DNA of 64,000 nt from Cyclobacteriaceae bacterium (GTDB lineage: Bacteria; Bacteroidota; Bacteroidia; Cytophagales; Cyclobacteriaceae). The notes beneath the pieces are model-generated. The model made no database searches. It was not told the DNA's origin and saw only the letters and a list, made by a program, of their open reading frames with translations. The stretch lies in assembly GCA_027533395.1 (NCBI GenBank), contig JAPZUF010000016.1, positions 1 through 64,000 of the forward strand. The letters run 5' to 3'. Shown in pieces: positions 1-64,000 of the stretch. The number at the start of each line of letters is the position of its first letter. Positions within the stretch are counted from its first letter, which is position 1. A program made the translations under genes and the position numbers.

Positions 1-85
1 AGGAAAACAAAGAAAACGTAAACTAAAAACAAGGCCATCAACAACCAGAAAAACTATATCGTTACAACATCAAAAAGTGAGTTAA
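1..85 (+). CDS. C-terminal fragment of an IS helper/transposase gene (IstB-like?)
   Basis: The frame starting at base 2 is open from the window edge and ends with TAA at 83-85, giving a 27-residue very basic tail (rich in Lys, Arg and Thr). Its position directly before the repeated terminal sites fits the end of istB in an IS21-like element. The fragment is too short to identify by itself. Confidence 0.4.
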   Translation, partial: GKQRKRKLKTRPSTTRKTISLQHQKVS

Positions 86-170
86 CTTTTGGTGGTCACT
101 TTACCGCGAAAAAAGGTGGTCACTTTACGCGGAATTTCCACATGTCAATAAACTACAAAAAATATCAACA
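1..170 (+). mobile_element. Right end of an IS21-like insertion sequence (partial)
   Basis: The minus strand read inward from position 170 begins TGTTGAT, like the TGT-type ends of IS21-family elements. Two direct copies of GGTGGTCACTTTAC lie at 91-104 and 115-128; repeated subterminal sites of this kind are typical of IS21-family ends. A reading frame that runs in from the window edge stops at 85, as a transposase helper gene would just before the right end. Family assignment rests on end structure only; the transposase is outside the window. Confidence 0.55.
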
Positions 171-190
171 GTTAAGATAAGAGATATAGC

Positions 191-433
191 TTATTTCCAT
201 AATTGTTTTAGAATTTGATCTTCAGTAAATAATTTTTCTTTGCAGACTTTTTTATGTTCCAATTGTCCACATACGTTTGGTTTAGTAAATTCGACCCATA
301 CTAGAATTTTACAATCATCTTCTTCAAGATTATCTAGTTCAATATCGCTGTACGAGTTTTTAAAATATTTGATAACCTTACATTCTTGATATTCATTATT
401 CTCATTAATATACCAGCAAATATCTCCAACCAT
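191..433 (-). CDS. Small hypothetical protein, 80 aa
   Basis: An 80-residue ORF with an ATG start on the minus strand. It is acidic in the middle (ELDNLEEDDCK) and has a Trp/Tyr-rich N-terminus (GDICWYINENN), with no signal peptide or membrane segment. It resembles small one-domain beta proteins that sense or bind something, but I recognise no family. It sits between the IS end and a membrane-protein gene in an AT-rich accessory region. Confidence 0.5.
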   Translation of the reverse strand: MVGDICWYINENNEYQECKVIKYFKNSYSDIELDNLEEDDCKILVWVEFTKPNVCGQLEHKKVCKEKLFTEDQILKQLWK

Positions 434-515
434 AAATAAACCTCAGCAAGGGCATTTTGTTTATTCAGTTTTTGAATCAGTATCTTCTTTTAAAACTATA
501 TCATCAAATCAAATA

Positions 516-540
516 TACTTAACCATCGTTTGGTTAAGTA
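516..540. terminator. Perfect 10-bp hairpin between two minus-strand genes
   Basis: TACTTAACCA and TGGTTAAGTA form a perfect 10-bp stem around a 5-nt loop. It lies downstream of the 218-aa membrane-protein gene. The minus-strand side is followed by a T-rich but not uniform tract, so it could be a terminator or a dyad operator. Confidence 0.35.
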
Positions 541-603
541 AATGTATTTGTTTAAATAAATGTGCAAAGTATCTTGTTTTACTATCTTACCAGTTTATAG
601 GAT

Positions 604-1260
604 TTATTGTTCCAAAGCAATCTCCTCAACTCGTTTTGCTAGTTCTCTATAGGATTGATAAGCTGTAAACCATTCTATACTTAGTTTCATTATCCAATGT
701 CTAATAAAACTAATTACAATAATTAATACAATCAAAACTAGAGTTACTTTAAGATTTAAAATTAAATCTGATTTAAAATTCTCATATAAGTTTTTTATGA
801 ATATTTCCCAAACAGGTAGAAAGAGTATTAAAATAAATGCTCCAAATGCTAGCAAAGGAAGTTTTAAATCTTCAGCTTTTAAATAAATATCATTCGATAA
901 AATCAATAATTTATCTTTTGATTCAATCCCAAACTTTTTTGCTCGTTCTTTCAGTTCTTCGTTTTGAATCTTTCTAAGCTCACTAATTGACCACTGAAAT
1001 TTGTTTATCATTACAGAAGGATATTCCTTTTTGATAACACAGCGAATCAAAATATATAAAGCAATAAAAGCAAGTGTAAAGTATGATATTAAAAAAATAA
1101 TGAAGTATATAAGATAACCATTAATCAAAAGGTAAAAAGAAGCAAAAAAGGCTAAACCAAGAGTTATCTTAATTAAACCAAAAAAAATGCTATAACGCTT
1201 CTTAATTTTGGCATTAGTCGAAACTTCATTAGTGTAATAATCTATAATACTAATTACCAT
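604..1260 (-). CDS. Hypothetical membrane protein, four TM helices, 218 aa
   Basis: An ATG-initiated ORF with two closely spaced hydrophobic helices at about residues 25-80 and two more at about 132-152 and 165-190. The loop between the helix pairs is charged (about 90-125). The final segment is a short amphipathic tail ending in EEIALEQ. No motif allows a function to be named. It is AT-rich like its neighbours and belongs to the accessory flank. Confidence 0.6.
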   Translation of the reverse strand: MVISIIDYYTNEVSTNAKIKKRYSIFFGLIKITLGLAFFASFYLLINGYLIYFIIFLISYFTLAFIALYILIRCVIKKEYPSVMINKFQWSISELRKIQNEELKERAKKFGIESKDKLLILSNDIYLKAEDLKLPLLAFGAFILILFLPVWEIFIKNLYENFKSDLILNLKVTLVLIVLIIVISFIRHWIMKLSIEWFTAYQSYRELAKRVEEIALEQ

Positions 1261-1478
1261 ATAAAATGAAATATTATTATTCTTAATAATGTTTTAAATA
1301 ACTAAAATTCTCTCAGACAAATTTTAATTTTTCAAATGGGGAAAAATTAAGGTTTTGCTAATCAACATTTTAACTTCATTTTTCTAATAAAAAATGAGTA
1401 AAAATACCTAGGTCACTAACTGTCGCAATAAGTTGCTTGGGCATTTGCAGCAATAGTTGCTGTCATCCAATTTGCAGT

Positions 1479-1838
1479 ATGAAAAAGTTTGACCTCCCGC
1501 CTGGCTTTTATAAGATTCAGAAATCGGTTTACAATGCTTATGGCGCGAAGCACAGCCGATCTAACCACAACGAAATTAAGTTGCTCCGTGTAGTGGGCAA
1601 CGGTAAGGCTAAACGCTATTACATCAACGAAGACCTGATCGGCAAGGAACCATACGACATTCCTGAGCTAAACGATTACGAAATTGTAAGCGAGTATGCC
1701 GGAGTGCCAACCTTCCGCAACAGAGCGTTGCGTTTAGAGTTTGAAGATAATTCAGGAGTAAAGTTTAAGTTTGCCATACGATCTGTTTCGCAGTTAAAAT
1801 CGTTAGTGCAGCTATTTTTTAATAAGAATTTGAGTTAA
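1479..1838 (+). CDS. Hypothetical protein, 119 aa, compositionally unlike its neighbours
   Basis: The start chosen is the ATG at 1479 (MKKFDLPPGFYKIQ); a longer frame from a TTG at 1437 adds a cysteine-rich stretch that looks non-coding. The protein is soluble and mixed alpha/beta, and the C-terminal part suggests a beta-strand/helix ending. It is the only plus-strand gene among the left-flank minus-strand genes, and its G+C is visibly higher than theirs. It resembles the composition of the virus-like element more than the flank. No family is recognised. Confidence 0.5.
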   Translation: MKKFDLPPGFYKIQKSVYNAYGAKHSRSNHNEIKLLRVVGNGKAKRYYINEDLIGKEPYDIPELNDYEIVSEYAGVPTFRNRALRLEFEDNSGVKFKFAIRSVSQLKSLVQLFFNKNLS

Positions 1839-1922
1839 GGCTTGATTAGTTTAGTTCACTATTTTTTTAAATAAACTTTTATTTAAGATAATCCTTAATA
1901 CTCAGAGAAAAAGAAAACTCCC

Positions 1923-2810
1923 CTAATTGTTCTTAATAAACTTAATCAATAAATCTGAACACTTTGTTGCAAGAACTAAAACTTTCGGTACATCAATATT
2001 TATAAATCCATTATGGTCTTTGAGAATTTCGTTTAAATCAGTTCGAGGTAGAACTAATTTTGAATGAAAAATTTCAATACTTCTATTAACAATTTCACAC
2101 TTATTTCGTAACTTATTTAAAGCTATCATTAACTCAGTCTCGGTATACAGGATTGTGAAAGTATCACTGAGTATAGTTTCAATTACACTTAAGTTAAACT
2201 TTACTAAAGAATAGTGCGTGGACATTTGGTCTTCTGTAAAAATTAATGATGAACAATTAATTTTGATTGATTCCAATTCGGATAGCAAAAGTTGAAGCTT
2301 AATTTTCTTCTCATAAAAATTCATAAAGTTCAATTTAATCTCTTCATAAGACATGAGTTCATCCCCTTTATTTGTTCTTTTTGAGAAAAACCATCCTTTT
2401 TCGGATTCTTCATATCCTACTGGTTTTAAAAGATTTGGCTTAATTTCTATTACATGAATTAACCTTCCATCATCTAACTTTATAGGAGGATTTAAAAAAT
2501 CCCATTGTATTGCAGGAGTTAATCTTCTGGGATAATTACCGAATTGTTCTGGAAAATCTATCGATTTATCAATACCAATAATTCTTTTTTCAGGTACTGT
2601 TAGTTTATCATCCTTAATTCCAAACACTAAAAAACCCCCATCATGATTTGCAAACGCACAACAAATTTTAACCAATCTATTTTTACCTCTTTCATCATTC
2701 TTTTGAGGTAACATCTCTTTAAAATCAAAGAGTTCACTTTCATAATATCCTTGCTTTAAGAGTTTTAAAATAACCCCATAATTCCAATCTCTTAGTTCTT
2801 TTGGTATCAT
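1923..2810 (-). CDS. Schlafen/AlbA-2 domain protein, 295 aa
   Basis: The N-terminal half (about residues 18-170) fits the AlbA_2 (divergent AAA-4, Schlafen-like) domain. It begins ESELFDFKEML, continues with CCAFANHDGGFLVFGIKDD, and ends with a region around SYEEIKLNF. The C-terminal half is helical and unassigned, without the usual winged-helix tail. AlbA-2/Schlafen proteins bind nucleic acid and several act in antiviral defence or as transcription regulators. A defence role here is inferred from the accessory setting next to a toxin-antitoxin pair. ATG start; no partner gene overlaps it. Confidence 0.75.
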   Translation of the reverse strand: MIPKELRDWNYGVILKLLKQGYYESELFDFKEMLPQKNDERGKNRLVKICCAFANHDGGFLVFGIKDDKLTVPEKRIIGIDKSIDFPEQFGNYPRRLTPAIQWDFLNPPIKLDDGRLIHVIEIKPNLLKPVGYEESEKGWFFSKRTNKGDELMSYEEIKLNFMNFYEKKIKLQLLLSELESIKINCSSLIFTEDQMSTHYSLVKFNLSVIETILSDTFTILYTETELMIALNKLRNKCEIVNRSIEIFHSKLVLPRTDLNEILKDHNGFINIDVPKVLVLATKCSDLLIKFIKNN

Positions 2811-2914
2811 ATGTGAAACTTTTTACACAACAGAGCTCTCAATAAATTTTAATTAGCAAAGTTGTAAATATAAAAATTGTGTAATTAAAATCGTCACTTA
2901 AGAATTATGATAAC

Positions 2915-3301
2915 CTATTTTTCAGACTTTTGTTTCTCTTCAAATAACTGTTGCTTTCTTTCAACTTTTAATTCATGCCATCTTTGCTCTCTTTGACTAT
3001 AAGAATAATCAGTCCAATAAAAGTTATCAAGTCGAATTAACTCATGACCTAGCGTAGCAATTACTTTCTCTGCCTCAATAGTCACGTTAGGTAATAGCAA
3101 GCTATAATGTATTCCGTCCTTAAACTTTATCTTCTTTAAAACCTTTTCAATTTCCTTTGAAGTTAAAACATCTTCTTTGTCACCATCCAATATAATCAGA
3201 GTTCGACCGATCTGCTTTTGCCCTATTACTCCTAAGTATTTTTTAGGTAATTTGGTAATATCATGTTTGTCGGCAATTCTTATTGTCAATGGTTTTTTCA
3301 T
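2915..3301 (-). CDS. Hypothetical protein, 128 aa
   Basis: A soluble protein with alternating strands and helices up to about residue 95 and a highly charged helical tail rich in Lys, Glu and Gln (about 100-128). It reads like a small alpha/beta fold, with IIILDGDKEDVLTSKEI in its middle, but I recognise no family. ATG start on the minus strand, separated from neighbours by about 100-160 bases, so probably transcribed alone. Confidence 0.5.
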   Translation of the reverse strand: MKKPLTIRIADKHDITKLPKKYLGVIGQKQIGRTLIILDGDKEDVLTSKEIEKVLKKIKFKDGIHYSLLLPNVTIEAEKVIATLGHELIRLDNFYWTDYSYSQREQRWHELKVERKQQLFEEKQKSEK

Positions 3302-3462
3302 TCAATCAATTTTAAACGATAAGTTAAAAAGAAATTACCTGCAATTTGAAGTCACAAGTGTATTTGAATCTTATAAATAGCAAAAGAGATATTATGGTTA
3401 AATGAAAATTAAAAAATTGTGTAGATGGTTTGACTAACTTTATAGTCTTGAATTAATTTATT

Positions 3463-3615
3463 CTAAATTGGAGAAACTAACTTTATACCTTCCAACTTAT
3501 TTAGTGGTTTCCCTTCTTGTATGGCCTTTTGAATTACTTTCTTATTCTCAACCATCTTTTTAAAAATAGTGAATGCTCTTTCACTTTTGATAACTATCGT
3601 TTTATTCTTTGTCAT
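3463..3615 (-). CDS. Small protein, 50 aa, upstream-type orphan next to hicB
   Basis: A short ORF (MTKNKTIVIKSERAFTIFKK...) starting at the ATG at 3615, 26 bases beyond the hicB stop and in the same direction. It is basic, with one likely helix and a C-terminal PLNKLEGIKLVSP segment. Short proteins of this shape occur beside toxin-antitoxin genes in Bacteroidota, but the match is from memory and weak. It could be a third gene of the hicA-hicB transcript. Confidence 0.45.
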   Translation of the reverse strand: MTKNKTIVIKSERAFTIFKKMVENKKVIQKAIQEGKPLNKLEGIKLVSPI

Positions 3616-3641
3616 TAGAGAAAATATAGCTTAACAATTTT

Positions 3642-4031
3642 TTAGTTTGCAACTAAAGTTAGTTCAGAAAGCTCTCTCCCGACTTGATTAATACCTTGCA
3701 ATATCTTTTCGGTTTGCTTTTGCGAAGGTTTCTTTTTACCTGTTGCATACTGAGCTAACAATGTGTAATTCATTTTTAATCTTTCAGCAAGACCTTTCAT
3801 GTTAATAGGATATACTTCAAATAAGCTATTCAGTTCAAACTCAAATAGAATATCATCAAGCGTTATCACTTTACGCTTTACCTTCTCATCTTCAAAATAA
3901 AAATTTAAAGCTTCTACCATATTAGAAACAAGTTGATCATATGTTTTTCCAGTTGTAAAAGCTCCAAACTTTTCAGCGTAAGCAGAATAACCAGTTTCTG
4001 TTTTTTCTACTTTAACTTTAATCTTTGCCAT
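3642..4031 (-). CDS. hicB: HicB-family antitoxin with C-terminal HTH, 129 aa
   Basis: The N-terminal part (about 1-55) has the HicB partial RNase-H-like fold pattern, with GYSAYAEKFGAFTTGKT followed by the helix LVSNMVEALNFYF. The C-terminal part (about 75-120) is a helix-turn-helix with the Xre-like MKGLAERLKMNYTLLAQYATG. It neutralises the HicA mRNA interferase and probably represses the operon through the HTH. It lies 21 bases downstream of hicA, in the usual hicA-hicB order. Confidence 0.85.
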   Translation of the reverse strand: MAKIKVKVEKTETGYSAYAEKFGAFTTGKTYDQLVSNMVEALNFYFEDEKVKRKVITLDDILFEFELNSLFEVYPINMKGLAERLKMNYTLLAQYATGKKKPSQKQTEKILQGINQVGRELSELTLVAN

Positions 4032-4052
4032 TTTAATAATTGTCCAATTTTT

Positions 4053-4265
4053 CTATTTCTTTTTTTTAGGCTTACCATAAAATTCGCCAGCCTGTTTCAA
4101 TATTGCCTTGTGCGTTCCAAATGCTAACTCTTCAGAGCCATGATTTGGAAAAATAATTTGATTATTTGTATTCGGGTGTCTCAACTTAACATGTGAACCA
4201 GATTGAGATACTTCATACCATCCACCTTGAAGTAATAAGCGAAGAACTTCACTACATTTTGCCAT
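4053..4265 (-). CDS. hicA: HicA-family mRNA interferase toxin, 70 aa
   Basis: The length and fold pattern match HicA: an N-terminal helix (SEVLRLLLQGGW), then SGSHVKLRHP containing the catalytic histidine (about residue 24), then a strand with IIFPNHG and a C-terminal helix (THKAILKQAG). HicA cleaves mRNA when not held by HicB. ATG start at 4265; the C-terminus is a short lysine tail. It is the first gene of the hicAB pair. Confidence 0.85.
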   Translation of the reverse strand: MAKCSEVLRLLLQGGWYEVSQSGSHVKLRHPNTNNQIIFPNHGSEELAFGTHKAILKQAGEFYGKPKKKK

Positions 4266-4294
4266 TGGTTTAAGTTTAACATAAAACGTCTTTA

Positions 4295-4310
4295 ATCACA
4301 TTGAAGTGAT
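4295..4310. promoter_or_regulatory. Candidate HicB operator (inverted repeat)
   Basis: ATCAC-ATTGAA-GTGAT is a perfect 5-bp dyad located 30 bases upstream of the hicA start. HicB-type antitoxins with an HTH autoregulate by binding such dyads. Assignment is by position only. Confidence 0.4.
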
Positions 4311-4422
4311 CATTACTATTATTCATTATTATGAACGAAACAAAGTAAATAAAAGTTTACCTATAAGTATATTAAAATATACTAAATTTTTTATGTTATT
4401 ATAATATAGTACTGAATATCAA

Positions 4423-4602
4423 TTAATTAGTAATTTTTTTAGTTTCCGGCAACCCATAATGATCGGTGAAATTTTTTATCTCTGCGGGGCTTAATGTCTT
4501 GTTGTGTTCAATGCCTATTTCTGAAAGCCAAATTCTAAGTGTTTTAACGCTGATGCCGTATGCATCTGCCAGTGCCGAGCGTGTAATGGGGTATCGTATC
4601 AT
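4423..4602 (-). CDS. Small helix-turn-helix protein, 59 aa, divergent from the viral operon
   Basis: The ATG at 4602 opens a 59-codon frame ending with TAA at 4423. The sequence begins MIRYPITRSALADAYGIS and continues VKTLRIWLSEIGI, a clear helix-turn-helix of the kind found in short Bacteroidota mobile-element proteins, then LSPAEIKNFTDHYGLPE. It is transcribed away from the seventeen-gene block, and the repeat array at 4671-4740 lies between them. It is therefore the best candidate for the element's repressor or switch protein, though that is inference. Confidence 0.7.
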   Translation of the reverse strand: MIRYPITRSALADAYGISVKTLRIWLSEIGIEHNKTLSPAEIKNFTDHYGLPETKKITN

Positions 4603-4670
4603 CTATCAGTTCAATTAATGGTTGCTTTTTTAATTGCACTGAAAAGTGTTCGAATAGCACACCTAAAAAT

Positions 4671-4740
4671 CGGAAATATTTGGCAATAATTGGAAATATT
4701 TGGCAATAAATGGAAATAATTGGAAGTTTTTGGATTTCCA
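4671..4740. repeat. 10-bp-period direct repeat array, about seven units
   Basis: Seven consecutive decamers (starting at 4671, 4681, 4691, 4701, 4711, 4721, 4731) follow the pattern TGGNAATAWT, the last two degenerate. A 20-bp higher-order unit, GGAAATATTTGGCAATAAWT, occurs twice (4672 and 4692). The exact 10-bp period places every copy on the same face of the helix. It lies between the HTH gene and the first viral gene, so it may be an operator array, an iteron-like origin or an architectural protein site. Confidence 0.7.
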
Positions 4741-4767
4741 TTTTTTCACTCTGCGCACTTTGCGCGC

Positions 4768-5433
4768 ATGAAGCAACTGCAATATTTTGTTATCCATTGC
4801 ACGGCAACTCCCGAAGGTCGAGAGGTTACGCCTGATGATATCATGCAGTGGCATCTTGCTCCGCGTTTTCCATCTCCGCAAGAAATTGAAACCCTCATCA
4901 AAGCCAATGCTTCAAAACCTGCACTTCTCAACATATTGCGTTCGCCTAACGTTCTCGTATATAAAGGCAACTATTATTCTGATGTAAACGCATTACCTAA
5001 TGAAACTATTGGTGGTGTATCAATTAAAAGATTGCGAGGCAGAGGTTGGTCGCGTGTGGGCTACTCCGATATGATTATGTTGGATGGTTCTCTTGTTAAC
5101 CTCACTCCTTATGATGATGATAACTATGTAGAACCCTGGGAAATTACCAATGGCGCAAGTGGCATCAATGGCTTAGCGAGACACATCGTTTATGCAGGTG
5201 GCAAGGATAAAACAGATCTCTCTCTCAAAACAAATAAAGACACGCGCACTCCTGCCCAAAACGAAACGCTTAAAAATTGGGTATTCAATATAATTGCGAA
5301 GCATCCTACCATAAAAGGTGCAGGTCATAATCAGTTTGCCAAAAAAGCATGTCCGAGTTTTAATGTTCCTCAATGGCTTAAAAGCATTGGCGTTGCTGAT
5401 GTTAACATTCACCATAGCCCCGTATTTTTATGA
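4768..5433 (+). CDS. N-acetylmuramoyl-L-alanine amidase (Amidase_2), 221 aa
   Basis: Starts at the ATG at 4768 (MKQLQYFVIHCTATPEG); the longer frame from 4720 runs into the repeat array. Amidase_2 fold: first zinc ligand in VIHCTATPEG, the core GRGWSRVGYSDMIMLDG, then NGASGIN and HIVYAGG. The last two ligands are in GHNQFAKKACPSF, with the His-to-Cys spacing of eight seen in T7 lysozyme. It cuts the amide bond between MurNAc and the peptide stem. An insert of about 55 residues sits between QWH (about 30) and GRGW (about 90). It overlaps the next gene (ATGA), so it is probably co-expressed and virion-associated or lytic. Confidence 0.88.
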   Translation: MKQLQYFVIHCTATPEGREVTPDDIMQWHLAPRFPSPQEIETLIKANASKPALLNILRSPNVLVYKGNYYSDVNALPNETIGGVSIKRLRGRGWSRVGYSDMIMLDGSLVNLTPYDDDNYVEPWEITNGASGINGLARHIVYAGGKDKTDLSLKTNKDTRTPAQNETLKNWVFNIIAKHPTIKGAGHNQFAKKACPSFNVPQWLKSIGVADVNIHHSPVFL

Positions 5434-7952
5434 AGCGTGCGTATGGATTAGGTTTGGTAGCAAGTGGCAGGCGCAACATTCGCCCTGGTAAAGCCTACGA
5501 TGCCCTATATGCAAAGCATGCCTTATTGGGTACAAATCCCATCATTGGTGGCGATCATTCCACCACTTACGATACACTCAACCACATGGCGCACATTGTG
5601 CGCACCACTTTAATCGATACTAAAAAGGTTGCTCCTACTTTACAAGGCAAAACATTGCGCGAAACCTTGCGCAATTGTTGGGAGCATGTCTATAACCATT
5701 TTCAATACAAAATGGATGCAACCGGTATTGAGCAAATCCGCAGACCCTCGCGCAGTTGGCTCGATCGTAAAGAAGGCATCGACTGCGATTGCATGTCGGT
5801 GGTCTTGTCTTCTTTATTGCATCATTTAAAAATCAATCATGCTTTTAGAAAAGCGGAATACAAACCCGAAGTAGGTTGGCAGCATGTATATGTAGTGGTT
5901 CCGAAAGAAAATGTTTCCATCACTCTTTTTGAAGGTGAAAGAAAAACTGATCGTAACCAATACTATGTGTTAGATACAGTTGTCGATCAGTTCGATTATG
6001 AAGTGCCCTATCTTAAAAAATTCGATAAACCCATGAAAATTCAATATCTCAACGGTGCAGATATACTCGGCTACTCTGGTGGCATATCGCGCAACCTGGC
6101 AATGGAGCAATTGTTGGCAGGTTATGGAACGGAGTTCGATGCGCTCGATGCCCTGGATGGTCTCTCTGGAGTGGATGAAAATACCATGCTTTCAGCATTT
6201 TTAAATGGACTGAAGCAACACCTGATCAATACCAGGCAAATCTTGGCTATCAATCCACAACTAACTGCTGGACTATACGATACACAAGCCTTTAAGAAAA
6301 GACTGGATGCTTTAATTGATGCTTTTGAAACACCTAACAACTTAGGCGGTATTCTTGGCGAATTGGTAAAGCTCGAAGAACACGAACAACTACAAGGCTT
6401 GCATGGTCAACTAGGTTTCTTTAAGAAACTTAAAAATGCAGTTAAGAAGGTTGCATCGAAAGTGAAAAGCACGGTAAAAAAAGTTGCCAACAAAGTTGGT
6501 GAAGGATTAAAGAAAATTGGAAAAGCTATTGTGCGTTACAACCCTGCCACTATTGCCATTCGCAACGGTCTGATCCTGGCAATGAAAATCAATTTATTTC
6601 GCCTGGCTGAAAAAATTGGTTACGGTTATTGGACAGAACAAGAAGCACAAGCCAAAGGACTTGATTTAAACGAGTGGAAGAAAAACCGCGATGTGTTGGA
6701 GAAAGTGCGCAAGATACACAAAGGCATGGGTGGTAAACTTTCTAAGCTTGATTCTGCTATTAAAAAAGGTTGGGAGCATGGCGTAAAGAAACACAACCTG
6801 GTACATGGTTTAGGCAAAGTTTTTATAGGAAGAAACATAGCCGAACAAAGAGCCTTATTAGCAGTAAAGCAAAGACAAGTGCAAGCGGCAACACCACTAT
6901 TGCAATTGGTGCAAGAGAAACTAAACAACACCGGATTTAAAGCCATGCTTAATCCGGAGCAAAGTCATAAAGAATTGCAGGAATTGTTTTTAGCCATTAA
7001 GCAAAATAAAAATGGAATTGCAACCAAACTATCGCTTGCGTATAAGCCTGCACAAGTTGCTAATGGTTACGAGCAAGGATCTTATCGCAACTACCTATCA
7101 AAAGTACAAAGCATCGAAGCTTTAGTTGCCAAATATGGTGGCACACCTGCACAATTAAAAGAAGCCGTTGATATTGGTAAACAAGTTCAAATCAACTCGA
7201 CTTCCTTAGGTGAAGCTGCGGTCGCTTCAACTACAGCTGCCGGAGCCATCCTTGCAAAAATCGGACTATTACTTAAGTCTGTAAACTTTGCTGCAATGTT
7301 TAGAGGTAAAGCAAACTCTCCAAATGTTGATGAAAGTGAGATGAAGGCTGTTGATGTAACAGATTCATTAAGTGAGGATGATGAGGACGAAGGAGATCCT
7401 AATTTTAGTCCATTACCGCTTGATAAATTGATAACCAACTTTACTTCAGGCAATGAACTAGTACAGAAAATAAAAGATAGCGACTTGGTTCAAAAGATAA
7501 GTGAGAGTGATTTAGTCAAAAAACTAAAAGAAAGTCCAACTGTACAAACCATTACAAATCTTTCATCAAGTAAAGCAAAGGAAGTTATTGGCAATTTCAC
7601 CAAGCAACAAGCCGTGCAATTATTGCAAAAGGTACAGAACAGTCCGAAGGCACAAGAAATGGCTAAGACACCTTTGGTACAAGAGTTAAAAAAGGTGATT
7701 GTCTCTCCTACCGATCTGAAAGACAATATTCAAGAAGCCGAAGTAGTGGAAAGCAACATTACCAGGAACAACCAAGCAAACAATACTGTAAAATACGTGG
7801 CTATGGGGGTAGCCGCAGTTGCAGGAGTGTATGTACTGAGCAAAGCCTTTGCTCAACAACGTAGTGCTATAAGTAAATCGAACAAACAAGATTTACAAGG
7901 CACACCTAAAAAGAGCTCTCGCACTAAAAAAGTGCTAGCTATATCCATGTAA
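5430..7952 (+). CDS. Transglutaminase-like domain protein with basic helices and C-terminal TM, 840 aa
   Basis: The N-terminal region (about 50-190) is a transglutaminase-like/papain-fold domain: Cys119 and Cys121 in GIDCDCMSV, His152 in GWQHVYVV, Asp182 in YYVLDTVVD. At about 331-385 comes a run of lysine-rich amphipathic helices (KKLKNAVKKVASKVKSTVKK), followed by a conserved-looking segment with NPATIAIRNGLILAMK. Then a long helical part and the repeat LVQKIKDSDLVQKISESDLV at about 675-700. A single hydrophobic helix lies at about 789-807 with a basic tail. Its start overlaps the amidase stop. It may be a virion maturation, peptidoglycan-crossing or membrane-active protein; the exact role is unknown. 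Confidence 0.7.
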   Translation: MKRAYGLGLVASGRRNIRPGKAYDALYAKHALLGTNPIIGGDHSTTYDTLNHMAHIVRTTLIDTKKVAPTLQGKTLRETLRNCWEHVYNHFQYKMDATGIEQIRRPSRSWLDRKEGIDCDCMSVVLSSLLHHLKINHAFRKAEYKPEVGWQHVYVVVPKENVSITLFEGERKTDRNQYYVLDTVVDQFDYEVPYLKKFDKPMKIQYLNGADILGYSGGISRNLAMEQLLAGYGTEFDALDALDGLSGVDENTMLSAFLNGLKQHLINTRQILAINPQLTAGLYDTQAFKKRLDALIDAFETPNNLGGILGELVKLEEHEQLQGLHGQLGFFKKLKNAVKKVASKVKSTVKKVANKVGEGLKKIGKAIVRYNPATIAIRNGLILAMKINLFRLAEKIGYGYWTEQEAQAKGLDLNEWKKNRDVLEKVRKIHKGMGGKLSKLDSAIKKGWEHGVKKHNLVHGLGKVFIGRNIAEQRALLAVKQRQVQAATPLLQLVQEKLNNTGFKAMLNPEQSHKELQELFLAIKQNKNGIATKLSLAYKPAQVANGYEQGSYRNYLSKVQSIEALVAKYGGTPAQLKEAVDIGKQVQINSTSLGEAAVASTTAAGAILAKIGLLLKSVNFAAMFRGKANSPNVDESEMKAVDVTDSLSEDDEDEGDPNFSPLPLDKLITNFTSGNELVQKIKDSDLVQKISESDLVKKLKESPTVQTITNLSSSKAKEVIGNFTKQQAVQLLQKVQNSPKAQEMAKTPLVQELKKVIVSPTDLKDNIQEAEVVESNITRNNQANNTVKYVAMGVAAVAGVYVLSKAFAQQRSAISKSNKQDLQGTPKKSSRTKKVLAISM

Positions 7953-7971
7953 TTAAAACCCTCAAATCAAA

Positions 7972-8457
7972 ATGAATCTCGAAACAGTAAAGAAAAATCT
8001 TACTGATGGCGGAGTAGACCTGCTAACAGGTGTTGGCTCCACCATTGTGTCCTTGCATGTGGCAAGGAAAATGAATCCGAAATACTCTGGTTGGGTATTG
8101 TTGGGTGCAGGTGTTGTTGGACTTGCCGTTGGTGGCAAAGTACTCAAATCTGCTTCTATCGTTGCGGCATCTATTGGAACTATCCAGGCGATGAATGCAA
8201 TCGCTAAAGAAAATGGAGTAGTTGCCGAAAGTGGTTGGAAAGGCATGATCAACAAAGTGATCCCTCAACTAAACGGCACTGAAGGTGTACCTGCCCTTGG
8301 TAATGTAGAAGACCTTAACGAGAAATTGTTGCTAGGCTTAAACGCAGCTGCGGTAATCGATGAGGAAGAAACAGATCCTCTCGAACATCTTACAGGTGGT
8401 GACAGTGAGTTAGATGAAAATCTTTTAGGTGCAAACCTAGTAGGAAACTTAATGTAG
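7972..8457 (+). CDS. Small membrane protein of the virus-like element, 161 aa
   Basis: A glycine/alanine/valine-rich stretch at about 17-77 gives two or three short hydrophobic helices (around LLTGVGSTIVSLHV and VLLGAGVVGLAVGGKVL). The remainder is a polar, acidic C-terminal tail (EEETDPLEHLTGGDSELDE). Lies 19 bases after the 840-aa gene and 51 bases before the capsid candidate. No family recognised. In tailless membrane phages small Gly/Ala-rich proteins of this sort sit in the virion membrane next to the capsid gene; that placement is the only basis for suggesting the same here. Confidence 0.55.
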   Translation: MNLETVKKNLTDGGVDLLTGVGSTIVSLHVARKMNPKYSGWVLLGAGVVGLAVGGKVLKSASIVAASIGTIQAMNAIAKENGVVAESGWKGMINKVIPQLNGTEGVPALGNVEDLNEKLLLGLNAAAVIDEEETDPLEHLTGGDSELDENLLGANLVGNLM

Positions 8458-8508
8458 TCATCCAAAATAAAAATCAATCAAAAGTTAAATTTCTAAACGC
8501 ATAAGAAC

Positions 8509-9120
8509 ATGCTAAAAAACCAATTAAAATCTCGCGAATTAGCATTCCTAGAGAATCATGGCGCAAAAGATTTAAGTGCCGAAACAGCTCGCGCCATTAA
8601 TGAAAAAAGAATCATCTTAGAAGATGAACCTTTGTATGTTAGAACAAGAATTGGTACTGCCGGAGGTATCGACCTTTTAACCTCTGACCTGGTTGAGAAA
8701 GTTGGATTGACCAACATCGATCGTCAGCGATTACCAAAGTTTGTCAATTTCATCATCGACTCCATTCAATTTGGGTATTCTATTGCAGCCGCAGTTGATA
8801 ATAGAAAACCAAACGAAGTAGACTACACTTCGCTTGTTGATCAAGTACCCTCTGCGCTTCGTCATGCCAACTTGGTCATTAGCCAAAACGATAAACCGAT
8901 TTTGACCTTACCAGTAAAATCTTTGCTTCAGCAAGAAAAAATTCGTGGCTACGAAGGTAAAGCAGGTTATCAATTAAAATATCCTCGCATGTTGAAGGAA
9001 GATGTATCGTTTCAGATTTCTATCAAATTCCCCAATGATGCCACGTTAGATATAGCAGAGCATCACTTCGTGGAAGTAATCTTAAACGGTACACGCACGA
9101 AGTTGCGTGGTAACGCCTAA
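8509..9120 (+). CDS. Candidate major capsid protein (beta-rich, jelly-roll-like), 203 aa
   Basis: After an N-terminal helical part (1-50) the sequence alternates short strands: FIIDSIQFGYSIAAA, ALRHANLVISQNDKPILTLP, a tyrosine turn GYQLKYPRM, DVSFQISIKF and FVEVILNGTRTKLRG. This strand/turn pattern resembles small virion jelly-roll proteins rather than an enzyme, and no catalytic motif is present. The gene is followed by an intrinsic terminator, as expected for a gene needing very high expression. Capsid assignment is inferred from position and pattern; no named family was recognised. Confidence 0.45.
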   Translation: MLKNQLKSRELAFLENHGAKDLSAETARAINEKRIILEDEPLYVRTRIGTAGGIDLLTSDLVEKVGLTNIDRQRLPKFVNFIIDSIQFGYSIAAAVDNRKPNEVDYTSLVDQVPSALRHANLVISQNDKPILTLPVKSLLQQEKIRGYEGKAGYQLKYPRMLKEDVSFQISIKFPNDATLDIAEHHFVEVILNGTRTKLRGNA

Positions 9121-9146
9121 ATCAATTTTCTTTTCATCTATTCAAG

Positions 9147-9178
9147 TAGTCTGACTTCACGGTCAGACTGCTTTTAAA
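9147..9178 (+). terminator. Intrinsic terminator after the capsid candidate
   Basis: AGTCTGAC (9148-9155) pairs with GTCAGACT (9162-9169) around a 6-nt loop, followed by a T-rich tract (CTTTTAAATTTTT). It is one of the few real gaps in an otherwise overlapping operon. Confidence 0.75.
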
Positions 9179-9188
9179 TTTTTAAACC

Positions 9189-9554
9189 ATGAAGGTAAAA
9201 TACTTAACAGAAGAAGTAGTTCATAACGCTGGTACAACGGCAGGAACATACGATAAAGAAATTGATCCTGATACCAATCTCGATTTAATTGATGGCGTAC
9301 AAATTCATGAAATCAGCGATGGTGGCATTAACTCGTTTAATGTTGGTATCGAAGATAAGAATGCAGTGTATTGTAGTCTTGTTCACAAAAACGATTACAT
9401 CTCGTCTATTGCTTCACCGATTAACGATCGTTACAAGCAAGTTTTGATTCCAGTAATTAAAGGAAACAAGATCCGCATCAAAACAAACATTCCTGCCCTG
9501 CTAACAAGTGAATTGCGCTATCAAATTGTATTTCGTCACAAAAGCAAAAGTTAA
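9189..9554 (+). CDS. Small beta-sandwich virion protein candidate, 121 aa
   Basis: Predicted to be almost all beta: LIDGVQIHEISDGG, FNVGIEDKNAVYCSLVH, YKQVLIPVIKGNKIRIKT and a terminal strand LRYQIVFRHK. The N-terminus begins MKVKYLTEEVVHNAGTTAG and has no signal peptide. Gene position directly after the 203-aa protein suggests a minor or second capsid protein, like the paired single-jelly-roll proteins of some membrane phages. Function is unproven. Confidence 0.45.
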   Translation: MKVKYLTEEVVHNAGTTAGTYDKEIDPDTNLDLIDGVQIHEISDGGINSFNVGIEDKNAVYCSLVHKNDYISSIASPINDRYKQVLIPVIKGNKIRIKTNIPALLTSELRYQIVFRHKSKS

Positions 9555-9560
9555 TTCACT

Positions 9561-9845
9561 ATGAAAGATTTGGTTCGCAAGCGCAGACCTGATGCTGTAA
9601 GGTTATCAGGTAAAGATGAAGTAATCAATACAAGCATTAACGAGTGTATTGATTTTACCATCGTAAACGCTGGAAGCGAAACCATTTACTACGGCTTTAG
9701 TAGCGAAACAAAACCCGACATACCCATCGAACCAGGTGAATCTGCTCCGTGGCCTTTGTACAGGCCATGCGAAGTGTGGGATGGCAAAGTCTATATCAAA
9801 TTTGAAGCAAATGGAAGCATAGCCTTAGTACTAAAAACAGTTTAA
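9561..9845 (+). CDS. Small beta-domain protein, 94 aa
   Basis: A compact all-beta protein: ECIDFTIVNAGSETIYYGFS, IPIEPGESAPWPLYRPCEVW and KVYIKFEANGSIALVL. The pattern (strand, IPIEPGES turn, strand) is typical of small phage head or neck decoration domains. It starts six bases after the preceding stop and ends two bases before the next start, so it is translated as part of the same set. No enzyme motif. Confidence 0.45.
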   Translation: MKDLVRKRRPDAVRLSGKDEVINTSINECIDFTIVNAGSETIYYGFSSETKPDIPIEPGESAPWPLYRPCEVWDGKVYIKFEANGSIALVLKTV

Positions 9846-9847
9846 CT

Positions 9848-10864
9848 ATGCCGGGGGGAATCGTTAAATCTTACAAAGACAGGGTTGTAGATAGTATACC
9901 TGAACGTGACCGAATCGCGGCACGTTGGAATAAAAGCAATTGGGGACAAGGTGTAATTGTGCTTAATGCCTATGCTCATTATCCTGATGTTGATCAAGGT
10001 GATCCCACAGTTTTAACAGCTTGTCAAGCTTACTACAAATTTACTTCAAATGGTTTTATTAAAATCGCTGAAGGCGAAAGTCTTGACCAGACACTTAATC
10101 CATTATATACTGGAGCAAGCCCTGCTACTATTGCACTTGGTGGCATTACACCTGGTACTGAATTGCAAGGAAGAACTTTAGTAAACATCATAGAACAAGC
10201 ACTAGTAGTTTATCAACAACCTACCTTTTCTGCATTTAGTGTTAACGGTCAACCTATAGTAGTTGAAGTTGGCTCATCATTTAGTGCAGGTTTAAAAACA
10301 TTTACTTGGAGTACAACCAATACAAATAATGTTAAGCCAAATTCCATTTCAATTTTCAATCAAACATTAGGAACCATTTTGTTAAATGCTTTTCCCAACA
10401 ATGGTAACGCACAATTCAATTTTCCTAATCAATATGTTTTGAATAATGAAGAACAAACACTTGTCTTTAATATTCAAGGGGAAAATACACAAAATCAAAA
10501 ATTTGCTAGAAACTTTACTATAACAGCCAACTATCTTCGATTTTTTGGTTGCCCACAAAACACTCCCACACAAGGGCAACACGTAAGGCAACTCGGCAAC
10601 CAAACATTTGGCAATAATTTTACGATACCAATACCGCAAGGAAGTACAATCATTGCATTTGCATACGAAGCAAATCGACCAAACATTAGCAATGCAAGTG
10701 TAAAATATGTAGAAGGCTTTAATGCTAATGTAGGTAATACATTTGCACAAACTATAATGAGTGTTGCAGATCCTTCAGGAGCCATGCACAATTATAAAGT
10801 TTATATCGCTACACTAGGTGCACCCTATCTATCTTCAGCAACTTATCAAGTAACCATTCCATAA
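9848..10864 (+). CDS. Fibre/spike-like virion protein, 338 aa
   Basis: The central part (about 125-240) has a segment I associate with Bacteroidota phage structural proteins: PTFSAFSVNGQPIVVEVGSS, then TFTWSTTNTNNVKPNSISI. Asn, Thr, Gln and Ser are abundant throughout, as in adhesive fibres. The N-terminal 90 residues (KDRVVDSIPERDRIAARWN) may be the attachment domain. The next two genes are also surface-type proteins, so this is probably the first of a receptor-binding cassette. Confidence 0.65.
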   Translation: MPGGIVKSYKDRVVDSIPERDRIAARWNKSNWGQGVIVLNAYAHYPDVDQGDPTVLTACQAYYKFTSNGFIKIAEGESLDQTLNPLYTGASPATIALGGITPGTELQGRTLVNIIEQALVVYQQPTFSAFSVNGQPIVVEVGSSFSAGLKTFTWSTTNTNNVKPNSISIFNQTLGTILLNAFPNNGNAQFNFPNQYVLNNEEQTLVFNIQGENTQNQKFARNFTITANYLRFFGCPQNTPTQGQHVRQLGNQTFGNNFTIPIPQGSTIIAFAYEANRPNISNASVKYVEGFNANVGNTFAQTIMSVADPSGAMHNYKVYIATLGAPYLSSATYQVTIP

Positions 10865-10865
10865 A

Positions 10866-11888
10866 ATGTCAGCATTAGGATTCCCATTTGGTTTTAGAGT
10901 TGCAGGTGCGCAGCCCCTTGATGAAAAGTACGGACCATACATTTCTGTTGCCGAAGCTATTCAATCTGTTTTACCTGGTGAAAGATACATTGGTTTAACA
11001 GTAAACGTTGCAGGTGTAGAATATTGGTGGAAAGATGGCGTTACCGATTTTGATTTAATTAAAAAAAGTTCGGCATCTGGATTAGCTGAAGTTTTGATTG
11101 ATAATAATGATGGAGGTAATCAACAGATTAAGAATGTAGGAAACCCAACTGAGTTACAAGATGTAGATACATTAGCAGCTCGCAATGAAGCTATTAGCAA
11201 CGCTATAGACGCTTTAAAAGAAAATGTTCCTGCACAAGGTAATACACTTGCTAAACTTTATACACTCATCACAGCAATTGGCAGACCTCGTGGTGTATGG
11301 GATGCAAGTAACAATACTGTTCCTTCATCGGTAGATAATCAGGCAGGAGATTTTTGGAGAATAAGTGTTGGCGGAACTCTTGATAATTTACTTTCTGGTT
11401 CTGGTATAGTTAAACCTGGCGATATCTTATTTGCTGATGAAGACGGAGCAACAAACAAAAATCAGTTCTATTGTATTCAAAGCAATGTAGATCAAGCAAC
11501 AAATTTAGCTTTAGGTCTTGTAAAACTGTATACTGATTTAGTTGAAGCTAATACAGACGGTACAGTAACACAAAGTGTAATTAAAAATGCGATAGAGGGA
11601 ACAACCTGGACTCCACTTCAGCTCGGTAATGTTGACTACAACTATGCAATTCCTTTTGACATAAAAAGATTTATCACCATCCATTTTACTGCAAGTATAA
11701 TTCTATCACAGAATGTTATAAATGGAAAATTATTGATGCCTGTAGTTATTAAAGGATCTGGTATGGAACCAACATTCGATGCTTCTTTTAAAAGAATAGG
11801 TGGTATATGGAGCAATCTACTATCGAATTATATAAGACTAATCAGAATTTCTGAAAATGAAGTTCATTACGAAATCTATCAGTTATGA
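10866..11888 (+). CDS. Fibre/spike-like virion protein, 340 aa
   Basis: The N-terminus contains the module FPFGFRVAGAQPLDEKYGPY, then AIQSVLPGERYIGLTV and EYWWKDGVTDFDLIKK. I recognise this module from the N-terminal region of Bacteroidota prophage fibre proteins. A helical stretch at about 95-135 could trimerise, and the rest is beta-rich. Starts one base after the previous stop and its stop overlaps the next start (ATGA), so translation is coupled. Confidence 0.65.
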   Translation: MSALGFPFGFRVAGAQPLDEKYGPYISVAEAIQSVLPGERYIGLTVNVAGVEYWWKDGVTDFDLIKKSSASGLAEVLIDNNDGGNQQIKNVGNPTELQDVDTLAARNEAISNAIDALKENVPAQGNTLAKLYTLITAIGRPRGVWDASNNTVPSSVDNQAGDFWRISVGGTLDNLLSGSGIVKPGDILFADEDGATNKNQFYCIQSNVDQATNLALGLVKLYTDLVEANTDGTVTQSVIKNAIEGTTWTPLQLGNVDYNYAIPFDIKRFITIHFTASIILSQNVINGKLLMPVVIKGSGMEPTFDASFKRIGGIWSNLLSNYIRLIRISENEVHYEIYQL

Positions 11889-13273
11889 AATGGACAAAAC
11901 AAGGAAATTGGTATGTTGATAGTTTCTATGGAAATGATGTTACAGGCACTGGAACAAAATTAAATCCATTTAAAACAATAACAAAAGCACAACAAGCATC
12001 AAGCAACAATCACACGATAATCTGCTCTGGCATTTTTTCCGAAGTAGTTCCACCAGGTAAACAATTATATTTTGAAGGTGATGGCCTTTGTATATGTACA
12101 GGTTTGGCTTTAACCATACCAGGTTCTATAATGTTCCAGTCCCATGCTTACCTATCAATAAAGGATTTTACATTTTATAAATTTCAAGGAAACTTCTTTG
12201 CACTTGCCATGACAAGTGCTGGATTAAATAATGCTTATAATTGTCAATTCTATTTCTGTAATATAGGAATTGCCTCTGGTGGTGGTACTTCTTCAAATTA
12301 TAATAATTGTATTTTCTACGAAACGTTGTTAGGATCTAATACCGTTGGAATGATCTTAACCTTTCAAAATAATACAGTTGTTCGTTGTGGCGGCCTACTT
12401 GGTGGAAGCTCAGGTTTAATTATTGGATCTGTTTGTACCAATAATCACTTCGAAGAATGTGAAACTTTAACGATTAATTTACCTGTAAACAAACCAGTAA
12501 ATTCTGAATTTGATTACAATACTATAATCGGGACAGTGGTTATAGGTGGTTCCGCCAAAGCACAGGCTGGGCAAGTTGCTCCATCATCAGCAAATACGAT
12601 AACACTTTATGGAAGTGGCACACCATATCAACAAAATGGTAAAGGACACTTAACAAAAGCCATGCTTATCCCAACTGAACAGTTTTTAGTGACAAACAAT
12701 TTTAACGACATCAATTGGTACAAGTGCTGTTTCAGTTTAAAATCAGATTCGATAAATGCCGGAACAGGCAAAGGTGGCGCAAATATCGGAGCGAGAAATG
12801 TTGGTTATTTACTAAGTGCCAATACAATTTGGACTAACAGAAATGTATCATCAGTTAATAACCTTAATTATGATTTGTTATCCGATGAAATAATAAGAAT
12901 AAATGAACTATTACCAGGTACATTAGAAACAAATGAAATTGATTTAGGTGCAGTTATTACTTGCGACATAGCACAATTATCAGCGCAAATATTCGACCCA
13001 ACACTGTCAAGCATTAATATTTTGGGCAAAGTAGATTATAACGCTGATCCTCCTTTTGATAGTAGCATTGATCAAAAAACAGTATTTGACTTTGAACTTC
13101 AATATGGCACAACATCAGGAGCTTTAACAAACTGGAAAAAATTTGAATTCAATAAACCTGTAACCATAGATATAAATGGAAACGGAAATGCTGACGACAG
13201 TTATAATGTTGGAAATGGCATAAGAATTACTTGCAGATATATAAAGTTAAGAATCGCTTTAAGACCATTGTGA
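11885..13273 (+). CDS. Right-handed beta-helix (pectate-lyase-like) spike protein, 462 aa
   Basis: The N-terminus has the DUF1565-type sequence WYVDSFYGNDVTGTGTKLNP followed by FKTITKAQQAS, typical of right-handed beta-helix proteins. Many short Asn/Cys/Gly-rich turns follow (NNCIFYETLLG, FQNNTVVRCGG). Beta-helix domains in phages form tailspikes that bind or cut surface polysaccharide. The C-terminal 110 residues form a separate beta domain (FDFELQYGTTSGALTNWKKF). Its start overlaps the upstream stop and its stop overlaps the next ATG. Confidence 0.75.
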   Translation: MKWTKQGNWYVDSFYGNDVTGTGTKLNPFKTITKAQQASSNNHTIICSGIFSEVVPPGKQLYFEGDGLCICTGLALTIPGSIMFQSHAYLSIKDFTFYKFQGNFFALAMTSAGLNNAYNCQFYFCNIGIASGGGTSSNYNNCIFYETLLGSNTVGMILTFQNNTVVRCGGLLGGSSGLIIGSVCTNNHFEECETLTINLPVNKPVNSEFDYNTIIGTVVIGGSAKAQAGQVAPSSANTITLYGSGTPYQQNGKGHLTKAMLIPTEQFLVTNNFNDINWYKCCFSLKSDSINAGTGKGGANIGARNVGYLLSANTIWTNRNVSSVNNLNYDLLSDEIIRINELLPGTLETNEIDLGAVITCDIAQLSAQIFDPTLSSINILGKVDYNADPPFDSSIDQKTVFDFELQYGTTSGALTNWKKFEFNKPVTIDINGNGNADDSYNVGNGIRITCRYIKLRIALRPL

Positions 13274-13515
13274 TGTTAAGATTTAAACATATTATCATCG
13301 AATCTAGTATTGTAGGAAGTATTCAAAAATTGAATATTGAAAAACTAACTATTGAACAGGTTAATAGTAATCCACCCACTTTTTATAATTCTTTCAAGCA
13401 TATAAACATAAGCCACGCTTACGATATGCCACCTTTTACATCTAAAATAAAAAGTATAAGCATTGAAAAGGTTATTAAAAATTTTAAAACTAATCTGTTT
13501 AACATATTTCAATAA
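13273..13515 (+). CDS. Small protein coupled to the beta-helix gene, 80 aa
   Basis: The stop of the beta-helix gene (13271-13273) overlaps an ATG at 13273, which gives MLRFKHIIIESSIVG...; a longer frame from 13231 would overlap the upstream gene more. The sequence has repeating strand-like IEKLTIEQV and ISIEKVIKN segments, like extra rungs of a beta-helix or a small capping protein. No membrane segment, no known family. Confidence 0.5.
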   Translation: MLRFKHIIIESSIVGSIQKLNIEKLTIEQVNSNPPTFYNSFKHINISHAYDMPPFTSKIKSISIEKVIKNFKTNLFNIFQ

Positions 13516-13522
13516 TTGAGCT

Positions 13523-14374
13523 ATGACCGATCTACTCAACTTTGCAAACCGCGACAGACGAAAAGTAACGTTAGGCTACAAGCTTAATAACGGTAAAATC
13601 GTGCGTGTATATCGCAAGCTCGATGGACATGATGCGGAAAGCATCAAGAAAAACATAGAGCAATTGTTTGAGCATGGTTGCAACGAAGTGTTAGCAGAAG
13701 TATATCGACCAAACGGTTCTGCCTATAAACTTACCCGAACCTTCATCGTACAAAAAAATGGAGAAGTAAGAAGTCTCGGCAATTTACCTAAACCTGCAAC
13801 CGATCTGTTTGAAAAAGAAACTCCCCCAATAAAAACTCCATCGCCCACTCCTACCAAAACCAATACTACCATGAACGATTGGAAAGAATATGCTTTAGCT
13901 GAAGAAAAAAATAAAGTTTCAAAACTTGAAAACGAAGTACGAAGGTTGTTGAATGAAAACAAATCGCTTGATGAACAAGTACGCCAATTCGAAAAAGACA
14001 TGATTAAAAAAGACTTCGAGTTGGAGAAATTAACCACACAAGTAAGTAGCAAATCGGGTTTAAGTGGTATTGTAGAGAAGATAAGTGAATCTGATAAAGC
14101 CATTGATGTATTGGCGGGCATCGCAGGAAGATTATTCAACATTGATACTCAAAATCAAGGACAAGCCTTACCACCAAATCAACAAGAGTATCAACCCAAA
14201 ACACAACAATACATACAAAACATTGGCGCTTGGTTAAACAAACAACCTGAAGAATTGCAAGATCAATTCTACCGCATGATATACCTCACCACCAACGACA
14301 AAGAAGTGAGCGCAACAATTTTAAAACTTATAAACATTTTAGAAAATGGCACAACCATCGCACGTTCAGCTTAA
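13523..14374 (+). CDS. Coiled-coil protein of the virus-like element, 283 aa
   Basis: Residues 1-90 form a small alpha/beta region (RKVTLGYKLNNGKIVRVYRK, then a strand-rich part). A Pro/Thr linker follows at about 100-117 (PIKTPSPTPTKTNTTMNDW). A coiled coil lies at about 120-180, with heptad leucines in KLENEVRRLLNENKSLDEQV. The C-terminal 80 residues are helical. No membrane segment. It resembles scaffolding- or assembly-type proteins by architecture only. It overlaps the next gene by 29 bases. Confidence 0.5.
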   Translation: MTDLLNFANRDRRKVTLGYKLNNGKIVRVYRKLDGHDAESIKKNIEQLFEHGCNEVLAEVYRPNGSAYKLTRTFIVQKNGEVRSLGNLPKPATDLFEKETPPIKTPSPTPTKTNTTMNDWKEYALAEEKNKVSKLENEVRRLLNENKSLDEQVRQFEKDMIKKDFELEKLTTQVSSKSGLSGIVEKISESDKAIDVLAGIAGRLFNIDTQNQGQALPPNQQEYQPKTQQYIQNIGAWLNKQPEELQDQFYRMIYLTTNDKEVSATILKLINILENGTTIARSA

Positions 14375-14600
14375 AAAAGGAAAACGCTACACCGCACAAT
14401 TTAGTCTGCCAGGCTTGTACCAACATGCTAGCAACGAAGATGTGCGCAAAGAATTAGAAAACTTCGGCTTTGTCATGGTAGAAGTGAAAGGCAAAGGCAA
14501 TAAGCGCGAAGCCACTGGCACCTGGCCGAAAGAAGATCAGCAAGTTGAAAAACCTGCACAAGTAACAGCATTGTACGAAGCTATACCCTCATTACTATGA
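14346..14600 (+). CDS. Small conserved-looking protein, 84 aa
   Basis: A short soluble protein with KKGKRYTAQFSLPGLYQHAS, a helix (VRKELENFGFVMVEV) and a Gly/Lys turn (KGKGNKREATGTW). The layout, strand-helix-strand with a basic loop, is like small virion or nucleic-acid-binding proteins, but no family is recognised. The start lies inside the preceding gene in another frame, and the stop overlaps the next ATG. Confidence 0.5.
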   Translation: MAQPSHVQLKKGKRYTAQFSLPGLYQHASNEDVRKELENFGFVMVEVKGKGNKREATGTWPKEDQQVEKPAQVTALYEAIPSLL

Positions 14601-15238
14601 TACTCGAATTACAAGGCTTGGGAGATAAAATAATCCCAAAAATTTATGACCAAAAAACAGGCAAGTTTGCTGACCCCAACACTTCACTTGCACATAAAGG
14701 AAAAGTAAAATGGGACTGTAATGATTGGGTGAAGTTTCATCAATCACTTGTTGAAGCTTTTGAGAAAGGTACATTTGCTAGTAAGATAAAATACAAGAAA
14801 CCTGAAGCTATTAAGCAAGCAAACAAAGTTTTTTCAGAGCACTTCAATAAACACAATGGCTGGCTATCACTTGAAGAACGTTGCGGATATAGCTATCAAT
14901 TTTCTACCTATATGGACTCTGTTGGTCTTAGTCATTTCATAACTCTTCCTGCAAAAGCGGTTAATGCAACTAGAAGAACTGTGATGAAGGTAATTGATTC
15001 CGGTGAAAAAATTTCTGCTAAAACAGCCGACACGCTAGTTAACACAGTAGATAACACAGGCAAAGCAATTGTTAATGTATCGGAAGGCGTAAGCAACATT
15101 TCTAATGTTGGTAAATACCTGGTTCCTGTTGCCATTGGTGGGGTCGTTCTTTTTGTTGGTGCATACGTCTATAAAAACTACATCAAACAAGACAAACAAT
15201 TTGCAGTTCCCACACCTGGTGGCATTGTTAAAGTATAA
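14597..15238 (+). CDS. Protein with a C-terminal membrane helix, 213 aa
   Basis: A soluble N-terminal part (about 1-110) with aromatic and lysine residues leads to a helical stalk (about 120-165, AKTADTLVNTVDNTGKAI). One membrane helix follows at about 173-191 (VPVAIGGVVLFVGAYVY) with a basic flank. Tail-anchored layout like three other proteins of this element. It precedes the muramidase gene by nine bases. Role unknown; a virion-membrane or DNA-delivery protein is a reasonable guess. Confidence 0.5.
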   Translation: MILELQGLGDKIIPKIYDQKTGKFADPNTSLAHKGKVKWDCNDWVKFHQSLVEAFEKGTFASKIKYKKPEAIKQANKVFSEHFNKHNGWLSLEERCGYSYQFSTYMDSVGLSHFITLPAKAVNATRRTVMKVIDSGEKISAKTADTLVNTVDNTGKAIVNVSEGVSNISNVGKYLVPVAIGGVVLFVGAYVYKNYIKQDKQFAVPTPGGIVKV

Positions 15239-15247
15239 ACCAACGTT

Positions 15248-15901
15248 ATGGCTAGTTTTTCTATTGCATATAAAACACACATTGAACCCAACGAAGGTGG
15301 TTATGCCAAACTACCACACGATAAAGGGGGAAGAACCTATGCGGGCATTGCAGAAAACTACAACAAGAGTTGGGAAGGTTGGCCGTATATAGATTTGCAA
15401 GAAATGAAATTAAAAGGCAAACCTGTTCCTAACAACACTAAATTTCCAGACCTTCAATTTCTTGTTACTAAGTTTTATGAAGATAGATGGAAAGCCAATC
15501 GCTTCAGTGAAATTAACAATCAAGATGTAGCCAATCTTTTGTTTGATTACCATGTGCATTCACAAAGCAATGCCATTAAAGCCATTCAGAAAATTGTTGG
15601 CGTAACCCCCGATGGCAAAATGGGATCGCAAACCATCCAGGCCATTAACAAAGCTAATCCTGCCATTGTACACGATGCTTTATTACAACAACGCAGAAAC
15701 TTTTTAGAAAAGGTAATCAACAATAATCCTGGTTACGAAAGTTTCAGAAAAGGATTTGCAGCTCGCTTAGCAAAGTTTCCGCAATTGGTAAAAGAAAATG
15801 CCTTGCCCTTAGGTTTGTTGGCAGCAGCTGCCGGCACTATCCTACTCGTAACCATCGCCAACAAAAAGAAAAAAGAAAACCAATACCAAACCGCAGTCTG
15901 A
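15248..15901 (+). CDS. GH108 muramidase with peptidoglycan-binding domain and C-terminal TM, 217 aa
   Basis: The N-terminal glycoside hydrolase 108 motif HIEPNEGGYAKLP contains the likely catalytic Glu16, followed by DKGGRTYAGIAENYN. Residues about 95-150 match the PG_binding_3 domain (LLFDYHVHSQSNAIKAIQK, VTPDGKMGSQTIQAIN). Phage enzymes of this family hydrolyse the glycan strand at exit or entry. Unusually, a hydrophobic helix at about 187-205 and a Lys-rich tail follow, so the enzyme is probably held in a membrane. With the amidase and the two membrane proteins downstream it forms a peptidoglycan-attack module. Confidence 0.85.
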   Translation: MASFSIAYKTHIEPNEGGYAKLPHDKGGRTYAGIAENYNKSWEGWPYIDLQEMKLKGKPVPNNTKFPDLQFLVTKFYEDRWKANRFSEINNQDVANLLFDYHVHSQSNAIKAIQKIVGVTPDGKMGSQTIQAINKANPAIVHDALLQQRRNFLEKVINNNPGYESFRKGFAARLAKFPQLVKENALPLGLLAAAAGTILLVTIANKKKKENQYQTAV

Positions 15902-15902
15902 T

Positions 15903-16163
15903 ATGGAATTAATAGATAAACAAATCATCAACGAAATACTGAAACAATCTTTTGTTGTTGTTTTACTCATCATCGTTGCTCGCACCATGTGGAGCTACAT
16001 CAAAGAAAAAAACAACATCATCAAAGAAAAGGATCATCAAATTCTTACTAATCAAAAAGAGTTAATGGATTTATATGGTCAGGCAGTTGAAAGTCAAAAT
16101 AAATTGACAAATGCCATCGATGAGTTAAGGAAAGATTTACACTTCATGAAAATTACAAAATGA
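15903..16163 (+). CDS. Small single-TM protein, possible holin/spanin-like, 86 aa
   Basis: A membrane helix at about 10-31 (EILKQSFVVVLLIIVARTMW) is followed by a charged coiled-coil-like tail (KEKNNIIKEKDHQ, then LYGQAVESQNKLTNAIDEL). This is the layout of many class III holins and inner-membrane spanins. It stands between the muramidase and the 3TM-holin-like gene and overlaps the latter by four bases. Confidence 0.5.
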   Translation: MELIDKQIINEILKQSFVVVLLIIVARTMWSYIKEKNNIIKEKDHQILTNQKELMDLYGQAVESQNKLTNAIDELRKDLHFMKITK

Positions 16164-16633
16164 GTTGGATTAAAAATTTATTCTCAGGCAAAGGTAAATC
16201 TTTAGCCGATACTTTGGTAAACGGATTAGACGAGATCATTACCAACAAAGAAGAACTGGCGCAAGTAAAATTATTGCTCGATAAGGAAACCCACCGCCAC
16301 ATGGAGCAACTCGAAGCCAACATCTTGCGCGAATACGAATTTGAAATTCAAGATCGAAGCAATGCTCGCAATCGCGAAATAGAAGTCATGCGTGGTGGTA
16401 GCAAAAATATTACACAAAATGTATTGGCATACATGGGCATCATTGCATTCTTCTATATGACTGGATACATCATTTCTCGTGGTTTAGGAGAAATGAGTGC
16501 GGAAGAGAGTTTCATCATTGGAAATCTCACAGGTTTAGCCGGAGCCATCGCTAAAGATATTTATAGTTACTATTTCGGTAGTTCTATTGGCAGCCGTAAC
16601 AAAGATGTTTTAATCGAAAAAAGAAATCGCTAA
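16160..16633 (+). CDS. 3TM-holin-like membrane protein, 157 aa
   Basis: Two to three hydrophobic helices lie at about 92-140, after a conserved-looking acidic/basic stretch (EFEIQDRSNARNREIEVMRG). That stretch is the type found before the helices in the 3TM holin family (HP1/GTA holins). Holins open the inner membrane so muramidase can reach the wall. It follows the muramidase and the 86-aa protein, and its ATG overlaps the previous stop. Confidence 0.7.
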   Translation: MSWIKNLFSGKGKSLADTLVNGLDEIITNKEELAQVKLLLDKETHRHMEQLEANILREYEFEIQDRSNARNREIEVMRGGSKNITQNVLAYMGIIAFFYMTGYIISRGLGEMSAEESFIIGNLTGLAGAIAKDIYSYYFGSSIGSRNKDVLIEKRNR

Positions 16634-16635
16634 TT

Positions 16636-19600
16636 GTGCGAACACAAGATTTTATACAAGCCATCACCCAAGACCTGGAGCAACAAACCAAACACAACAA
16701 AATAAGTTTGGAAAAGCTCGCAGCGAGTTATGGTATTGTCGATAAAAATCTTGTGAAAGAATTAACTGAACTAGCCATCGTACAAACAGCCCGAAAGCTA
16801 GCTCACCAATCGGGCAGTGTGGCAGAACGATTTCATAACATCGTTCAGCTATACGAAAGTCAGGTTAACCTTTCGCACCGAACCTCACAATCTGTTCTAT
16901 TGCAGCAGTACTCAACCCCCGCGCCCATCGCTTACCTGATGGGCGTGTACTGCGGCATAGAACATCCAGGCGAATACCTGGAGCCATCCGCAGGTAATGG
17001 TCTATTAACCATTGCAGGAAACGTTGCTCATTTTTCAGTCAATGAAATTGATACTGTAAGAAATCAAAACTTACTAACACAAGGCTACCGCGAAGTAACC
17101 AAACTTGATGCTACGCAAGTAATCAGAAATAAAGAATACGATGCCATTCTTACCAATCCTCCATTTGGCAGATTAAATGAACCAGAGGAGATAGATGGCT
17201 ATCTCATCAAAGACCTGGATCATCTGATGGCTATTCTTGCCATACAAAGTATGAAAGATGATGGTCGCGCTGCCATCATTATTGGTGGACATACCACATG
17301 GGACGCACACGGTCGTATTACCGCAGGTAAAAACAGAATTTTCTTCAACTATCTGCATAAGCATTTTAATGTAGAAGATACCATACTAATCGATGGTAAA
17401 AAACTTTACACACGACAAGGCACAGGTTTTCCGGTACGATTAATCTTGATTAACGGAAGAAAAAAAATTGCTGAAGGAGTTGCACCCTTGCGCAACGATG
17501 CTGATGTAGTAGTATCAACATTTCAAGAATTATTCAATCGTGTAACACAATTACTAAGCAGTTCAACATCCACTATGGATTTACAATTAAAATTAAAGCT
17601 GAAGGCAAAAGCCATTAAGTTGAAACTTGCCATGAACACCAACCTATTGGGAGTAAATGATGAAGAATTAGGAATGCCCTATCTCCCTGCATCGCAGTTG
17701 TGTAATAGTTTGCAAGTCGATACACCCGATAGTATGGGTTACGAAATTCATGCAGCCTTGCAAAAATTAAAACATAAAGTTGGTGCAATTGAAATATACG
17801 TTCAAAATAAATTAGGCTATCAGTCGCAAGATGAATTGTGCCAAGCCCTAAGTGCCGAGCAAGCAGATGCTGTTGCACTTGCCATTTATAACATCGAACA
17901 TCGCAACCAGGCGTTGATTGTTGGCGACCAAACAGGTATTGGTAAAGGTCGAATTGCGGCATCCATCATTCGCTATGGCGTTCAGCAAGGATTGAAGCCA
18001 ATCTTCATTACAGAAAAACCAAATCTATTCTCCGACATCTACCGCGATTTAAAAGCCATCGATAGCGAAAGCATCAAACCTTACATTGTTAATGCGCGAG
18101 ACAGTAAATCGCACATCAAAGATGAAGATGGTAATGTTGTATTTGAAGCGCTCGATGCCGATCAGCAAAAGAAGATTATCACCAGTGGCAAACTTCCTTC
18201 AGAGTTTAATTGCATCATGCTTACCTACTCACAAATTTCAGGTGGTGAAGTTAACCGTGCGGGCAACCTGGTGCGCAAATCACCCAAAGGCGAATGGGTA
18301 GAATTACAAGCCAATGGCAACATCGTTATTTTAGATGAAGCTCACAATGCCAGTGGCGATAGCAACACAGGCAAAGTATTGCAAGACATCGTGCGAAACA
18401 CCAAAGGCGTAACTTTTCTATCTGCCACTTTTGCAAAGCGACCAGATAACATGCCTATATATGCTTTAAAGACTGCCATCAGCGAAGCGAACATGAGCAA
18501 AAGCGATTTGATTGAAGGCATTGAAAAAGGTGGCGTTGCATTGCAAGAAGTGTTATCGGCACAACTCGTGCAACATGGGCAGATGATCCGCAGAGAAAGA
18601 AGTTATGAAGGCATCGAAGTCAATTACATAACCTTGGATGATAAAGCACAAGAACACCGTGCTATAAGCGATAACATCACCAATATCATTCGAGATATAA
18701 TTGCCTTCCAGAAAAAATACATAGATGGTGAAATAGAAGCCCTAGATGCTATCGCTGCCAAAACCAATACAGGTAGCGAAGTAGAAAAACGAAAAGGAAC
18801 AAAAGATGCCGGAGTAGATGCTACACCTTATTTCAGCAAAGTGTTTCAAGTGGTTAACCAAATGCTTTTTGCTATTAAAGCAGAAGCAGTTGCCGATCGC
18901 GCCATCATGCGTTTACGCGAAGGTAAAAAAGCCGTGATTGCCTTCAGCTCTACAATGGGTTCATTCCTCGAAAGCATGACCGATGCAGATGGAACACCCG
19001 CAGAAGATGGTAAGAAAATCAATGCCGACTTTGCTACTGTTTTACAAAAAGGTTTAGATGGCGTTTTGCGCTATACCGAACGTGGCGCAGATGGAAAATC
19101 AATTTATAAAATGATTGATGTAAATGAATTGTCTATCGAAGCGCAACAAGAATACAAAAGAATTGCTACCGATATTCAAAACATCAGCAGTGGTATTGTT
19201 ATCTCTCCTATTGATTTGGTGAAGCAACGTTTAACAGAAGCAGGTTATCGCGTGGCAGAAGTTACAGGTAGAAAATTATCCGTTGATTTAAAGTTTGAAA
19301 AACAAAGAACCATTGGCTTAGTGAAATCGCGCAAGCGCGAAAATGCGAACGATGCCTTCCGAAAATTTCAGAATATTGAAGTTGATGTTTTAATGATTAA
19401 CCAAAGTGGAAGCACTGGAGCAAGCGCGCATGCCATTCCAACTAAGGTTGTGCCGAAGCACCAGGTGAAGCAACGTGTGATGATATTGTTGCAAGCGGAA
19501 TTAGACATCAATACGGAAGTACAAAAGCGAGGAAGAATTAACCGCACCGGACAAATCTACAAACCTATCTACGACTATATGTTTTCTGCCATACCCGCAG

Positions 19601-21411
19601 AAAAAAGGTTGATGATGATGTTACAAAAGAAATTGAAATCGCTTGATGCTAATACAGCATCCAACCAAAAACAAAGCGAAGCCATTCTTTCGGTGGATGA
19701 TTTTCTCAATAAAATTGGTGATCGAATTGTTACGCAATACTTAACGGATAATCCTGAATTTAATGAAATGTTGGGAGATCCTATTAAACTCAATGATGCC
19801 GAATCAGACAATGGAAAATACGTTGTCATTGAAGATGCCGCACACCGTGTAAGTGGTCGTGTGGCAGTTTTACCTACAACCTTACAAGAGAAATTTTATA
19901 ATGATATTCTACAATTGTATCGCGATGAAGTTGAATACCTAAAACAAATTGATGAATACGATTTAGAAGTTGATGTTCTCAATTTGCAAGCTACTACCCT
20001 ATCTAAAGAAATTGTGATTGTTGGAAAAGGAGGATCCTCTGCCTTTGGTGATAATACTTATCTGGAGCAATGCGAAGTAAATTTATTGCGCAAGCCTTAC
20101 ACCGTTAACGAGCTTGATAATTTATACCTACAAGCTACGCAAGACAAATCGCCTGAAGCGATACAACAAGAATGGATACAAGCTTTGCAAAAATACTCGC
20201 AAACGCAAACACAAAAAGTTACCGAACAAATCGAGCAAGATTATATCGATCGAATGCTCAATATTCACCACGAAAAGAATTTTGCAAAACTCGATACTGA
20301 AGAACAAAAACAATTTTACGTCAATACACGCACAAAAGAATTGCAAGAAGCCAAAGCAGAGAAGCAACAAAAAGAACAACAGAAAATTACTAACCGTTTC
20401 GAAGCATTAGGCAACATTTTCAAATTCTTTTCTATCGGTCGTAAAATCTATTATCCCCTCGATATGGAAAACGCATCGAGTAATAAAAGCATAGCCGTTA
20501 GCCTGGGTATAAAAATAGATGCAAACAGCGAGAAAGCATTTGTACCTTCCAACATCAAATTAAGCATTGCTATTGCAAGTGCTAAAAAGCGCATCGACAT
20601 TCCTTTATCTAAAGTAAAAGACATCAATGCTATAATCGGTATCAGTGCGCAATTAAGTGATGTATCGTGGGATTTTGTAAAAGATGAATGGAGCAAAGCC
20701 ATAAAAGAAAATACCAACGACAGAGGTATTGCTTACATCGTTACCGGAAATTTATTGCAGAGTTATGGTAGCGATCAGTTTGCAAAAGGCAGATTGATTA
20801 GCTACACCACCAGCGATGGCAAAACACGAAAAGGAAGATTAATGCCCGATGGTTGGGAACAAGGCACGGCACAAAATGATAAACTCGTGAAAGTGCCGAT
20901 CAGCAAAGCGGTGAAAGTAATTGCAAGTCTTACCGCAGGTAAAAGCATTTCTACAGATGCTGATGTAACCATTGTTAAAACATACGATGATACATTTAAA
21001 ATGATGATACCGGCAGCAAAGTCTTCCGGTGGCGATTTGTATTTAGATGCACAACTTAACGAACTGATGGATACAGGTCGTTTCGATAAAATCAGCAACT
21101 ACATGACAGGCACTTTCCCTATGGAAAAACTGCAAACTGTTTGTGATACGCTTCAGCGAAATCACAATGCCAGTGTATCGCTAACACCATATCAACTCAA
21201 CTTGCTAAGTGATATAAACACTGAAGAAAAAGAAGAAGAATTTATCAGTCAAGAGTTGCAACAAAAAATTGAAGCAGAACGCGAAGCTAGAAATAATGCC
21301 TTACCCGAACCACCACTTCCTACACCTGCCTTTGATGAAGTACAAGCCCTTAAACTTCGATTGTCTTTAAAAGCAAAAGCCATCAAACTCAAACTTAAAC
21401 TTGCTGCATAA
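16636..21411 (+). CDS. DarB-like N6-methyltransferase / strawberry-notch helicase, 1591 aa
   Basis: A GTG start follows the previous stop by two bases. Residues about 90-280 form an N6-adenine methyltransferase domain: YLEPSAGNGLL (motif I, about 114) and TNPPFGRL (motif IV, about 173). A strawberry-notch type superfamily 2 helicase follows: VGDQTGIGKGRIA (Walker A, about 429), LDEAHNASG (about 566), GRINRTGQ (motif VI, about 966). This is the architecture of phage P1 DarB, which is packaged in the head and shields incoming DNA from type I restriction. A basic motif, LKAKAIKLKL, occurs at about 320-331 and again at the C-terminus. Could be delivered with the genome. Confidence 0.88.
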   Translation: MRTQDFIQAITQDLEQQTKHNKISLEKLAASYGIVDKNLVKELTELAIVQTARKLAHQSGSVAERFHNIVQLYESQVNLSHRTSQSVLLQQYSTPAPIAYLMGVYCGIEHPGEYLEPSAGNGLLTIAGNVAHFSVNEIDTVRNQNLLTQGYREVTKLDATQVIRNKEYDAILTNPPFGRLNEPEEIDGYLIKDLDHLMAILAIQSMKDDGRAAIIIGGHTTWDAHGRITAGKNRIFFNYLHKHFNVEDTILIDGKKLYTRQGTGFPVRLILINGRKKIAEGVAPLRNDADVVVSTFQELFNRVTQLLSSSTSTMDLQLKLKLKAKAIKLKLAMNTNLLGVNDEELGMPYLPASQLCNSLQVDTPDSMGYEIHAALQKLKHKVGAIEIYVQNKLGYQSQDELCQALSAEQADAVALAIYNIEHRNQALIVGDQTGIGKGRIAASIIRYGVQQGLKPIFITEKPNLFSDIYRDLKAIDSESIKPYIVNARDSKSHIKDEDGNVVFEALDADQQKKIITSGKLPSEFNCIMLTYSQISGGEVNRAGNLVRKSPKGEWVELQANGNIVILDEAHNASGDSNTGKVLQDIVRNTKGVTFLSATFAKRPDNMPIYALKTAISEANMSKSDLIEGIEKGGVALQEVLSAQLVQHGQMIRRERSYEGIEVNYITLDDKAQEHRAISDNITNIIRDIIAFQKKYIDGEIEALDAIAAKTNTGSEVEKRKGTKDAGVDATPYFSKVFQVVNQMLFAIKAEAVADRAIMRLREGKKAVIAFSSTMGSFLESMTDADGTPAEDGKKINADFATVLQKGLDGVLRYTERGADGKSIYKMIDVNELSIEAQQEYKRIATDIQNISSGIVISPIDLVKQRLTEAGYRVAEVTGRKLSVDLKFEKQRTIGLVKSRKRENANDAFRKFQNIEVDVLMINQSGSTGASAHAIPTKVVPKHQVKQRVMILLQAELDINTEVQKRGRINRTGQIYKPIYDYMFSAIPAEKRLMMMLQKKLKSLDANTASNQKQSEAILSVDDFLNKIGDRIVTQYLTDNPEFNEMLGDPIKLNDAESDNGKYVVIEDAAHRVSGRVAVLPTTLQEKFYNDILQLYRDEVEYLKQIDEYDLEVDVLNLQATTLSKEIVIVGKGGSSAFGDNTYLEQCEVNLLRKPYTVNELDNLYLQATQDKSPEAIQQEWIQALQKYSQTQTQKVTEQIEQDYIDRMLNIHHEKNFAKLDTEEQKQFYVNTRTKELQEAKAEKQQKEQQKITNRFEALGNIFKFFSIGRKIYYPLDMENASSNKSIAVSLGIKIDANSEKAFVPSNIKLSIAIASAKKRIDIPLSKVKDINAIIGISAQLSDVSWDFVKDEWSKAIKENTNDRGIAYIVTGNLLQSYGSDQFAKGRLISYTTSDGKTRKGRLMPDGWEQGTAQNDKLVKVPISKAVKVIASLTAGKSISTDADVTIVKTYDDTFKMMIPAAKSSGGDLYLDAQLNELMDTGRFDKISNYMTGTFPMEKLQTVCDTLQRNHNASVSLTPYQLNLLSDINTEEKEEEFISQELQQKIEAEREARNNALPEPPLPTPAFDEVQALKLRLSLKAKAIKLKLKLAA

Positions 21412-22142
21412 TGAACTTACAAGCTTATCAAAACCTTATCGAAAAAATTGGAGTTGATAATTTACCAACTCAACACCAAGATGCTTACGATTTAGTAAAA
21501 AATGGATCAGCCAATTTTTCTAACAACGACCAATGGAAAATGATGTTAGAAGATAATGACATCCGCGAGACTTATGAATTACACGTGGAAGAATTAAAGA
21601 AACTTCAAAGCGAAGAAAAGCCAGTAATGGAAGTATCGAGTAGAAAAGAATCTACAAAGACAAAGACTAAAGTAGCTAAACCTGAAAAAGAGAAGAAAGC
21701 TAGTCCGCTTAAAGTTTCAAAACCTAAACCTATCAAAACCAAAAAAATAGCGAAAGCGAAAAAAGTAAAAGTTGCCAAACCCAAAGCAACTAAAGCAAAA
21801 AAAGAATTGAAGTTTCCGGTTACCATTAAGCGATTTAGCAAAGAGTTACAGGTGATCAAACGTGTTGTAAACATGGATGAGAAAGAGAAAACACTACATT
21901 CACTCACACTCTTTCATCGCGATATAGAAAAATTACTTGGCACACAACCCGATCGCAAGCCAGTACTTAATGATATTTTTAATCGACTAACCGGAGTAAT
22001 TAAATCAGCAGAGAAAGCCAATGTTGAAAAAGTAAAAATTAATTTGAAAGATGATTTCAAAGAGAAATTGAAAGCTCAATTACTCCAGGTGAAACCAAAA
22101 ATGAAAGTTGAATACTTAGCCGGGACAGAAGGAAAAAAATAG
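21411..22142 (+). CDS. Lysine-rich protein following the DarB-like gene, 243 aa
   Basis: Between an acidic helical N-terminus (about 1-60) and a folded C-terminus (about 135-243) lies a stretch of Lys, Ala, Pro and Thr (about 62-130). It has repeats such as KPKPIKTKKIAKAKK and VAKPKATKAKK, resembling histone-H1-like tails. The protein could coat or condense the genome or bind DNA beside the DarB-like helicase. Its ATG overlaps the helicase stop by one base. Confidence 0.55.
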   Translation: MNLQAYQNLIEKIGVDNLPTQHQDAYDLVKNGSANFSNNDQWKMMLEDNDIRETYELHVEELKKLQSEEKPVMEVSSRKESTKTKTKVAKPEKEKKASPLKVSKPKPIKTKKIAKAKKVKVAKPKATKAKKELKFPVTIKRFSKELQVIKRVVNMDEKEKTLHSLTLFHRDIEKLLGTQPDRKPVLNDIFNRLTGVIKSAEKANVEKVKINLKDDFKEKLKAQLLQVKPKMKVEYLAGTEGKK

Positions 22143-22192
22143 ATGCCGATATACTGGTAAGCAGGGAAGTTATATCGGCACCGCGACCCACT

Positions 22193-22903
22193 ATGGTTGA
22201 TCTACCCCAACACGAAATAGAAAGTGTTACCAAGGTAAACCTTGCTCCTGCCCTGCATGGAGTTAGTCGTTTCGATGGCTTATTCAACAACATTGCCAAC
22301 ATCGATAAGCAAGTATCCAACACCTTTAAATTGAAAGGAGATTTAGGAAACTTTCTTGGCGATTTAGAAACTTATAAACTAGCCATCACACTAGAAGGCG
22401 ATCAAGGTGCAGGTAAAACACAATTGTCGTTTCAATTAGCAGATGGCTTTGCTGATATTGGTTATTCAGTTGGCATGTTTCAATTGGAAATTGGTGCGAA
22501 TAGCAACATCATCAAGCGAAACAGAGATCAATACATACAACCTAAAAACATAGGAAAGATTGCCATTACTGGAGAAGCGCCTGAAGGCATACGAACCATT
22601 CGCCAGTATGCACATCAATTCAATGTTATCATCATCGACTCCTGGACAAAACTTGATGTAGACAGTAGCGAGTTCGATCAATTGCGAAAAGACTACCCGG
22701 ACACTATTTGGATAGTTCTATTTCAACGTACTACTACCAACAAAATAAGAGGTGGAACCAAACCCTTGTACGATGCAGGTATCAACATCGAAGTTGTAAA
22801 AGCAGACGATACGTTTGTAAACAACTATGCCGTTGCAACTAAAAACCGATATGGTTTTACCGGAGTAAAATTCAACATCTACCAACGAAAAATTGTGAAT
22901 TAA
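22193..22903 (+). CDS. RecA/RadA-fold ATPase, 236 aa
   Basis: A P-loop GDQGAGKTQLSFQLA (about 68-82) and Walker B with NVIIIDSWTKL (about 145) are present. A sensor-like TTTNKIRGGTKPLYDAG follows (about 184), the pattern of RadA/DnaB-type RecA-fold ATPases. It lacks an extra zinc finger or Lon-like domain, so it is shorter than RadA. There is no large terminase in the element, so this is the only other candidate motor for replication or DNA packaging; that role is speculative. Start at the ATG at 22193: no ATG, GTG or TTG lies upstream in this frame after the nearest stop. Confidence 0.75.
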   Translation: MVDLPQHEIESVTKVNLAPALHGVSRFDGLFNNIANIDKQVSNTFKLKGDLGNFLGDLETYKLAITLEGDQGAGKTQLSFQLADGFADIGYSVGMFQLEIGANSNIIKRNRDQYIQPKNIGKIAITGEAPEGIRTIRQYAHQFNVIIIDSWTKLDVDSSEFDQLRKDYPDTIWIVLFQRTTTNKIRGGTKPLYDAGINIEVVKADDTFVNNYAVATKNRYGFTGVKFNIYQRKIVN

Positions 22904-22904
22904 T

Positions 22905-23246
22905 ATGTGCCAATGTAAAGAGAATTTAAATGGTTGCGGATGTGGCTGTAACACTTGCAACAAAACCAATAAGAAGAAAAAAGCAAGTCAACCAGGAGAA
23001 ACGAGCCAGGCTAATTTCATGCAACAAAGAAGTGTTGTAAAAAATGATAACGGAGGCTATACGAAAAAGTCGGAGGAATTTACTACCACAAGCGCCATGC
23101 TTACCAAACGCGAAGAAATACTAGAGCCTGAAGTAGAGGTAATTCCCAATGAAGAAACAACAAAAAGCAATACAACCGATTACACCTTGCTAGCAGGATT
23201 AGGATTAATGCTTGCAGGCACGATCATTAAAAAATTAAGAAGCTAA
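22905..23246 (+). CDS. Cysteine-rich, tail-anchored small protein, 113 aa
   Basis: Six cysteines in the first 18 residues (MCQCKENLNGCGCGCNTCNK) form a compact metal-binding or disulfide cluster. A lysine cluster and a long polar linker follow, then one hydrophobic helix at about 93-108 (LLAGLGLMLAGTIIKKL). Tail-anchored membrane protein. It is the last gene of the operon and its end overlaps the integrase end by 12 bases. No family recognised. Confidence 0.6.
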   Translation: MCQCKENLNGCGCGCNTCNKTNKKKKASQPGETSQANFMQQRSVVKNDNGGYTKKSEEFTTTSAMLTKREEILEPEVEVIPNEETTKSNTTDYTLLAGLGLMLAGTIIKKLRS

Positions 23247-24374
23247 TAAAAAGCCATCGAGTTTCTTCATGCTTTCATCTTTGTATTGCGCAGCAATTTT
23301 CGCATAGATTTCCGTTGTGGTAACAGAAGTATGCCCAAGCCAATCTCGCACGGTAATTAAATCTACACCAACCAACAAACAATGAATAGCAAAAGTATGT
23401 CGCGAGCAATGCCAGGTAATGTGTTTATAGATACCAACAGCTTCACAACAAATTTTCAATTCATTGTTAACTCGTGTGTTACTCAACTTTAGTTTGTGTT
23501 TCAAAACATAAGGCAGCAACTCTTGCGCTTGTGTGTTAAAAGGAATCAAAACAGTTTTGCCAGTCTTATTCGTTTTTAACTGAATGCGACCATCAACAAT
23601 ATGATCGGTGCTAAACTTTAGTTTATCGCCAAAGCGAATGCCAGTAAAGCAACAAAATAGAAAATGACGCAATGTATTTTGTTGCACGGCCGTCAACTTA
23701 TCGTGTGGTGAAAAAGCAATGTTGTATAACTTTTGCAACTCTTCCTTGGTGAGCCAATCCTTCACCACACTTTCTCTCTCCATTTTAAAATTCTCGAAGG
23801 GATTTCCCTTCGCTAAATTTTTCATTACATCCAGTCGATAAAACTTTTTGATGCACGCGAAATCCTGGTAATAACCATTCGGTTTCCTACCCTTCGAGAC
23901 AAGATGAAACTTATAAGCCGTTAGAAAATCAAAATTGATAGAATGAAACGGAATAGACTGTCGGTATTTCTGCAAAGCTTCCAGGCGCAACTTGTAATCG
24001 AAGTACGTCTTATAGCTGATTAGTGATTTTTGTGCCTTCAGTTCAGCAAAAGCAAAAGTGAGAAAATCTAAATCAGACTTATTTCTGAATTTAGCATCGA
24101 TCAGCTCAAAAGTTGGTTCGACACCACTATTCTTTATATCGATGATGATGTCATCGAGTAAAGTCATTTGTCTTTTGAAAAAAGCATTCAGTTTGATAGC
24201 ATTATCAGCACCACGCAAAACATTTCCGGTAGCATTATCGAAATGCTCAGGCTTCAGATATTTTTTTGTAGCGATAAATTTTCGTTCGCTACCTTTTGCA
24301 AGAACAAAGTAAACAGGACACAAACCATCCTTTCGTTTTTTGGAACGGTTTTGCCAGAGTCGAATGGCGATCAT
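23235..24374 (-). CDS. Tyrosine recombinase / integrase, 379 aa
   Basis: The N-terminal SAM-like arm-binding and core-binding regions (to about 200) precede the catalytic domain: first Arg in CFTGIRFGDKL, HxxR in ITWHCSRHTFA, histidine in WLGHTSVTTTEIYAKI with the nucleophilic Tyr near the end. This is a Bacteroidota-type phage/ICE integrase (CTnDOT-like in layout). It is read away from tRNA-Thr, with 147 bases between start and tRNA end, the usual position of an integrase beside its attachment site. It converges with the seventeen-gene operon. Confidence 0.95.
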   Translation of the reverse strand: MIAIRLWQNRSKKRKDGLCPVYFVLAKGSERKFIATKKYLKPEHFDNATGNVLRGADNAIKLNAFFKRQMTLLDDIIIDIKNSGVEPTFELIDAKFRNKSDLDFLTFAFAELKAQKSLISYKTYFDYKLRLEALQKYRQSIPFHSINFDFLTAYKFHLVSKGRKPNGYYQDFACIKKFYRLDVMKNLAKGNPFENFKMERESVVKDWLTKEELQKLYNIAFSPHDKLTAVQQNTLRHFLFCCFTGIRFGDKLKFSTDHIVDGRIQLKTNKTGKTVLIPFNTQAQELLPYVLKHKLKLSNTRVNNELKICCEAVGIYKHITWHCSRHTFAIHCLLVGVDLITVRDWLGHTSVTTTEIYAKIAAQYKDESMKKLDGFLLAS

Positions 24375-24488
24375 AGAAATACGTTAAGTAATTCGCCATA
24401 GAAGAAAGAGGGTTACATTAGGGTTACAGAGGGGACGTTGAAACCACCAAAAACGGCAGAAAAAGCAACGGTCTATAAAACGAAAAAG

Positions 24489-24512
24489 CAGTTACAAAGG
24501 TTGTAACTGCTT
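24489..24512 (-). terminator. Terminator of tRNA-Thr (minus strand)
   Basis: A perfect dyad, GCAGTTACAA / TTGTAACTGC around AGG, is followed on the minus strand by a T-rich tract (CTTTTTCGTTTT). It lies just after the tRNA-Thr 3' end and is also inside the likely attachment region. Confidence 0.75.
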
Positions 24513-24521
24513 GATTTTGTG

Positions 24522-24594
<73 letters not shown>

Positions 24595-24616
24595 CTATTC
24601 TGTTAAAATAGGAGTG

Positions 24617-24647
24617 CAAAAATAATGATGCCAAGGAATATTGCAAA
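24617..24647 (-). promoter_or_regulatory. Promoter of tRNA-Thr (Bacteroidota type)
   Basis: On the minus strand TTTG, 19 bases, then TATTTTTG matches the Bacteroidota TTTG / TAnnTTTG consensus. The second box ends 22 bases before the tRNA 5' end. Confidence 0.75.
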
Positions 24648-24654
24648 CAATTCC

Positions 24655-26484
24655 TCACAAAGACCTGATTAATTTTAACTGTTTTTTTAATTCTTTTAAC
24701 TCAATTTCAGTGTCGGCAATTTTTTGATTCACTTCTTCTCTTAAACTTCCGGCATTTTTCGATTTAGCAAAGAATTCGAGGTTGTTTCTTAACAAAGCAA
24801 TGTCATTTTCAACCTTTGCAATCTTTTTCCTTAGCTGAAGTTCTTTCTGTTGTATTTTCTTATCAGCAGCGGGATCATTCTTTAATTCAGAAAGTTCTGC
24901 CTGTAAACTCAACTGACTCCGCTCTTGCTCACCTAAACCAGGAATAGCATTGACATAGCCTTGCATTGCTTTCTGGAATCTCTCTTTGATGTATTGTATT
25001 TTCTCTCTGGGAACAAAACCAATCTGACCAAACTTTTCCTGAAAGACTGCCAGTTCATCAGCTGAGGCTGCACCTGTTTGTAAAGCATTTTCAAGCGATT
25101 CGCAAATACGTTCTTTCTCAACAAGATTGGCAACTTGCTCCTCACTCGCTTTGTTTTGTTGACCTCGTTTTTTATCAAAAACAAAATCACAATATGATTT
25201 AAATTCTTTAAAAAGTTTTTCTCTTACTTTTTCAGGAACAGGACCGGTTTCTTTCCAGGATGATTGCAATGTTTTCACTTCCTGAATAGCTTTTTGAATA
25301 TCTTCTGATTCAGCCAGCTCTTTTGCTTTGGCAAGTAAAGCTTGCTTTGCTTTTAAGTTAACCGATCTTTCCTCATCCAACTTCTTGAAGAAAACTGCTT
25401 TATTATGAAAGAAGCTCTTAAATGCTCCCCAAAACTTTTTGTTAACGTCTTTAGCTTTATTTCTGGGAACAGTGCCAATTTGTTCCCATTGTTTTTGAAT
25501 TGCTAAAATCTCAACCGTTTTAGCATTCCATTCCTTGATTCTGTCAGTATTAAACTGAGCGAAAGGCTGAGCTGCTTCTGCAATAACTAACTTCTTTTCT
25601 AAGTTACCTTGTAAGGATTGTTGTAACTCTTTTACAAAAGCATCTCTTCTCTCGTAAATAGTATCTGATGCTTTTTTAAAAGCTTGCCAAATTGCTTCTT
25701 TTTCCTCTCTTGGAACTGGTCCGATATGCTTGAACTCGTGGTGCAGCTCATTTAACTGCTGAATCGCATCTTTAATAGAATCAACTAAATTAAGCTGATT
25801 GGCTTTTTCAATAAGTTCTTTCTTCGCAAGTAAATTTTTCTTTCGATCTAACTCTTTTAACTCGAAATAGATGCTTTGATTATCATAAAAACGATCAACC
25901 AACGCATGGTAATTGGCCCACAATGTTTTCGACTGGTTTCCCGGAACTGCTCCAATTGCTTTCCATTGTTTTTGCAGTTCTTGAAATTTATCATATTGAT
26001 TACCCGAGCCAGGTGCATCTAACAATTGTCGCATCTGCTCTAGTAATGTTTCCTTTTTTCTTAAATTCTCATTTTTAATTTCTTCTTGTTGCTTTACAAA
26101 TTGAAAGCGCTTATCGCGAATTAACTTGGCATTGGCATCAAAAATAGCATCCCATTCATCTCCTCTAAATTCAAAGTCTTCTGTTTTTCCACCTTCGCTT
26201 AAAAACTTCTCCAATGCCAGCGCTTTGTTCTTATCAAATTGTTCTTCAAAGAAAGGTTTTATCTCTCTAATGATAGCTTCTGCTTTAATCGGATTAGCAT
26301 CTTTGGCTAACTCTTTCGCTAATTCTGCTAATTGTTTGCGAGTGTAAAGAGAATAGTCTGGTTTAATTTCAGCTTCTTCTTGTACAATAGCATCATCATG
26401 TTCCGCCAGATCAGCCTCGCTGTTCAAAACTCCCTGTTGCAAATTGATTTCAGGGATACCGGTTTCTTTTTCGTTCACTTCCAT
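24655..26484 (-). CDS. DUF349 repeat protein, 609 aa
   Basis: Starts at the ATG at 26484; a TTG two codons upstream is less likely. Residues about 160-510 contain five DUF349 repeats with the W-(x)2-IG-x-VP signature (WKAIGAVPGNQSK, FKHIGPVPREEKE, WEQIGTVPRNKAK, WKETGPVPEKVRE, FGQIGFVPREKIQ). The protein is highly charged and helical, with a coiled coil at the C-terminus. Members of this family occur across Bacteroidota with no assigned biochemical role. A core gene flanking the integration site. Confidence 0.8.
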   Translation of the reverse strand: MEVNEKETGIPEINLQQGVLNSEADLAEHDDAIVQEEAEIKPDYSLYTRKQLAELAKELAKDANPIKAEAIIREIKPFFEEQFDKNKALALEKFLSEGGKTEDFEFRGDEWDAIFDANAKLIRDKRFQFVKQQEEIKNENLRKKETLLEQMRQLLDAPGSGNQYDKFQELQKQWKAIGAVPGNQSKTLWANYHALVDRFYDNQSIYFELKELDRKKNLLAKKELIEKANQLNLVDSIKDAIQQLNELHHEFKHIGPVPREEKEAIWQAFKKASDTIYERRDAFVKELQQSLQGNLEKKLVIAEAAQPFAQFNTDRIKEWNAKTVEILAIQKQWEQIGTVPRNKAKDVNKKFWGAFKSFFHNKAVFFKKLDEERSVNLKAKQALLAKAKELAESEDIQKAIQEVKTLQSSWKETGPVPEKVREKLFKEFKSYCDFVFDKKRGQQNKASEEQVANLVEKERICESLENALQTGAASADELAVFQEKFGQIGFVPREKIQYIKERFQKAMQGYVNAIPGLGEQERSQLSLQAELSELKNDPAADKKIQQKELQLRKKIAKVENDIALLRNNLEFFAKSKNAGSLREEVNQKIADTEIELKELKKQLKLIRSL

Positions 26485-26521
26485 GGTCAAAATAGGCTGT
26501 AAAAATAGAAAAAATGAATCA

Positions 26522-27100
26522 CTAATTCAGGTTTGGATCTTTCGGATAATTAGAATAGACGGAAAATCGACCACCCATGTTACTTAATGCTTTCCGCCAC
26601 ATTTCATCTGCTGGTGTTTCGAAGAGTAAATTTTGGGTTACTATTGATGATACAATCCAACTATCTTGCTTAAGTTCTTCTTCAAGCTGCCCGGCTGCCC
26701 ATCCGCTGTAACCTAGAAAAAAACGGATGTCTTTCTCATTGATCAAACCTAAATCAAGATTGGTTTGCAATTGGTCGAAATCACCACCCCAAAAAACATC
26801 TTCAGCAATGGGAATTGATTCGTCTAAAGTTTTGATTCTATGTAGATAATGAAGGGTATCTTGTTGTACTGGTCCACCAATATGTAAAAGTTGATCTGTT
26901 GATAAACTCTCAAGCACTTCATTAACTGAAGATTCAGAAGGTTTATTCAAGATAAATCCGAATGAGCCATCTTCATTATGTTCACAAAGTAAAACAACGG
27001 TACGTTCAAAAGTAGGATCATTTAGAAAAGGTTCCGAAATCAGCAGTCTTCCCTTCTCAGGTTTTATCTTGTTGGTATATTTAAAGAAATCAAAATCCAT
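26522..27100 (-). CDS. YqgE/AlgH family protein (UPF0301), 192 aa
   Basis: The UPF0301 pattern is clear: GRLLISEPFLNDPTFERTVV, then FGFILNKP, LHIGGPVQQDTLHYLH and GYSGWAAGQLEEELKQ. Family members are cytosolic proteins of uncertain biochemistry (AlgH affects alginate in Pseudomonas). Length is usual for the family. Same strand as the DUF349 gene, 37 bases upstream of it. Confidence 0.9.
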   Translation of the reverse strand: MDFDFFKYTNKIKPEKGRLLISEPFLNDPTFERTVVLLCEHNEDGSFGFILNKPSESSVNEVLESLSTDQLLHIGGPVQQDTLHYLHRIKTLDESIPIAEDVFWGGDFDQLQTNLDLGLINEKDIRFFLGYSGWAAGQLEEELKQDSWIVSSIVTQNLLFETPADEMWRKALSNMGGRFSVYSNYPKDPNLN

Positions 27101-27191
27101 AGGTAATGCTATCGCAAATTATAATAATATCGTTAGCATTATACAATCTGCTGGTTAATTTCACATTTAATTAGCCGAAAAATCAATCTGT

Positions 27192-27833
27192 ATGAGTCAA
27201 CTTCAACAATTGCGTAAAGAGTATTCGAAAGCAAGTCTGGATGAACAAAGTGTAATCAAAGATCCATTTAAACAATTTGAAAAATGGTTGAATGAAGCTC
27301 TAACAACTGAGCTACCAGAACCTAATGCCATGTGTTTAGCAACTGTTTCAACAGATGGTCGGCCATCTCAACGCATAGTATTGCTAAAAGGAATTGAACA
27401 GCAAGGCTTTGTTTTTTATACGAATTATCAAAGTAAAAAAGGAAATCAACTTGCTCAAAATCCTTTTTGTAGCCTTACTTTTTTTTGGCACGAACTCGAA
27501 AGACAAGTAAGAATAGAAGGCATTTGTGAAAAGATTGCCGAAGAGCAATCTGTTGCTTACTTCCAATCCAGACCGATTGGAAGCCAACTGGGTGCCTGGG
27601 TTTCCCCTCAAAGTTCGCCAATCTCCAATAGAGAAATACTTGAACAAAGGTTTGCTAGTATACAGGAGAGGTTTAAAGGGTTAACTAAACTGCCTAAACC
27701 ACAACAATGGGGTGGCTACCTGGTGAAGCCACACTTGATTGAATTTTGGCAAGGAAGAGAAAGCCGCTTACACGATAGACTAGAGTTTAACAAGACTGAT
27801 GATGGATGGAAATTGATAAGGTTGGCACCTTAG
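27192..27833 (+). CDS. pdxH: Pyridoxamine/pyridoxine 5'-phosphate oxidase, 213 aa
   Basis: Oxidises pyridoxine or pyridoxamine 5'-phosphate to pyridoxal 5'-phosphate with FMN. The FMN-binding region is seen in SQRIVLLKGIEQQGFVFYTN and QPFC-like LAQNPFCSLTFFW. The C-terminal signature is IEFWQGRESRLHDR. The length (213) equals the family's usual 210-220. ATG start; transcribed divergently from algH-like, and terminated by a hairpin at 27897. Confidence 0.95.
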   Translation: MSQLQQLRKEYSKASLDEQSVIKDPFKQFEKWLNEALTTELPEPNAMCLATVSTDGRPSQRIVLLKGIEQQGFVFYTNYQSKKGNQLAQNPFCSLTFFWHELERQVRIEGICEKIAEEQSVAYFQSRPIGSQLGAWVSPQSSPISNREILEQRFASIQERFKGLTKLPKPQQWGGYLVKPHLIEFWQGRESRLHDRLEFNKTDDGWKLIRLAP

Positions 27834-27896
27834 AAAACAAGATTAACATTAGTTTGTAATCATCTCGATTACTAAAACCTATTTCTTTATAAAACA

Positions 27897-27924
27897 AAAA
27901 AGACTGTCGATTGACAGTCTTTTC
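27897..27924. terminator. Bidirectional terminator between pdxH and rplT
   Basis: AAAAGACTGTC / GACAGTCTTTT around GATT forms a strong hairpin with A and T tracts on both sides. It can serve pdxH from the left and rplT from the right, as the two genes converge. Confidence 0.85.
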
Positions 27925-27945
27925 TATTATTGAAAACAGGTTAAA

Positions 27946-28290
27946 CTATTTTATTTTGTTTACAACTGCATCGAAAGCTTGTGGATGATTCAAGGCGAGG
28001 TCTGCTAAAACTTTTCTATCCAATACAACACCTGATTTTTTGATTTTACCCATGAATACTGAGTAACTCATGCCGTGGTTTCTTACAGAAGCATTGATAC
28101 GCTGAATCCAGATTGCACGGTATTCTCTCTTTTTCTGCTTACGGTCTCTATAAGCGTAAACTAGACCTTTTTCAACAGCGTTTTTAGCGACTGTCCAAAC
28201 ATTTTTTTTACGACCAAAATAACCTTTGGCCAACTTGAGCACGCGCTTTCTTTTGGCGCGAGATGCTACAGCGTTTACTGATCTTGGCAT
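27946..28290 (-). CDS. rplT: 50S ribosomal protein L20
   Basis: A 114-residue basic protein with the L20 pattern: ARRRRKRVLK-like [19 protein letters not shown], then [20 protein letters not shown] and [17 protein letters not shown]. It binds 23S rRNA early in assembly and, in other bacteria, represses its own operon. It is the last gene of thrS-infC-rpmI-rplT. The 110 bases before it hold two hairpins. Confidence 0.97.
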
Positions 28291-28360
28291 TTCATATTTC
28301 TTTTTTGACGACTGGCGTTCGTTATGAATCTTTTAGAGCCAGGCATCGGGTTAAACATAA

Positions 28361-28400
28361 GTTTAGATTTCGCTAAACAAACCATTTCCGCTTGGCGGAA
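28361..28400 (-). promoter_or_regulatory. Two small hairpins in the rpmI-rplT gap
   Basis: GTTTAG/CTAAAC (28361-28378) and TTCCGC/GCGGAA (28386-28400) lie back to back after rpmI. L20 controls its own operon by RNA binding in other bacteria, so these could be part of that control or a weak transcription pause site. Positional inference only. Confidence 0.35.
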
Positions 28401-28601
28401 TTAAACAAGATAAGGTAGCATAATTGCTACATTTTTCTCGTCAGACTTACTTACAACAGCTTTGTTGCCCAGTCTTCTTTTTTGCTTCGTCTCCTTTTTT
28501 GTAAGGATGTGATTCTTGAACGCATGCTTACGTTTAATTTTACCTGTTCCGGTAACCTTAAATCGCTTCTTTGCGCCAGATTTGGTTTTTACCTTCGGCA
28601 T
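28401..28601 (-). CDS. rpmI: 50S ribosomal protein L35
   Basis: A 66-residue very basic protein with [20 protein letters not shown] at the start and [18 protein letters not shown] in the middle, the L35 pattern. It lies between infC and rplT in the conserved order, 22 bases after the infC stop. Confidence 0.97.
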
Positions 28602-28623
28602 TTTATTAAAAGTTAAATAAAAA

Positions 28624-29193
28624 CTACTTTTTGGCTTTTGGTTGTACTAGAATGCTCATGTTTTTTCCTTCTAACTTGGGCATCTGCTCAACTTTGCCTA
28701 CTTCTTCCAAAGCTTGGGCGAATTTCAATAACAAAATTTCGCCTCTTTCTTTGTACACAATTGACCTACCTCTAAACAATACACTGGCTTTAACTTTCGC
28801 ACCCTCACCTAAAAAGTTAATGGCGTGCTTTACTTTAAAGTTGAAATCGTGTTCGTCTGTATTCGGTCCAAAACGGATTTCTTTCAAAACAACTTTTTGT
28901 GTTTTTGCTTTGATTTCTTTCTGTTTCTTTTTGTGTTCGTACTTAAACTTTGAGTAATCCGTTATTCTACAAACCGGTGGGTCGGCATTTGGAGAAATTT
29001 CCACTAAATCCAAACCTTGTTCTTGAGCTAATTTTAAGGCTTGTTGTAATGGATATACATCGACCTTAACATTTTCTCCCACAACGCGAACTCGTTGTGC
29101 GGTTATTCTTTCGTTTACTTTAAATGGCTCTTCCGGCTTTTGGGGTCCTCTACGCTGGAAAGGCCTTGGATTTGGCTTAAAATTCGGGTTAAT
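28624..29193 (-). CDS. infC: Translation initiation factor IF-3 with non-standard start codon
   Basis: The C-terminal domain is clear from [36 protein letters not shown] and [17 protein letters not shown]. The conserved N-terminal domain ([21 protein letters not shown]) extends well upstream of the GTG within RVVGEN, the first ordinary start. No ATG, GTG or TTG exists between that N-terminal domain and an upstream in-frame TAA. The start is thus probably ATT at 29193 (189 aa) or ATA at 29202. Such starts are known for infC (AUU in E. coli) and allow IF-3 to control itself. Follows thrS in the operon. Confidence 0.9.
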
Positions 29194-29287
29194 ACTCTTT
29201 ATCAGTTTAGTTAAACAAAAACTTATTGTTTACCTTAAGCAAACAAGGGTGCAAATATCGCTAAAAAACAATTAAATCAAAATTTTA

Positions 29288-31222
29288 CTAATATGGCGCA
29301 GCACAATCCTTTCGGAAAGATTCAATGAATGTGTCAAGTTCCATGGTACCCTGATCGCCTTGGCCATGCTTTCGGATGGCAACTTTGCCTTCAGCTGCTT
29401 CTTTCTCACCAACAATCAACATGTAAGGCACTTTTTTAACTTCGGCATCGCGGATTTTTCTTCCGATTTTCTCGTCTCTTTCATCAAAAATCCCTCTGAT
29501 ATCTGCAGCTTTCAGTTTTTCATAAACTGCTTGCGCATAATCATTAAATTTTTCTGAGATAGGCAGCACAGCGATTTGGTCTGGCGATAACCATAAAGGA
29601 AAATTACCTGCGCAGTGTTCAATCAACACAGCTACAAATCTTTCTAACGAACCAAATGGTGCACGGTGAATCATTACTGGTCTGTGTCGCTGATTATCGG
29701 AACCTATATATTCCAACTCGAAACGTTCAGGAAGGTTATAATCGACTTGTATAGTTCCTAATTGCCAACTTCTTCCCAATGCATCTTTCACCATGAAATC
29801 TAATTTAGGTCCATAGAATGCAGCCTCGCCTTCAACTGCAACCGTTTTTAACCCGCGTTCATCTGCCGCTTCTTGAATCTCGCGCTCAGCTTTTTCCCAG
29901 AGGTGATCGTGTCCGATGTACTTAGAGGTATTGCTTTTATCTCTTAGTGAAACTTGTGCGGTATAATTCTCGAAACCCAATGAGTTAAAAACGTGTAGCA
30001 CTAAGTCAATTACTTTGATAAATTCTTCTTTTACTTGGTCAGGACGACAAAAGATATGTGCATCATCTTGTGTAAAACCTCTCACACGTGTTAAGCCATG
30101 TAACTCTCCACTTTGTTCGTAACGATAAACAGTTCCGAATTCTGCCAATCTCACAGGCAAATCTCTATAAGAACGAGGCTTGCTTCTGTATATCTCGCAG
30201 TGGTGTGGGCAGTTCATAGGCTTCAATAAGAATTCTTCGCCTTCGTCCGGAGTATGAATGGGTTGGAAAGAATCCTTACCATATTTTTCATAGTGACCAG
30301 ATGTAACATACAATTGCTTACTACCAATGTGCGGTGTTACCACAGGATCATATCCGGCTTTTACTTGCGCTTTACGCATAAATTGTTCTAATCGCTCGCG
30401 AAGTATGGTTCCTTTTGGTAACCACAATGGTAAACCCATCCCTACTTTTTCCGAGAAGGTGAACAACTCTAATTCTTTACCTAGTTTTCTATGATCTCTT
30501 TTCTTCGCTTCTTCCTGAAGTTTGATGTAATCTTCCAGTTCTTTCGCTTTTGGAAAAGTAATGCCGTAGACCCTGGTTAGCATTTTATTCTTTTCATTGC
30601 CTCGCCAATAGGCCCCAGCTATGTTAGTTATTTTTGCAGCTTTGATAAAACCAGTATGCGGAATATGCGGACCACGACACAGGTCTGTAAAATTTCCCTG
30701 CGTATAGAATGTGATAGTGCCATCTTGCAATTCACCAATTAATTCTTGTTTGTATTCATCTCCTTTCGCTGTAAAGAATTGTAAGGCTTCTTGTTTTGAA
30801 ACTTCTTTTCGATTGTATGAATTGGTTTGCTTGGCTAATTCCAACATTTTGCTTTCTAATCGTTGGATATCTTCGTCAGTAAAAGATTTACCACCTAAGT
30901 CAACATCGTAATAAAAACCGTTCTCTATCGCAGGGCCAATACCGAATTTTGTACCGGGAAATAAAGCTTCTAAAGCTTCAGCAAATAAGTGAGCGGATGA
31001 ATGCCAAAATGTTGACTTACCTCCTGCATCATTCCACGTTAATATTTTGATAGATGCGTCATGATCAATTGATCTGGATAAATCTCTGATTTCTCCGTTT
31101 ACTTCGATTGCCAACGAAACTCTGGCCAAACCTTCGCTAATGCTTTGTGCAATTTCGATTCCTTTAACTCCTGCAGGAAACTCACGAATGCTTCCATCAG
31201 GCAATGTAATATTAATGCTCAT
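29288..31222 (-). CDS. thrS: Threonyl-tRNA synthetase, 644 aa
   Basis: Domains in order: TGS (1-65), second additional editing domain with [17 protein letters not shown] (about 73), class II catalytic core with [20 protein letters not shown] (motif 2 region), [17 protein letters not shown] and motif 3 [12 protein letters not shown], then the anticodon-binding domain to residue 644. It charges tRNA-Thr with threonine. It heads thrS-infC-rpmI-rplT. Length is normal for bacterial ThrRS. Confidence 0.98.
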
Positions 31223-31285
31223 AAATTTTTAAAGAACGTAAATATAAGCAATTGCCTTAAGGTTTATGAACCTGAATGAAAAGGA

Positions 31286-33793
31286 TTATAAGCTTAATTG
31301 AATGCTTCCAAAAACACCAAACTTTCTAACATCCGGTGTATGGTCAAGATAAGATAAACGATGAATGAAATCGATTCTGAAAAATTTAAAAATATTTTCA
31401 ATGCCATAACCAATTTCAACATAAGGTTTATTGCGAGAGAAGAAAGGGTTCTCTGCGATAGAAGCTTCAGGATTTTCTGAATCAACCAATAAGCTACGGC
31501 TGCCATTGCTCATGGTTCCATAAATAACATTGGCCGTGCCTACCAATCTCCACTTTAATTTTCTTAACAAGGGAATTCGGTTAAAAAATAATCCTTCAAA
31601 ATGATGATCATATTGCAAGGTTAAATAGCGGTCGCTAACAAATTCACCATAATCCATTAAGTTGTAAGTAATGGGTGTAAAAACCGGTGTTTGATTTCCA
31701 AGATGAAGGCCGAGTAATGTGTAAGGTAATGGCTCAAATATATATTCACCGTTGATGTTCATGTTACCTACGCCTAAAATTCCCATTCTTAGTTTCTTTT
31801 CAAAACCTAATCTCAACTTATTGTAAGAAAAATCTGTTCCGGCTACATTTCTTATACCGCGCGTATAGCGAACCGTTAAAATGGGCCAACGAGATGTTCC
31901 TAAACTTATTCTTTCATTATCGTTTTGCAAGAAAAGTTCATCACGCGCATATCTGGCTTCAAGTATTACTTCTGCATTGGAATAACTGCGTAGCGTATCT
32001 GAAGTTGCAACATCTGCAGGATTAGCTAAAAATCCGAAATCAAAAACTGGATCGAAGGTTGTGTACTTTATCGATACTTTTTGAGTGAATCCTTTAAACA
32101 ACTCGCGTGAGAAAGAAATTCTAGATTCATCGAAGTAAAATCCTCGCCTGAACGTGCCCCATCTTTGACTGGCAAGAAGAATCACATTGTCACCAACGGC
32201 TTCATCATCAAAACCTACTCTTCCCAGATCTCTTCTTACCCTAAAGTTAAGGGTTGTCCATCGCTTAGTGGATAATATGTTGGTGGCAAAAACAGAATAC
32301 TTGAACTTTTCATCTTTGAAACCATATCCCAATTGCCCACCAAAAATCCAGCGTTTATTAAATTTATAATTGGTTTTGAATCCTGGCTGAATTCTCCATC
32401 CTTCGATGTTGTTAAAGGAAACAAATCCCAAATATGGACCATACTCAATCTTTCCATCTTTAATATATCCGTCTAAAATGATTTTAACTATATCAGTATA
32501 TGTTTTAATAACCGGAATATTTTTTAAAGTATCAATCATTTTGTAAACAGAAACCTCAGTATTAGATAATGGTTCGTGGCGAAGTGAATCCCAAAATGCT
32601 TCTTGCTTATCGTTCAGTCTCGCTTGTTCGTCCATCACAATAGGGCGTTCATAAAATTTAGTTGGATATGGTTTATTGACAACAAAGTTTTTATTGCTCG
32701 TGTAGAATTTAGCTAACATACCGGCACTGTTGTTTGTGAGTTCACTCACATCAACTAATACCCTATTTTTTATAGGAAGCCAAGCACCAGATTCCGTAAC
32801 GGATAATTCTTGTTGAATTCTTATTCTTTCAATAAAGTTGATATTGGCTTGTTTACCAACATTAACATCAATTTGCTTTAATGCGAAAGTTGATTTATCA
32901 ATCCACATGCTACCCGTAAACGCTAAATCCTGTGGGGAGCGCGGAAAAAAATCCAAACGGTAACAGAAATTATCTCCAACAAATAAACTATCGACTAAGT
33001 CATAATCATAATACAAGCGCCAACCATCGGCTATAGGTGAAACAAATTCTTTATCTAGAATATTTAACCAATTTTGGTAGAAATTATATTCTTGAAAAGA
33101 AGATCCTACTAATTGGGTTACAGTAGAGCCATCTTCAACACCTACACCGTTTACTTTTGAATGTAGAATTTTTTCAAATTTTAAATTGGGTTTATCTCTA
33201 AAGTAAAGTTTAGAAACACTTTCTGTGATAAATAAGGGGAGAATTGGTTTCCCATCTTCACCTGCAATTCTATCAACACTATCTAATACTTGAGTAATTT
33301 TCCGCATAATTTTATTCTTGCGGAATTTATCAGACATGTTATCTACATCAACTTCAATTTTCGTATAAGTGTCGTATTCGTAAGCTAATAATTTTCTTTT
33401 ATCGTTGTTTTCTTTATTCCTAACCACATTTCTCAATACTTCAAAAGCTGGATTTTCGCCTGCTAAAACAACAACTTCCTGAAGGTTGGTAACTTCTTCT
33501 TCCAACTGAAAATTGACAACTTGAGCAATACCCTTTGTGATTTTTTTTGATTTGGACTTATAGCCGATATAAGTTGCAATTAAAGTGTCTTTAGGACTTG
33601 ATGTAGTTAGGGTATAATTACCATCAAAATCTGTTGTTGTACCTATAGTTGTTCCCTTATATAGAACGTTAACGAAAGGAATAGGATCACCAGAATTGGC
33701 ATCAGTTACTTTTCCTTTAACAGTAGTTGACTGTGCAAACGATTGACACGTTAGAAATATAAGAACAACGATTGTTAGGTTGAAGAATTTCAA
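31286..33793 (-). CDS. DUF5686 / carboxypeptidase-regulatory-like outer-membrane protein, 835 aa
   Basis: A TTG start gives a signal peptide (MKFFNLTIVVLIFLTCQSFA). A carboxypeptidase-regulatory-like beta domain follows (about 22-105, VKGKVTDANSGDPIPFVNVL, IATYIGYKSKSKKI). The rest is the DUF5686 family, with many amphipathic strands at the C-terminus (ending in FGVFGSIQLSL), as in outer-membrane beta-barrels. Function is not known; the fold suggests an outer-membrane transport or assembly role. No ATG lies near the N-terminus, so TTG is preferred. Confidence 0.8.
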   Translation of the reverse strand: MKFFNLTIVVLIFLTCQSFAQSTTVKGKVTDANSGDPIPFVNVLYKGTTIGTTTDFDGNYTLTTSSPKDTLIATYIGYKSKSKKITKGIAQVVNFQLEEEVTNLQEVVVLAGENPAFEVLRNVVRNKENNDKRKLLAYEYDTYTKIEVDVDNMSDKFRKNKIMRKITQVLDSVDRIAGEDGKPILPLFITESVSKLYFRDKPNLKFEKILHSKVNGVGVEDGSTVTQLVGSSFQEYNFYQNWLNILDKEFVSPIADGWRLYYDYDLVDSLFVGDNFCYRLDFFPRSPQDLAFTGSMWIDKSTFALKQIDVNVGKQANINFIERIRIQQELSVTESGAWLPIKNRVLVDVSELTNNSAGMLAKFYTSNKNFVVNKPYPTKFYERPIVMDEQARLNDKQEAFWDSLRHEPLSNTEVSVYKMIDTLKNIPVIKTYTDIVKIILDGYIKDGKIEYGPYLGFVSFNNIEGWRIQPGFKTNYKFNKRWIFGGQLGYGFKDEKFKYSVFATNILSTKRWTTLNFRVRRDLGRVGFDDEAVGDNVILLASQRWGTFRRGFYFDESRISFSRELFKGFTQKVSIKYTTFDPVFDFGFLANPADVATSDTLRSYSNAEVILEARYARDELFLQNDNERISLGTSRWPILTVRYTRGIRNVAGTDFSYNKLRLGFEKKLRMGILGVGNMNINGEYIFEPLPYTLLGLHLGNQTPVFTPITYNLMDYGEFVSDRYLTLQYDHHFEGLFFNRIPLLRKLKWRLVGTANVIYGTMSNGSRSLLVDSENPEASIAENPFFSRNKPYVEIGYGIENIFKFFRIDFIHRLSYLDHTPDVRKFGVFGSIQLSL

Positions 33794-33827
33794 AATTCCA
33801 GCGCTTGGTTACTTGCAATGATACGAA

Positions 33828-34487
33828 TTACAGACCGTTTAGTTTTTCCTTTTTGCCTAAAAACTTTGGTTCTGTGTTTAAAACATATAAATCCAATACT
33901 GCCAACGGTCTGGCTAAAAATTCTCTGACAGTAACTTTTATCGTTTTCCAAGTGCCTGGTTCATCTGCGACAATAGCTATAGCTTTCATACCATAATGAT
34001 TACTTATAAACAAAGCTCGGTAGGCATGAAAAGATTGGGTAACAATTATAATGCTATCTTGATTAAAAACTTCCTTGCACCTGACTATGGAGTCAAAAGT
34101 TCTTAATCCAGCAAAGTCAAGCGTTATGCTTTCCTTTCTAATTCCTCTTTGAATTAACGCTGTTCGCATAGCGGAAGGTTCATTGTAATGTTTACTGCGG
34201 TTATCTCCACTTACCAAGATATGTTTTGATTTTTTTAAATCAATCAATTCTTTCGTAGTCTCCATTCGATTTTGAAAAAAAGGATTAGGACTACCATCAA
34301 CTAGTTTATTGCTTGTTCCAAGTACAAGTGCAACCGGACGGTAAGGAGCATCGTCAGCTTTTTTATAAACTTGGCTCTGAGTAGAAAGGATTACCCAAAC
34401 ATTAGTTACTAAAATAAAAAAGATGATGAATAAGAATAGATATAGAATAAATCTCTTTAAGATTTGTATCGACTTTCTTAAAAACAT
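33828..34487 (-). CDS. SanA/YdcF-like (DUF218) membrane-anchored protein, 219 aa
   Basis: A single N-terminal membrane helix (about 11-33) precedes a DUF218 domain with ALVLGTSNKLVDGSPNPFF, HILVSGDNR, and SIIIVTQSFHAYRALFISNH. SanA proteins affect the envelope barrier in E. coli (vancomycin sensitivity). It lies two bases from the nucleoside transporter in the same direction and is probably co-transcribed with it. Confidence 0.85.
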   Translation of the reverse strand: MFLRKSIQILKRFILYLFLFIIFFILVTNVWVILSTQSQVYKKADDAPYRPVALVLGTSNKLVDGSPNPFFQNRMETTKELIDLKKSKHILVSGDNRSKHYNEPSAMRTALIQRGIRKESITLDFAGLRTFDSIVRCKEVFNQDSIIIVTQSFHAYRALFISNHYGMKAIAIVADEPGTWKTIKVTVREFLARPLAVLDLYVLNTEPKFLGKKEKLNGL

Positions 34488-34489
34488 GA

Positions 34490-35806
34490 TTATAAAACAA
34501 ACAAAGCACCAGCAATGGTTCCACTTAACATGGTGGCGAGTGAAGCGGCCAACAATGCGCGAGGACCAAGTTTTGATAAATCACTTTGGCGTTGTGGGGC
34601 CATACCTCCTATACCACCTATCTGAATAGCAATGGAACTAAAATTAGCAAAACCACATAATGCATAAGTTGAGATTATAATCGCTTTTTCACTTAGTACG
34701 CCAGCTGCCTTCATATCAGATAAGCTGAGGTAAGCAACAAACTCATTGATAACCATTTTTTGTCCCAGTAAACTTCCTACTTGTACTGTTTCGTTCCAAT
34801 CTACTCCCATAATAAATGCAAATATTCGGAACACTTGTCCAAATATATATTGCAATGAAAAACCTGTGAATGCGCCATTGGTACTTGAAGCTACCCATGT
34901 ATTTAGACCTGTCCACTCTCCTATTCCATCAACTAACATCCAATTAAGTGCGTATATAACTGCAATAAAAGCTAATAACATAGCACCAACGTTAAGAGCT
35001 AGTTTAAGGCCGTCAGCAGCACCTGTTGCCAAGGCGTCAACAACATTGGAGCCTATGCTTTCTTTATTGACTGTTAATTTTCTGTCAATTTTTTCTGGTT
35101 CGCTTTCAGGCATAAACATTTTAGCCAATACAATGGCAGCCGGTGCATTCATAATAGACGCGCATAATAAATAAGTTGCGAATTTCGTTGCTTCAACCGG
35201 ATCTGCTCCCCCCAGAAATGTAATATACGCACCCATAACGCTTCCTGCAATTGTGGCCATACCTCCTGTCATCAAACAATGCAATTCTGATTGCGTCATT
35301 TTAGGTATGAAAGGTTTAACTAAAAGTGGGGCTTCTGTTTGTCCCATAAAGATATTGCCTGCTGCAGAAAGACTTTCTGCACCGGATAACCGCATAGTTT
35401 TTGCCATTATCCAGGCAAAAGCGTGGACAATTTTTTGAAGAATACCCAAATAATATAGACCAGACGTTACTGCCGAGAAAAAAATTAACACAGGCAATGC
35501 TTGAAAGGCAAAAAGAAAACCTAAACTGTGTTTAGTGCCGGCAACTGCATCACTGTTTCTAGCTAAATCACCGAATAAAAATGCTGCACCTTCTAAACCA
35601 AAATTCAAGAATTTTACAAAGCCACCACCCACTGTTTCAAATCCACCTCTAACCCATTCTACTTTTAATACTAACACAGCAATCACCAACTGTAAAATGA
35701 TTCCGGTTATGACTAAACGCCAATCAATTTTCTTTCTATTGGCAGATAACAACCAAGCGATAAACAAAATGATTACAATACCAATAGTTCCGCGAAAATA
35801 TCCCAT
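34490..35806 (-). CDS. NupC-family nucleoside transporter, 438 aa
   Basis: A polytopic inner-membrane protein of the concentrative nucleoside transporter family. Typical segments are GLEGAAFLFGDLA, FFSAVTSGLYYLGILQKIV, the core AAGNIFMGQTEAPLLVKPFIP, and GFANFSSIAIQIGGIGGMAP near the end. The conserved GQTEAP and GFANFSS motifs bind nucleoside and ion. Takes up nucleosides using an ion gradient. Length is usual. Confidence 0.93.
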   Translation of the reverse strand: MGYFRGTIGIVIILFIAWLLSANRKKIDWRLVITGIILQLVIAVLVLKVEWVRGGFETVGGGFVKFLNFGLEGAAFLFGDLARNSDAVAGTKHSLGFLFAFQALPVLIFFSAVTSGLYYLGILQKIVHAFAWIMAKTMRLSGAESLSAAGNIFMGQTEAPLLVKPFIPKMTQSELHCLMTGGMATIAGSVMGAYITFLGGADPVEATKFATYLLCASIMNAPAAIVLAKMFMPESEPEKIDRKLTVNKESIGSNVVDALATGAADGLKLALNVGAMLLAFIAVIYALNWMLVDGIGEWTGLNTWVASSTNGAFTGFSLQYIFGQVFRIFAFIMGVDWNETVQVGSLLGQKMVINEFVAYLSLSDMKAAGVLSEKAIIISTYALCGFANFSSIAIQIGGIGGMAPQRQSDLSKLGPRALLAASLATMLSGTIAGALFVL

Positions 35807-35838
35807 AGGTAGTTTGGAAAGTGTTAGGTTGGATTAGG

Positions 35839-36438
35839 TTAATTTCTCTTGCTTAATTCATCGCGAATTTTAGCAGCTTTTTCATAATCTTCTTTATCGA
35901 TTGCTTCTTTGAGCATTTCATTCAATTTATCAACACTTACATGCTGGTAATCATCTTTAGCCGACTCTGTTTTTTTTGATTTGCTTTTTGACGCTTGTGG
36001 TTTGGGTTCTGGTTCTTCTTCAATTTCATCTGTTAAAACGATTCCTGCCTCCGCCAATACATTTTCGTAAGTAAAAATGGGACAGTCAAAACGTAAACCA
36101 ATTGCAATAGCATCTGATGGTCTAGCATCAATATCAATTTTCTTCAATCCATCTGAACAAACAATCTTTGCAAAGAATACCCCTTCTTTTAAATCTGAGA
36201 TAATGATTTCTTCTAATGTGAAATGAAAATTATTAGCAAAGGCTTTGAATAAATCGTGCGTCATCGGGCGATTAGGCAATATCTTTTCTATCTCAATAGC
36301 AATCGCTTGTGCTTCGAACATCCCAATGATGATAGGTAATCTTCGGTTGCCATCTACCTCACCTAAAACAAGTGCAAATGATCCAGTCTGCGACTGACTG
36401 GATGAAAGTCCAAGAATTTCCAGTTTAAGTTTCTTCAC
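35839..36438 (-). CDS. Bifunctional nuclease family protein (DUF151) with UVR motif, 199 aa
   Basis: GTG start. Residues about 5-135 match the BFN/DUF151 domain (LALVLGEVDGNRRLPIIIG, then ARPSDAIAIGLRFDCPIF). A charged linker follows, then a UvrB/UvrC-like motif at about 170-199 (EAIDKEDYEKAAKIRDELS). The domain pair is common in Bacteroidota. Nuclease activity is known in a plant homologue only. It lies between the nucleoside transporter and etfA. Confidence 0.88.
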   Translation of the reverse strand: MKKLKLEILGLSSSQSQTGSFALVLGEVDGNRRLPIIIGMFEAQAIAIEIEKILPNRPMTHDLFKAFANNFHFTLEEIIISDLKEGVFFAKIVCSDGLKKIDIDARPSDAIAIGLRFDCPIFTYENVLAEAGIVLTDEIEEEPEPKPQASKSKSKKTESAKDDYQHVSVDKLNEMLKEAIDKEDYEKAAKIRDELSKRN

Positions 36439-36462
36439 AACTGTAATTTAACAGATAAATAG

Positions 36463-36499
36463 AAAAACCAACAATGATTTAATTTCATTATTGGTTTTT
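36463..36499 (-). terminator. Terminator after etfBA (minus strand)
   Basis: AAAAACCAATAATGA / TCATTGTTGGTTTTT forms a long stem with one G-U pair, followed by T residues on the minus strand. It lies 9 bases beyond the etfA stop and before the DUF151 gene start. Confidence 0.75.
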
Positions 36500-36507
36500 C
36501 TTAAAAA

Positions 36508-37461
36508 TTATTTAGAAGCTTTTACAGCATCGATCAATTTAGGCAATACATCGAATGCATCGCCTACTATGCCGTAATCTGCTGCTTTAAAAAATGGAGC
36601 CTCTGCATCTTTATTAATGACAACAATGCATTTAGATGAATTTACTCCTGCTAAATGTTGAATAGCTCCGGAAATACCGATTGCAAAATACAGTTGCGGA
36701 CTCACCTTAACTCCTGTTTGGCCAACGTGTTCGTGGTGAGGTCTCCAGCCCATGTCGGAAACTGGTTTGCTACAACCAGTGGCTGCTCCTAATGCTTTCG
36801 CTAATTCTTCTATGGGTTGCCAGTGTTCTGGACCTTTCATTCCTCTTCCGCCTGATACTACAACGTTTGCTTCTGGCAATGAAATTTCACCACTTGCTTT
36901 TTCCGTGGATACAATTTTTACAGCAAAATCTGCATCTGTTAGTTGAGGTGAGAATAGAGTTGCTGTTACATCAGTACCATTATCTTCAATAGTAGCCGCA
37001 TTCTTTTTAATCGCGATTACTTTGTAATCATTTTTCAATTCAATTTTAGAAAAAGCTTTGCCTGTATAAATGCTTTTCTTTACCACAAAGCCTGCGCTTG
37101 TATCAGGTAATTCAGTAACGTTGGTTGCAATGCTAGCTTGTAATTTTGCTGCTACTTTTGCTGCGATAGGTGTTCCTAATGAAGTATTAGCTAAAACTAA
37201 TGTTTTGGTACCTTCAGTTTGCATCGCTTGTAAAATAGAAGATGCGTAAGCTTGTATGCTTCCCTGATTTAATTTTTCATCTGGTGCATGTAAAACTTTA
37301 TCAGCACCAGCTTTACCAATTTGTAAAACAGTTTGAGCATCAGCAGTGCCTAATACCAATGCAGTTACTTGTCCGTTTAAGGCCTTAGCATATGAAACTG
37401 CTTCTAAGGATGTTTTTTTTGCTTTGCCTTCAGCTACTTCTATAAAAACTAATGTATTCAT
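36508..37461 (-). CDS. etfA: Electron transfer flavoprotein alpha subunit, 317 aa
   Basis: The C-terminal FAD domain is clear: VVSGGRGMKGPEHWQPIEEL, then LGAATGCSKPVSDMGWRPH, VGQTGVKVSPQLYFAIGISG and SGAIQHLAG. The N-terminal part has the alpha/beta ETF fold. With EtfB it carries electrons from acyl-CoA dehydrogenases to the quinone pool. Follows etfB with 23 bases between. Confidence 0.96.
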   Translation of the reverse strand: MNTLVFIEVAEGKAKKTSLEAVSYAKALNGQVTALVLGTADAQTVLQIGKAGADKVLHAPDEKLNQGSIQAYASSILQAMQTEGTKTLVLANTSLGTPIAAKVAAKLQASIATNVTELPDTSAGFVVKKSIYTGKAFSKIELKNDYKVIAIKKNAATIEDNGTDVTATLFSPQLTDADFAVKIVSTEKASGEISLPEANVVVSGGRGMKGPEHWQPIEELAKALGAATGCSKPVSDMGWRPHHEHVGQTGVKVSPQLYFAIGISGAIQHLAGVNSSKCIVVINKDAEAPFFKAADYGIVGDAFDVLPKLIDAVKASK

Positions 37462-37484
37462 GATGTTCTAATGCTTTAAATGGA

Positions 37485-38225
37485 TTATAAAACTTTCGCC
37501 TCGTTCTTTAATAGATTAACTAATTCTGCAACGTTATCAGCTGCAATCATTTTTACTGCACCTTTGGCTGGTGGCAATTCGAATGCTTTTAATGAAACAC
37601 CTGTATTAACAGTTATTGCTTCAATAACTTGCAATGGTTTTGTTCTGGCTGACATGATACCGCGCATGTTTGGAATTTTCCATTCGGCAATAGGTTCTTG
37701 ACATCCTAATACAAGTGGCAAGTTTGCTTCTACATATTCTTTTCCACCTTCTATTTCTCTTGCCAATTTTGCTTTGTTACCTTCTAACTCAAGCTTCATA
37801 ACAGGAGATAAAGAAGTTATGCCTAGCAATTCACCAACCATACTATGTACAACACCTCCGTTAAAATCTATTGATTCTCTTCCCATCAAAATTAAGTCAA
37901 AGTTCTTGTCTTTTGCATAGGCAGCGATTTGACTGGCTACAAAAAAAGAATCGCTAGGTTCAGCATTGATGCGAACTGCATCGTCTGCTCCAATAGCTAA
38001 TGCTTTGCGAATGGTTGGTTCTGTATCTGCCGGTCCTACATTCAATACTGTAACTGTTGTGCCGGCATTGGCTTCTTTGATTTCGATGGCTCTTGCTAAA
38101 GCATAGTCATCATAAGGTCCAATAATAAATTGTACGCCATTAACATCCAACTTGGTGTTGTTATCGATAAAATTGATTTTTGACGTGGTGTCTGGTACGT
38201 GCGAAATGCAAACTAAAATCTTCAT
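37485..38225 (-). CDS. etfB: Electron transfer flavoprotein beta subunit, 246 aa
   Basis: Starts at the ATG at 38225 (MKILVCISHVPDT); a TTG five codons upstream is less likely. ETF-beta pattern: IIGPYDDYALARAIEIKEAN, then ILMGRESIDFNGGVVHSMVG and RGIMSARTKPLQV, the family signature region. Binds AMP and interacts with EtfA. First of two genes, and divergent from a TPR gene 94 bases away. Confidence 0.95.
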   Translation of the reverse strand: MKILVCISHVPDTTSKINFIDNNTKLDVNGVQFIIGPYDDYALARAIEIKEANAGTTVTVLNVGPADTEPTIRKALAIGADDAVRINAEPSDSFFVASQIAAYAKDKNFDLILMGRESIDFNGGVVHSMVGELLGITSLSPVMKLELEGNKAKLAREIEGGKEYVEANLPLVLGCQEPIAEWKIPNMRGIMSARTKPLQVIEAITVNTGVSLKAFELPPAKGAVKMIAADNVAELVNLLKNEAKVL

Positions 38226-38319
38226 CTTATTCAGTATCAATCAGTTAAAAACTCTTTGAGAAAACGGCCTCAAGATAATCCATAAAATTGGAAATTTGCG
38301 AAACCGTTTTCGAAAAATC

Positions 38320-38634
38320 ATGCAAACAACAAGAATAGAACAGCTGAAAAAATTAATTGTTGAAGAACCTAACGAAGTTTTTTATCCTTATGCTCTGGCA
38401 TTAGAATTAATGAAAACAGATAAAAAAGAAGCGCTTAAAATTTTCGAAAATTTAATAGATAAACATCCAGACTATTTACCGGCATATTATCAAACCGGAT
38501 TGCTAAGTATAGAGTTAAGTGAAAATGAAAAAGCAAGAAAATACCTTGAGACAGGTATTCAATTAGCCTTCCATCAAGTTGATTTGAAAACAAGAAGTGA
38601 ACTTCAATCTTTGCTTCATCAATTAGATGAATAA
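38320..38634 (+). CDS. Tetratricopeptide-repeat protein, 104 aa
   Basis: Start chosen at the ATG at 38320; the earlier frame adds an unconvincing basic head. Two to three TPR helices are visible: YPYALALELMKTDKKEALKI, DYLPAYYQTGLLSIELSENE and KARKYLETGIQLAF. Soluble, cytosolic, no other domain. A protein-interaction scaffold of unknown partner. Converges with dnaB. Confidence 0.75.
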   Translation: MQTTRIEQLKKLIVEEPNEVFYPYALALELMKTDKKEALKIFENLIDKHPDYLPAYYQTGLLSIELSENEKARKYLETGIQLAFHQVDLKTRSELQSLLHQLDE

Positions 38635-38664
38635 TGTTGATTTTTTTTATTGATATACAATACT

Positions 38665-40185
38665 TTAGAATGGAGGTAAATCATCCTCATCTCTGTTATC
38701 AAAACGTTGTTTAGGTTCGTCTTTACTTGTATTGATGCGACTCTCGAACTTTACAAAACCAGGAAAAGGACTATCAGAAGTTGGCGCATCAAAATCTGCA
38801 AACTTGGTGTATTTACCTATGAATTTAAGTTTAACCGTTCCAGTCGAACCATTTCTATGTTTAGCAATGATTACTTCGCCCATGCCTTGCGTTGGCATGT
38901 TGTCTTCGTCAACTTCTATTTTATAATATTCAGGACGATACAAGAACATTACAATGTCAGCATCTTGTTCGATAGAACCGGATTCACGCAAATCAGATAA
39001 TTGAGGACGCTTATCTCCTCCTCGGGTTTCAACGCCACGACTTAACTGCGAAAGTGCCAAAACAGGAACACTTAACTCTTTGGCAATTCCTTTCAACGCA
39101 CGGGAAATGGAAGCAATTTCTTGTTCGCGGTTTCCGCCTTGTTCACCCTTCATCAATTGTAAATAATCGATGATGATTAATTGAACGTTATGTTCAGCTT
39201 TTAATCGTCTGCATTTTGCTCTTAATTCTAAAATAGAAAGCGCAGGTGTATCATCAATAAAAATGGGTGCGGCTGAAAGTTTATTGGTTTTATGAACCAG
39301 TTGTTGCCACTCGAAATCTGCCAGTTGACCTTTTTTAATCTTCTCGCCTTCTAATTCTGCTTCTGCAGAAATCATTCTGTTTACCAACTGAATAGACGCC
39401 ATCTCTAAAGAGAAAATGGCGACCGGTATTTTAAAATCAACAGCAGCATTTCGAAGTGCTGAAACCACGAACGCGGTTTTACCCATACCTGGACGAGCTG
39501 CAATAATCACCAGATCAGATTTCTGCCAGCCCGATGTCATTCTATCTAAAGCAGTAAAACCACTCGGAACGCCAGTTAAGCCGTCCTTATGTTCTTTCAA
39601 CTTTTGTAATTCCTGAATGGCCTGATACATGAGGTTTTTCATGTTGTCGTAATTCTTACGCAGGTTCGAATCAGAAATCTGAAAAATGGATTGTTCTGTT
39701 TTATCAAGCAATTCGAATACATCTGTTGTATCCTCATAAGCATCGGCATGCACTTGCGAAGCAATTTCGATTAAGTTACGCTTGATGGCCATTTCGATAA
39801 TCACGCGAGCATGATATTCGATGTTGGCAGCTGAACTAACCTTAGCGGTTAACTCGGCTATGGCATATGCACCACCAGCTAACTCAAGCGTTCCTTGTTT
39901 GCGAAGTTGGTTTACTACAGTTCGCATATCAACCGGTTCAGAATTTTTGAACAAGTCGATGATTGCTTTATAGATTTCCTGATGAGCAGGTTGGTAAAAA
40001 TGTTCTTGTTTTAAAAACTCGACAACTGCATTCAATGCATTTTTCTCAAGCATGAGAGCGCCAAGCACTGCTTCTTCCAGATCGAGCGCCTGAGGAGGCA
40101 ATTTGCCTAAGCTTTCAGAGATATCTCTCGGTACTAACTTTGATTGTGGCCTTTTATTACCTTGCCTCAGTGCTGATCCCTCCAT
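38665..40185 (-). CDS. dnaB: Replicative DNA helicase DnaB, 506 aa
   Basis: N-terminal DnaB domain (QALDLEEAVLGALMLEKNAL) then a RecA-type helicase: Walker A ARPGMGKTAFV (about 230), FSLEMASIQLVNRMISAEA, Walker B LIIIDYLQLMKG, ALSQLSRGVE and FLYRPEYY. Unwinds DNA at the replication fork in the host. Length 506 is normal. Complete, no intein. Confidence 0.98.
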   Translation of the reverse strand: MEGSALRQGNKRPQSKLVPRDISESLGKLPPQALDLEEAVLGALMLEKNALNAVVEFLKQEHFYQPAHQEIYKAIIDLFKNSEPVDMRTVVNQLRKQGTLELAGGAYAIAELTAKVSSAANIEYHARVIIEMAIKRNLIEIASQVHADAYEDTTDVFELLDKTEQSIFQISDSNLRKNYDNMKNLMYQAIQELQKLKEHKDGLTGVPSGFTALDRMTSGWQKSDLVIIAARPGMGKTAFVVSALRNAAVDFKIPVAIFSLEMASIQLVNRMISAEAELEGEKIKKGQLADFEWQQLVHKTNKLSAAPIFIDDTPALSILELRAKCRRLKAEHNVQLIIIDYLQLMKGEQGGNREQEIASISRALKGIAKELSVPVLALSQLSRGVETRGGDKRPQLSDLRESGSIEQDADIVMFLYRPEYYKIEVDEDNMPTQGMGEVIIAKHRNGSTGTVKLKFIGKYTKFADFDAPTSDSPFPGFVKFESRINTSKDEPKQRFDNRDEDDLPPF

Positions 40186-40403
40186 ACAAGTGGTTGTTGT
40201 ACGATTTTTAAATTCCTTTCAAATGATAAGAGGACAAACGTACAAGCAAATGCTAAATTACAGTCTACAACTTCTGCACAAAGCGTCCATGTGGAAATGT
40301 TCACAACCCTTACAAATCGTGACATAAAATGACCATTAACCTAGATTTTTAATCTACTCGTGGACAAAATTTGATTATTTTAGCGATTTAATATTGTTGA
40401 CAA

Positions 40404-41759
40404 ATGGCAGTGAAGCTGCAAAAAATACATTTCATCGCAATTGGTGGAAGTGTGATGCACAATTTAGCTATCGCCTTAAAAAATCAAGGTCATACTATCA
40501 CAGGTTCTGATGATGAAATCTTCGAACCTTCGAAAAGTAATTTATTGAATCATCAACTCTTGCCTAAGCAAGAAGGTTGGCACCCGGAGTTATTAGATAA
40601 ATCTTACGATGCTGTGATACTGGGTATGCATGCAAAAGCAGATAATCCGGAATTACTAAAAGCAAAAGAACTTGGATTAAATATTTTTTCTTTTCCTGAA
40701 TTTATTTTTGAACACAGCAAAGACAAACAAAGAGTAGTGATTGCCGGTAGTCATGGAAAGACAACCATCACTGCCCTTATCATGCATGTTCTTCATTATC
40801 ATCATAAAGATTTTGATTACGTTGTTGGTGCAAAAGTAAATGGATTGCCACTTTCTGTTAAACTTTCTGATGCCCCAATTATTATTATTGAAGGAGACGA
40901 ATATTTATCTTCAGCTATAGAACAAACACCGAAGTTTTTAAAATATCAACATCACATAGGTGTTATCAGTGGCATTTCTTGGGATCATGCAAATGTTTTT
41001 CCTACAGAAGAATCGTATGTAAAACAGTTTGATTTGTTTGCCGATCAAACTCCAAAAGGTGGCATTCTCATTTATAACGAACTAGATAACATGGCATTGA
41101 TGATTGCCAAAAAAGAAAGAAATGATGTATTAGCTATTCCTTTCAAAACACATCCTCATACTGAAGAAAATCAGAAAGTAATTTTAACAAATGGTAAAGA
41201 GAGATTTCCAATACAATTATTCGGAACTCATAATTTACAAAACATCAGCGCGGCTAAAGAAACCCTAAAGAAAATTGGTATTTCTGCAGAGATGTTTTAC
41301 CAAGCTATCGGAAGTTTTACAGGAGCAGCTGGAAGATTGCAAAAAGTGAAGGAAACTAATTCAAGTTCTGTCTACAAAGATTTTGCACATGCACCCTCTA
41401 AAGTAAAGGCTACAGTAAAAGCGATGAAAGAATTGTATCCAAACCGAGATTTAATTGCTTGTTTGGAATTACACACTTATAGTAGTTTAAATGAAAACTA
41501 TCTTCCGAATTATAAAGACGCTCTAAAACAAGCGCAAACCTCTATCGTATATTTTGATCCTGCTAAAGTTGAGGCTAAAGGTTTCCCTGTTTTAACAACC
41601 GAAAAAATTCAAAAGCATTTTGGAAGTAATCACATTCAAGTTTTTACTGACAGTAAACAACTTCAGGAATATTTAAAAGGTTTAAATCTTTCTAATAAAA
41701 ATGTATTGATGATGAGTTCTGGAAGTTTCGGAGGATTGAATCTTGAAAGTTTATTTTAG
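40404..41759 (+). CDS. mpl: Mpl: UDP-MurNAc:L-Ala-gamma-D-Glu-meso-DAP ligase, 451 aa
   Basis: Mur-ligase family: N-terminal domain FIAIGGSVMHNLAIALKNQG, then SHGKTTITALIMH (ATP-binding P-loop, about 114), IIIEGDEYLSS, and the C-terminal KDFAHAPSKVKATVKAMKEL. The Rossmann-like MHNLA signature distinguishes Mpl from MurC. It joins recycled tripeptide to UDP-MurNAc for peptidoglycan recycling. Divergent from dnaB, with 218 bases between. Confidence 0.93.
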   Translation: MAVKLQKIHFIAIGGSVMHNLAIALKNQGHTITGSDDEIFEPSKSNLLNHQLLPKQEGWHPELLDKSYDAVILGMHAKADNPELLKAKELGLNIFSFPEFIFEHSKDKQRVVIAGSHGKTTITALIMHVLHYHHKDFDYVVGAKVNGLPLSVKLSDAPIIIIEGDEYLSSAIEQTPKFLKYQHHIGVISGISWDHANVFPTEESYVKQFDLFADQTPKGGILIYNELDNMALMIAKKERNDVLAIPFKTHPHTEENQKVILTNGKERFPIQLFGTHNLQNISAAKETLKKIGISAEMFYQAIGSFTGAAGRLQKVKETNSSSVYKDFAHAPSKVKATVKAMKELYPNRDLIACLELHTYSSLNENYLPNYKDALKQAQTSIVYFDPAKVEAKGFPVLTTEKIQKHFGSNHIQVFTDSKQLQEYLKGLNLSNKNVLMMSSGSFGGLNLESLF

Positions 41760-41791
41760 ATAATGTTTCGTGTGTAATCTTTATTTATCAT

Positions 41792-42511
41792 TCAATATAA
41801 ATCAGTTAAAAGATTAACCGCTGGATAACGCTTAGCTATAAAGCCTTCTGCATATTTAACACCAATCATATTGCCAAACTCTGCAGCACGACCCTGTAGA
41901 AAATCTAAAAATTCAGGTCTTGATATAAATGTCTGCGGACCTTCACTGTCTTTTGTAAAAAACTGTGTTTGATACGCTTTGATTGACGCCATTTTAATTT
42001 CCCAGAAATCTGAAATATCGATTACAAAATCTGGAATAATCAATTCACTTTGAATGAAAGAATAAAATTGTTTTGGTCGCCAAGCATTTTGTAATTGGCC
42101 ATCTTGACTTTTTGTTACTATCTTACTCAAGCCAGAAAGAAAACAAGCATCGTATGCAAGTTGACTTGCTTTTCCATGATCGGGATGCCTGTCGGTTGGA
42201 GCATTTGTAATCACTATCTCAGGCTGACAACTTCTTATTAATTGAATAACACGTAATTGTTCCTCTTTCGTATTTTGAAAAAACCCATCAGGCAACCCAA
42301 CGTTATCACGGAAGGATAAACCTAAAATCTCTCCAGCTAGAGCAGCTTCTCTTTTTCGTGTCTCTTCTGTACCTCTTGTGCCTAATTCTCCTTTAGTCAA
42401 ATCAAGAATACCCACTTTTTTTCCAGCTGCAACATGCTTGGCAATAGTTCCACCACAACCCAATTCAGCATCGTCTGGATGAGCAGCTATTACCAAAATA
42501 TCTAGTTTCAT
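41792..42511 (-). CDS. bshB1: Bacillithiol biosynthesis deacetylase BshB1, 239 aa
   Basis: PIG-L/LmbE-type zinc deacetylase: AHPDDAELGCGGTIAKH carries the zinc-binding HPDD motif and GELGTRGTEETRKREA follows. The second zinc-site region is APTDRHPDHGKASQL. The Bacteroidota BshB1 form is recognised from length and these motifs. Removes acetate from GlcNAc-malate. It lies three bases after trxB, so both redox genes are probably co-transcribed. Confidence 0.92.
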   Translation of the reverse strand: MKLDILVIAAHPDDAELGCGGTIAKHVAAGKKVGILDLTKGELGTRGTEETRKREAALAGEILGLSFRDNVGLPDGFFQNTKEEQLRVIQLIRSCQPEIVITNAPTDRHPDHGKASQLAYDACFLSGLSKIVTKSQDGQLQNAWRPKQFYSFIQSELIIPDFVIDISDFWEIKMASIKAYQTQFFTKDSEGPQTFISRPEFLDFLQGRAAEFGNMIGVKYAEGFIAKRYPAVNLLTDLY

Positions 42512-42513
42512 GT

Positions 42514-43464
42514 TTAAGCAGTTACGTGTGCTTCTTTTTCTTGCAAAAATCTTTCAGCATCTAATGCACCCATGCAACCTGTACCTGCAGCTGTAATCGC
42601 TTGGCGATAGACTTTATCTGCTGCATCACCAACTGCAAATACACCTTCAACATTCGTTTTGGTAGAACCAGGTTGCACTTTAATATAGCCAGTTTCATCC
42701 ATATCGATGAATGGCTTAAAAATATCAGTGTTGGGTTTGTGACCAATCGCTAAGAAAAAGCCTTGTATGGATAAAGTATGTTTTTCTTTGGTCTGATTAT
42801 TTAATAATCTTACTCCAGTCACACCTGAATCATCACCTAAGATTTCATCCGTTTCAGAATTCCAATGGATTTCTATATTAGGTGTATTTAAAACACGTTG
42901 TTGCATAATTTTAGATGCGCGCATTTCACCTCTTCTTACAATTAAATGCACCTTTGTGCAAAGCTTAGCAAGATAAGTTGCTTCCTCTGCAGCTGAATCA
43001 CCTGCACCTACAACTGCAACTTCTTTACCTCGATAGAAAAATCCATCGCAAACTGCACAAGCTGAAACACCTTTATTGGCAAACTTTGCTTCGGATGGAA
43101 TTCCTAAATATTTAGCGCTTGCTCCAGTTGAGATGATAACAGCATCTGCTAAAATTTCTGTTTTTTCATCAACTGTTGCTTTCAATGGATAGGATGAAAA
43201 ATCGACACTTGTTATCATCGCATAGCGGATTTCAGTACCAAAACGTTCTGCTTGTTTTTGTAAATCCATCATCATTTGCGGGCCGTTTATTCCTTCCGGA
43301 TAGCCGGGAAAATTCTCTACATCGTTGGTCGTTGTTAACTGACCACCGGGTTGCGGACCTGTAAAAACTACAGGTTTCAAACCTGCACGGGCTGCATAAA
43401 TGGCTGCTGTATATCCGGCAGGACCGGAACCGATAATGAGAACTTGAATTCTTTCCTTTTCCAT
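42514..43464 (-). CDS. trxB: Thioredoxin reductase, 316 aa
   Basis: Starts at the ATG at 43464. FAD-binding GSGPAGYTAAIYAARAG, redox-active CAVC (about 140, in VSACAVCDGFFY), NADPH-binding VGAGDSAAEEATYLA and GVFAVGDAADKVYRQ near the end. Reduces thioredoxin with NADPH. Genes trxB-bshB1 are adjacent, in line with a bacillithiol-based redox system. Confidence 0.97.
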   Translation of the reverse strand: MEKERIQVLIIGSGPAGYTAAIYAARAGLKPVVFTGPQPGGQLTTTNDVENFPGYPEGINGPQMMMDLQKQAERFGTEIRYAMITSVDFSSYPLKATVDEKTEILADAVIISTGASAKYLGIPSEAKFANKGVSACAVCDGFFYRGKEVAVVGAGDSAAEEATYLAKLCTKVHLIVRRGEMRASKIMQQRVLNTPNIEIHWNSETDEILGDDSGVTGVRLLNNQTKEKHTLSIQGFFLAIGHKPNTDIFKPFIDMDETGYIKVQPGSTKTNVEGVFAVGDAADKVYRQAITAAGTGCMGALDAERFLQEKEAHVTA

Positions 43465-43483
43465 AATGATTGACAAAAATAAA

Positions 43484-43506
43484 GGCCTCTCGCGAGACCC
43501 TTTAAA
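43484..43506 (-). terminator. Terminator-like hairpin between rpoD and trxB
   Basis: On the minus strand AAAGGGTCTC pairs imperfectly with GAGAGGCCTTT, followed by ATTTTTG. It lies downstream of the rpoD stop (43528) and before trxB, so it likely ends the rpoD transcript. Confidence 0.6.
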
Positions 43507-43527
43507 ATTTTATTAAAACGAATATTC

Positions 43528-44391
43528 TTAACCCAAGTAAGGCTTTAAAGCTTTGCTTCTTGATGTGTGGCGCAAGCGTCTGATTGCTTTTTCCTTAATC
43601 TGACGAACTCTTTCACGCGTTAAATTGAACTTCTCTCCTATTTCTTCCAATGTCATGGCATGTTCTCCATTTAGACCGAAGTAAAGGGTGATCACATCAG
43701 CTTCGCGTTGTGTTAAGGTTGATAAAGCTCTTTGTACTTCCTTACGAAGAGAATCGTTCATTAAACCCGAGTCAGGAGTTTCTTCGCTGTCGTTTTCTAA
43801 TACATCTAACAAACTGTTTTCTTCACCTTGAACGAACGGTGCATCCATAGATACATGGCGACCAGAAATTTTCATGGTATCCACAACCTCAGCAGTTGAA
43901 ACATCTAATACTTCTGCTAATTCTTCCGGAGAAGGTTCGCGTTCGTATTTCTGTTCCAATTCAGAGAAAGTTTTTGAAATCTTATTTAAGGAACCGACTC
44001 TGTTTAAAGGTAATCGAACAATGCGAGACTGCTCAGCCAAAGCTTGAAGAATTGACTGACGAATCCACCACACAGCGTAAGAGATAAATTTAAAACCACG
44101 TGTTTCATCGAAACGTTGTGCAGCTTTAATCAAACCTAAATTACCTTCGTTTATTAAATCGCCTAAGGATAAACCTTGGTTCTGATATTGTTTGGCAACT
44201 GAAACTACGAAACGCAAATTGGCTTTTGTTAATTTTTCTAACGCAATCTGATCGCCTTCTTTAATTCTTTTCGCTAATTCTACTTCTTCGTCTGGCGTTA
44301 ACAAATCTACCTTACCGATTTCCTGCAAGTATTTATCCAACGATTGGCTTTCGCGGTTGGTGATTTGTTTACTGATTTTGAGTTGTCTCAT
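43528..44391 (-). CDS. rpoD: Primary sigma factor RpoD/SigA, 287 aa
   Basis: Region 1.2 [20 protein letters not shown], region 2 with [19 protein letters not shown] and [19 protein letters not shown], region 3, and region 4 with the [21 protein letters not shown]. As in Bacteroidota the long N-terminal region 1.1 is missing, which explains the length of 287. It recognises the TTTG / TAnnTTTG promoters seen upstream of both tRNA genes here. Confidence 0.98.
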
Positions 44392-44515
44392 GCTTTTGTT
44401 ATCGAGCTAATATTAAACAATTTCAATGGTAAAATAAGTTCCTTCAATATACGGTAAGAGAGAGCAGTTTTACAAAATTTGAATCAGTTTTATAATCCTG
44501 CTTTCTACTTGTACG

Positions 44516-46678
44516 CTAATTTTCGGATGAAGTTGGCGCTTGTGTGTTTTCTTTCTTTTCTGGCTTTGGCAATAATGTTTTGCGCGATAGTCTGAATTTA
44601 CCGGTTTTCTTATCTATCTCAACCAACTTAACTTTAACCTCTTCTCCTACTTCTAAAACACCATCCATAGTCTCTAATCTATCCCACTTGATTTCTGAAA
44701 TGTGTAATAGACCATCTTTTCCTGGCATAAATTCAACGAAAGCTCCAAATTGAACAATAGATTTTACTTTTCCATCATACACTTGACCAACCTCAGGAAT
44801 AGCCACAATACCTTTAATGCGGTTTACGGCTTTATCCATGGATTCCTTGCTTGTGGCAAACACATTTACTACACCCTTATTGCCTACTTCTTCAATAACA
44901 ACTGTAGCGCCACTTACTGCTTGAATATCTTGAACTATTTTACCACCAGGACCAATTACAGCTCCAATCTGATCTTTTTCAATTGTTATGGTAACTGCAC
45001 GCGGTGCATGAGGTTTTAAGTCTACGTTAGGCTTCTCAATGGTCTTCTTCATCTCATTAAGAATGTGCATTCTACCTTCCTTAGCTTGAAGCAATGCTTC
45101 CCTTAAAGTTTCATATGTAAGGCCATCAACTTTTAAGTCCATTTGGCAAGCAGTAATGCCCTTCTCTGTACCAGTTACTTTAAAATCCATATCACCTAAG
45201 TGATCCTCATCTCCAAGGATATCAGATAAGATAGCATGCTTACCAGTTGTAGGATCTGAAATCATCCCCATGGCAATTCCTGATACTGGACCAGAAATTG
45301 GAACACCTGCATCCATCAAGGCCAATGTTCCAGCGCAAACTGTTGCCATTGATGATGAACCATTCGATTCTAGGATATCGGATACTACACGGATAGTGTA
45401 AGGGTTTTCATTATCTGCAGGTAAAACTTGTTTTAAAGCTCTTAAAGCTAAGTTACCATGACCCACTTCTCTTCTTCCTGGGCCTCTGTTAGGTTTAACC
45501 TCACCAGTTGAGAAACCAGGGAAGTTATAATGCAGTATGAATTTATTTGTGCCTTCAAACATGGCACCATCAATCATCTGTTCATCTAGCTTTGTTCCAA
45601 GTGTTACTGTGGTTAAAGATTGCGTTTCACCACGGGTGAAAATAGAAGAACCGTGAGCTGAAGGTAAAAAGTTAACTTCACTCCATATCGGTCTGATTTG
45701 CTTAGTGTTACGACCATCCAAACGAAGTCCGGTTTGAAGCGTTAAATCACGGCTAGCTTTCTTTTGAATGTCGTGGTAATACTTCTTTACCAAGTCTTTG
45801 TTGATGGTAGAATCTTCAGGAATTTGAGCAAGGTAATCTTCCTCAACTTTATGAAAAGCTTCAGCACGTTGATTTTTATTAACAATCATTTGCTTGGCTA
45901 CTTCGTACACTTTGGGATAAAGTTCTGCGAACATTTTTGTGCGCAATTCTTCATCGTTGTTTTCGTGGTTGTAAGTACGTTTTGTTTCTTTACCAACTGC
46001 TTTGGTTAATTCAATCTGTAATTCGCATTGAACCTTGATGGCATCGTGTGCAACTTTTAAAGCTTGCACCATATCATCTTCAGAAACTTCTTTCATTTCA
46101 CCTTCTACCATCAAAAGCTTGTCAACAGAAGCAGCCACGATTAAATCTATATCTGCTTGTTCTTTATCTTTTAGAGATGGATTGATAATGAAGTTTCCGT
46201 TTACTCTAGCCACGCGAACTTCAGAGATCGGGCCATCAAAAGGAATATCGGAAACTGCTAAGGCAGCTGAAGCAGCAAAAGCAGCTAAGGCATCCGGCAA
46301 TGCATTTTCATCACCGGAGATTAACGAAATATTTACTTGAGTATCCGCGTGAAAATCACTTGGGAAAAGTGGACGAATAGCACGATCTACCAAACGACTA
46401 ATCAGAATTTCATAATCTGATAGTTTACTTTCTCTTTTTAAAAAGCCTCCGGGGATTTTACCGGTAGCGGCAAACTTTTCTTGATAATCAACAGAAAGAG
46501 GTAGAAAATCTACTCCTTCCATGGCATCTTGCTTGGCAACAACTGTTGCCAGCAACATGGTGTTTTCCATTTTTAATACAACGGCTCCGTCAGCCTGACG
46601 GGCTAGTTTACCTGTTTCGATGGTAATCTCTCTACCATCGGGCAGCTTGCAGGTTTTTGTTATAACTGTAGGTTTCAT
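44516..46678 (-). CDS. pnp: Polynucleotide phosphorylase, 720 aa
   Basis: Two RNase PH domains (starting at [20 protein letters not shown] and later [16 protein letters not shown]), KH domain with [17 protein letters not shown], and S1 domain with [18 protein letters not shown]. Degrades RNA phosphorolytically as part of the degradosome. Length 720 is the family norm. Downstream of rpsO, but a terminator separates them. Confidence 0.98.
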
Positions 46679-46717
46679 AGTAGCTTGAATGGGGCGAAGT
46701 GCCCTTGTTAAAAATGC

Positions 46718-46745
46718 AAAAAGGGAACCTTGTTGAGGTTCCCCA
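46718..46745 (-). terminator. Terminator after rpsO (minus strand)
   Basis: On the minus strand GGGAACCT pairs with AGGTTCCC around CAACA, followed by TTTTTGCATTTTT. It lies between the rpsO stop (46763) and the pnp start (46678). Confidence 0.85.
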
Positions 46746-46762
46746 TATTTTTTTGAATCAGA

Positions 46763-47038
46763 TTACTTGCGAAGATCTAGTTGAGAAATGATTGCTCTGT
46801 AACGAGTGATGTCGTTGTTTTGCAAGTAGCTCAATAAACGCTTGCGCTTTCCAACCAATTTGATAAGGCCTTGCTGTGAAGCGAAATCCTTCTTATTGTC
46901 TTTTAAATGCTCAGTGATGTGCTTAATTCTTTCAGTAAATAAAGCGATTTGAGATTCAGGTGATCCTGTATCTTTATCAGATTTATTAAAACCGAATTTC
47001 TGGAAAAGTTCTTTTTTGCTTGATGTCGTCAAAATCAT
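46763..47038 (-). CDS. rpsO: 30S ribosomal protein S15
   Basis: A 91-residue protein of the S15 family: TGSPESQIALFTERIKHIT, HLKDNKKDFASQQGLIKLVG and KRKRLLSYLQNNDITRY. Binds 16S rRNA in the platform. Neighbour of pnp in the common bacterial order, but with a terminator between. Confidence 0.97.
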   Translation of the reverse strand: MILTTSSKKELFQKFGFNKSDKDTGSPESQIALFTERIKHITEHLKDNKKDFASQQGLIKLVGKRKRLLSYLQNNDITRYRAIISQLDLRK

Positions 47039-47093
47039 TGCTTTACACTATTTTCAAGGTGCAAAAGTAAGGAATTAGCGTTAAATACCAAAG

Positions 47094-48872
47094 TTAAGGT
47101 GAAATTTTAGCTATATTTTTTCTCCTTTTTCGGGCAGATTTCCATTTATCCCAAGCTACAGCGTAAAAATCGGTATCAAAAAGTCTTGCATCTTCCTTGG
47201 CTTGTCTAAGAAAAATAAAACCTATAACCAACAAGATGCCATCGGCCATCCAAACTCCAGACATAGGACTCAAAACTCCATTCTTTGCTAACTTTTCGCC
47301 TTGCATGTTTAGCACATAATATATAATGAAGAAAAGTATTGATACTAAAAACGGAACACCTAAACCTCCCCTTTTAATAATTGCTCCTAGCGGTGCACCA
47401 ATTAAAAACATTGCAATACACGCCATTGAACTGGCTAGTATTTTATGCCATTGCACTTCGTAAACAATCCTATTCTTCTTATAGGATTCTATAAACTCTT
47501 TATTGTTTTCAATCTGTGATTTACTTTGCCTTGCATAACCGGCAGCAGATTGTGCCAAAGAAGCTGTGACTGGTATTTGAAGCAAACTATCAACATTAAT
47601 GGCTGGTATGTTTTTAGAAACAATGGATGACTTATTTATTTCTTTTTGAGTTGGCTGAACTATTCTCTTGGATGAAATTATTCTTTGTTTTCTTTTACGA
47701 ATTCGCTCCAATTTTTCTACTTCAAACTCATCTTTTGCATTCTTTTGCAGAGTGTCTTTTCTTTCTATGGTTCTAGTTATTCCAACTTGCTTATTAGTGC
47801 CAATTACATTTATTGTATCGTTAGCTTTAGGGAGCGAATCATAACGATTATCAATTAGTTTTGCTTTCTCTTTCAGAATAAAATCCATTGAATCTTTTTC
47901 CTTCTTATAATTTTTTAATTTTTCAGGAAGTTCAACTTCTTTATCTCTATTTAAGTATGAAAAGAAATTTTGTTTACCTAGGTAATAATTGATTTCTTGA
48001 TTTTGAACAAGGTTAGTCAATGAATCAATATCACCCTGCAACTCACTCATGTTGCGCATAATTCTATCTCCTTGAAACCACTTCTTTTCAGTTCGATTTA
48101 ATTGAAAGGAAGATAAATCGAAAACTACTTGTGATTTATCAAATCTTGTTCTGCTAATCGTTTCTTTTGATACATGGTTGTAATTAGTTTGGCCTGTCAT
48201 GTCTTTTTCAGTGCTATTTCCTTCAGAATAATAATAGCCTGTAAACAATTCCAGCTTTAGGTATTGCTCGTTCATGAAAGTACTCATGCGACCAGAATCG
48301 GCAACCGTTACTTCTTTGTTTCCATCACTTTTTCGGTGGTCATAGATGATAACGTCTTTTAAAGTTTCTCCGTCAGGAAATTTTTTATTGACTTTAATAC
48401 TTACATCCGGAATACCATTAAAAAAAGCTCCGGCTCTTATTTCGAGAGCAGGTTTTTTTTGTTTGATGTCGTACAATAAACTGTAGGCTTCAAGGGCTGC
48501 CTTAGGCACGAGATAATTATTGGTATAAAATGCGATTGAAGTTAGGAATAACACAAAGAAAAAAATGGGATGTAGAGTTCTTGTTAATGAAACACCTGAA
48601 GCCTTGATAGCAGTTAACTCGAAATGCTCGCCTAGATTTCCGTAAGTAATGAGGGATGCCAATAAAACAGCCAATGGCAACCCTACAGGAATCATGAAAA
48701 TAGCAAAGTAAAATAGTAATTGCCCAATGGTTGAAGTATCCAAACCTTTTCCGATGATGTCATCGAAATATTTAAGCATGTGTTGCATTAATAAAATGAA
48801 AACAACAACTAAAAAAGTTAAGATAAACGGACCAATAAATGATTGCAGAATAAGTTTATCTAATTTTTTCAT
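47094..48872 (-). CDS. LptF/LptG family LPS-export permease, 592 aa
   Basis: Three N-terminal membrane helices (about 12-110), a long periplasmic region (about 125-465, charged and partly coiled) and three C-terminal helices (about 470-575, ILASSMACIAMFLIGAPLGA). This is the YjgP/YjgQ arrangement. It forms the inner-membrane part of the Lpt lipopolysaccharide exporter. LptF or LptG cannot be told apart here. The large periplasmic insert, longer than in E. coli, is usual in Bacteroidota. Confidence 0.88.
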   Translation of the reverse strand: MKKLDKLILQSFIGPFILTFLVVVFILLMQHMLKYFDDIIGKGLDTSTIGQLLFYFAIFMIPVGLPLAVLLASLITYGNLGEHFELTAIKASGVSLTRTLHPIFFFVLFLTSIAFYTNNYLVPKAALEAYSLLYDIKQKKPALEIRAGAFFNGIPDVSIKVNKKFPDGETLKDVIIYDHRKSDGNKEVTVADSGRMSTFMNEQYLKLELFTGYYYSEGNSTEKDMTGQTNYNHVSKETISRTRFDKSQVVFDLSSFQLNRTEKKWFQGDRIMRNMSELQGDIDSLTNLVQNQEINYYLGKQNFFSYLNRDKEVELPEKLKNYKKEKDSMDFILKEKAKLIDNRYDSLPKANDTINVIGTNKQVGITRTIERKDTLQKNAKDEFEVEKLERIRKRKQRIISSKRIVQPTQKEINKSSIVSKNIPAINVDSLLQIPVTASLAQSAAGYARQSKSQIENNKEFIESYKKNRIVYEVQWHKILASSMACIAMFLIGAPLGAIIKRGGLGVPFLVSILFFIIYYVLNMQGEKLAKNGVLSPMSGVWMADGILLVIGFIFLRQAKEDARLFDTDFYAVAWDKWKSARKRRKNIAKISP

Positions 48873-48923
48873 GCTTGTGCTAGCGCAATATTTGCGCCAA
48901 AGATAAGAAAAGGCTTGGCAAGA

Positions 48924-49325
48924 CTAGCCTCCTACAATTGTTTTAAGAGCACCTACTAAATCATCCCATAAATCTTGTAACTCTTTCTGATCTTCAAAAT
49001 CGGAATAGTCGGATATATGCAGATAAACAGTTTGGGTTAATTCATTAGTCTCTAATTTAAATTCTATGTAGGATGGATTTTTTTCGTCATCTTGACTTTC
49101 AGGTAGAAATTCAAATTTTACTGAGTGATTAACACGGTGAGCTACTTGACGAGCTTTGTGTTCATCATTATCCCAAAAAAAAGTAAGAACTTTGCTTTCG
49201 TTATCGATTTTTACATCATCGCAAAACCATTCTGATAAGCCGCTGGCAGTTTGCAAATAAGGATAGAGCATCTTAACAGATGCATGAAATTCGTAATCTG
49301 CAGAAAACAATTGCTTGGTCGCCAT
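48924..49325 (-). CDS. START-like domain protein, 133 aa
   Basis: Start at the ATG at 49325; a TTG seven codons upstream is less likely. The Bacteroidota START-like family pattern is seen in FHASVKMLYPYLQTASGLSE, WFCDDVKID and LQDLWDDLVGALKTIVGG. A small hydrophobic-ligand-binding helix-grip fold. Its usual neighbour is the LptF/G gene, as here (51 bases away), although no joint function is proven. Confidence 0.85.
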   Translation of the reverse strand: MATKQLFSADYEFHASVKMLYPYLQTASGLSEWFCDDVKIDNESKVLTFFWDNDEHKARQVAHRVNHSVKFEFLPESQDDEKNPSYIEFKLETNELTQTVYLHISDYSDFEDQKELQDLWDDLVGALKTIVGG

Positions 49326-49397
49326 TGGTTGAGGTTGTTTAATCAAATTAAATCATTTTAAAATTCTTCCCAAAAATCTTTAGAGTTTAAAATTGAG

Positions 49398-49429
49398 TTT
49401 GCGTAAATAAAAGACTTGGTGTATGTTTG
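49398..49429 (+). promoter_or_regulatory. Promoter of tRNA-Met (Bacteroidota type)
   Basis: TTTG (49398), 20 bases, then TATGTTTG (49422-49429) matches the Bacteroidota promoter. It lies 14 bases from the tRNA 5' end. Confidence 0.8.
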
Positions 49430-49443
49430 CGCTCCCAATTCAA

Positions 49444-49517
49444 GGCGAGGTAGCTCAGGCGGTTAGAGCGTTGGATTCATAACCCAAAGGTCGGGGGTTC
49501 AACTCCCCCCCTCGCTA
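49444..49517 (+). tRNA. tRNA-Met (anticodon CAT)
   Basis: Acceptor GGCGAGG pairs with CCTCGCT (one G-U), D-arm, anticodon loop TTCATAA (anticodon CAT) with a non-Watson-Crick A-C closing pair, variable AGGTC, T-arm GGGGGTTCAACTCCCCC. CCA is not encoded. A CAT anticodon could be elongator Met or Ile2; elongator Met is preferred from the body sequence. Confidence 0.9.
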
Positions 49518-49573
49518 CTTTATCCTTCAACATACAACTATTTCAGCGTTTTTTCTTCTTACTTTGGTAGCTG

Positions 49574-50428
49574 ATGATTACCTCAGAACTTCAAGATCAC
49601 GTATGTAAAAATTGTGGCAACGCTTTCAAAGGTTATTATTGTAACATTTGTGGTGAGAAAGTACTCGAGGTTAAGGATAGAAAGATTAAAAGTTTACTAG
49701 GAACTATTTTAATTGCAATAACATTTGCAGACAGTAAGTTTATTAAAACACTATGGTTGATTATTCGTAAACCTGGTTTTTTATCTAGTGAATATGTGCA
49801 AGGCATTCGGGTAAAATATGTGAAACCTTTACAATTGTTTTTTATCCTTAACCTAATCTATTTTCTCTTTCCTGTTTTTCAATTGTTCAATTCTTCTTTG
49901 TACACACAAATCACAATGTTACCCCATAGTGAACTTGCTGCTGAATTAGTGAAAGATGAGTTAGCTGAAAATGGATTAAACTTAAAAGCTTATGCTTTAT
50001 TGTATGATGCCAAATCGCAGAGTTTTGCGAAGCTTTTGATTGTAGTTTTTATCTTTATTTCAACGGTTCCGTTAGCTATAATTTTTAGAAAGAAGAAATT
50101 TTATTTCACCGATCACTCTGCTCTTGCTGTTGAGCTTGCAGCTTTTAATCTGGCAATCAATGCTATTGCTTTAAGTGGTTTGATGTGGGTAATGAATAAG
50201 ATTTTTTCCATAACAGGTAGCTCTCTTGGTATGTATTTAAATGAATGGTTGATTAGTTTGATCTTCATTGCGACCAATCTTTATTTTCTAGCCAGATCAG
50301 GAAGAAATTTCTACAACACAAGAGGAATTAATCTTACTTTACAAACTTTGATGGGTTTAGCAGGTTTATACTTATCGCTAGAAATATATCGTTTGTTTTT
50401 ATTCTTCATTACTTTTTACACATTATAA
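49574..50428 (+). CDS. DUF3667 family membrane protein with zinc ribbon, 284 aa
   Basis: N-terminal zinc ribbon HVCKNCGNAFKGYYCNICGE, followed by the DUF3667 pattern with KTLWLIIRKPGFLSSEYVQG and RVKYVKPLQLFFILNL. About five to six hydrophobic helices span residues 85-280. Family members are common in Bacteroidota and of unknown function. The end overlaps the tail of the AarF-like gene on the other strand by 6 bases. Confidence 0.85.
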   Translation: MITSELQDHVCKNCGNAFKGYYCNICGEKVLEVKDRKIKSLLGTILIAITFADSKFIKTLWLIIRKPGFLSSEYVQGIRVKYVKPLQLFFILNLIYFLFPVFQLFNSSLYTQITMLPHSELAAELVKDELAENGLNLKAYALLYDAKSQSFAKLLIVVFIFISTVPLAIIFRKKKFYFTDHSALAVELAAFNLAINAIALSGLMWVMNKIFSITGSSLGMYLNEWLISLIFIATNLYFLARSGRNFYNTRGINLTLQTLMGLAGLYLSLEIYRLFLFFITFYTL

Positions 50429-51721
50429 AGAAAGTGTTGTATTGACTTTCGCTTGCATATCGTGCAAAATGCTATATAAGCCAAAATATGTACGGTTGAT
50501 GTATAACGCATCCTTAACTCCTCTTGCTTTTTTTGATTCACGAAGTTCTTTCATTTTTGATAACTCCTCACCAAAAGTATATATCTCAGCAAAGTATGCT
50601 TTATCTGAAAAATCAAAAGTGTTGGTTCTGAAGGGTCTGCCTAGTAATTCAACCAAATGAGAAAAAGTTTTGATAAAAAAGTCTCTTTCTTGTTTAGTAT
50701 CATCATCATAAATAAATCTTAAGTCGAAGAAAGCTTCTTCTAATTCCTTTTTATTTTCTAACAACGCTGGATTAAGTAATCTGAAATACTTCTTGTAGAA
50801 GTCATCGCTCATTTCTTTCACACAACCAAAATCAATTACTCCTAACTTACCTTCTGGTGAAACGATAAAATTTCCAGGGTGAGGATCTGCGTGTACAGCT
50901 TTTAGTTGATGCATTTGATGGTGATAGAAATCCCACATCGCCTGCCCTAACGTATGGTTAAGGGGTTCTTCTATTTTAGATTTTAATAGTTCTCCCAAAG
51001 GTTTACCATCTATCCAATCCATCGTTAAGATTTTACTGCCCGACAAAGCCGGAAAATATGTTGGAAAAAGAAGATTCTTAATGTGGCCAGACTTATGCGA
51101 CAATTCAATTGAACGTTTTAATTCCAATTGATAATCTGTTTCTTCCAATAATCTCGTTTCAACTTCTTGAATGAACTCGTTATAATCGTTTACGTTGAGA
51201 TCGAACATACGGAGTGCTATAGGTTTTACCATCGCTAAATCCGATTTCACTGAATCACCAACGCCAGGATATTGTATTTTTACTGCATATTTTGTTAAAC
51301 CAATTGTTGCTTGGTGTACTTGTCCGATGGAAGCAGCATTAACTGCGTTTTTTGTGAAGGTTTCGAATACTTCTTCCGGCTTTTTGCCAAATTGATTAAC
51401 AAAAGTTTTAACTACTAATGGATAAGATAGAGGTGGCGCAGTGTATTGTGCTTTTGCAAATTGTTGTTGGTAGGCTGTTGGTAAAAGATTTTTATCCATG
51501 CTCAACATTTGAGCTACTTTTAAAGCACTACCTTTTAATTGGCTGAGCGATTGATAAATATCACGAGCGTTATCTTCGTGTAGTTCGTCTTTGCTAACTT
51601 CGCTATTGATTAGCTTTTTTCCGTAATGTTTTAAATAGTTTGTTCCAATTTTTGCACCTGTTGCAATAAACTTTCCTGCGCGCTGCACCTTACCGGTAGG
51701 AATCTGCTCCTGCTCTTTCAT
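50423..51721 (-). CDS. ABC1/AarF-family atypical kinase, 432 aa
   Basis: The ABC1 pattern is clear: QLKGSALKVAQMLSMDK (the KxGQ-like motif), AASIGQVHQATIG, IQYPGVGDSVKSDLAMVKP, KAVHADPHPGNFIVSPEG with the HADxHPGN loop and GVIDFGCVKEM. Family members (UbiB/AarF/ADCK) are linked to quinone biology; substrate is unknown in this lineage. It follows the TetR-like gene by six bases, so they form a two-gene unit. Confidence 0.93.
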   Translation of the reverse strand: MKEQEQIPTGKVQRAGKFIATGAKIGTNYLKHYGKKLINSEVSKDELHEDNARDIYQSLSQLKGSALKVAQMLSMDKNLLPTAYQQQFAKAQYTAPPLSYPLVVKTFVNQFGKKPEEVFETFTKNAVNAASIGQVHQATIGLTKYAVKIQYPGVGDSVKSDLAMVKPIALRMFDLNVNDYNEFIQEVETRLLEETDYQLELKRSIELSHKSGHIKNLLFPTYFPALSGSKILTMDWIDGKPLGELLKSKIEEPLNHTLGQAMWDFYHHQMHQLKAVHADPHPGNFIVSPEGKLGVIDFGCVKEMSDDFYKKYFRLLNPALLENKKELEEAFFDLRFIYDDDTKQERDFFIKTFSHLVELLGRPFRTNTFDFSDKAYFAEIYTFGEELSKMKELRESKKARGVKDALYINRTYFGLYSILHDMQAKVNTTLSL

Positions 51722-51727
51722 CTTAAC

Positions 51728-52405
51728 TTAATTGGAAAATCTTCGTTGTTGAAATAAAAATTTAGCAAAATCAAAAGCAGAATCTACTGCACCTTTAGAA
51801 ATTAAATCGAAAGCTAGATTAACTGATTTTTCAATGAATACATCTGTGCTTTCTAAATTAGGACTCATATCTTTTTGCCAATACTGTAGAAATAAAAGAT
51901 AATGTCCCCAGAATAAATCAGGATATCTTTTGTCTAAGAACGGACGCTTTGCTATTTCTTCTTTTACCAATCCATCCATCATTACTTCTTGTAACCAATT
52001 GGTAAATGGCTTTTTTGTTTTCAAAAGAAATGCAGGTTTTGTTCCTACTTTGAAATCGTGCTTCAAAGTATACAATGCGTAGCTTCTGTTTTGCTTTAAC
52101 TTTTCAGCGAAGGCGAAATAAAAAGTTAAAATTTTCTCTCTGGAGGAAAAAGAGGCGAAGTTTTCATCTGACCTTAAAGATTGCAAGGTATCGTTCATCC
52201 AATCTTCCCAAATTCCAGCTGGTATTGTTTCTAAATTGGCAAAGTATTGATAGAATTCACCTTCTTGCCAACCATTGTCTAAACAAAATTTATAAACAGA
52301 TGTAGGAAGTTTACCTTCAGTTAAAACATACTTAATAAAAGCATCTTGAATAACTTTACGGGTATTGGTGCTTTCTTTAGCCTTTGTCTTTTTCACTTTT
52401 TCCAT
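51728..52405 (-). CDS. TetR-family regulator-like protein, 225 aa
   Basis: The N-terminal 65 residues fit a TetR HTH (RKVIQDAFIKYVLTEG, then YKFCLDNGWQEGEFYQYFAN), followed by a helical ligand domain. The protein lies directly before the AarF-like kinase on the same strand and probably regulates or works with it. In several Bacteroidota this pair is conserved in order, from memory only. Confidence 0.78.
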   Translation of the reverse strand: MEKVKKTKAKESTNTRKVIQDAFIKYVLTEGKLPTSVYKFCLDNGWQEGEFYQYFANLETIPAGIWEDWMNDTLQSLRSDENFASFSSREKILTFYFAFAEKLKQNRSYALYTLKHDFKVGTKPAFLLKTKKPFTNWLQEVMMDGLVKEEIAKRPFLDKRYPDLFWGHYLLFLQYWQKDMSPNLESTDVFIEKSVNLAFDLISKGAVDSAFDFAKFLFQQRRFSN

Positions 52406-52444
52406 ATTCTTATAACAGCAAAAACATGGACTTAGTTGAAAAAT

Positions 52445-53347
52445 TCAAAAAAAAATTTCTTGTGCTAAGCGATAGGTATTGGCATGAGCTTCTATTATAT
52501 CCAAAAAATTAGTTGAGTATCCCCCACCCATACTAGCCACGATTGGAATGTGTGCGGATTTCGCCAATTTAAGAATGATTTTATCTCTCATTTTACAGCC
52601 TTCACGGCTTAAAGCCAAACGACCTAGTTTATCTGTAGCCAATACATCGACACCAGATTGGAAAAACAAAAAATCAGGGTTGAACTCGGGTAGAATTTGA
52701 TCTAGGTTTTTCTCAAGTAAATAAAGATAATCTTTGTCTGAGGTGCCATCAGCTAATCCAATATCTAAATCAGATTTCTCTTTAAACAAAGGATAGTTGT
52801 GTTCACCGTGCATGCTGAAGGTATAAACTGATTTATTGTCTTTAAAAATTTCAGCTGTTCCATTACCTTGATGCACATCAACATCAATTACTAAAATTCG
52901 TTTTGCTTTTTGCTTAGCAAGCAAATCAGCGGCTGCTATGGCTATATCATTCAGTAATCAAAAACCTTCACCTTTGTTTGTGAAGGCATGGTGTGTGCCA
53001 CCGGCAATATTCATGGCAACACCATTTTGCAAAGCAAAATCAGCGCAAGAAATAGTACCACCTGCAATCAATTTTTCTCTTACAATCAATTCGTGTGATA
53101 GGGGAAAACCTGTTCTTCTCTCTTCTTGAGGAGTTAATCGGAGATGATTAAGTTTATGCAAATAAGTTAAATCATGAACTCTGATAATTTGTTCTTCTTT
53201 AGCGGGCTGTGGACTGAAAAGATTGGCCTCGAGGAGTGTTCCTTCATAGAGCAATTGTTGAGGTAGAACTTCGTACTTACTCATCGGAAAGCGATGATTA
53301 GGCGGAAGTTTTAAAACATATTCGGGTGACCAAGCTACTTTTAGCAT
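52445..53347 (-). pseudogene. Histone-deacetylase-family gene interrupted by an in-frame TGA
   Basis: The frame runs from the ATG at 53347 through one internal TGA (52960-52958) to the stop at 52445, 300 codons with no shift. Before the TGA: FPMSKYEVLPQQLLYEGTL, GGTHHAFTNKGEGF. After: LLNDIAIAAADLLAK, DVDVHQGNGTAEIFKDN, FFQSGVDVLATDKLGRL and MGGGYS, all metal- or substrate-binding motifs of the deacetylase (AcuC/HDAC) family. The lost residue is the conserved cysteine of GEGFCLxND. The gene is either freshly inactivated, a sequencing error, or read through; nothing else is damaged. Confidence 0.85.
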
Positions 53348-53349
53348 AA

Positions 53350-53388
53350 AACAAAACAGGTAGTTAACAAATTTGCCAACTACCTGTT
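53350..53388 (-). terminator. Terminator between the lipoprotein and deacetylase genes
   Basis: ACAGGTAGTT / AACTACCTGT form a 10-bp stem around 12 bases, followed on the minus strand by TTTGTTTT. It lies after the lipoprotein stop and before the deacetylase ATG. Confidence 0.8.
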
Positions 53389-53406
53389 CTTTCAGTTTAG
53401 GAATTT

Positions 53407-53859
53407 TTAATGTTTGTGGTCATGGTGTCCTTCTCCACCACCATACCATGCTTCTTGTAATTCGTGAAATTTATCGTGTAAGCTTGTTAATGTACTGCTG
53501 ATCTCTTCTGTTTTTCCTCCTGCTACAGCACTTGCTAAAGCATCCGAACCGGCCTTTAATTCTTGTAGTTTTGCTTTAACTTCATCGTTGTTAACTTTTT
53601 CAGGAAGCGGTGCATTGATCCAAGATTCAGCAGATTTAACTAAGTCGGCAGCTAATAATTTAGCAGGCTCAAGATTAGAAGAATCCTTGTAGGGGTGGAA
53701 TGCTTCAGCCATCAACATGTGATAAGCATCCATCTCTTTCCATTCGTTTAGCGCTACTTGTGTTGTATCCGCTACTTCATTGTTGGTTTGTTCTTTTTTA
53801 GTGTTGCATGCTGCCACCATAGCTGCCAATACAACGATTAAAAGTGCATATTTCTTCAT
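53407..53859 (-). CDS. Small lipoprotein, 150 aa
   Basis: Starts at the ATG at 53859, giving a lipoprotein signal MKKYALLIVVLAAMVAAC with the lipobox cysteine at about 18. The mature part is helical and acidic/lysine-rich (WKEMDAYHMLMAEAFHPYKD, KLQELKAGSDALASAVAGG), and ends in GGGEGHHDHKH, a His-rich metal-binding-like tail. No family recognised. The longer frame from 53946 overlaps the next gene and lacks a signal at its start. Confidence 0.75.
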   Translation of the reverse strand: MKKYALLIVVLAAMVAACNTKKEQTNNEVADTTQVALNEWKEMDAYHMLMAEAFHPYKDSSNLEPAKLLAADLVKSAESWINAPLPEKVNNDEVKAKLQELKAGSDALASAVAGGKTEEISSTLTSLHDKFHELQEAWYGGGEGHHDHKH

Positions 53860-53890
53860 AACGATTGTTTGTGCAAAAATATAAATTGAT

Positions 53891-56800
53891 TCAACTTCTT
53901 GCTCTTCTTTTTTTATACTTTCTTCTGTTTTCAAAAGATTTAACAAATTTGCTTAATAAATCGAAGTATAAAGTTATGTAAAGTATAATCGTCATCGACC
54001 AGATGACAGCCAGATTAAAGGAAAAGGTATCATAGTATTTTCCTAAAAAATGTTTAGTGGGTTGATAAAAATTTGCTGAGAAGTCGAAAATATGTGATTG
54101 CCGGTGTTCATCATCATAAATAGGATAGATTTTTTGAATTAACCTACCCTTATACTCTACTATTCTTTCAGGTGAATTTAAATTTTTAACAGCATCCATC
54201 ACCATTTGATTCTGGTATTGCAACATTGATTTTTGGTATTGTGCTAACCTTTCAGGTGTGTTTGTTAAATCTGCAACAAGTTGATCTTTTTTCTCTTGTG
54301 CGTTTTCTTTTTTTAATCCGTAATAATGTTTTAAGGTTGCTAAAAATTTAGAGGTAGCAACATAAGTTGCAGAATCAAATTTCTTTACATAAAGTTTATC
54401 GGTGTAAGTAAATTTATCTTGACCAATTTTGTTTAACTCACTTTTTATCTCAGTGCGAATTAAATCAAGCGCTGACACAACTTCATTGTGTTTTTCGTTT
54501 TTCCAATGGAATTGGTTGTTGTTCAAGAAGGAAAGCTTCGATTCTAACTCTGGTATAAAATAAACCTTTTTGTAGTCTGAAATGGCAATGGTTTTATCTA
54601 ATTCATAAAATTGCTTTTCAAAAGGATTGTCTTTGAATTGAGTTACCATCATGGCTTCGAATGCCCAACGCGATGCCATTACATTGCCCATAAAAGGAAC
54701 ACCAACCGGCTTTCCAACGGTAGGATTGAACTTGTCAAAATTAATAACAACACCACTCAACAACAATTGTGGAATTACTAACAAAGGAATAATGATATAA
54801 ATGGTTACGGCAGAATTAAACGATGCTGAAATGTTTAAACCTAACATATTGGCAAAACAGGAAATTGAAAAAAGTACAAGCCAATATCTCATTTCAGTTA
54901 ATGGAATCTCCAAAATCAAATTGCCCAATAGCAAAAACAAAAAAGTTTGGATGGCAGAAAAAACAAACATCACAGTTATTTTCGATACGAGGTAACTGCT
55001 TTTACTTAAATGCAAAAAACGCTCGCGTTTTAAAATTTTCCTATCGCGAAAAATTTCTTCCGCACTCATAGTTAATCCGAAAAACAAAGCTACCACCACA
55101 CTCATGAAAAAATAAACCGGGATGTTCTGATTATTAAAGAAAGTGTAAGTAGAATAATCTCCTTGAAGAATATTATAATATTTCACCATGAAACTGATGA
55201 AAATGGCAAGGATGGGAGAAGCTAATAAGTTAACAAACAAATATTGTTTATTAGCTAACTTAGCCAACACATCTCGCTTTACAAATACTTTAAATTGATT
55301 GAACCAGTTAGGGATTTTCTGTACAACTGTTAATTCATCTTGTGCATGTTCAACTTTTGGAATTTTTATTTTCTGCTTAAAATATTGGTACCATTGCCCA
55401 GGAGAAACTTTACGGGTATTGGTTAAGCGTCCATATTCATTGACCACTTTTGTTTCAATGATAGAAAATATTTGTTCCGGATTTATGTTGCCACATTCCG
55501 GACAAGAACCTTGGTCGCGACTGGTAGCATTCACCATTTCTCTAAAATATAGTACAGCTGAAACAGGATTTCCATAATAAATCTGGAAGCCGCCCACATC
55601 TAAAATCAACAACGAATCAAAAAGTTTGAAGATATCAGAAGATGGTTGGTGAATGACAACAAATATCATTTTTCCTCTTAAAGAAAGTTCTTTAAGCAAA
55701 TCCATGATGTTTTCAGAATCCCTTGACGACAAACCCGAGGTAGGTTCATCTACATATAAAAGAGTAGGTTCTCGTAATAATTCTAAACCAATGTTCACTC
55801 TTTTTCTTTGTCCACCACTAATGGTTTTATCCATGGCAGAACCTACTTTCAAATGTTTGATTTCATGCAATCCTAATTGACTGACGATTTGATCAACCAG
55901 TTGATTAATTTCTTCATCGGTTTTATTTCCGAAGCAAAGCTTGGCAGCAAAGAATAAATTTTCGAAAACTGATAGCTCTTCAATTAGTAAATCATCTTGC
56001 GGAACATAACCAATTACACCTCTTACTTTTTCGGGATGTTCATGTATGTTAATCCCATTTACAAGCACGGTTCCACTTGAAGGCTTTTCTACACCGTTTA
56101 AAACATTTAAAAGCGTTGATTTTCCCGATCCACTCGCCCCCATGATACCAATTAGCTTTCCACCTTTTTCTGCAAGGTTTAAATTTTGCAAAGCAGCACG
56201 ACCGCTTTTAAAATGATAAAATAAATGATCAGCTGTAAATGTGATACTGGATTTTATTTTTCCGCTTCTGAAGCGACCTACAATATCGCTGTAGTATATG
56301 GTTTCAACTTTATCACCGCGAATAGTACTGCCTGCTGGTAATACTTCTATTTTTCTACTTCTTAATAGTATCGAGTTGAGGTATAAAACTGATATCCCCA
56401 AGTATTTTATAAAATAAGTTTCAGCTTCAGGCAAATACAAAATGGCAATCAATCCATTTAGGTTTTTTTCAATGATGCGAGGCCCGGGATATTCAACTTC
56501 ATCATAACCTTCATCTACAATTAAAACATATTTAGAAGCTAACTCATCAATATCTTGTCCAATTACGAAATCTTGCAAAGCCTTTACACTTTGCTGTGGT
56601 ATTTTTAAAGCCTGACCAATGTAGAATATGAGGTTTGTTTGTCTTTCCGATAAATGAAAATCTGCAAATACGAGTTCAATGATTTTTTGAATTAAAACCA
56701 ACTTTTGTTGTACCGTTAAGGCTTGGTTAACCTTTTTGGCGATTTCCATAATTTTGGCCCAATCACCAACAAACTGTTGCGTTTCTGCATCCAATAACTC

Positions 56801-56992
56801 TAACTCTTGGCTAGAGCGAAGTTCATTTGTAGCACAATAGTTATCGAATAAATCTAGGTAATACTTAACTGCGTCACGATTAAGGTGTAGTCCTAAAAAC
56901 TCTTTTACGTCTTCACGCTCTTCATCAGTTATGCGTTCGCGGGCAACGATGGCAAAAAGTTGTATTACTGCCTTGAGTAATTCCTCGCTCAT
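53891..56992 (-). CDS. ABC transporter, ATPase-permease fusion (ABCG-type), 1033 aa
   Basis: N-terminal helical TerB-like region (about 1-130), ATPase with Walker A IMGASGSGKSTLL (about 285), signature ISGGQRKRVNIGLELL, Walker B LLYVDEPTSGLSS. Then an ABC-2-type membrane region with helices at about 570-790, a long helical extracytoplasmic stretch (about 800-960) and a last helix near residue 1000. Architecture resembles ABCG half-transporters. Substrate unknown. The TerB-like domain at the front is unusual. Confidence 0.85.
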   Translation of the reverse strand: MSEELLKAVIQLFAIVARERITDEEREDVKEFLGLHLNRDAVKYYLDLFDNYCATNELRSSQELELLDAETQQFVGDWAKIMEIAKKVNQALTVQQKLVLIQKIIELVFADFHLSERQTNLIFYIGQALKIPQQSVKALQDFVIGQDIDELASKYVLIVDEGYDEVEYPGPRIIEKNLNGLIAILYLPEAETYFIKYLGISVLYLNSILLRSRKIEVLPAGSTIRGDKVETIYYSDIVGRFRSGKIKSSITFTADHLFYHFKSGRAALQNLNLAEKGGKLIGIMGASGSGKSTLLNVLNGVEKPSSGTVLVNGINIHEHPEKVRGVIGYVPQDDLLIEELSVFENLFFAAKLCFGNKTDEEINQLVDQIVSQLGLHEIKHLKVGSAMDKTISGGQRKRVNIGLELLREPTLLYVDEPTSGLSSRDSENIMDLLKELSLRGKMIFVVIHQPSSDIFKLFDSLLILDVGGFQIYYGNPVSAVLYFREMVNATSRDQGSCPECGNINPEQIFSIIETKVVNEYGRLTNTRKVSPGQWYQYFKQKIKIPKVEHAQDELTVVQKIPNWFNQFKVFVKRDVLAKLANKQYLFVNLLASPILAIFISFMVKYYNILQGDYSTYTFFNNQNIPVYFFMSVVVALFFGLTMSAEEIFRDRKILKRERFLHLSKSSYLVSKITVMFVFSAIQTFLFLLLGNLILEIPLTEMRYWLVLFSISCFANMLGLNISASFNSAVTIYIIIPLLVIPQLLLSGVVINFDKFNPTVGKPVGVPFMGNVMASRWAFEAMMVTQFKDNPFEKQFYELDKTIAISDYKKVYFIPELESKLSFLNNNQFHWKNEKHNEVVSALDLIRTEIKSELNKIGQDKFTYTDKLYVKKFDSATYVATSKFLATLKHYYGLKKENAQEKKDQLVADLTNTPERLAQYQKSMLQYQNQMVMDAVKNLNSPERIVEYKGRLIQKIYPIYDDEHRQSHIFDFSANFYQPTKHFLGKYYDTFSFNLAVIWSMTIILYITLYFDLLSKFVKSFENRRKYKKRRARS

Positions 56993-57139
56993 TTTAAACG
57001 GCCGGGGTTAAAAATGCCTAAAATAGAAAAATATGAACAAAAGCAACTTTATTTTATCAAAAAAAATCTATTCAAAAACCGTAAAACCTTGTAATTTTCT
57101 GAAACAAAACACAACTAACTTCTACATAAAATAAAATCT

Positions 57140-57892
57140 ATGAAACACAAATTATTGATGATTGCGGCAGGTTTACTGGTTAGCGCTGCGGCTATGGCCC
57201 AAACAGCTGACGAAATTCTTGCCAAATACTTCGAAAACACTGGTGGTTTAGCTAAGTGGAAAGCTTTAAAAGGTATGAAGGTATCCGCCAAAGTAAACCA
57301 AGGTGGAATGGAAATACCATTAGAAATTGTTACGTTGAACGATGGGAAACAAATGACAGCCATCAGTTTTCAAGGTAAAGTAATTAAACAAAATGTTTTT
57401 GATGGAAAAGATTTATGGTCGCACAACTTTATGACCATGAAGGCAGAAAAAAGTGATGCGGAAACAACAGAAAATTTTAAAAGAGAAGCAGTAGATTTTC
57501 CAGATCCTTTTATTGATTACAAAGAAAGAGGATACAAAGTAGAATTGTTAGGAAAAGAAACAGTTGAAGGAACAGAAACTTTTAAAATTAAACTTACCAA
57601 AAAACCGATGAAAGTTGATGGTGTTGAAACAGAGAATATAGTATTCTACTATTTCGATGCTACTGACTTTGTTCCAATTATTACAGAAACTGAAATTAAG
57701 TCTGGTCCTGGCAAAGGACAAATCGCTCAAACAAAGTTCAGCGATTACCAGGAAACTTCTAACGGTTTAATTATGGCTTTTACTATTGCACAGGGAGCTA
57801 AAGGCGGCCCTAGCCAACCAGCAACTGTAACTTCAATACAAATTGATCCAACAGTTGATGCAAAAGAATTTGCATTTCCTGAAGGTCAATAA
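57140..57892 (+). CDS. LolA-like outer-membrane lipoprotein-sorting family protein, 250 aa
   Basis: Signal peptide MKHKLLMIAAGLLVSAAAMA (cut after about 20). The mature part has the LolA-like pattern: ILAKYFENTGGLAKWKALKG, then FDGKDLWSHNFMTMKAEKS and FYYFDATDFVPIITETEIKS. Periplasmic lipid- or lipoprotein-carrier fold. It precedes a large sortilin-like protein with a terminator between. Role in lipoprotein sorting here is inferred only from fold. Confidence 0.75.
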   Translation: MKHKLLMIAAGLLVSAAAMAQTADEILAKYFENTGGLAKWKALKGMKVSAKVNQGGMEIPLEIVTLNDGKQMTAISFQGKVIKQNVFDGKDLWSHNFMTMKAEKSDAETTENFKREAVDFPDPFIDYKERGYKVELLGKETVEGTETFKIKLTKKPMKVDGVETENIVFYYFDATDFVPIITETEIKSGPGKGQIAQTKFSDYQETSNGLIMAFTIAQGAKGGPSQPATVTSIQIDPTVDAKEFAFPEGQ

Positions 57893-57908
57893 GCTTCTTT
57901 AAAATTGA

Positions 57909-57937
57909 ATGCAGGCCTTAAAGCCTGCATTTTTTTT
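57909..57937 (+). terminator. Terminator after the LolA-like gene
   Basis: ATGCAGGC pairs with GCCTGCAT around CTTAAA, followed by a run of eight T. It ends the LolA-like transcript and overlaps the weak upstream start of the next reading frame, supporting the later start at 57963. Confidence 0.85.
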
Positions 57938-57962
57938 ATCCATTAACCCTTCCCATTTTATT

Positions 57963-60900
57963 ATGAATAAAACTAAACTGCTAATGGCTGCGTCCTTTGC
58001 ATTTGCTTCTTGGCAAGCAATAGCACAAGATGCAACTACAAAAGGAAAAGAATTATTTGGCGATATGCGTGCTCGCCATATCGGCCCTGCTCTAATGAGC
58101 GGACGTGTCTCAGATATTGAATTACATCCAAAAAATGATCGTGTTGTCTATATTGGTGCAGCCGGTGGTGGTGTTTGGAAAAGCACAAATGGTGGCGCTA
58201 CTTTCAATCCTATATTCGATGAATATTGTCAATCCATTGGCGCTGTAGAAGTTGATCCATCTAACCCAGATCAAGTTGTTTGGGTAGGTACCGGAGAGCC
58301 ATGGACCAGAAACAGTGTAACAATAGGAGACGGTATTTATAAAACCAACGATGGCGGATCTACGTGGCAAAAAATGGGATTAGAAAAGTCCGAAAGAATT
58401 GCAGGTATTCAAGTAAATCCTCAAAACCCAAATGAAGTTTATGTTGCTGTACTAGGTGCGCTATGGAGCGATAGCGAAGATAGAGGTTTGTATAAAACTT
58501 CAGACGGAGGCAAAACATGGAACAAAATATTATACATTGACAAAACAACAGGTTGTAGCGACCTTATTATTGATCCTAGCAATCCGAATGTTATTTATGC
58601 AGCTTTCTGGGAGTTTCGTAGAACAGCTTGGAGTTTTAACTCAGGAGGTAATCAAAGCGCTTTATACAAGTCCGTTGATGGTGGCAAAACTTGGAATAAA
58701 ATTCACAAAGGTTTTCCTTCAGGTAAGTTAGGGCGTATTGCTGTAGCATTGGCTCCTTCAAATAATAACATTCTATATGCTGTAATTGAATCCGAGCAAG
58801 ATAAAGACAAAGGATTATATAGAAGCGATGATGGCGGTGCTAACTGGAAATTCACCAATGGAGATTTCGGATTAGTTGTTCGTCCCTTCTATTTTTCTCG
58901 CATCACAGTCGATCCTAAAAATCCTGACATAGTAGTAAAGGCTGGATTGTTTGGTTCAATTTCAAGAGATGGTGGAAAAACTTTCAAGAACTTAGGACCT
59001 ATGCACGCAGACATACACGATATTGTTTTTGATAACAATAACTCTGACCGTATGTATGTTGCAACAGATGGTGGTGTTTATAGAAGTTGGGATGGTGGAA
59101 CTACCATGGAGATTGTAGAGAATCTTCCGCTTTCACAATTTTATCAAATCAGTGTAGATAATGAAGAGCCGTACAATGTGTATGGCGGTTTGCAAGACAA
59201 TGGTTCATGGTTTGGTCCTTCTAGCTCTCCCGGTGGAGTTGAAGCTAGAGATTGGCATGTTGTAGGTGTGGGCGATGGTTACCGTGTGTTGCGCCATCCA
59301 ACAAAAAAATTAATCTATTCTGAAATGCAAGGTGCTGAAAATGTTTGGAGATACGACCCAGTTAAGAATGAGGCAAAAACCATTCAACCTTTAGCAACCA
59401 AAGGAGATCCTAAGTTACGTTTCAATTGGAACTCTCCAATGGCCATTAGTGCAAGCAAGCCAGATCGTTTTTATATGGGCAGTCAGTTTGTGCATCGCTC
59501 AGAAGATATGGGGGATACTTGGGTTAAAATTTCTCCGGACTTAACAACTAACGATCCGTTAAAAACGGAACAAGGTAAATCAGGTGGTTTATCTCGCGAT
59601 AACTCTGGTGCAGAAAATCATTGTACCATCTTCACAATTGCTGAATCTCCTCTGGATGAAAATGTAGTATGGGCCGGTACAGATGATGGCAACGTGCAAG
59701 TAACAAAAGATGGTGGTAAAACATGGACCAACGTTGTAGCAAATATTCCTAGTCTTCCGAAGAATACTGCTTGCTGGCACATTGAAGCATCAGTTTTTGG
59801 TAAAGGAACTGCTTATGCGGTGTTTACAGGTTATCAACATGGCGATCAAAAACCTTATGCTTATAAAACAACTGACTTTGGTGCCACCTGGAAATCTGTT
59901 ATCAGCAATGATGTAACAGGTTTTGTAAGAAACATTCAGGAAGATTATGTTAACGAAAATTTACTTTTCTTAGGAACTGAATTCGGTTTATATATTTCTT
60001 TAGATGCAGGAACTTCATGGGTGAAGTTTACCAACAACATGCCTTCAGTTGCTGTGCACTTTATCGATCTGCAAAAGAAGACAAATGATTTAGTAATGGG
60101 AACCCACGGTCGTGGTGTTATTATTATTGATGACATTAGTCCTCTTAGACAATTATCAGCAGAAACTTTGGCTAAAGATTTTCACCTCTTCCCCATTAAG
60201 CCGGCTACGATGGATGAATCAAATGGCTTTGGAGGAACTGCAAGCGAAACTCAATTTATCGGAGCGAATGCATCTACCAATGCTAAAATCATTTACTACT
60301 TAAAGAAAAGACATACTTTAGGTAAAATGACTGCTGAAATTCAAGATTTGAATGGAAACAAAATCACCGATTTGGATGCAGGTAAATCAAAAGGTATTAA
60401 TGTAATTGAGTGGGGTTTCACCACGAAGCCTCCTAAAATTGCAACTGGAAAAACTTTTGCTTTCGGTGGATTTACTTCACCTCGAGTTCCTGCCGGAACC
60501 TATAAAGTTGTCATAACAAAAGGAAAAGAAGTTTATACCAGCGACTTGGTTGTTCAGTATGATGCTAAATCAAATATTTCACTTGCAGATAAGAAAGCCA
60601 ATGAAGATGTAACGAAAAAACTTTTCGACATGACACAAGAATTGGCTTACCTTGTTTACGAAGTTGACGAAACCATTAAAGCTGCAGAAGCTGCAAAAGC
60701 CAAATCTACTTCTGCATCTAAAACTGTTACTCCATTTATCAACGAATTAAATAAGCTAAAAGAAACATTAGTTGTTACGACTGGTGACAATTATGTTGGC
60801 GCAGGTGAACCACAATTGCGCGAAGATTTAGCGGAACTTTACAGCAAAGTAGCATCTACATTCTACAAACCATCAGCCGCTGAAATGGATAACCTTTCAG

Positions 60901-61049
60901 CCTTGTCTGATAGAATGCAAAATGCAAAAGCTACTTTAAAGAAGACCAAAGAGAAACACAATAAAAAATTAAACGAAGTATTGGCTAACAATAAGCTCGA
61001 GCCCATCATCTTAAAACCATTTGATGAGTTCTTGAAATCTGCCCAATAA
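57963..61049 (+). CDS. Large sortilin/VPS10-like BNR-repeat exported protein, 1028 aa
   Basis: Start at 57963 gives a signal peptide (MNKTKLLMAASFAFASWQAI). Residues about 40-700 hold many BNR/Asp-box repeats (DGGSTWQKMG, DGGKTWNKI, DDGGANWKF, DGGKTFKNL) and Y-W-x-x-F-like blades, as in glycosidase-like beta-propellers. C-terminal part (about 740-1028) is a beta region plus helical ends. Such exported WD/BNR proteins are frequent in Bacteroidota; a hydrolase role is often annotated but not shown. Confidence 0.8.
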   Translation: MNKTKLLMAASFAFASWQAIAQDATTKGKELFGDMRARHIGPALMSGRVSDIELHPKNDRVVYIGAAGGGVWKSTNGGATFNPIFDEYCQSIGAVEVDPSNPDQVVWVGTGEPWTRNSVTIGDGIYKTNDGGSTWQKMGLEKSERIAGIQVNPQNPNEVYVAVLGALWSDSEDRGLYKTSDGGKTWNKILYIDKTTGCSDLIIDPSNPNVIYAAFWEFRRTAWSFNSGGNQSALYKSVDGGKTWNKIHKGFPSGKLGRIAVALAPSNNNILYAVIESEQDKDKGLYRSDDGGANWKFTNGDFGLVVRPFYFSRITVDPKNPDIVVKAGLFGSISRDGGKTFKNLGPMHADIHDIVFDNNNSDRMYVATDGGVYRSWDGGTTMEIVENLPLSQFYQISVDNEEPYNVYGGLQDNGSWFGPSSSPGGVEARDWHVVGVGDGYRVLRHPTKKLIYSEMQGAENVWRYDPVKNEAKTIQPLATKGDPKLRFNWNSPMAISASKPDRFYMGSQFVHRSEDMGDTWVKISPDLTTNDPLKTEQGKSGGLSRDNSGAENHCTIFTIAESPLDENVVWAGTDDGNVQVTKDGGKTWTNVVANIPSLPKNTACWHIEASVFGKGTAYAVFTGYQHGDQKPYAYKTTDFGATWKSVISNDVTGFVRNIQEDYVNENLLFLGTEFGLYISLDAGTSWVKFTNNMPSVAVHFIDLQKKTNDLVMGTHGRGVIIIDDISPLRQLSAETLAKDFHLFPIKPATMDESNGFGGTASETQFIGANASTNAKIIYYLKKRHTLGKMTAEIQDLNGNKITDLDAGKSKGINVIEWGFTTKPPKIATGKTFAFGGFTSPRVPAGTYKVVITKGKEVYTSDLVVQYDAKSNISLADKKANEDVTKKLFDMTQELAYLVYEVDETIKAAEAAKAKSTSASKTVTPFINELNKLKETLVVTTGDNYVGAGEPQLREDLAELYSKVASTFYKPSAAEMDNLSALSDRMQNAKATLKKTKEKHNKKLNEVLANNKLEPIILKPFDEFLKSAQ

Positions 61050-61077
61050 CTTTCGATTAATTGAAATTAATGAGAAT

Positions 61078-61112
61078 GAAAAGACTGCTCAACATTGAGC
61101 GGTCTTTTTTGT
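61078..61112 (+). terminator. Terminator after the BNR-repeat gene
   Basis: AGACTGCTCA pairs with TGAGCGGTCT around ACAT (one G-T), followed by six T and a further T-rich stretch. It ends the large BNR-repeat transcript. Confidence 0.8.
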
Positions 61113-61124
61113 TTTTATTCTACT

Positions 61125-61613
61125 ATGAAACCTGTTAAAAGCAAAGCAGTAGTTGAGGAAGTTTTCAATGGAATGTTTGGGCTGGTGCTCGATTCTAAAA
61201 TTCTTGAAAAAACTTCTAAGAGAGTCATCTTAAAACTGAATAAAGAAATTCATTTACATGTAGCAATTCAAAAAAGAAAAGATGCTAATCCATTCATTTA
61301 CCTCAATAAAAGACTCATCAAGGATTTGAATCTAAAAGCTGGCTCAATTGTAACTATTACTATCGAAGAAGATGGAAGTCAATACGAATTTGAAGAATCT
61401 AAAGAATTTAATGAAGTACTAAAAGGAGATGCTGAGGCAAATAATAAATTTAAGAGCCTTACTGATGGTAATAAAAGAAGTTTAGTATTTCTTGTAAACA
61501 AAATAAAAAGTACAGATAAAAGAATTGAACAGGCCTTACATATTTGTCATTGTTTACGTGCAGGTATTACAAGTGCACAGCAAATTGTAAAAACAAAAAA
61601 GCAGATTTTTTAG
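61125..61613 (+). CDS. YdeI/OmdA-associated DUF1905-like protein, 162 aa
   Basis: Start at the ATG at 61125, the first after the upstream terminator. N-terminal beta domain of DUF1905 type (VILKLNKEIHLHVAIQKR, LKAGSIVTITIEED), then the YdeI/OmdA-like C-terminal helices (FNEVLKGDAEANNKFKSL, SLVFLVNKIKSTDKRIEQAL). Related proteins protect from bacteriocins or modify the cell surface; the function here is not known. Its end lies in a terminator hairpin. Confidence 0.75.
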   Translation: MKPVKSKAVVEEVFNGMFGLVLDSKILEKTSKRVILKLNKEIHLHVAIQKRKDANPFIYLNKRLIKDLNLKAGSIVTITIEEDGSQYEFEESKEFNEVLKGDAEANNKFKSLTDGNKRSLVFLVNKIKSTDKRIEQALHICHCLRAGITSAQQIVKTKKQIF

Positions 61614-61626
61614 AATCTGCCTTTTT
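61601..61626 (+). terminator. Terminator overlapping the end of the YdeI-like gene
   Basis: GCAGATT and AATCTGC make a 7-bp stem around TTTTTAG-like loop bases, followed by CTTTTTG. It overlaps the stop codon and may also end the convergent processing-protease gene. Confidence 0.7.
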
Positions 61627-61647
61627 GTAAATCTTGTTTGGTGTAAT

Positions 61648-63687
61648 CTAACCAACTCTTGAATTAATCATTTCAGATAAGATCAATATACTCTCATAGA
61701 GATAAGCATCATCAACTTTAGTAACCTTAGTAGCTGGAGTAACACCTTCTTTATTACCTAAACTAGTTGAAAGTGAAGCATTATTTTTGGCTCTTTCTGC
61801 CTCTTCTTGTAATCTCTTTCGTGTTGCTTCATTTAAAGAAACTTTCGAATCATTGAATGCCCTCTTAGATTCTTCTACTTCTAAAGTTAACTTCTTTAGC
61901 AATGGATCAGTTTTCATTCTATCCAAATGGTTTTTATTAAGAGTAGCGATTAACTGCTTATTAACAGCACCTGTTCTCTCATATAAAGTACCTTTAATTT
62001 GATCCCAAGGCAGCGCACTTGGGTTAGCACTTTCTCCAAATAAATTTGCATCGAAGGCTGATGGATAAACTATATCAGGTGTAACACCTCTGTGTTGAGT
62101 GCTGTTGCCAGTTACGCGATAGAATTTTTGAAATGTCAATTTTAGACTTCCATATTCTTCGCCTACTGCTGGGCGAATAAATCTTTTCAATTCTTGCACA
62201 TTTTGAACTGTTCCTTTTCCATAAGTAGTTTCCCCAACTACAATACCTCGATTGTAATCCTGAATGGCGCCAGCAAAAATTTCTGAAGCTGAAGCACTAA
62301 AACGATTTGTCATCACTAATAACGGACCATTATATGAAACAGTAGGGTTATCGTCTTCTCCTACCTCCACTCTACCTGCTGAGTTTCTCACTTGAACTAC
62401 AGGACCTTTCTTGATAAATAATCCTGTTAACTCAATTGCTTCTAAAAGTGAACCTCCACCATTATTACGCAAATCAATGATTACACCATCAACTTTTTCA
62501 GCTTCCAATTCTTTTAATAACTTTTCAACATCGCGGGTCGTGCTGGTATAATTGGCCTCGCCACGTTGCATAGCATCCCAATCAATGTAAAAACTCGGAA
62601 TAGAAATTACACCCATGCGTAAAGCTTTACCATCTTTCGTCATTGGTACGATTTCTTTTTTCGCTTGTTGGTCTTCTAACTTTATTTTTTCTCTGACTAA
62701 AGTTGTTTCCATGGGTAAGCTATTCAGTCCTAACTCACCAGATAAATAACTGATGCGGACTGTTGTTCCTTTCGGTCCTTTAATGAGTTTTACAACATCA
62801 TCTAATCTCCAACCGATTACATCAACCATAACACCATCTACACCCTGAGCAACACCTACAATTCTATCGTTAACTTTTAAAACTCCCATCTTTTCCGCAG
62901 GACCACCAGGAATTATTTCTGCAATCTTTGTGTAGTCATTATCTAATTGTAAACGTGCTCCTATACCCTCCAAAGAAAGCGTCATCTGTTCATTGAATCT
63001 TTGAGCAGTTTTAGGAGATAGATAAGAAGTATGTGGATCGTATGCTTCAGTGATTGTATTCATGTAGGCTTCGAAAACATCATCGCTCCTGAATTGAAGC
63101 ATCGATTTTTTCATTCGCTCGTAGCGTTCTGTCAAAATCTTGGTGATGTCTTCTTGCTTCTTTCCACTAAGTTTTAAACTTAATGCTTGATTCTTTATGT
63201 TTCTCCTCCAAACATCATTTAACTCAGCTTGATTTTTACACCAAGGCATTTTATCACGGTTGGTTTCAAAATCTTCTTCTACTGAAAAATCAAAATTTTG
63301 TTTTACCAAATCATTCAAAATGAAATTGATTTGGTAATTGAATCTGTTTCTGAAAACCTGATAAATTTCATAAGCAGGACTAACATCACCTGCAGTTGAT
63401 AAATCATCAAGTTGATTAGCGTATTTTTGAAATTGATCAATATCGCTTTTCAGAAAAAAGTATTTTCCACCATCTAAGTTTAAACAATATTGATTAAGAA
63501 TAACGGCTGAAAGAGAATCGTTGAATTTTATTTTACTGTAGTGATTGAAATTTAAAATACCAACAATGGTTTGAATCTCTTTACTATAAACAGGTTTAGG
63601 TTTAAAAACTGTAGTATCTGTTTGTTGAGCAAAAAGAGGTCGAACAATTAGAAAGAAAATAAAAAAGAAAAAATACTTATACTTCAT
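61648..63687 (-). CDS. Carboxy-terminal processing protease (S41 family), 679 aa
   Basis: Start at the ATG at 63687 gives a signal peptide (MKYKYFFFFIFFLIVRPLFA). A helical N-terminal region (about 30-215) is followed by a PDZ domain (about 225-320, GIGARLQLDNDYTKIAEIIP) and the S41 peptidase with DGVIIDLRNNGGGSLLEAIE, catalytic Ser in NRFSASASEIFAGAIQD and Lys in GETTYGKGTVQN. C-terminal helical part with DMxK-like tail. A periplasmic Prc/Tsp type enzyme that trims proteins from their C-terminus. Its start overlaps the preceding gene end by 11 bases. Confidence 0.92.
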   Translation of the reverse strand: MKYKYFFFFIFFLIVRPLFAQQTDTTVFKPKPVYSKEIQTIVGILNFNHYSKIKFNDSLSAVILNQYCLNLDGGKYFFLKSDIDQFQKYANQLDDLSTAGDVSPAYEIYQVFRNRFNYQINFILNDLVKQNFDFSVEEDFETNRDKMPWCKNQAELNDVWRRNIKNQALSLKLSGKKQEDITKILTERYERMKKSMLQFRSDDVFEAYMNTITEAYDPHTSYLSPKTAQRFNEQMTLSLEGIGARLQLDNDYTKIAEIIPGGPAEKMGVLKVNDRIVGVAQGVDGVMVDVIGWRLDDVVKLIKGPKGTTVRISYLSGELGLNSLPMETTLVREKIKLEDQQAKKEIVPMTKDGKALRMGVISIPSFYIDWDAMQRGEANYTSTTRDVEKLLKELEAEKVDGVIIDLRNNGGGSLLEAIELTGLFIKKGPVVQVRNSAGRVEVGEDDNPTVSYNGPLLVMTNRFSASASEIFAGAIQDYNRGIVVGETTYGKGTVQNVQELKRFIRPAVGEEYGSLKLTFQKFYRVTGNSTQHRGVTPDIVYPSAFDANLFGESANPSALPWDQIKGTLYERTGAVNKQLIATLNKNHLDRMKTDPLLKKLTLEVEESKRAFNDSKVSLNEATRKRLQEEAERAKNNASLSTSLGNKEGVTPATKVTKVDDAYLYESILILSEMINSRVG

Positions 63688-63991
63688 AACGCTTATCGGA
63701 TTTATCAAAATCAAATTCAGTTAAAAACTTCTGTGCTTCCTCTAAATTTTGAAACTCATATTGTTTCTTTCCTTTAACGGTAGAATGAATTTCCAGTTTA
63801 ACCAAATCGATGTCTTTATTAACCTTAAATTTATATTTTAAGTTCTTGTAATCGGCTTCTGTTTGTTTGTTAGACAAATTAAAAGCAGTGGCGCGTGTCA
63901 TTTTGCAATAGGTACACTCGTAATATTTTACTAACTCACCCGGTTCAGTGGCAGATGCTTGCTTAGTAATTTCTTCTTTCTGCACTTTCAT
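63677..63991 (-). CDS. Small hypothetical protein with CxxC, 104 aa
   Basis: A complete ORF with ATG at 63991. N-terminal charged part, then ECTYCKMTRATAFN containing a CxxC, and a beta/helix-like C-terminal half (KLEIHSTVKGKKQYEFQNLE, then a helix). Overlaps the protease start by 11 bases, so it is translationally coupled to it. No family recognised. Confidence 0.6.
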   Translation of the reverse strand: MKVQKEEITKQASATEPGELVKYYECTYCKMTRATAFNLSNKQTEADYKNLKYKFKVNKDIDLVKLEIHSTVKGKKQYEFQNLEEAQKFLTEFDFDKSDKRYEV

Positions 63992-64000
63992 GGTATAAAA

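Follow-up and report, generated by a model that had tools for sequence, protein, structure and literature searches.

Background

Anti-restriction proteins that travel together with DNA are known from the heads of tailed phages and from conjugation; a tailless virus, being without such an ejection tube, would need a different delivery route if a protein of this kind were to enter the cell with its genome. The natural comparison for the locus described here is with DarB of the tailed phage P1, which is a protein of the virion head believed to enter the cell (PMC9024508, PMC5512222), and of which the first 30 N-terminal residues suffice to direct a reporter to the capsid (PMC9024508). It comprises 2255 aa, is recognised in Pfam as N6_Mtase plus SNF2-rel_dom, and has its capsid-targeting peptide at the N-terminus. 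Equally relevant is the methylase-helicase dyad of polyvalent proteins, which has the same architecture as the protein treated here and for which, in Iyer et al. (2017, PMC5512222), a strawberry-notch version is described in a few dyad proteins, a RadA/Sms domain in Bacteroidetes, and an N-terminal LPD36 domain for the dyad itself; most phage cases given there are tied to portal and terminase, whereas the family described below has an operon for a jelly-roll capsid and is further set apart by F04 (the gene directly after DarB) and by a C-terminal tag common to its enzymes. The 5391-aa protein of Bacteroides phage BS-TP4 has a methyltransferase and a strawberry-notch module in the same order, at 34% identity, but it adjoins a portal gene and its C-terminus is without the tag.

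With regard to the capsid, the comparison is with Sulfolobus polyhedral virus 1 (SPV1, Portogloboviridae) and with the vertical single jelly-roll viruses (P23-77, SH1, HCIV-1), which the predicted fold resembles; SPV1 has been described as resembling an ancestral state of its lineage (PMC8812541), and marine elements with other capsid candidates are the subject of PMC12324425. What separates the present element from SPV1-type viruses is its Bacteroidota host, its lysins, integrase and DarB-type gene, and a capsid profile for which comparison by sequence with PDB chains gave no match.

Layout of the element

The DNA analysed is a stretch of 64,000 nucleotides (the window), and the contig starts at window base 1. 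Features of the element are as follows.

4720..5433, + strand: amidase-type lysin (phrog_822 amidase, E 3e-37; Pfam Amidase_2 below cut-off)
5430..7952, + strand: F00, 840 aa, with transglutaminase-like N-terminus (by family; its relative in L066 gives DUF553, E 6.5e-4, below cut-off)
7972..8457, + strand: 161-aa protein with hydrophobic stretches, in the F09 position (sequence and position)
8509..9120, + strand: F01, predicted single jelly-roll capsid protein, 203 aa (predicted structure, relatives)
9144..9173, + strand: terminator-like stem of 13 pairs directly 3' of the capsid gene (pattern match)
9189..9554, + strand: 121-aa protein at the place of F10, which in relatives is a second jelly-roll protein (weak match to F10, E 0.012)
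9561..9845, + strand: 94-aa protein in the F13/F28 position (position)
9848..13273, + strand: three variable genes (338, 340 and 462 aa) in a spike-like position, putatively spikes
13523..14374, + strand: F16, 283 aa, with coiled-coil-type matches (Pfam, family)
14597..15238, + strand: 213-aa protein with a hydrophobic stretch at its C-terminus (sequence)
15248..15901, + strand: GH108 endolysin, 217 aa (Pfam, PHROGs)
16160..16633, + strand: 157-aa membrane protein, putatively holin-like, just 5' of the DarB-type gene (phrog_1544, function unknown, E 1.6e-10)
16636..21411, + strand: DarB-type protein, adenine methyltransferase plus strawberry-notch SF2 helicase plus C-terminal tag (ORF, Pfam, PHROG, motifs)
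21411..22142, + strand: F04 N-domain protein, 243 aa, with acidic N-terminus, proposed dock for the tag (domain E 3e-5)
22193..22903, + strand: RecA/RadA-like P-loop ATPase, 236 aa, with Walker A and a conserved KNR motif (profile matches)
23235..24374, - strand: tyrosine integrase (Pfam)
24521..24594, - strand: tRNA-Thr adjoining the integrase, likely attachment site (position from tRNA scan; no repeat of the site found)

The right side of the element is marked by the integrase and the tRNA-Thr gene, and no repeat of at least 13 bp links this region (24371-24680) to the rest of the window. A pattern scan of the + strand found no terminator-like site from 9173 to 23747, so that the genes from 9189 to 23246 may form one transcript. 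The sole tail label among the ORFs scanned is a 29-residue match of the 462-aa variable protein to phrog_4577 (E 1.8e-5).

The preliminary description of this locus had placed it in an element lacking a tailed-phage module, and this is borne out: no portal, terminase, HK97 capsid or T4SS gene was found with Pfam and PHROGs among the 20 ORFs from 4720 to 24374 (with 13231-13515 left out). Nor did Pfam find conjugation genes (relaxase, T4SS ATPases) in those 20 ORFs, while the related plasmid pPP10 is typed as non-mobilizable; in ten proteins of the relatives L066 and L095, PHROGs gave no portal, large terminase or HK97 capsid. Taken with the predicted jelly-roll fold of the 8509-9120 product (see below), the absence of tailed-phage genes from these ORFs makes the element very probably tailless.

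As to packaging, the only candidate ATPase recognised among these ORFs is the RecA-like one at 22193-22903. Its assignment as a packaging ATPase was considered and rejected, as its profile matches RecA chains (best E 4e-11, to a tandem RecA fusion; single RecA chains at 0.26 and weaker). The Helvetiavirae have a genome-packaging ATPase of FtsK/HerA type. None of this kind was recognised among the ORFs scanned here; SPV1 is described as having no packaging ATPase either (PMC8812541).

The DarB-type protein

The gene at 16636-21411 is a single intact ORF on the + strand, with a GTG start, 1591 aa and zero internal stops; it starts 2 bp downstream of the holin-like gene and runs at its 3' end into the following one, the stop of the former overlapping the start of the latter. 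Within it the following parts can be distinguished.

16816..17535, + strand (aa 61-300): methyltransferase domain, with EPSAGNG and NPPFG (domain models, motifs)
17581..17634, + strand (aa 316-333): linker copy of the tag, LQLKLKLKAKAIKLKLAM (sequence comparison)
17806..20373, + strand (aa 391-1246): strawberry-notch helicase region (Pfam, domain models)
21355..21408, + strand (aa 1574-1591): C-terminal tag, LRLSLKAKAIKLKLKLAA, basic here and acidic in most relatives (sequence comparison)

The SF2 helicase-like module, which lies C-terminal to the methyltransferase, is identified by two Pfam families above their curated cut-offs, AAA_34 (aa 403-670, E 3e-22) and, for the C-terminal domain of strawberry notch, Helicase_C_4 (aa 872-1112, E 2e-18); it contains GDQTGIGKGR (aa 430-439), DEAH (aa 567-570) and QKRGRINRTGQ (aa 963-973). 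The methyltransferase is weak in Pfam, with UPF0020 and MTS both below cut-off, but the protein matches a PHROG DNA methyltransferase (E 1.5e-7) and has the methyltransferase motifs EPSAGNG (aa 116-122) and NPPFG (aa 174-178). NPPFG has the NPP(Y/F) form expected of an adenine N6-methyltransferase, an assignment with which the PHROG match agrees and for which the Pfam matches are below cut-off. There was no match to the 1591-aa protein in NCBIfam or PADLOC, nor by sequence among PDB chains, and used as sole query against viral and genome contigs it yielded no relatives.

It had been proposed that a 1591-aa protein of methyltransferase plus strawberry-notch type is encoded here, and that its plan is that of DarB. 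The protein itself is real, given the intact ORF, the Pfam helicase domains and the PHROG match. The DarB-like plan holds for the architecture, in which a single large protein begins with an adenine methyltransferase and goes on to an SF2 helicase-like module, and for the methyltransferase, over 139 aa of which, and nowhere else, the two proteins align significantly (26% identity, pairwise E 3e-5). It fails for the helicase, where the SNF2 type that would mark an orthologue of P1 DarB is replaced by a strawberry-notch module; the window protein also differs in its length of 1591 aa, in belonging to a tailless element, and in having its tag at the C-terminus.

The capsid protein and the element family

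The evidence for a viral capsid is at the level of predicted structure. An AlphaFold model of the 8509-9120 product is of moderate confidence (pLDDT 71.5, pTM 0.73), and when compared with the PDB by Foldseek its best match, and the sole one below 0.001, is SPV1 chain 6oj0_A (E 6e-4, probability 1.00; query TM-score 0.46). Structural alignment with SPV1 gives a Z-score of 9.3 (154 residues aligned, rmsd 4.0) and the next match one of 6.4; a best Z of 7 to 8 is common even without a true match. In the rows below SPV1, the capsid proteins of P23-77 (VP17), SH1, HCIV-1, PBCV-1 and PRD1 are intermixed with unrelated jelly-roll proteins. Against a library of virus structures there are nine matches below 0.001, a mixture of capsid and unnamed proteins, with SPV1 VP4 at E 5.7e-3 (probability 1.00). 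The predicted model (pLDDT 71.5) thus has the form of a single jelly-roll major capsid protein. In relatives the gene that follows, F10, likewise gives a jelly-roll model (pLDDT 91.1), with Z-scores of 9.7 to a Faustovirus capsid protein, 9.4 to a monooxygenase, 8.7 to HHIV-2 and 8.2 to SPV1 6oj0_Z. These models are good evidence, as predicted structures go, that the element belongs to a tailless jelly-roll virus.

Of 146 genomes searched, 10, counting that of the window, had a match to the 203-aa product, which as sole query in viral contigs found no relative. Conservation in the 15-row capsid alignment was nowhere high enough for scanning, so a profile of a five-row subset was used; for this subfamily it returned 108 relatives from the genome collection, of which 80 were kept, and two contigs from IMG/VR (one scan). 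A member of the family used as query matched none of 50,697 phage records. The named F01-bearing records include Cyclobacteriaceae, Chitinophagaceae and other Bacteroidota. A common gene order runs through about 80 Bacteroidota loci: across 82 loci, some on short contigs, F01 is present in 81, F00 in 78, F07 and F09 in 77 each, F10 in 76, F06 and F13 in 71 each, F03 in 70, F05 in 68 and F08 in 55. Genomes may hold several F01 units about 50 kb apart, and identical F01 proteins occur in different named genomes. No account of the element family or of its C-terminal tag was found in the open literature, a scope that takes in no subscription papers and so gives no proof of novelty.

Proximity of DarB-type genes and the capsid operon

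The search for DarB around F01 concerned 50 of the 82 loci, in 49 records, and 39 of these 49 F01-bearing records gave DarB matches. With pieces of single loci merged by hand there are 53 DarB loci: 40 are no more than 15 kb from F01 (at a median of 8.1 kb), another 10 are 15-60 kb away, and 3 are on contigs without F01 (4 if the 335-aa fragment G549:C31, left out here, were included); in other words, for the 49 capsid-bearing records, 50 of the 53 are within 60 kb of the capsid gene. Conversely, among 80 F01 loci (82 rows, less two that were second pieces of F01) there are 30 for which the same contig shows no DarB at a distance of up to 60 kb, many contigs being short. Cultured carriers of the family include Ohtaekwangia koreensis DSM 25262, whose capsid operon and DarB-type gene are about 41 kb apart, and Puia dinghuensis. 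Flanks of up to 10 kb were taken around the 82 loci; 65 extend 8 kb downstream of F01, 16 are shorter and one has no F01 frame. Of the 65, methyltransferase plus helicase is seen in 29, a cut part in 2, ArdC or another methyltransferase in 3, the F33 family in 17 and none of these in 14.

The rows of the DarB tree were mostly gathered via F01, so that the capsid linkage of the DarB clade is partly a matter of sampling; a count made from the DarB side serves as the control. Close DarB proteins are uncommon (any match in 5 of 59 relatives' genomes and, at E 1e-20, a match in 3 of 395 drawn from the phylum). A DarB-only search gave eight copies of at least 47% identity (the window, G000:C24, G003, G047, two in G107, G091 and plasmid pPP10), and F01 is near seven of the eight, window included; the exception, G003, has a very similar DarB operon, yet its assembly holds no F01. 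Further out, the relative in G020 (37%) is without F01, that of the tailed phage BS-TP4 (34%) comes from a collection without F01, and those near 30% identity include plasmids. In large elements, such as those of G107 and of contig C24 of the window's own genome, the capsid and DarB operons point apart with other genes between them; a view of these two as capsid-less satellite elements was rejected, as both do have F01, at 27-35 kb from DarB.

In the tree, the window protein falls in a supported clade of 30 rows (100/95), every row of which except G003 comes from an F01-bearing place; G020 and then BS-TP4 lie outside it, and FastTree gives the same order. A confinement of the protein to plasmid replication modules, which had been named beforehand as the phylogenetic outcome that would count against a role in the particle, is therefore not what is found: the clade occurs almost only beside the jelly-roll capsid operon. 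That restriction is a live issue for these elements follows from the sister element in the window's own genome, where a type I system (Methylase_S, HsdM/N6_Mtase and an EcoEI-type R subunit) separates the capsid operon from that of DarB.

Other enzymes in the same slot

A first protein cluster, F02, mixed several methyltransferase architectures, and domain models were used in its place. The slot is filled in L050 and L095 by a RadC domain fused to a DarB-type protein, in L045 by N6_Mtase followed by a separate SNF2 helicase, and in L037 by ArdC plus metallopeptidase plus methyltransferase (ArdcN, E 9e-27; MPTase-PolyVal, E 2e-32), domains that also occur in the polyvalent proteins of PMC5512222. 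In nine elements a protein of 284-289 aa without a helicase lies directly before F04; the one tested, from L109, is a D12-type adenine methyltransferase. All these architectures include a methyltransferase, and the D12-type enzyme, having no helicase, implies that translocation is not essential to the slot.

A conserved C-terminal tag

A C-terminal tag of about 17 residues, common to the DarB-type enzyme and its relatives, is a new observation. In the form LELEAEALALELELLAA, and lying behind a variable stretch, it is present in 30 of 30 complete DarB proteins (loci L154-L183, which are those of the 53 DarB loci with sequence, some near-identical), as against an average of 1.3 of 30 for shuffled 30-mers. 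Among 2400 distinct complete proteins the strict form occurs in 39, each of these 39 being longer than 1200 aa (shuffles: mean 1.4, maximum 5); a looser pattern, found in 14 of 2564 (shuffles: mean 10.7, maximum 23), does not reach significance when taken alone. The window protein, and likewise 9 of the 30 complete DarB proteins, has a further copy in the linker from methyltransferase to helicase (shuffle mean 0.8). Where the enzyme is split, as in plasmid pPP10 with its separate methyltransferase and helicase genes, each half ends in the tag, …RAKAIMILQKQLNL and …RAKAILILQAQVL, the former (on the 341-aa half) fitting the loose pattern only and being missed by the strict form. SNF2-type proteins also end in it (L045, …KAKALKLLQLQAQAELELAA; L046, …KAKALQLRRKRALALLKLAS), while it is absent from the more distant relatives L004, L017, L147-L149 and L151-L153 (L150 is cut) and from the enzyme ends of L035, L036 and L037. 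Judged by these sequences, the tag looks like a docking signal.

The F04 partner

F04 begins with a conserved N-terminal domain of about 65 residues, which in most of the complete examples is fused to a RecA/RadA-like ATPase; the window and pPP10 have a separate gene for each. The F04 proteins of L035-L038, L092 and L115 give no match to the N-domain model. In the window a basic tag (+7) is followed by a protein with an acidic N-terminus, whereas most relatives combine an acidic tag with a near-neutral N-domain. Over 38 rows the two charges are correlated, with Spearman rho of -0.41, -0.43, -0.53 and -0.32 for the first 45, 55, 65 and 75 residues of the next protein; as controls, the body of DarB gives 0.05 and the remainder of the next protein -0.22. 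In the 21 elements left after dereplication, four basic tags face charges of -5, -3, -6 and -5 over the first 55 residues (N55) and 17 acidic tags face -2 to +2, a split with a chance of 1.7e-4 were the rows independent, which, being related, they are not. One of the four basic cases, L045, counts by position only, since the protein that follows its enzyme falls outside that model. In the tree the basic-tag L162 is nested in an acidic clade, and the window and pPP10 are basal. The nine D12-slot elements have a different basic peptide as tag, mostly …SKLKRLKFAA, with N55 charges (not dereplicated) of -5 to -2 in seven and of 0 and +1 in two, so that two of the nine depart from the pattern. The correlation, which was noticed after the fact, suggests that the tag binds the F04 N-domain. 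It should be added that the tag could serve the F04 complex only, which would speak against packaging.

Interpretation and alternatives

The reading that we tentatively prefer is as follows. The window would hold an integrated element of a tailless Bacteroidota virus family whose capsid is of the single jelly-roll type. The DarB-type gene lies downstream of those for structure and lysis; its product would couple an adenine methyltransferase to an SF2 helicase that translocates on DNA, and would dock through its amphipathic C-terminal tag on the N-terminal domain of F04. By analogy with P1 DarB, the tag would either load the enzyme by itself or attach it to F04 so that the two can be loaded. 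The complex would go into the particle together with the genome and enter a new cell without a tail; there it would move along the incoming DNA and methylate or cover its sites, and so guard it against restriction. What we infer is docking, packaging in the particle and an anti-restriction role, and delivery inside the particle is plausible by the same analogy; that a tag-docked DarB/F04 complex is packaged, delivered without a tail and protects the DNA is, taken as a whole, somewhat less likely than not, though the likeliest of the accounts considered. Weighing against it are the 30 of 80 F01 loci that show no DarB within reach, the helicase-free enzyme that can fill the slot, the moderate confidence of the capsid model, the failure to recognise a packaging ATPase, the G003 operon without F01 and the exceptions to the charge pattern. 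The chief alternative is that the DarB-type protein is not packaged at all, but acts late in the producing cell with its RadA-like partner, methylating progeny genomes before encapsidation, the D12-type slot enzymes doing likewise without a helicase. Because a D12-type enzyme can fill the slot this account is nearly as good, if again doubtful in absolute terms: what the swaps (DarB-type, N6_Mtase plus SNF2 in L045, D12-type) retain is an adenine methyltransferase and not one helicase, the DarB-type gene follows the lysis genes with no terminator-like site between, and the tag would then be merely a dock for F04. Set against this, the analogue in P1 is carried in the virion and has a peptide at one terminus that targets it to the capsid, and a large translocase and tag retained in 30 of 30 copies would be costly for simple modification.

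A role in replication or recombination of the element after entry, again with the RadA-like partner but having nothing to do with restriction, would suit the RecA/RadA-like neighbour gene, the RadC domain fused in L050 and L095, and the 10 of 53 DarB loci that lie 15-43 kb from the capsid gene (those mapped have a repressor and a recombinase or integrase); we think it unlikely, given that in compact elements, the window included, DarB follows the lysis genes, and that ArdC-type antirestriction domains fill the slot in L037. Less probable again, to the point of being improbable, is that the structural operon makes a domesticated or non-viral shell, gene-transfer-agent-like or a nanocompartment, with the enzyme as cargo or accessory: the several copies per genome in units about 50 kb apart, and the finding of only two IMG/VR contigs (in one scan) and zero in the phage collection, might be read in this way, but the integrase by a tRNA gene, the lysins and the holin-like gene argue otherwise, as do the identical F01 proteins in different named genomes and the plasmid form pPP10. 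The proposal in the preliminary description is partly supported: the element is very probably tailless and its DarB-type clade occurs almost only next to the capsid operon, the helicase class has to be corrected, and carriage in the particle and anti-restriction are possibilities to which the conserved tag gives a concrete form.

Implications

More generally, and with a confidence closer to that given to progeny methylation than to packaging, it may be that widespread tailless jelly-roll proviruses load a methyltransferase-translocase-RadA complex by means of a modular C-terminal cargo tag, which is found on different enzyme families and on each half of a split enzyme, and so achieve protein delivery, including anti-restriction, without a tail. 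The shared tag could then be a small portable cargo signal. The capsid finding, resting as it does on predicted structure, suggests that there are bacterial relatives of SPV1-type capsids, which would bear on the origin of the vertical jelly-roll viruses.

A relative of the DarB-type protein and possible relatives of its neighbour

In the Bacteroides phage BS-TP4 a protein of 5391 aa (L004, 1511-17686), whose gene adjoins that of the portal, has the same methyltransferase and strawberry-notch domains as the DarB-type protein of the window. The model of the N-domain of F04, the protein encoded directly after DarB, weakly matches proteins of 222-257 aa (E 8e-4 to 3e-10) that are encoded upstream of F04 or DarB at six loci of relatives (L108, L111, L112, L114, L117 and L075); these proteins may be a second carrier of the proposed dock.

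Flanking and intervening genes

To the left of the window element, in a low-GC stretch, lies the first gene listed here, and in relatives other genes occur between, or in some cases beside, the capsid and DarB operons:

Window, 1923-2810 (-): SLFN_AlbA_2 gene
G000:C24 (L012, sister element in the same genome), ~27.4-37.5 kb, between the operons: type I restriction genes (HsdS, HsdM and HsdR types), and a ThiF/E1-like gene adjoining a DUF4132/DUF7737 gene
G107:C3, 177784-195403, and G003:C9 (loci L014, L015), between or beside the operons: putative efflux-pump genes (RND type by reading), which look as if they were cargo

Apparent tandem integration and a probable extrachromosomal form

Genes for the predicted capsid protein F01 return every ~48-51 kb in the records JAIBBC010000001.1 (G531:C1) and CP058703.1 (G532:C1), as if elements of ~50 kb each had integrated in tandem:

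Series one: 1519754, 1568214, 1619258, 1669234
Series two: 2967239, 3018589, 3069024

The Persicobacter psychrovividus plasmid pPP10 (L003), which carries the capsid operon and a split DarB together with replication and partition genes of its own, is probably an extrachromosomal form of the family to which the window element belongs.
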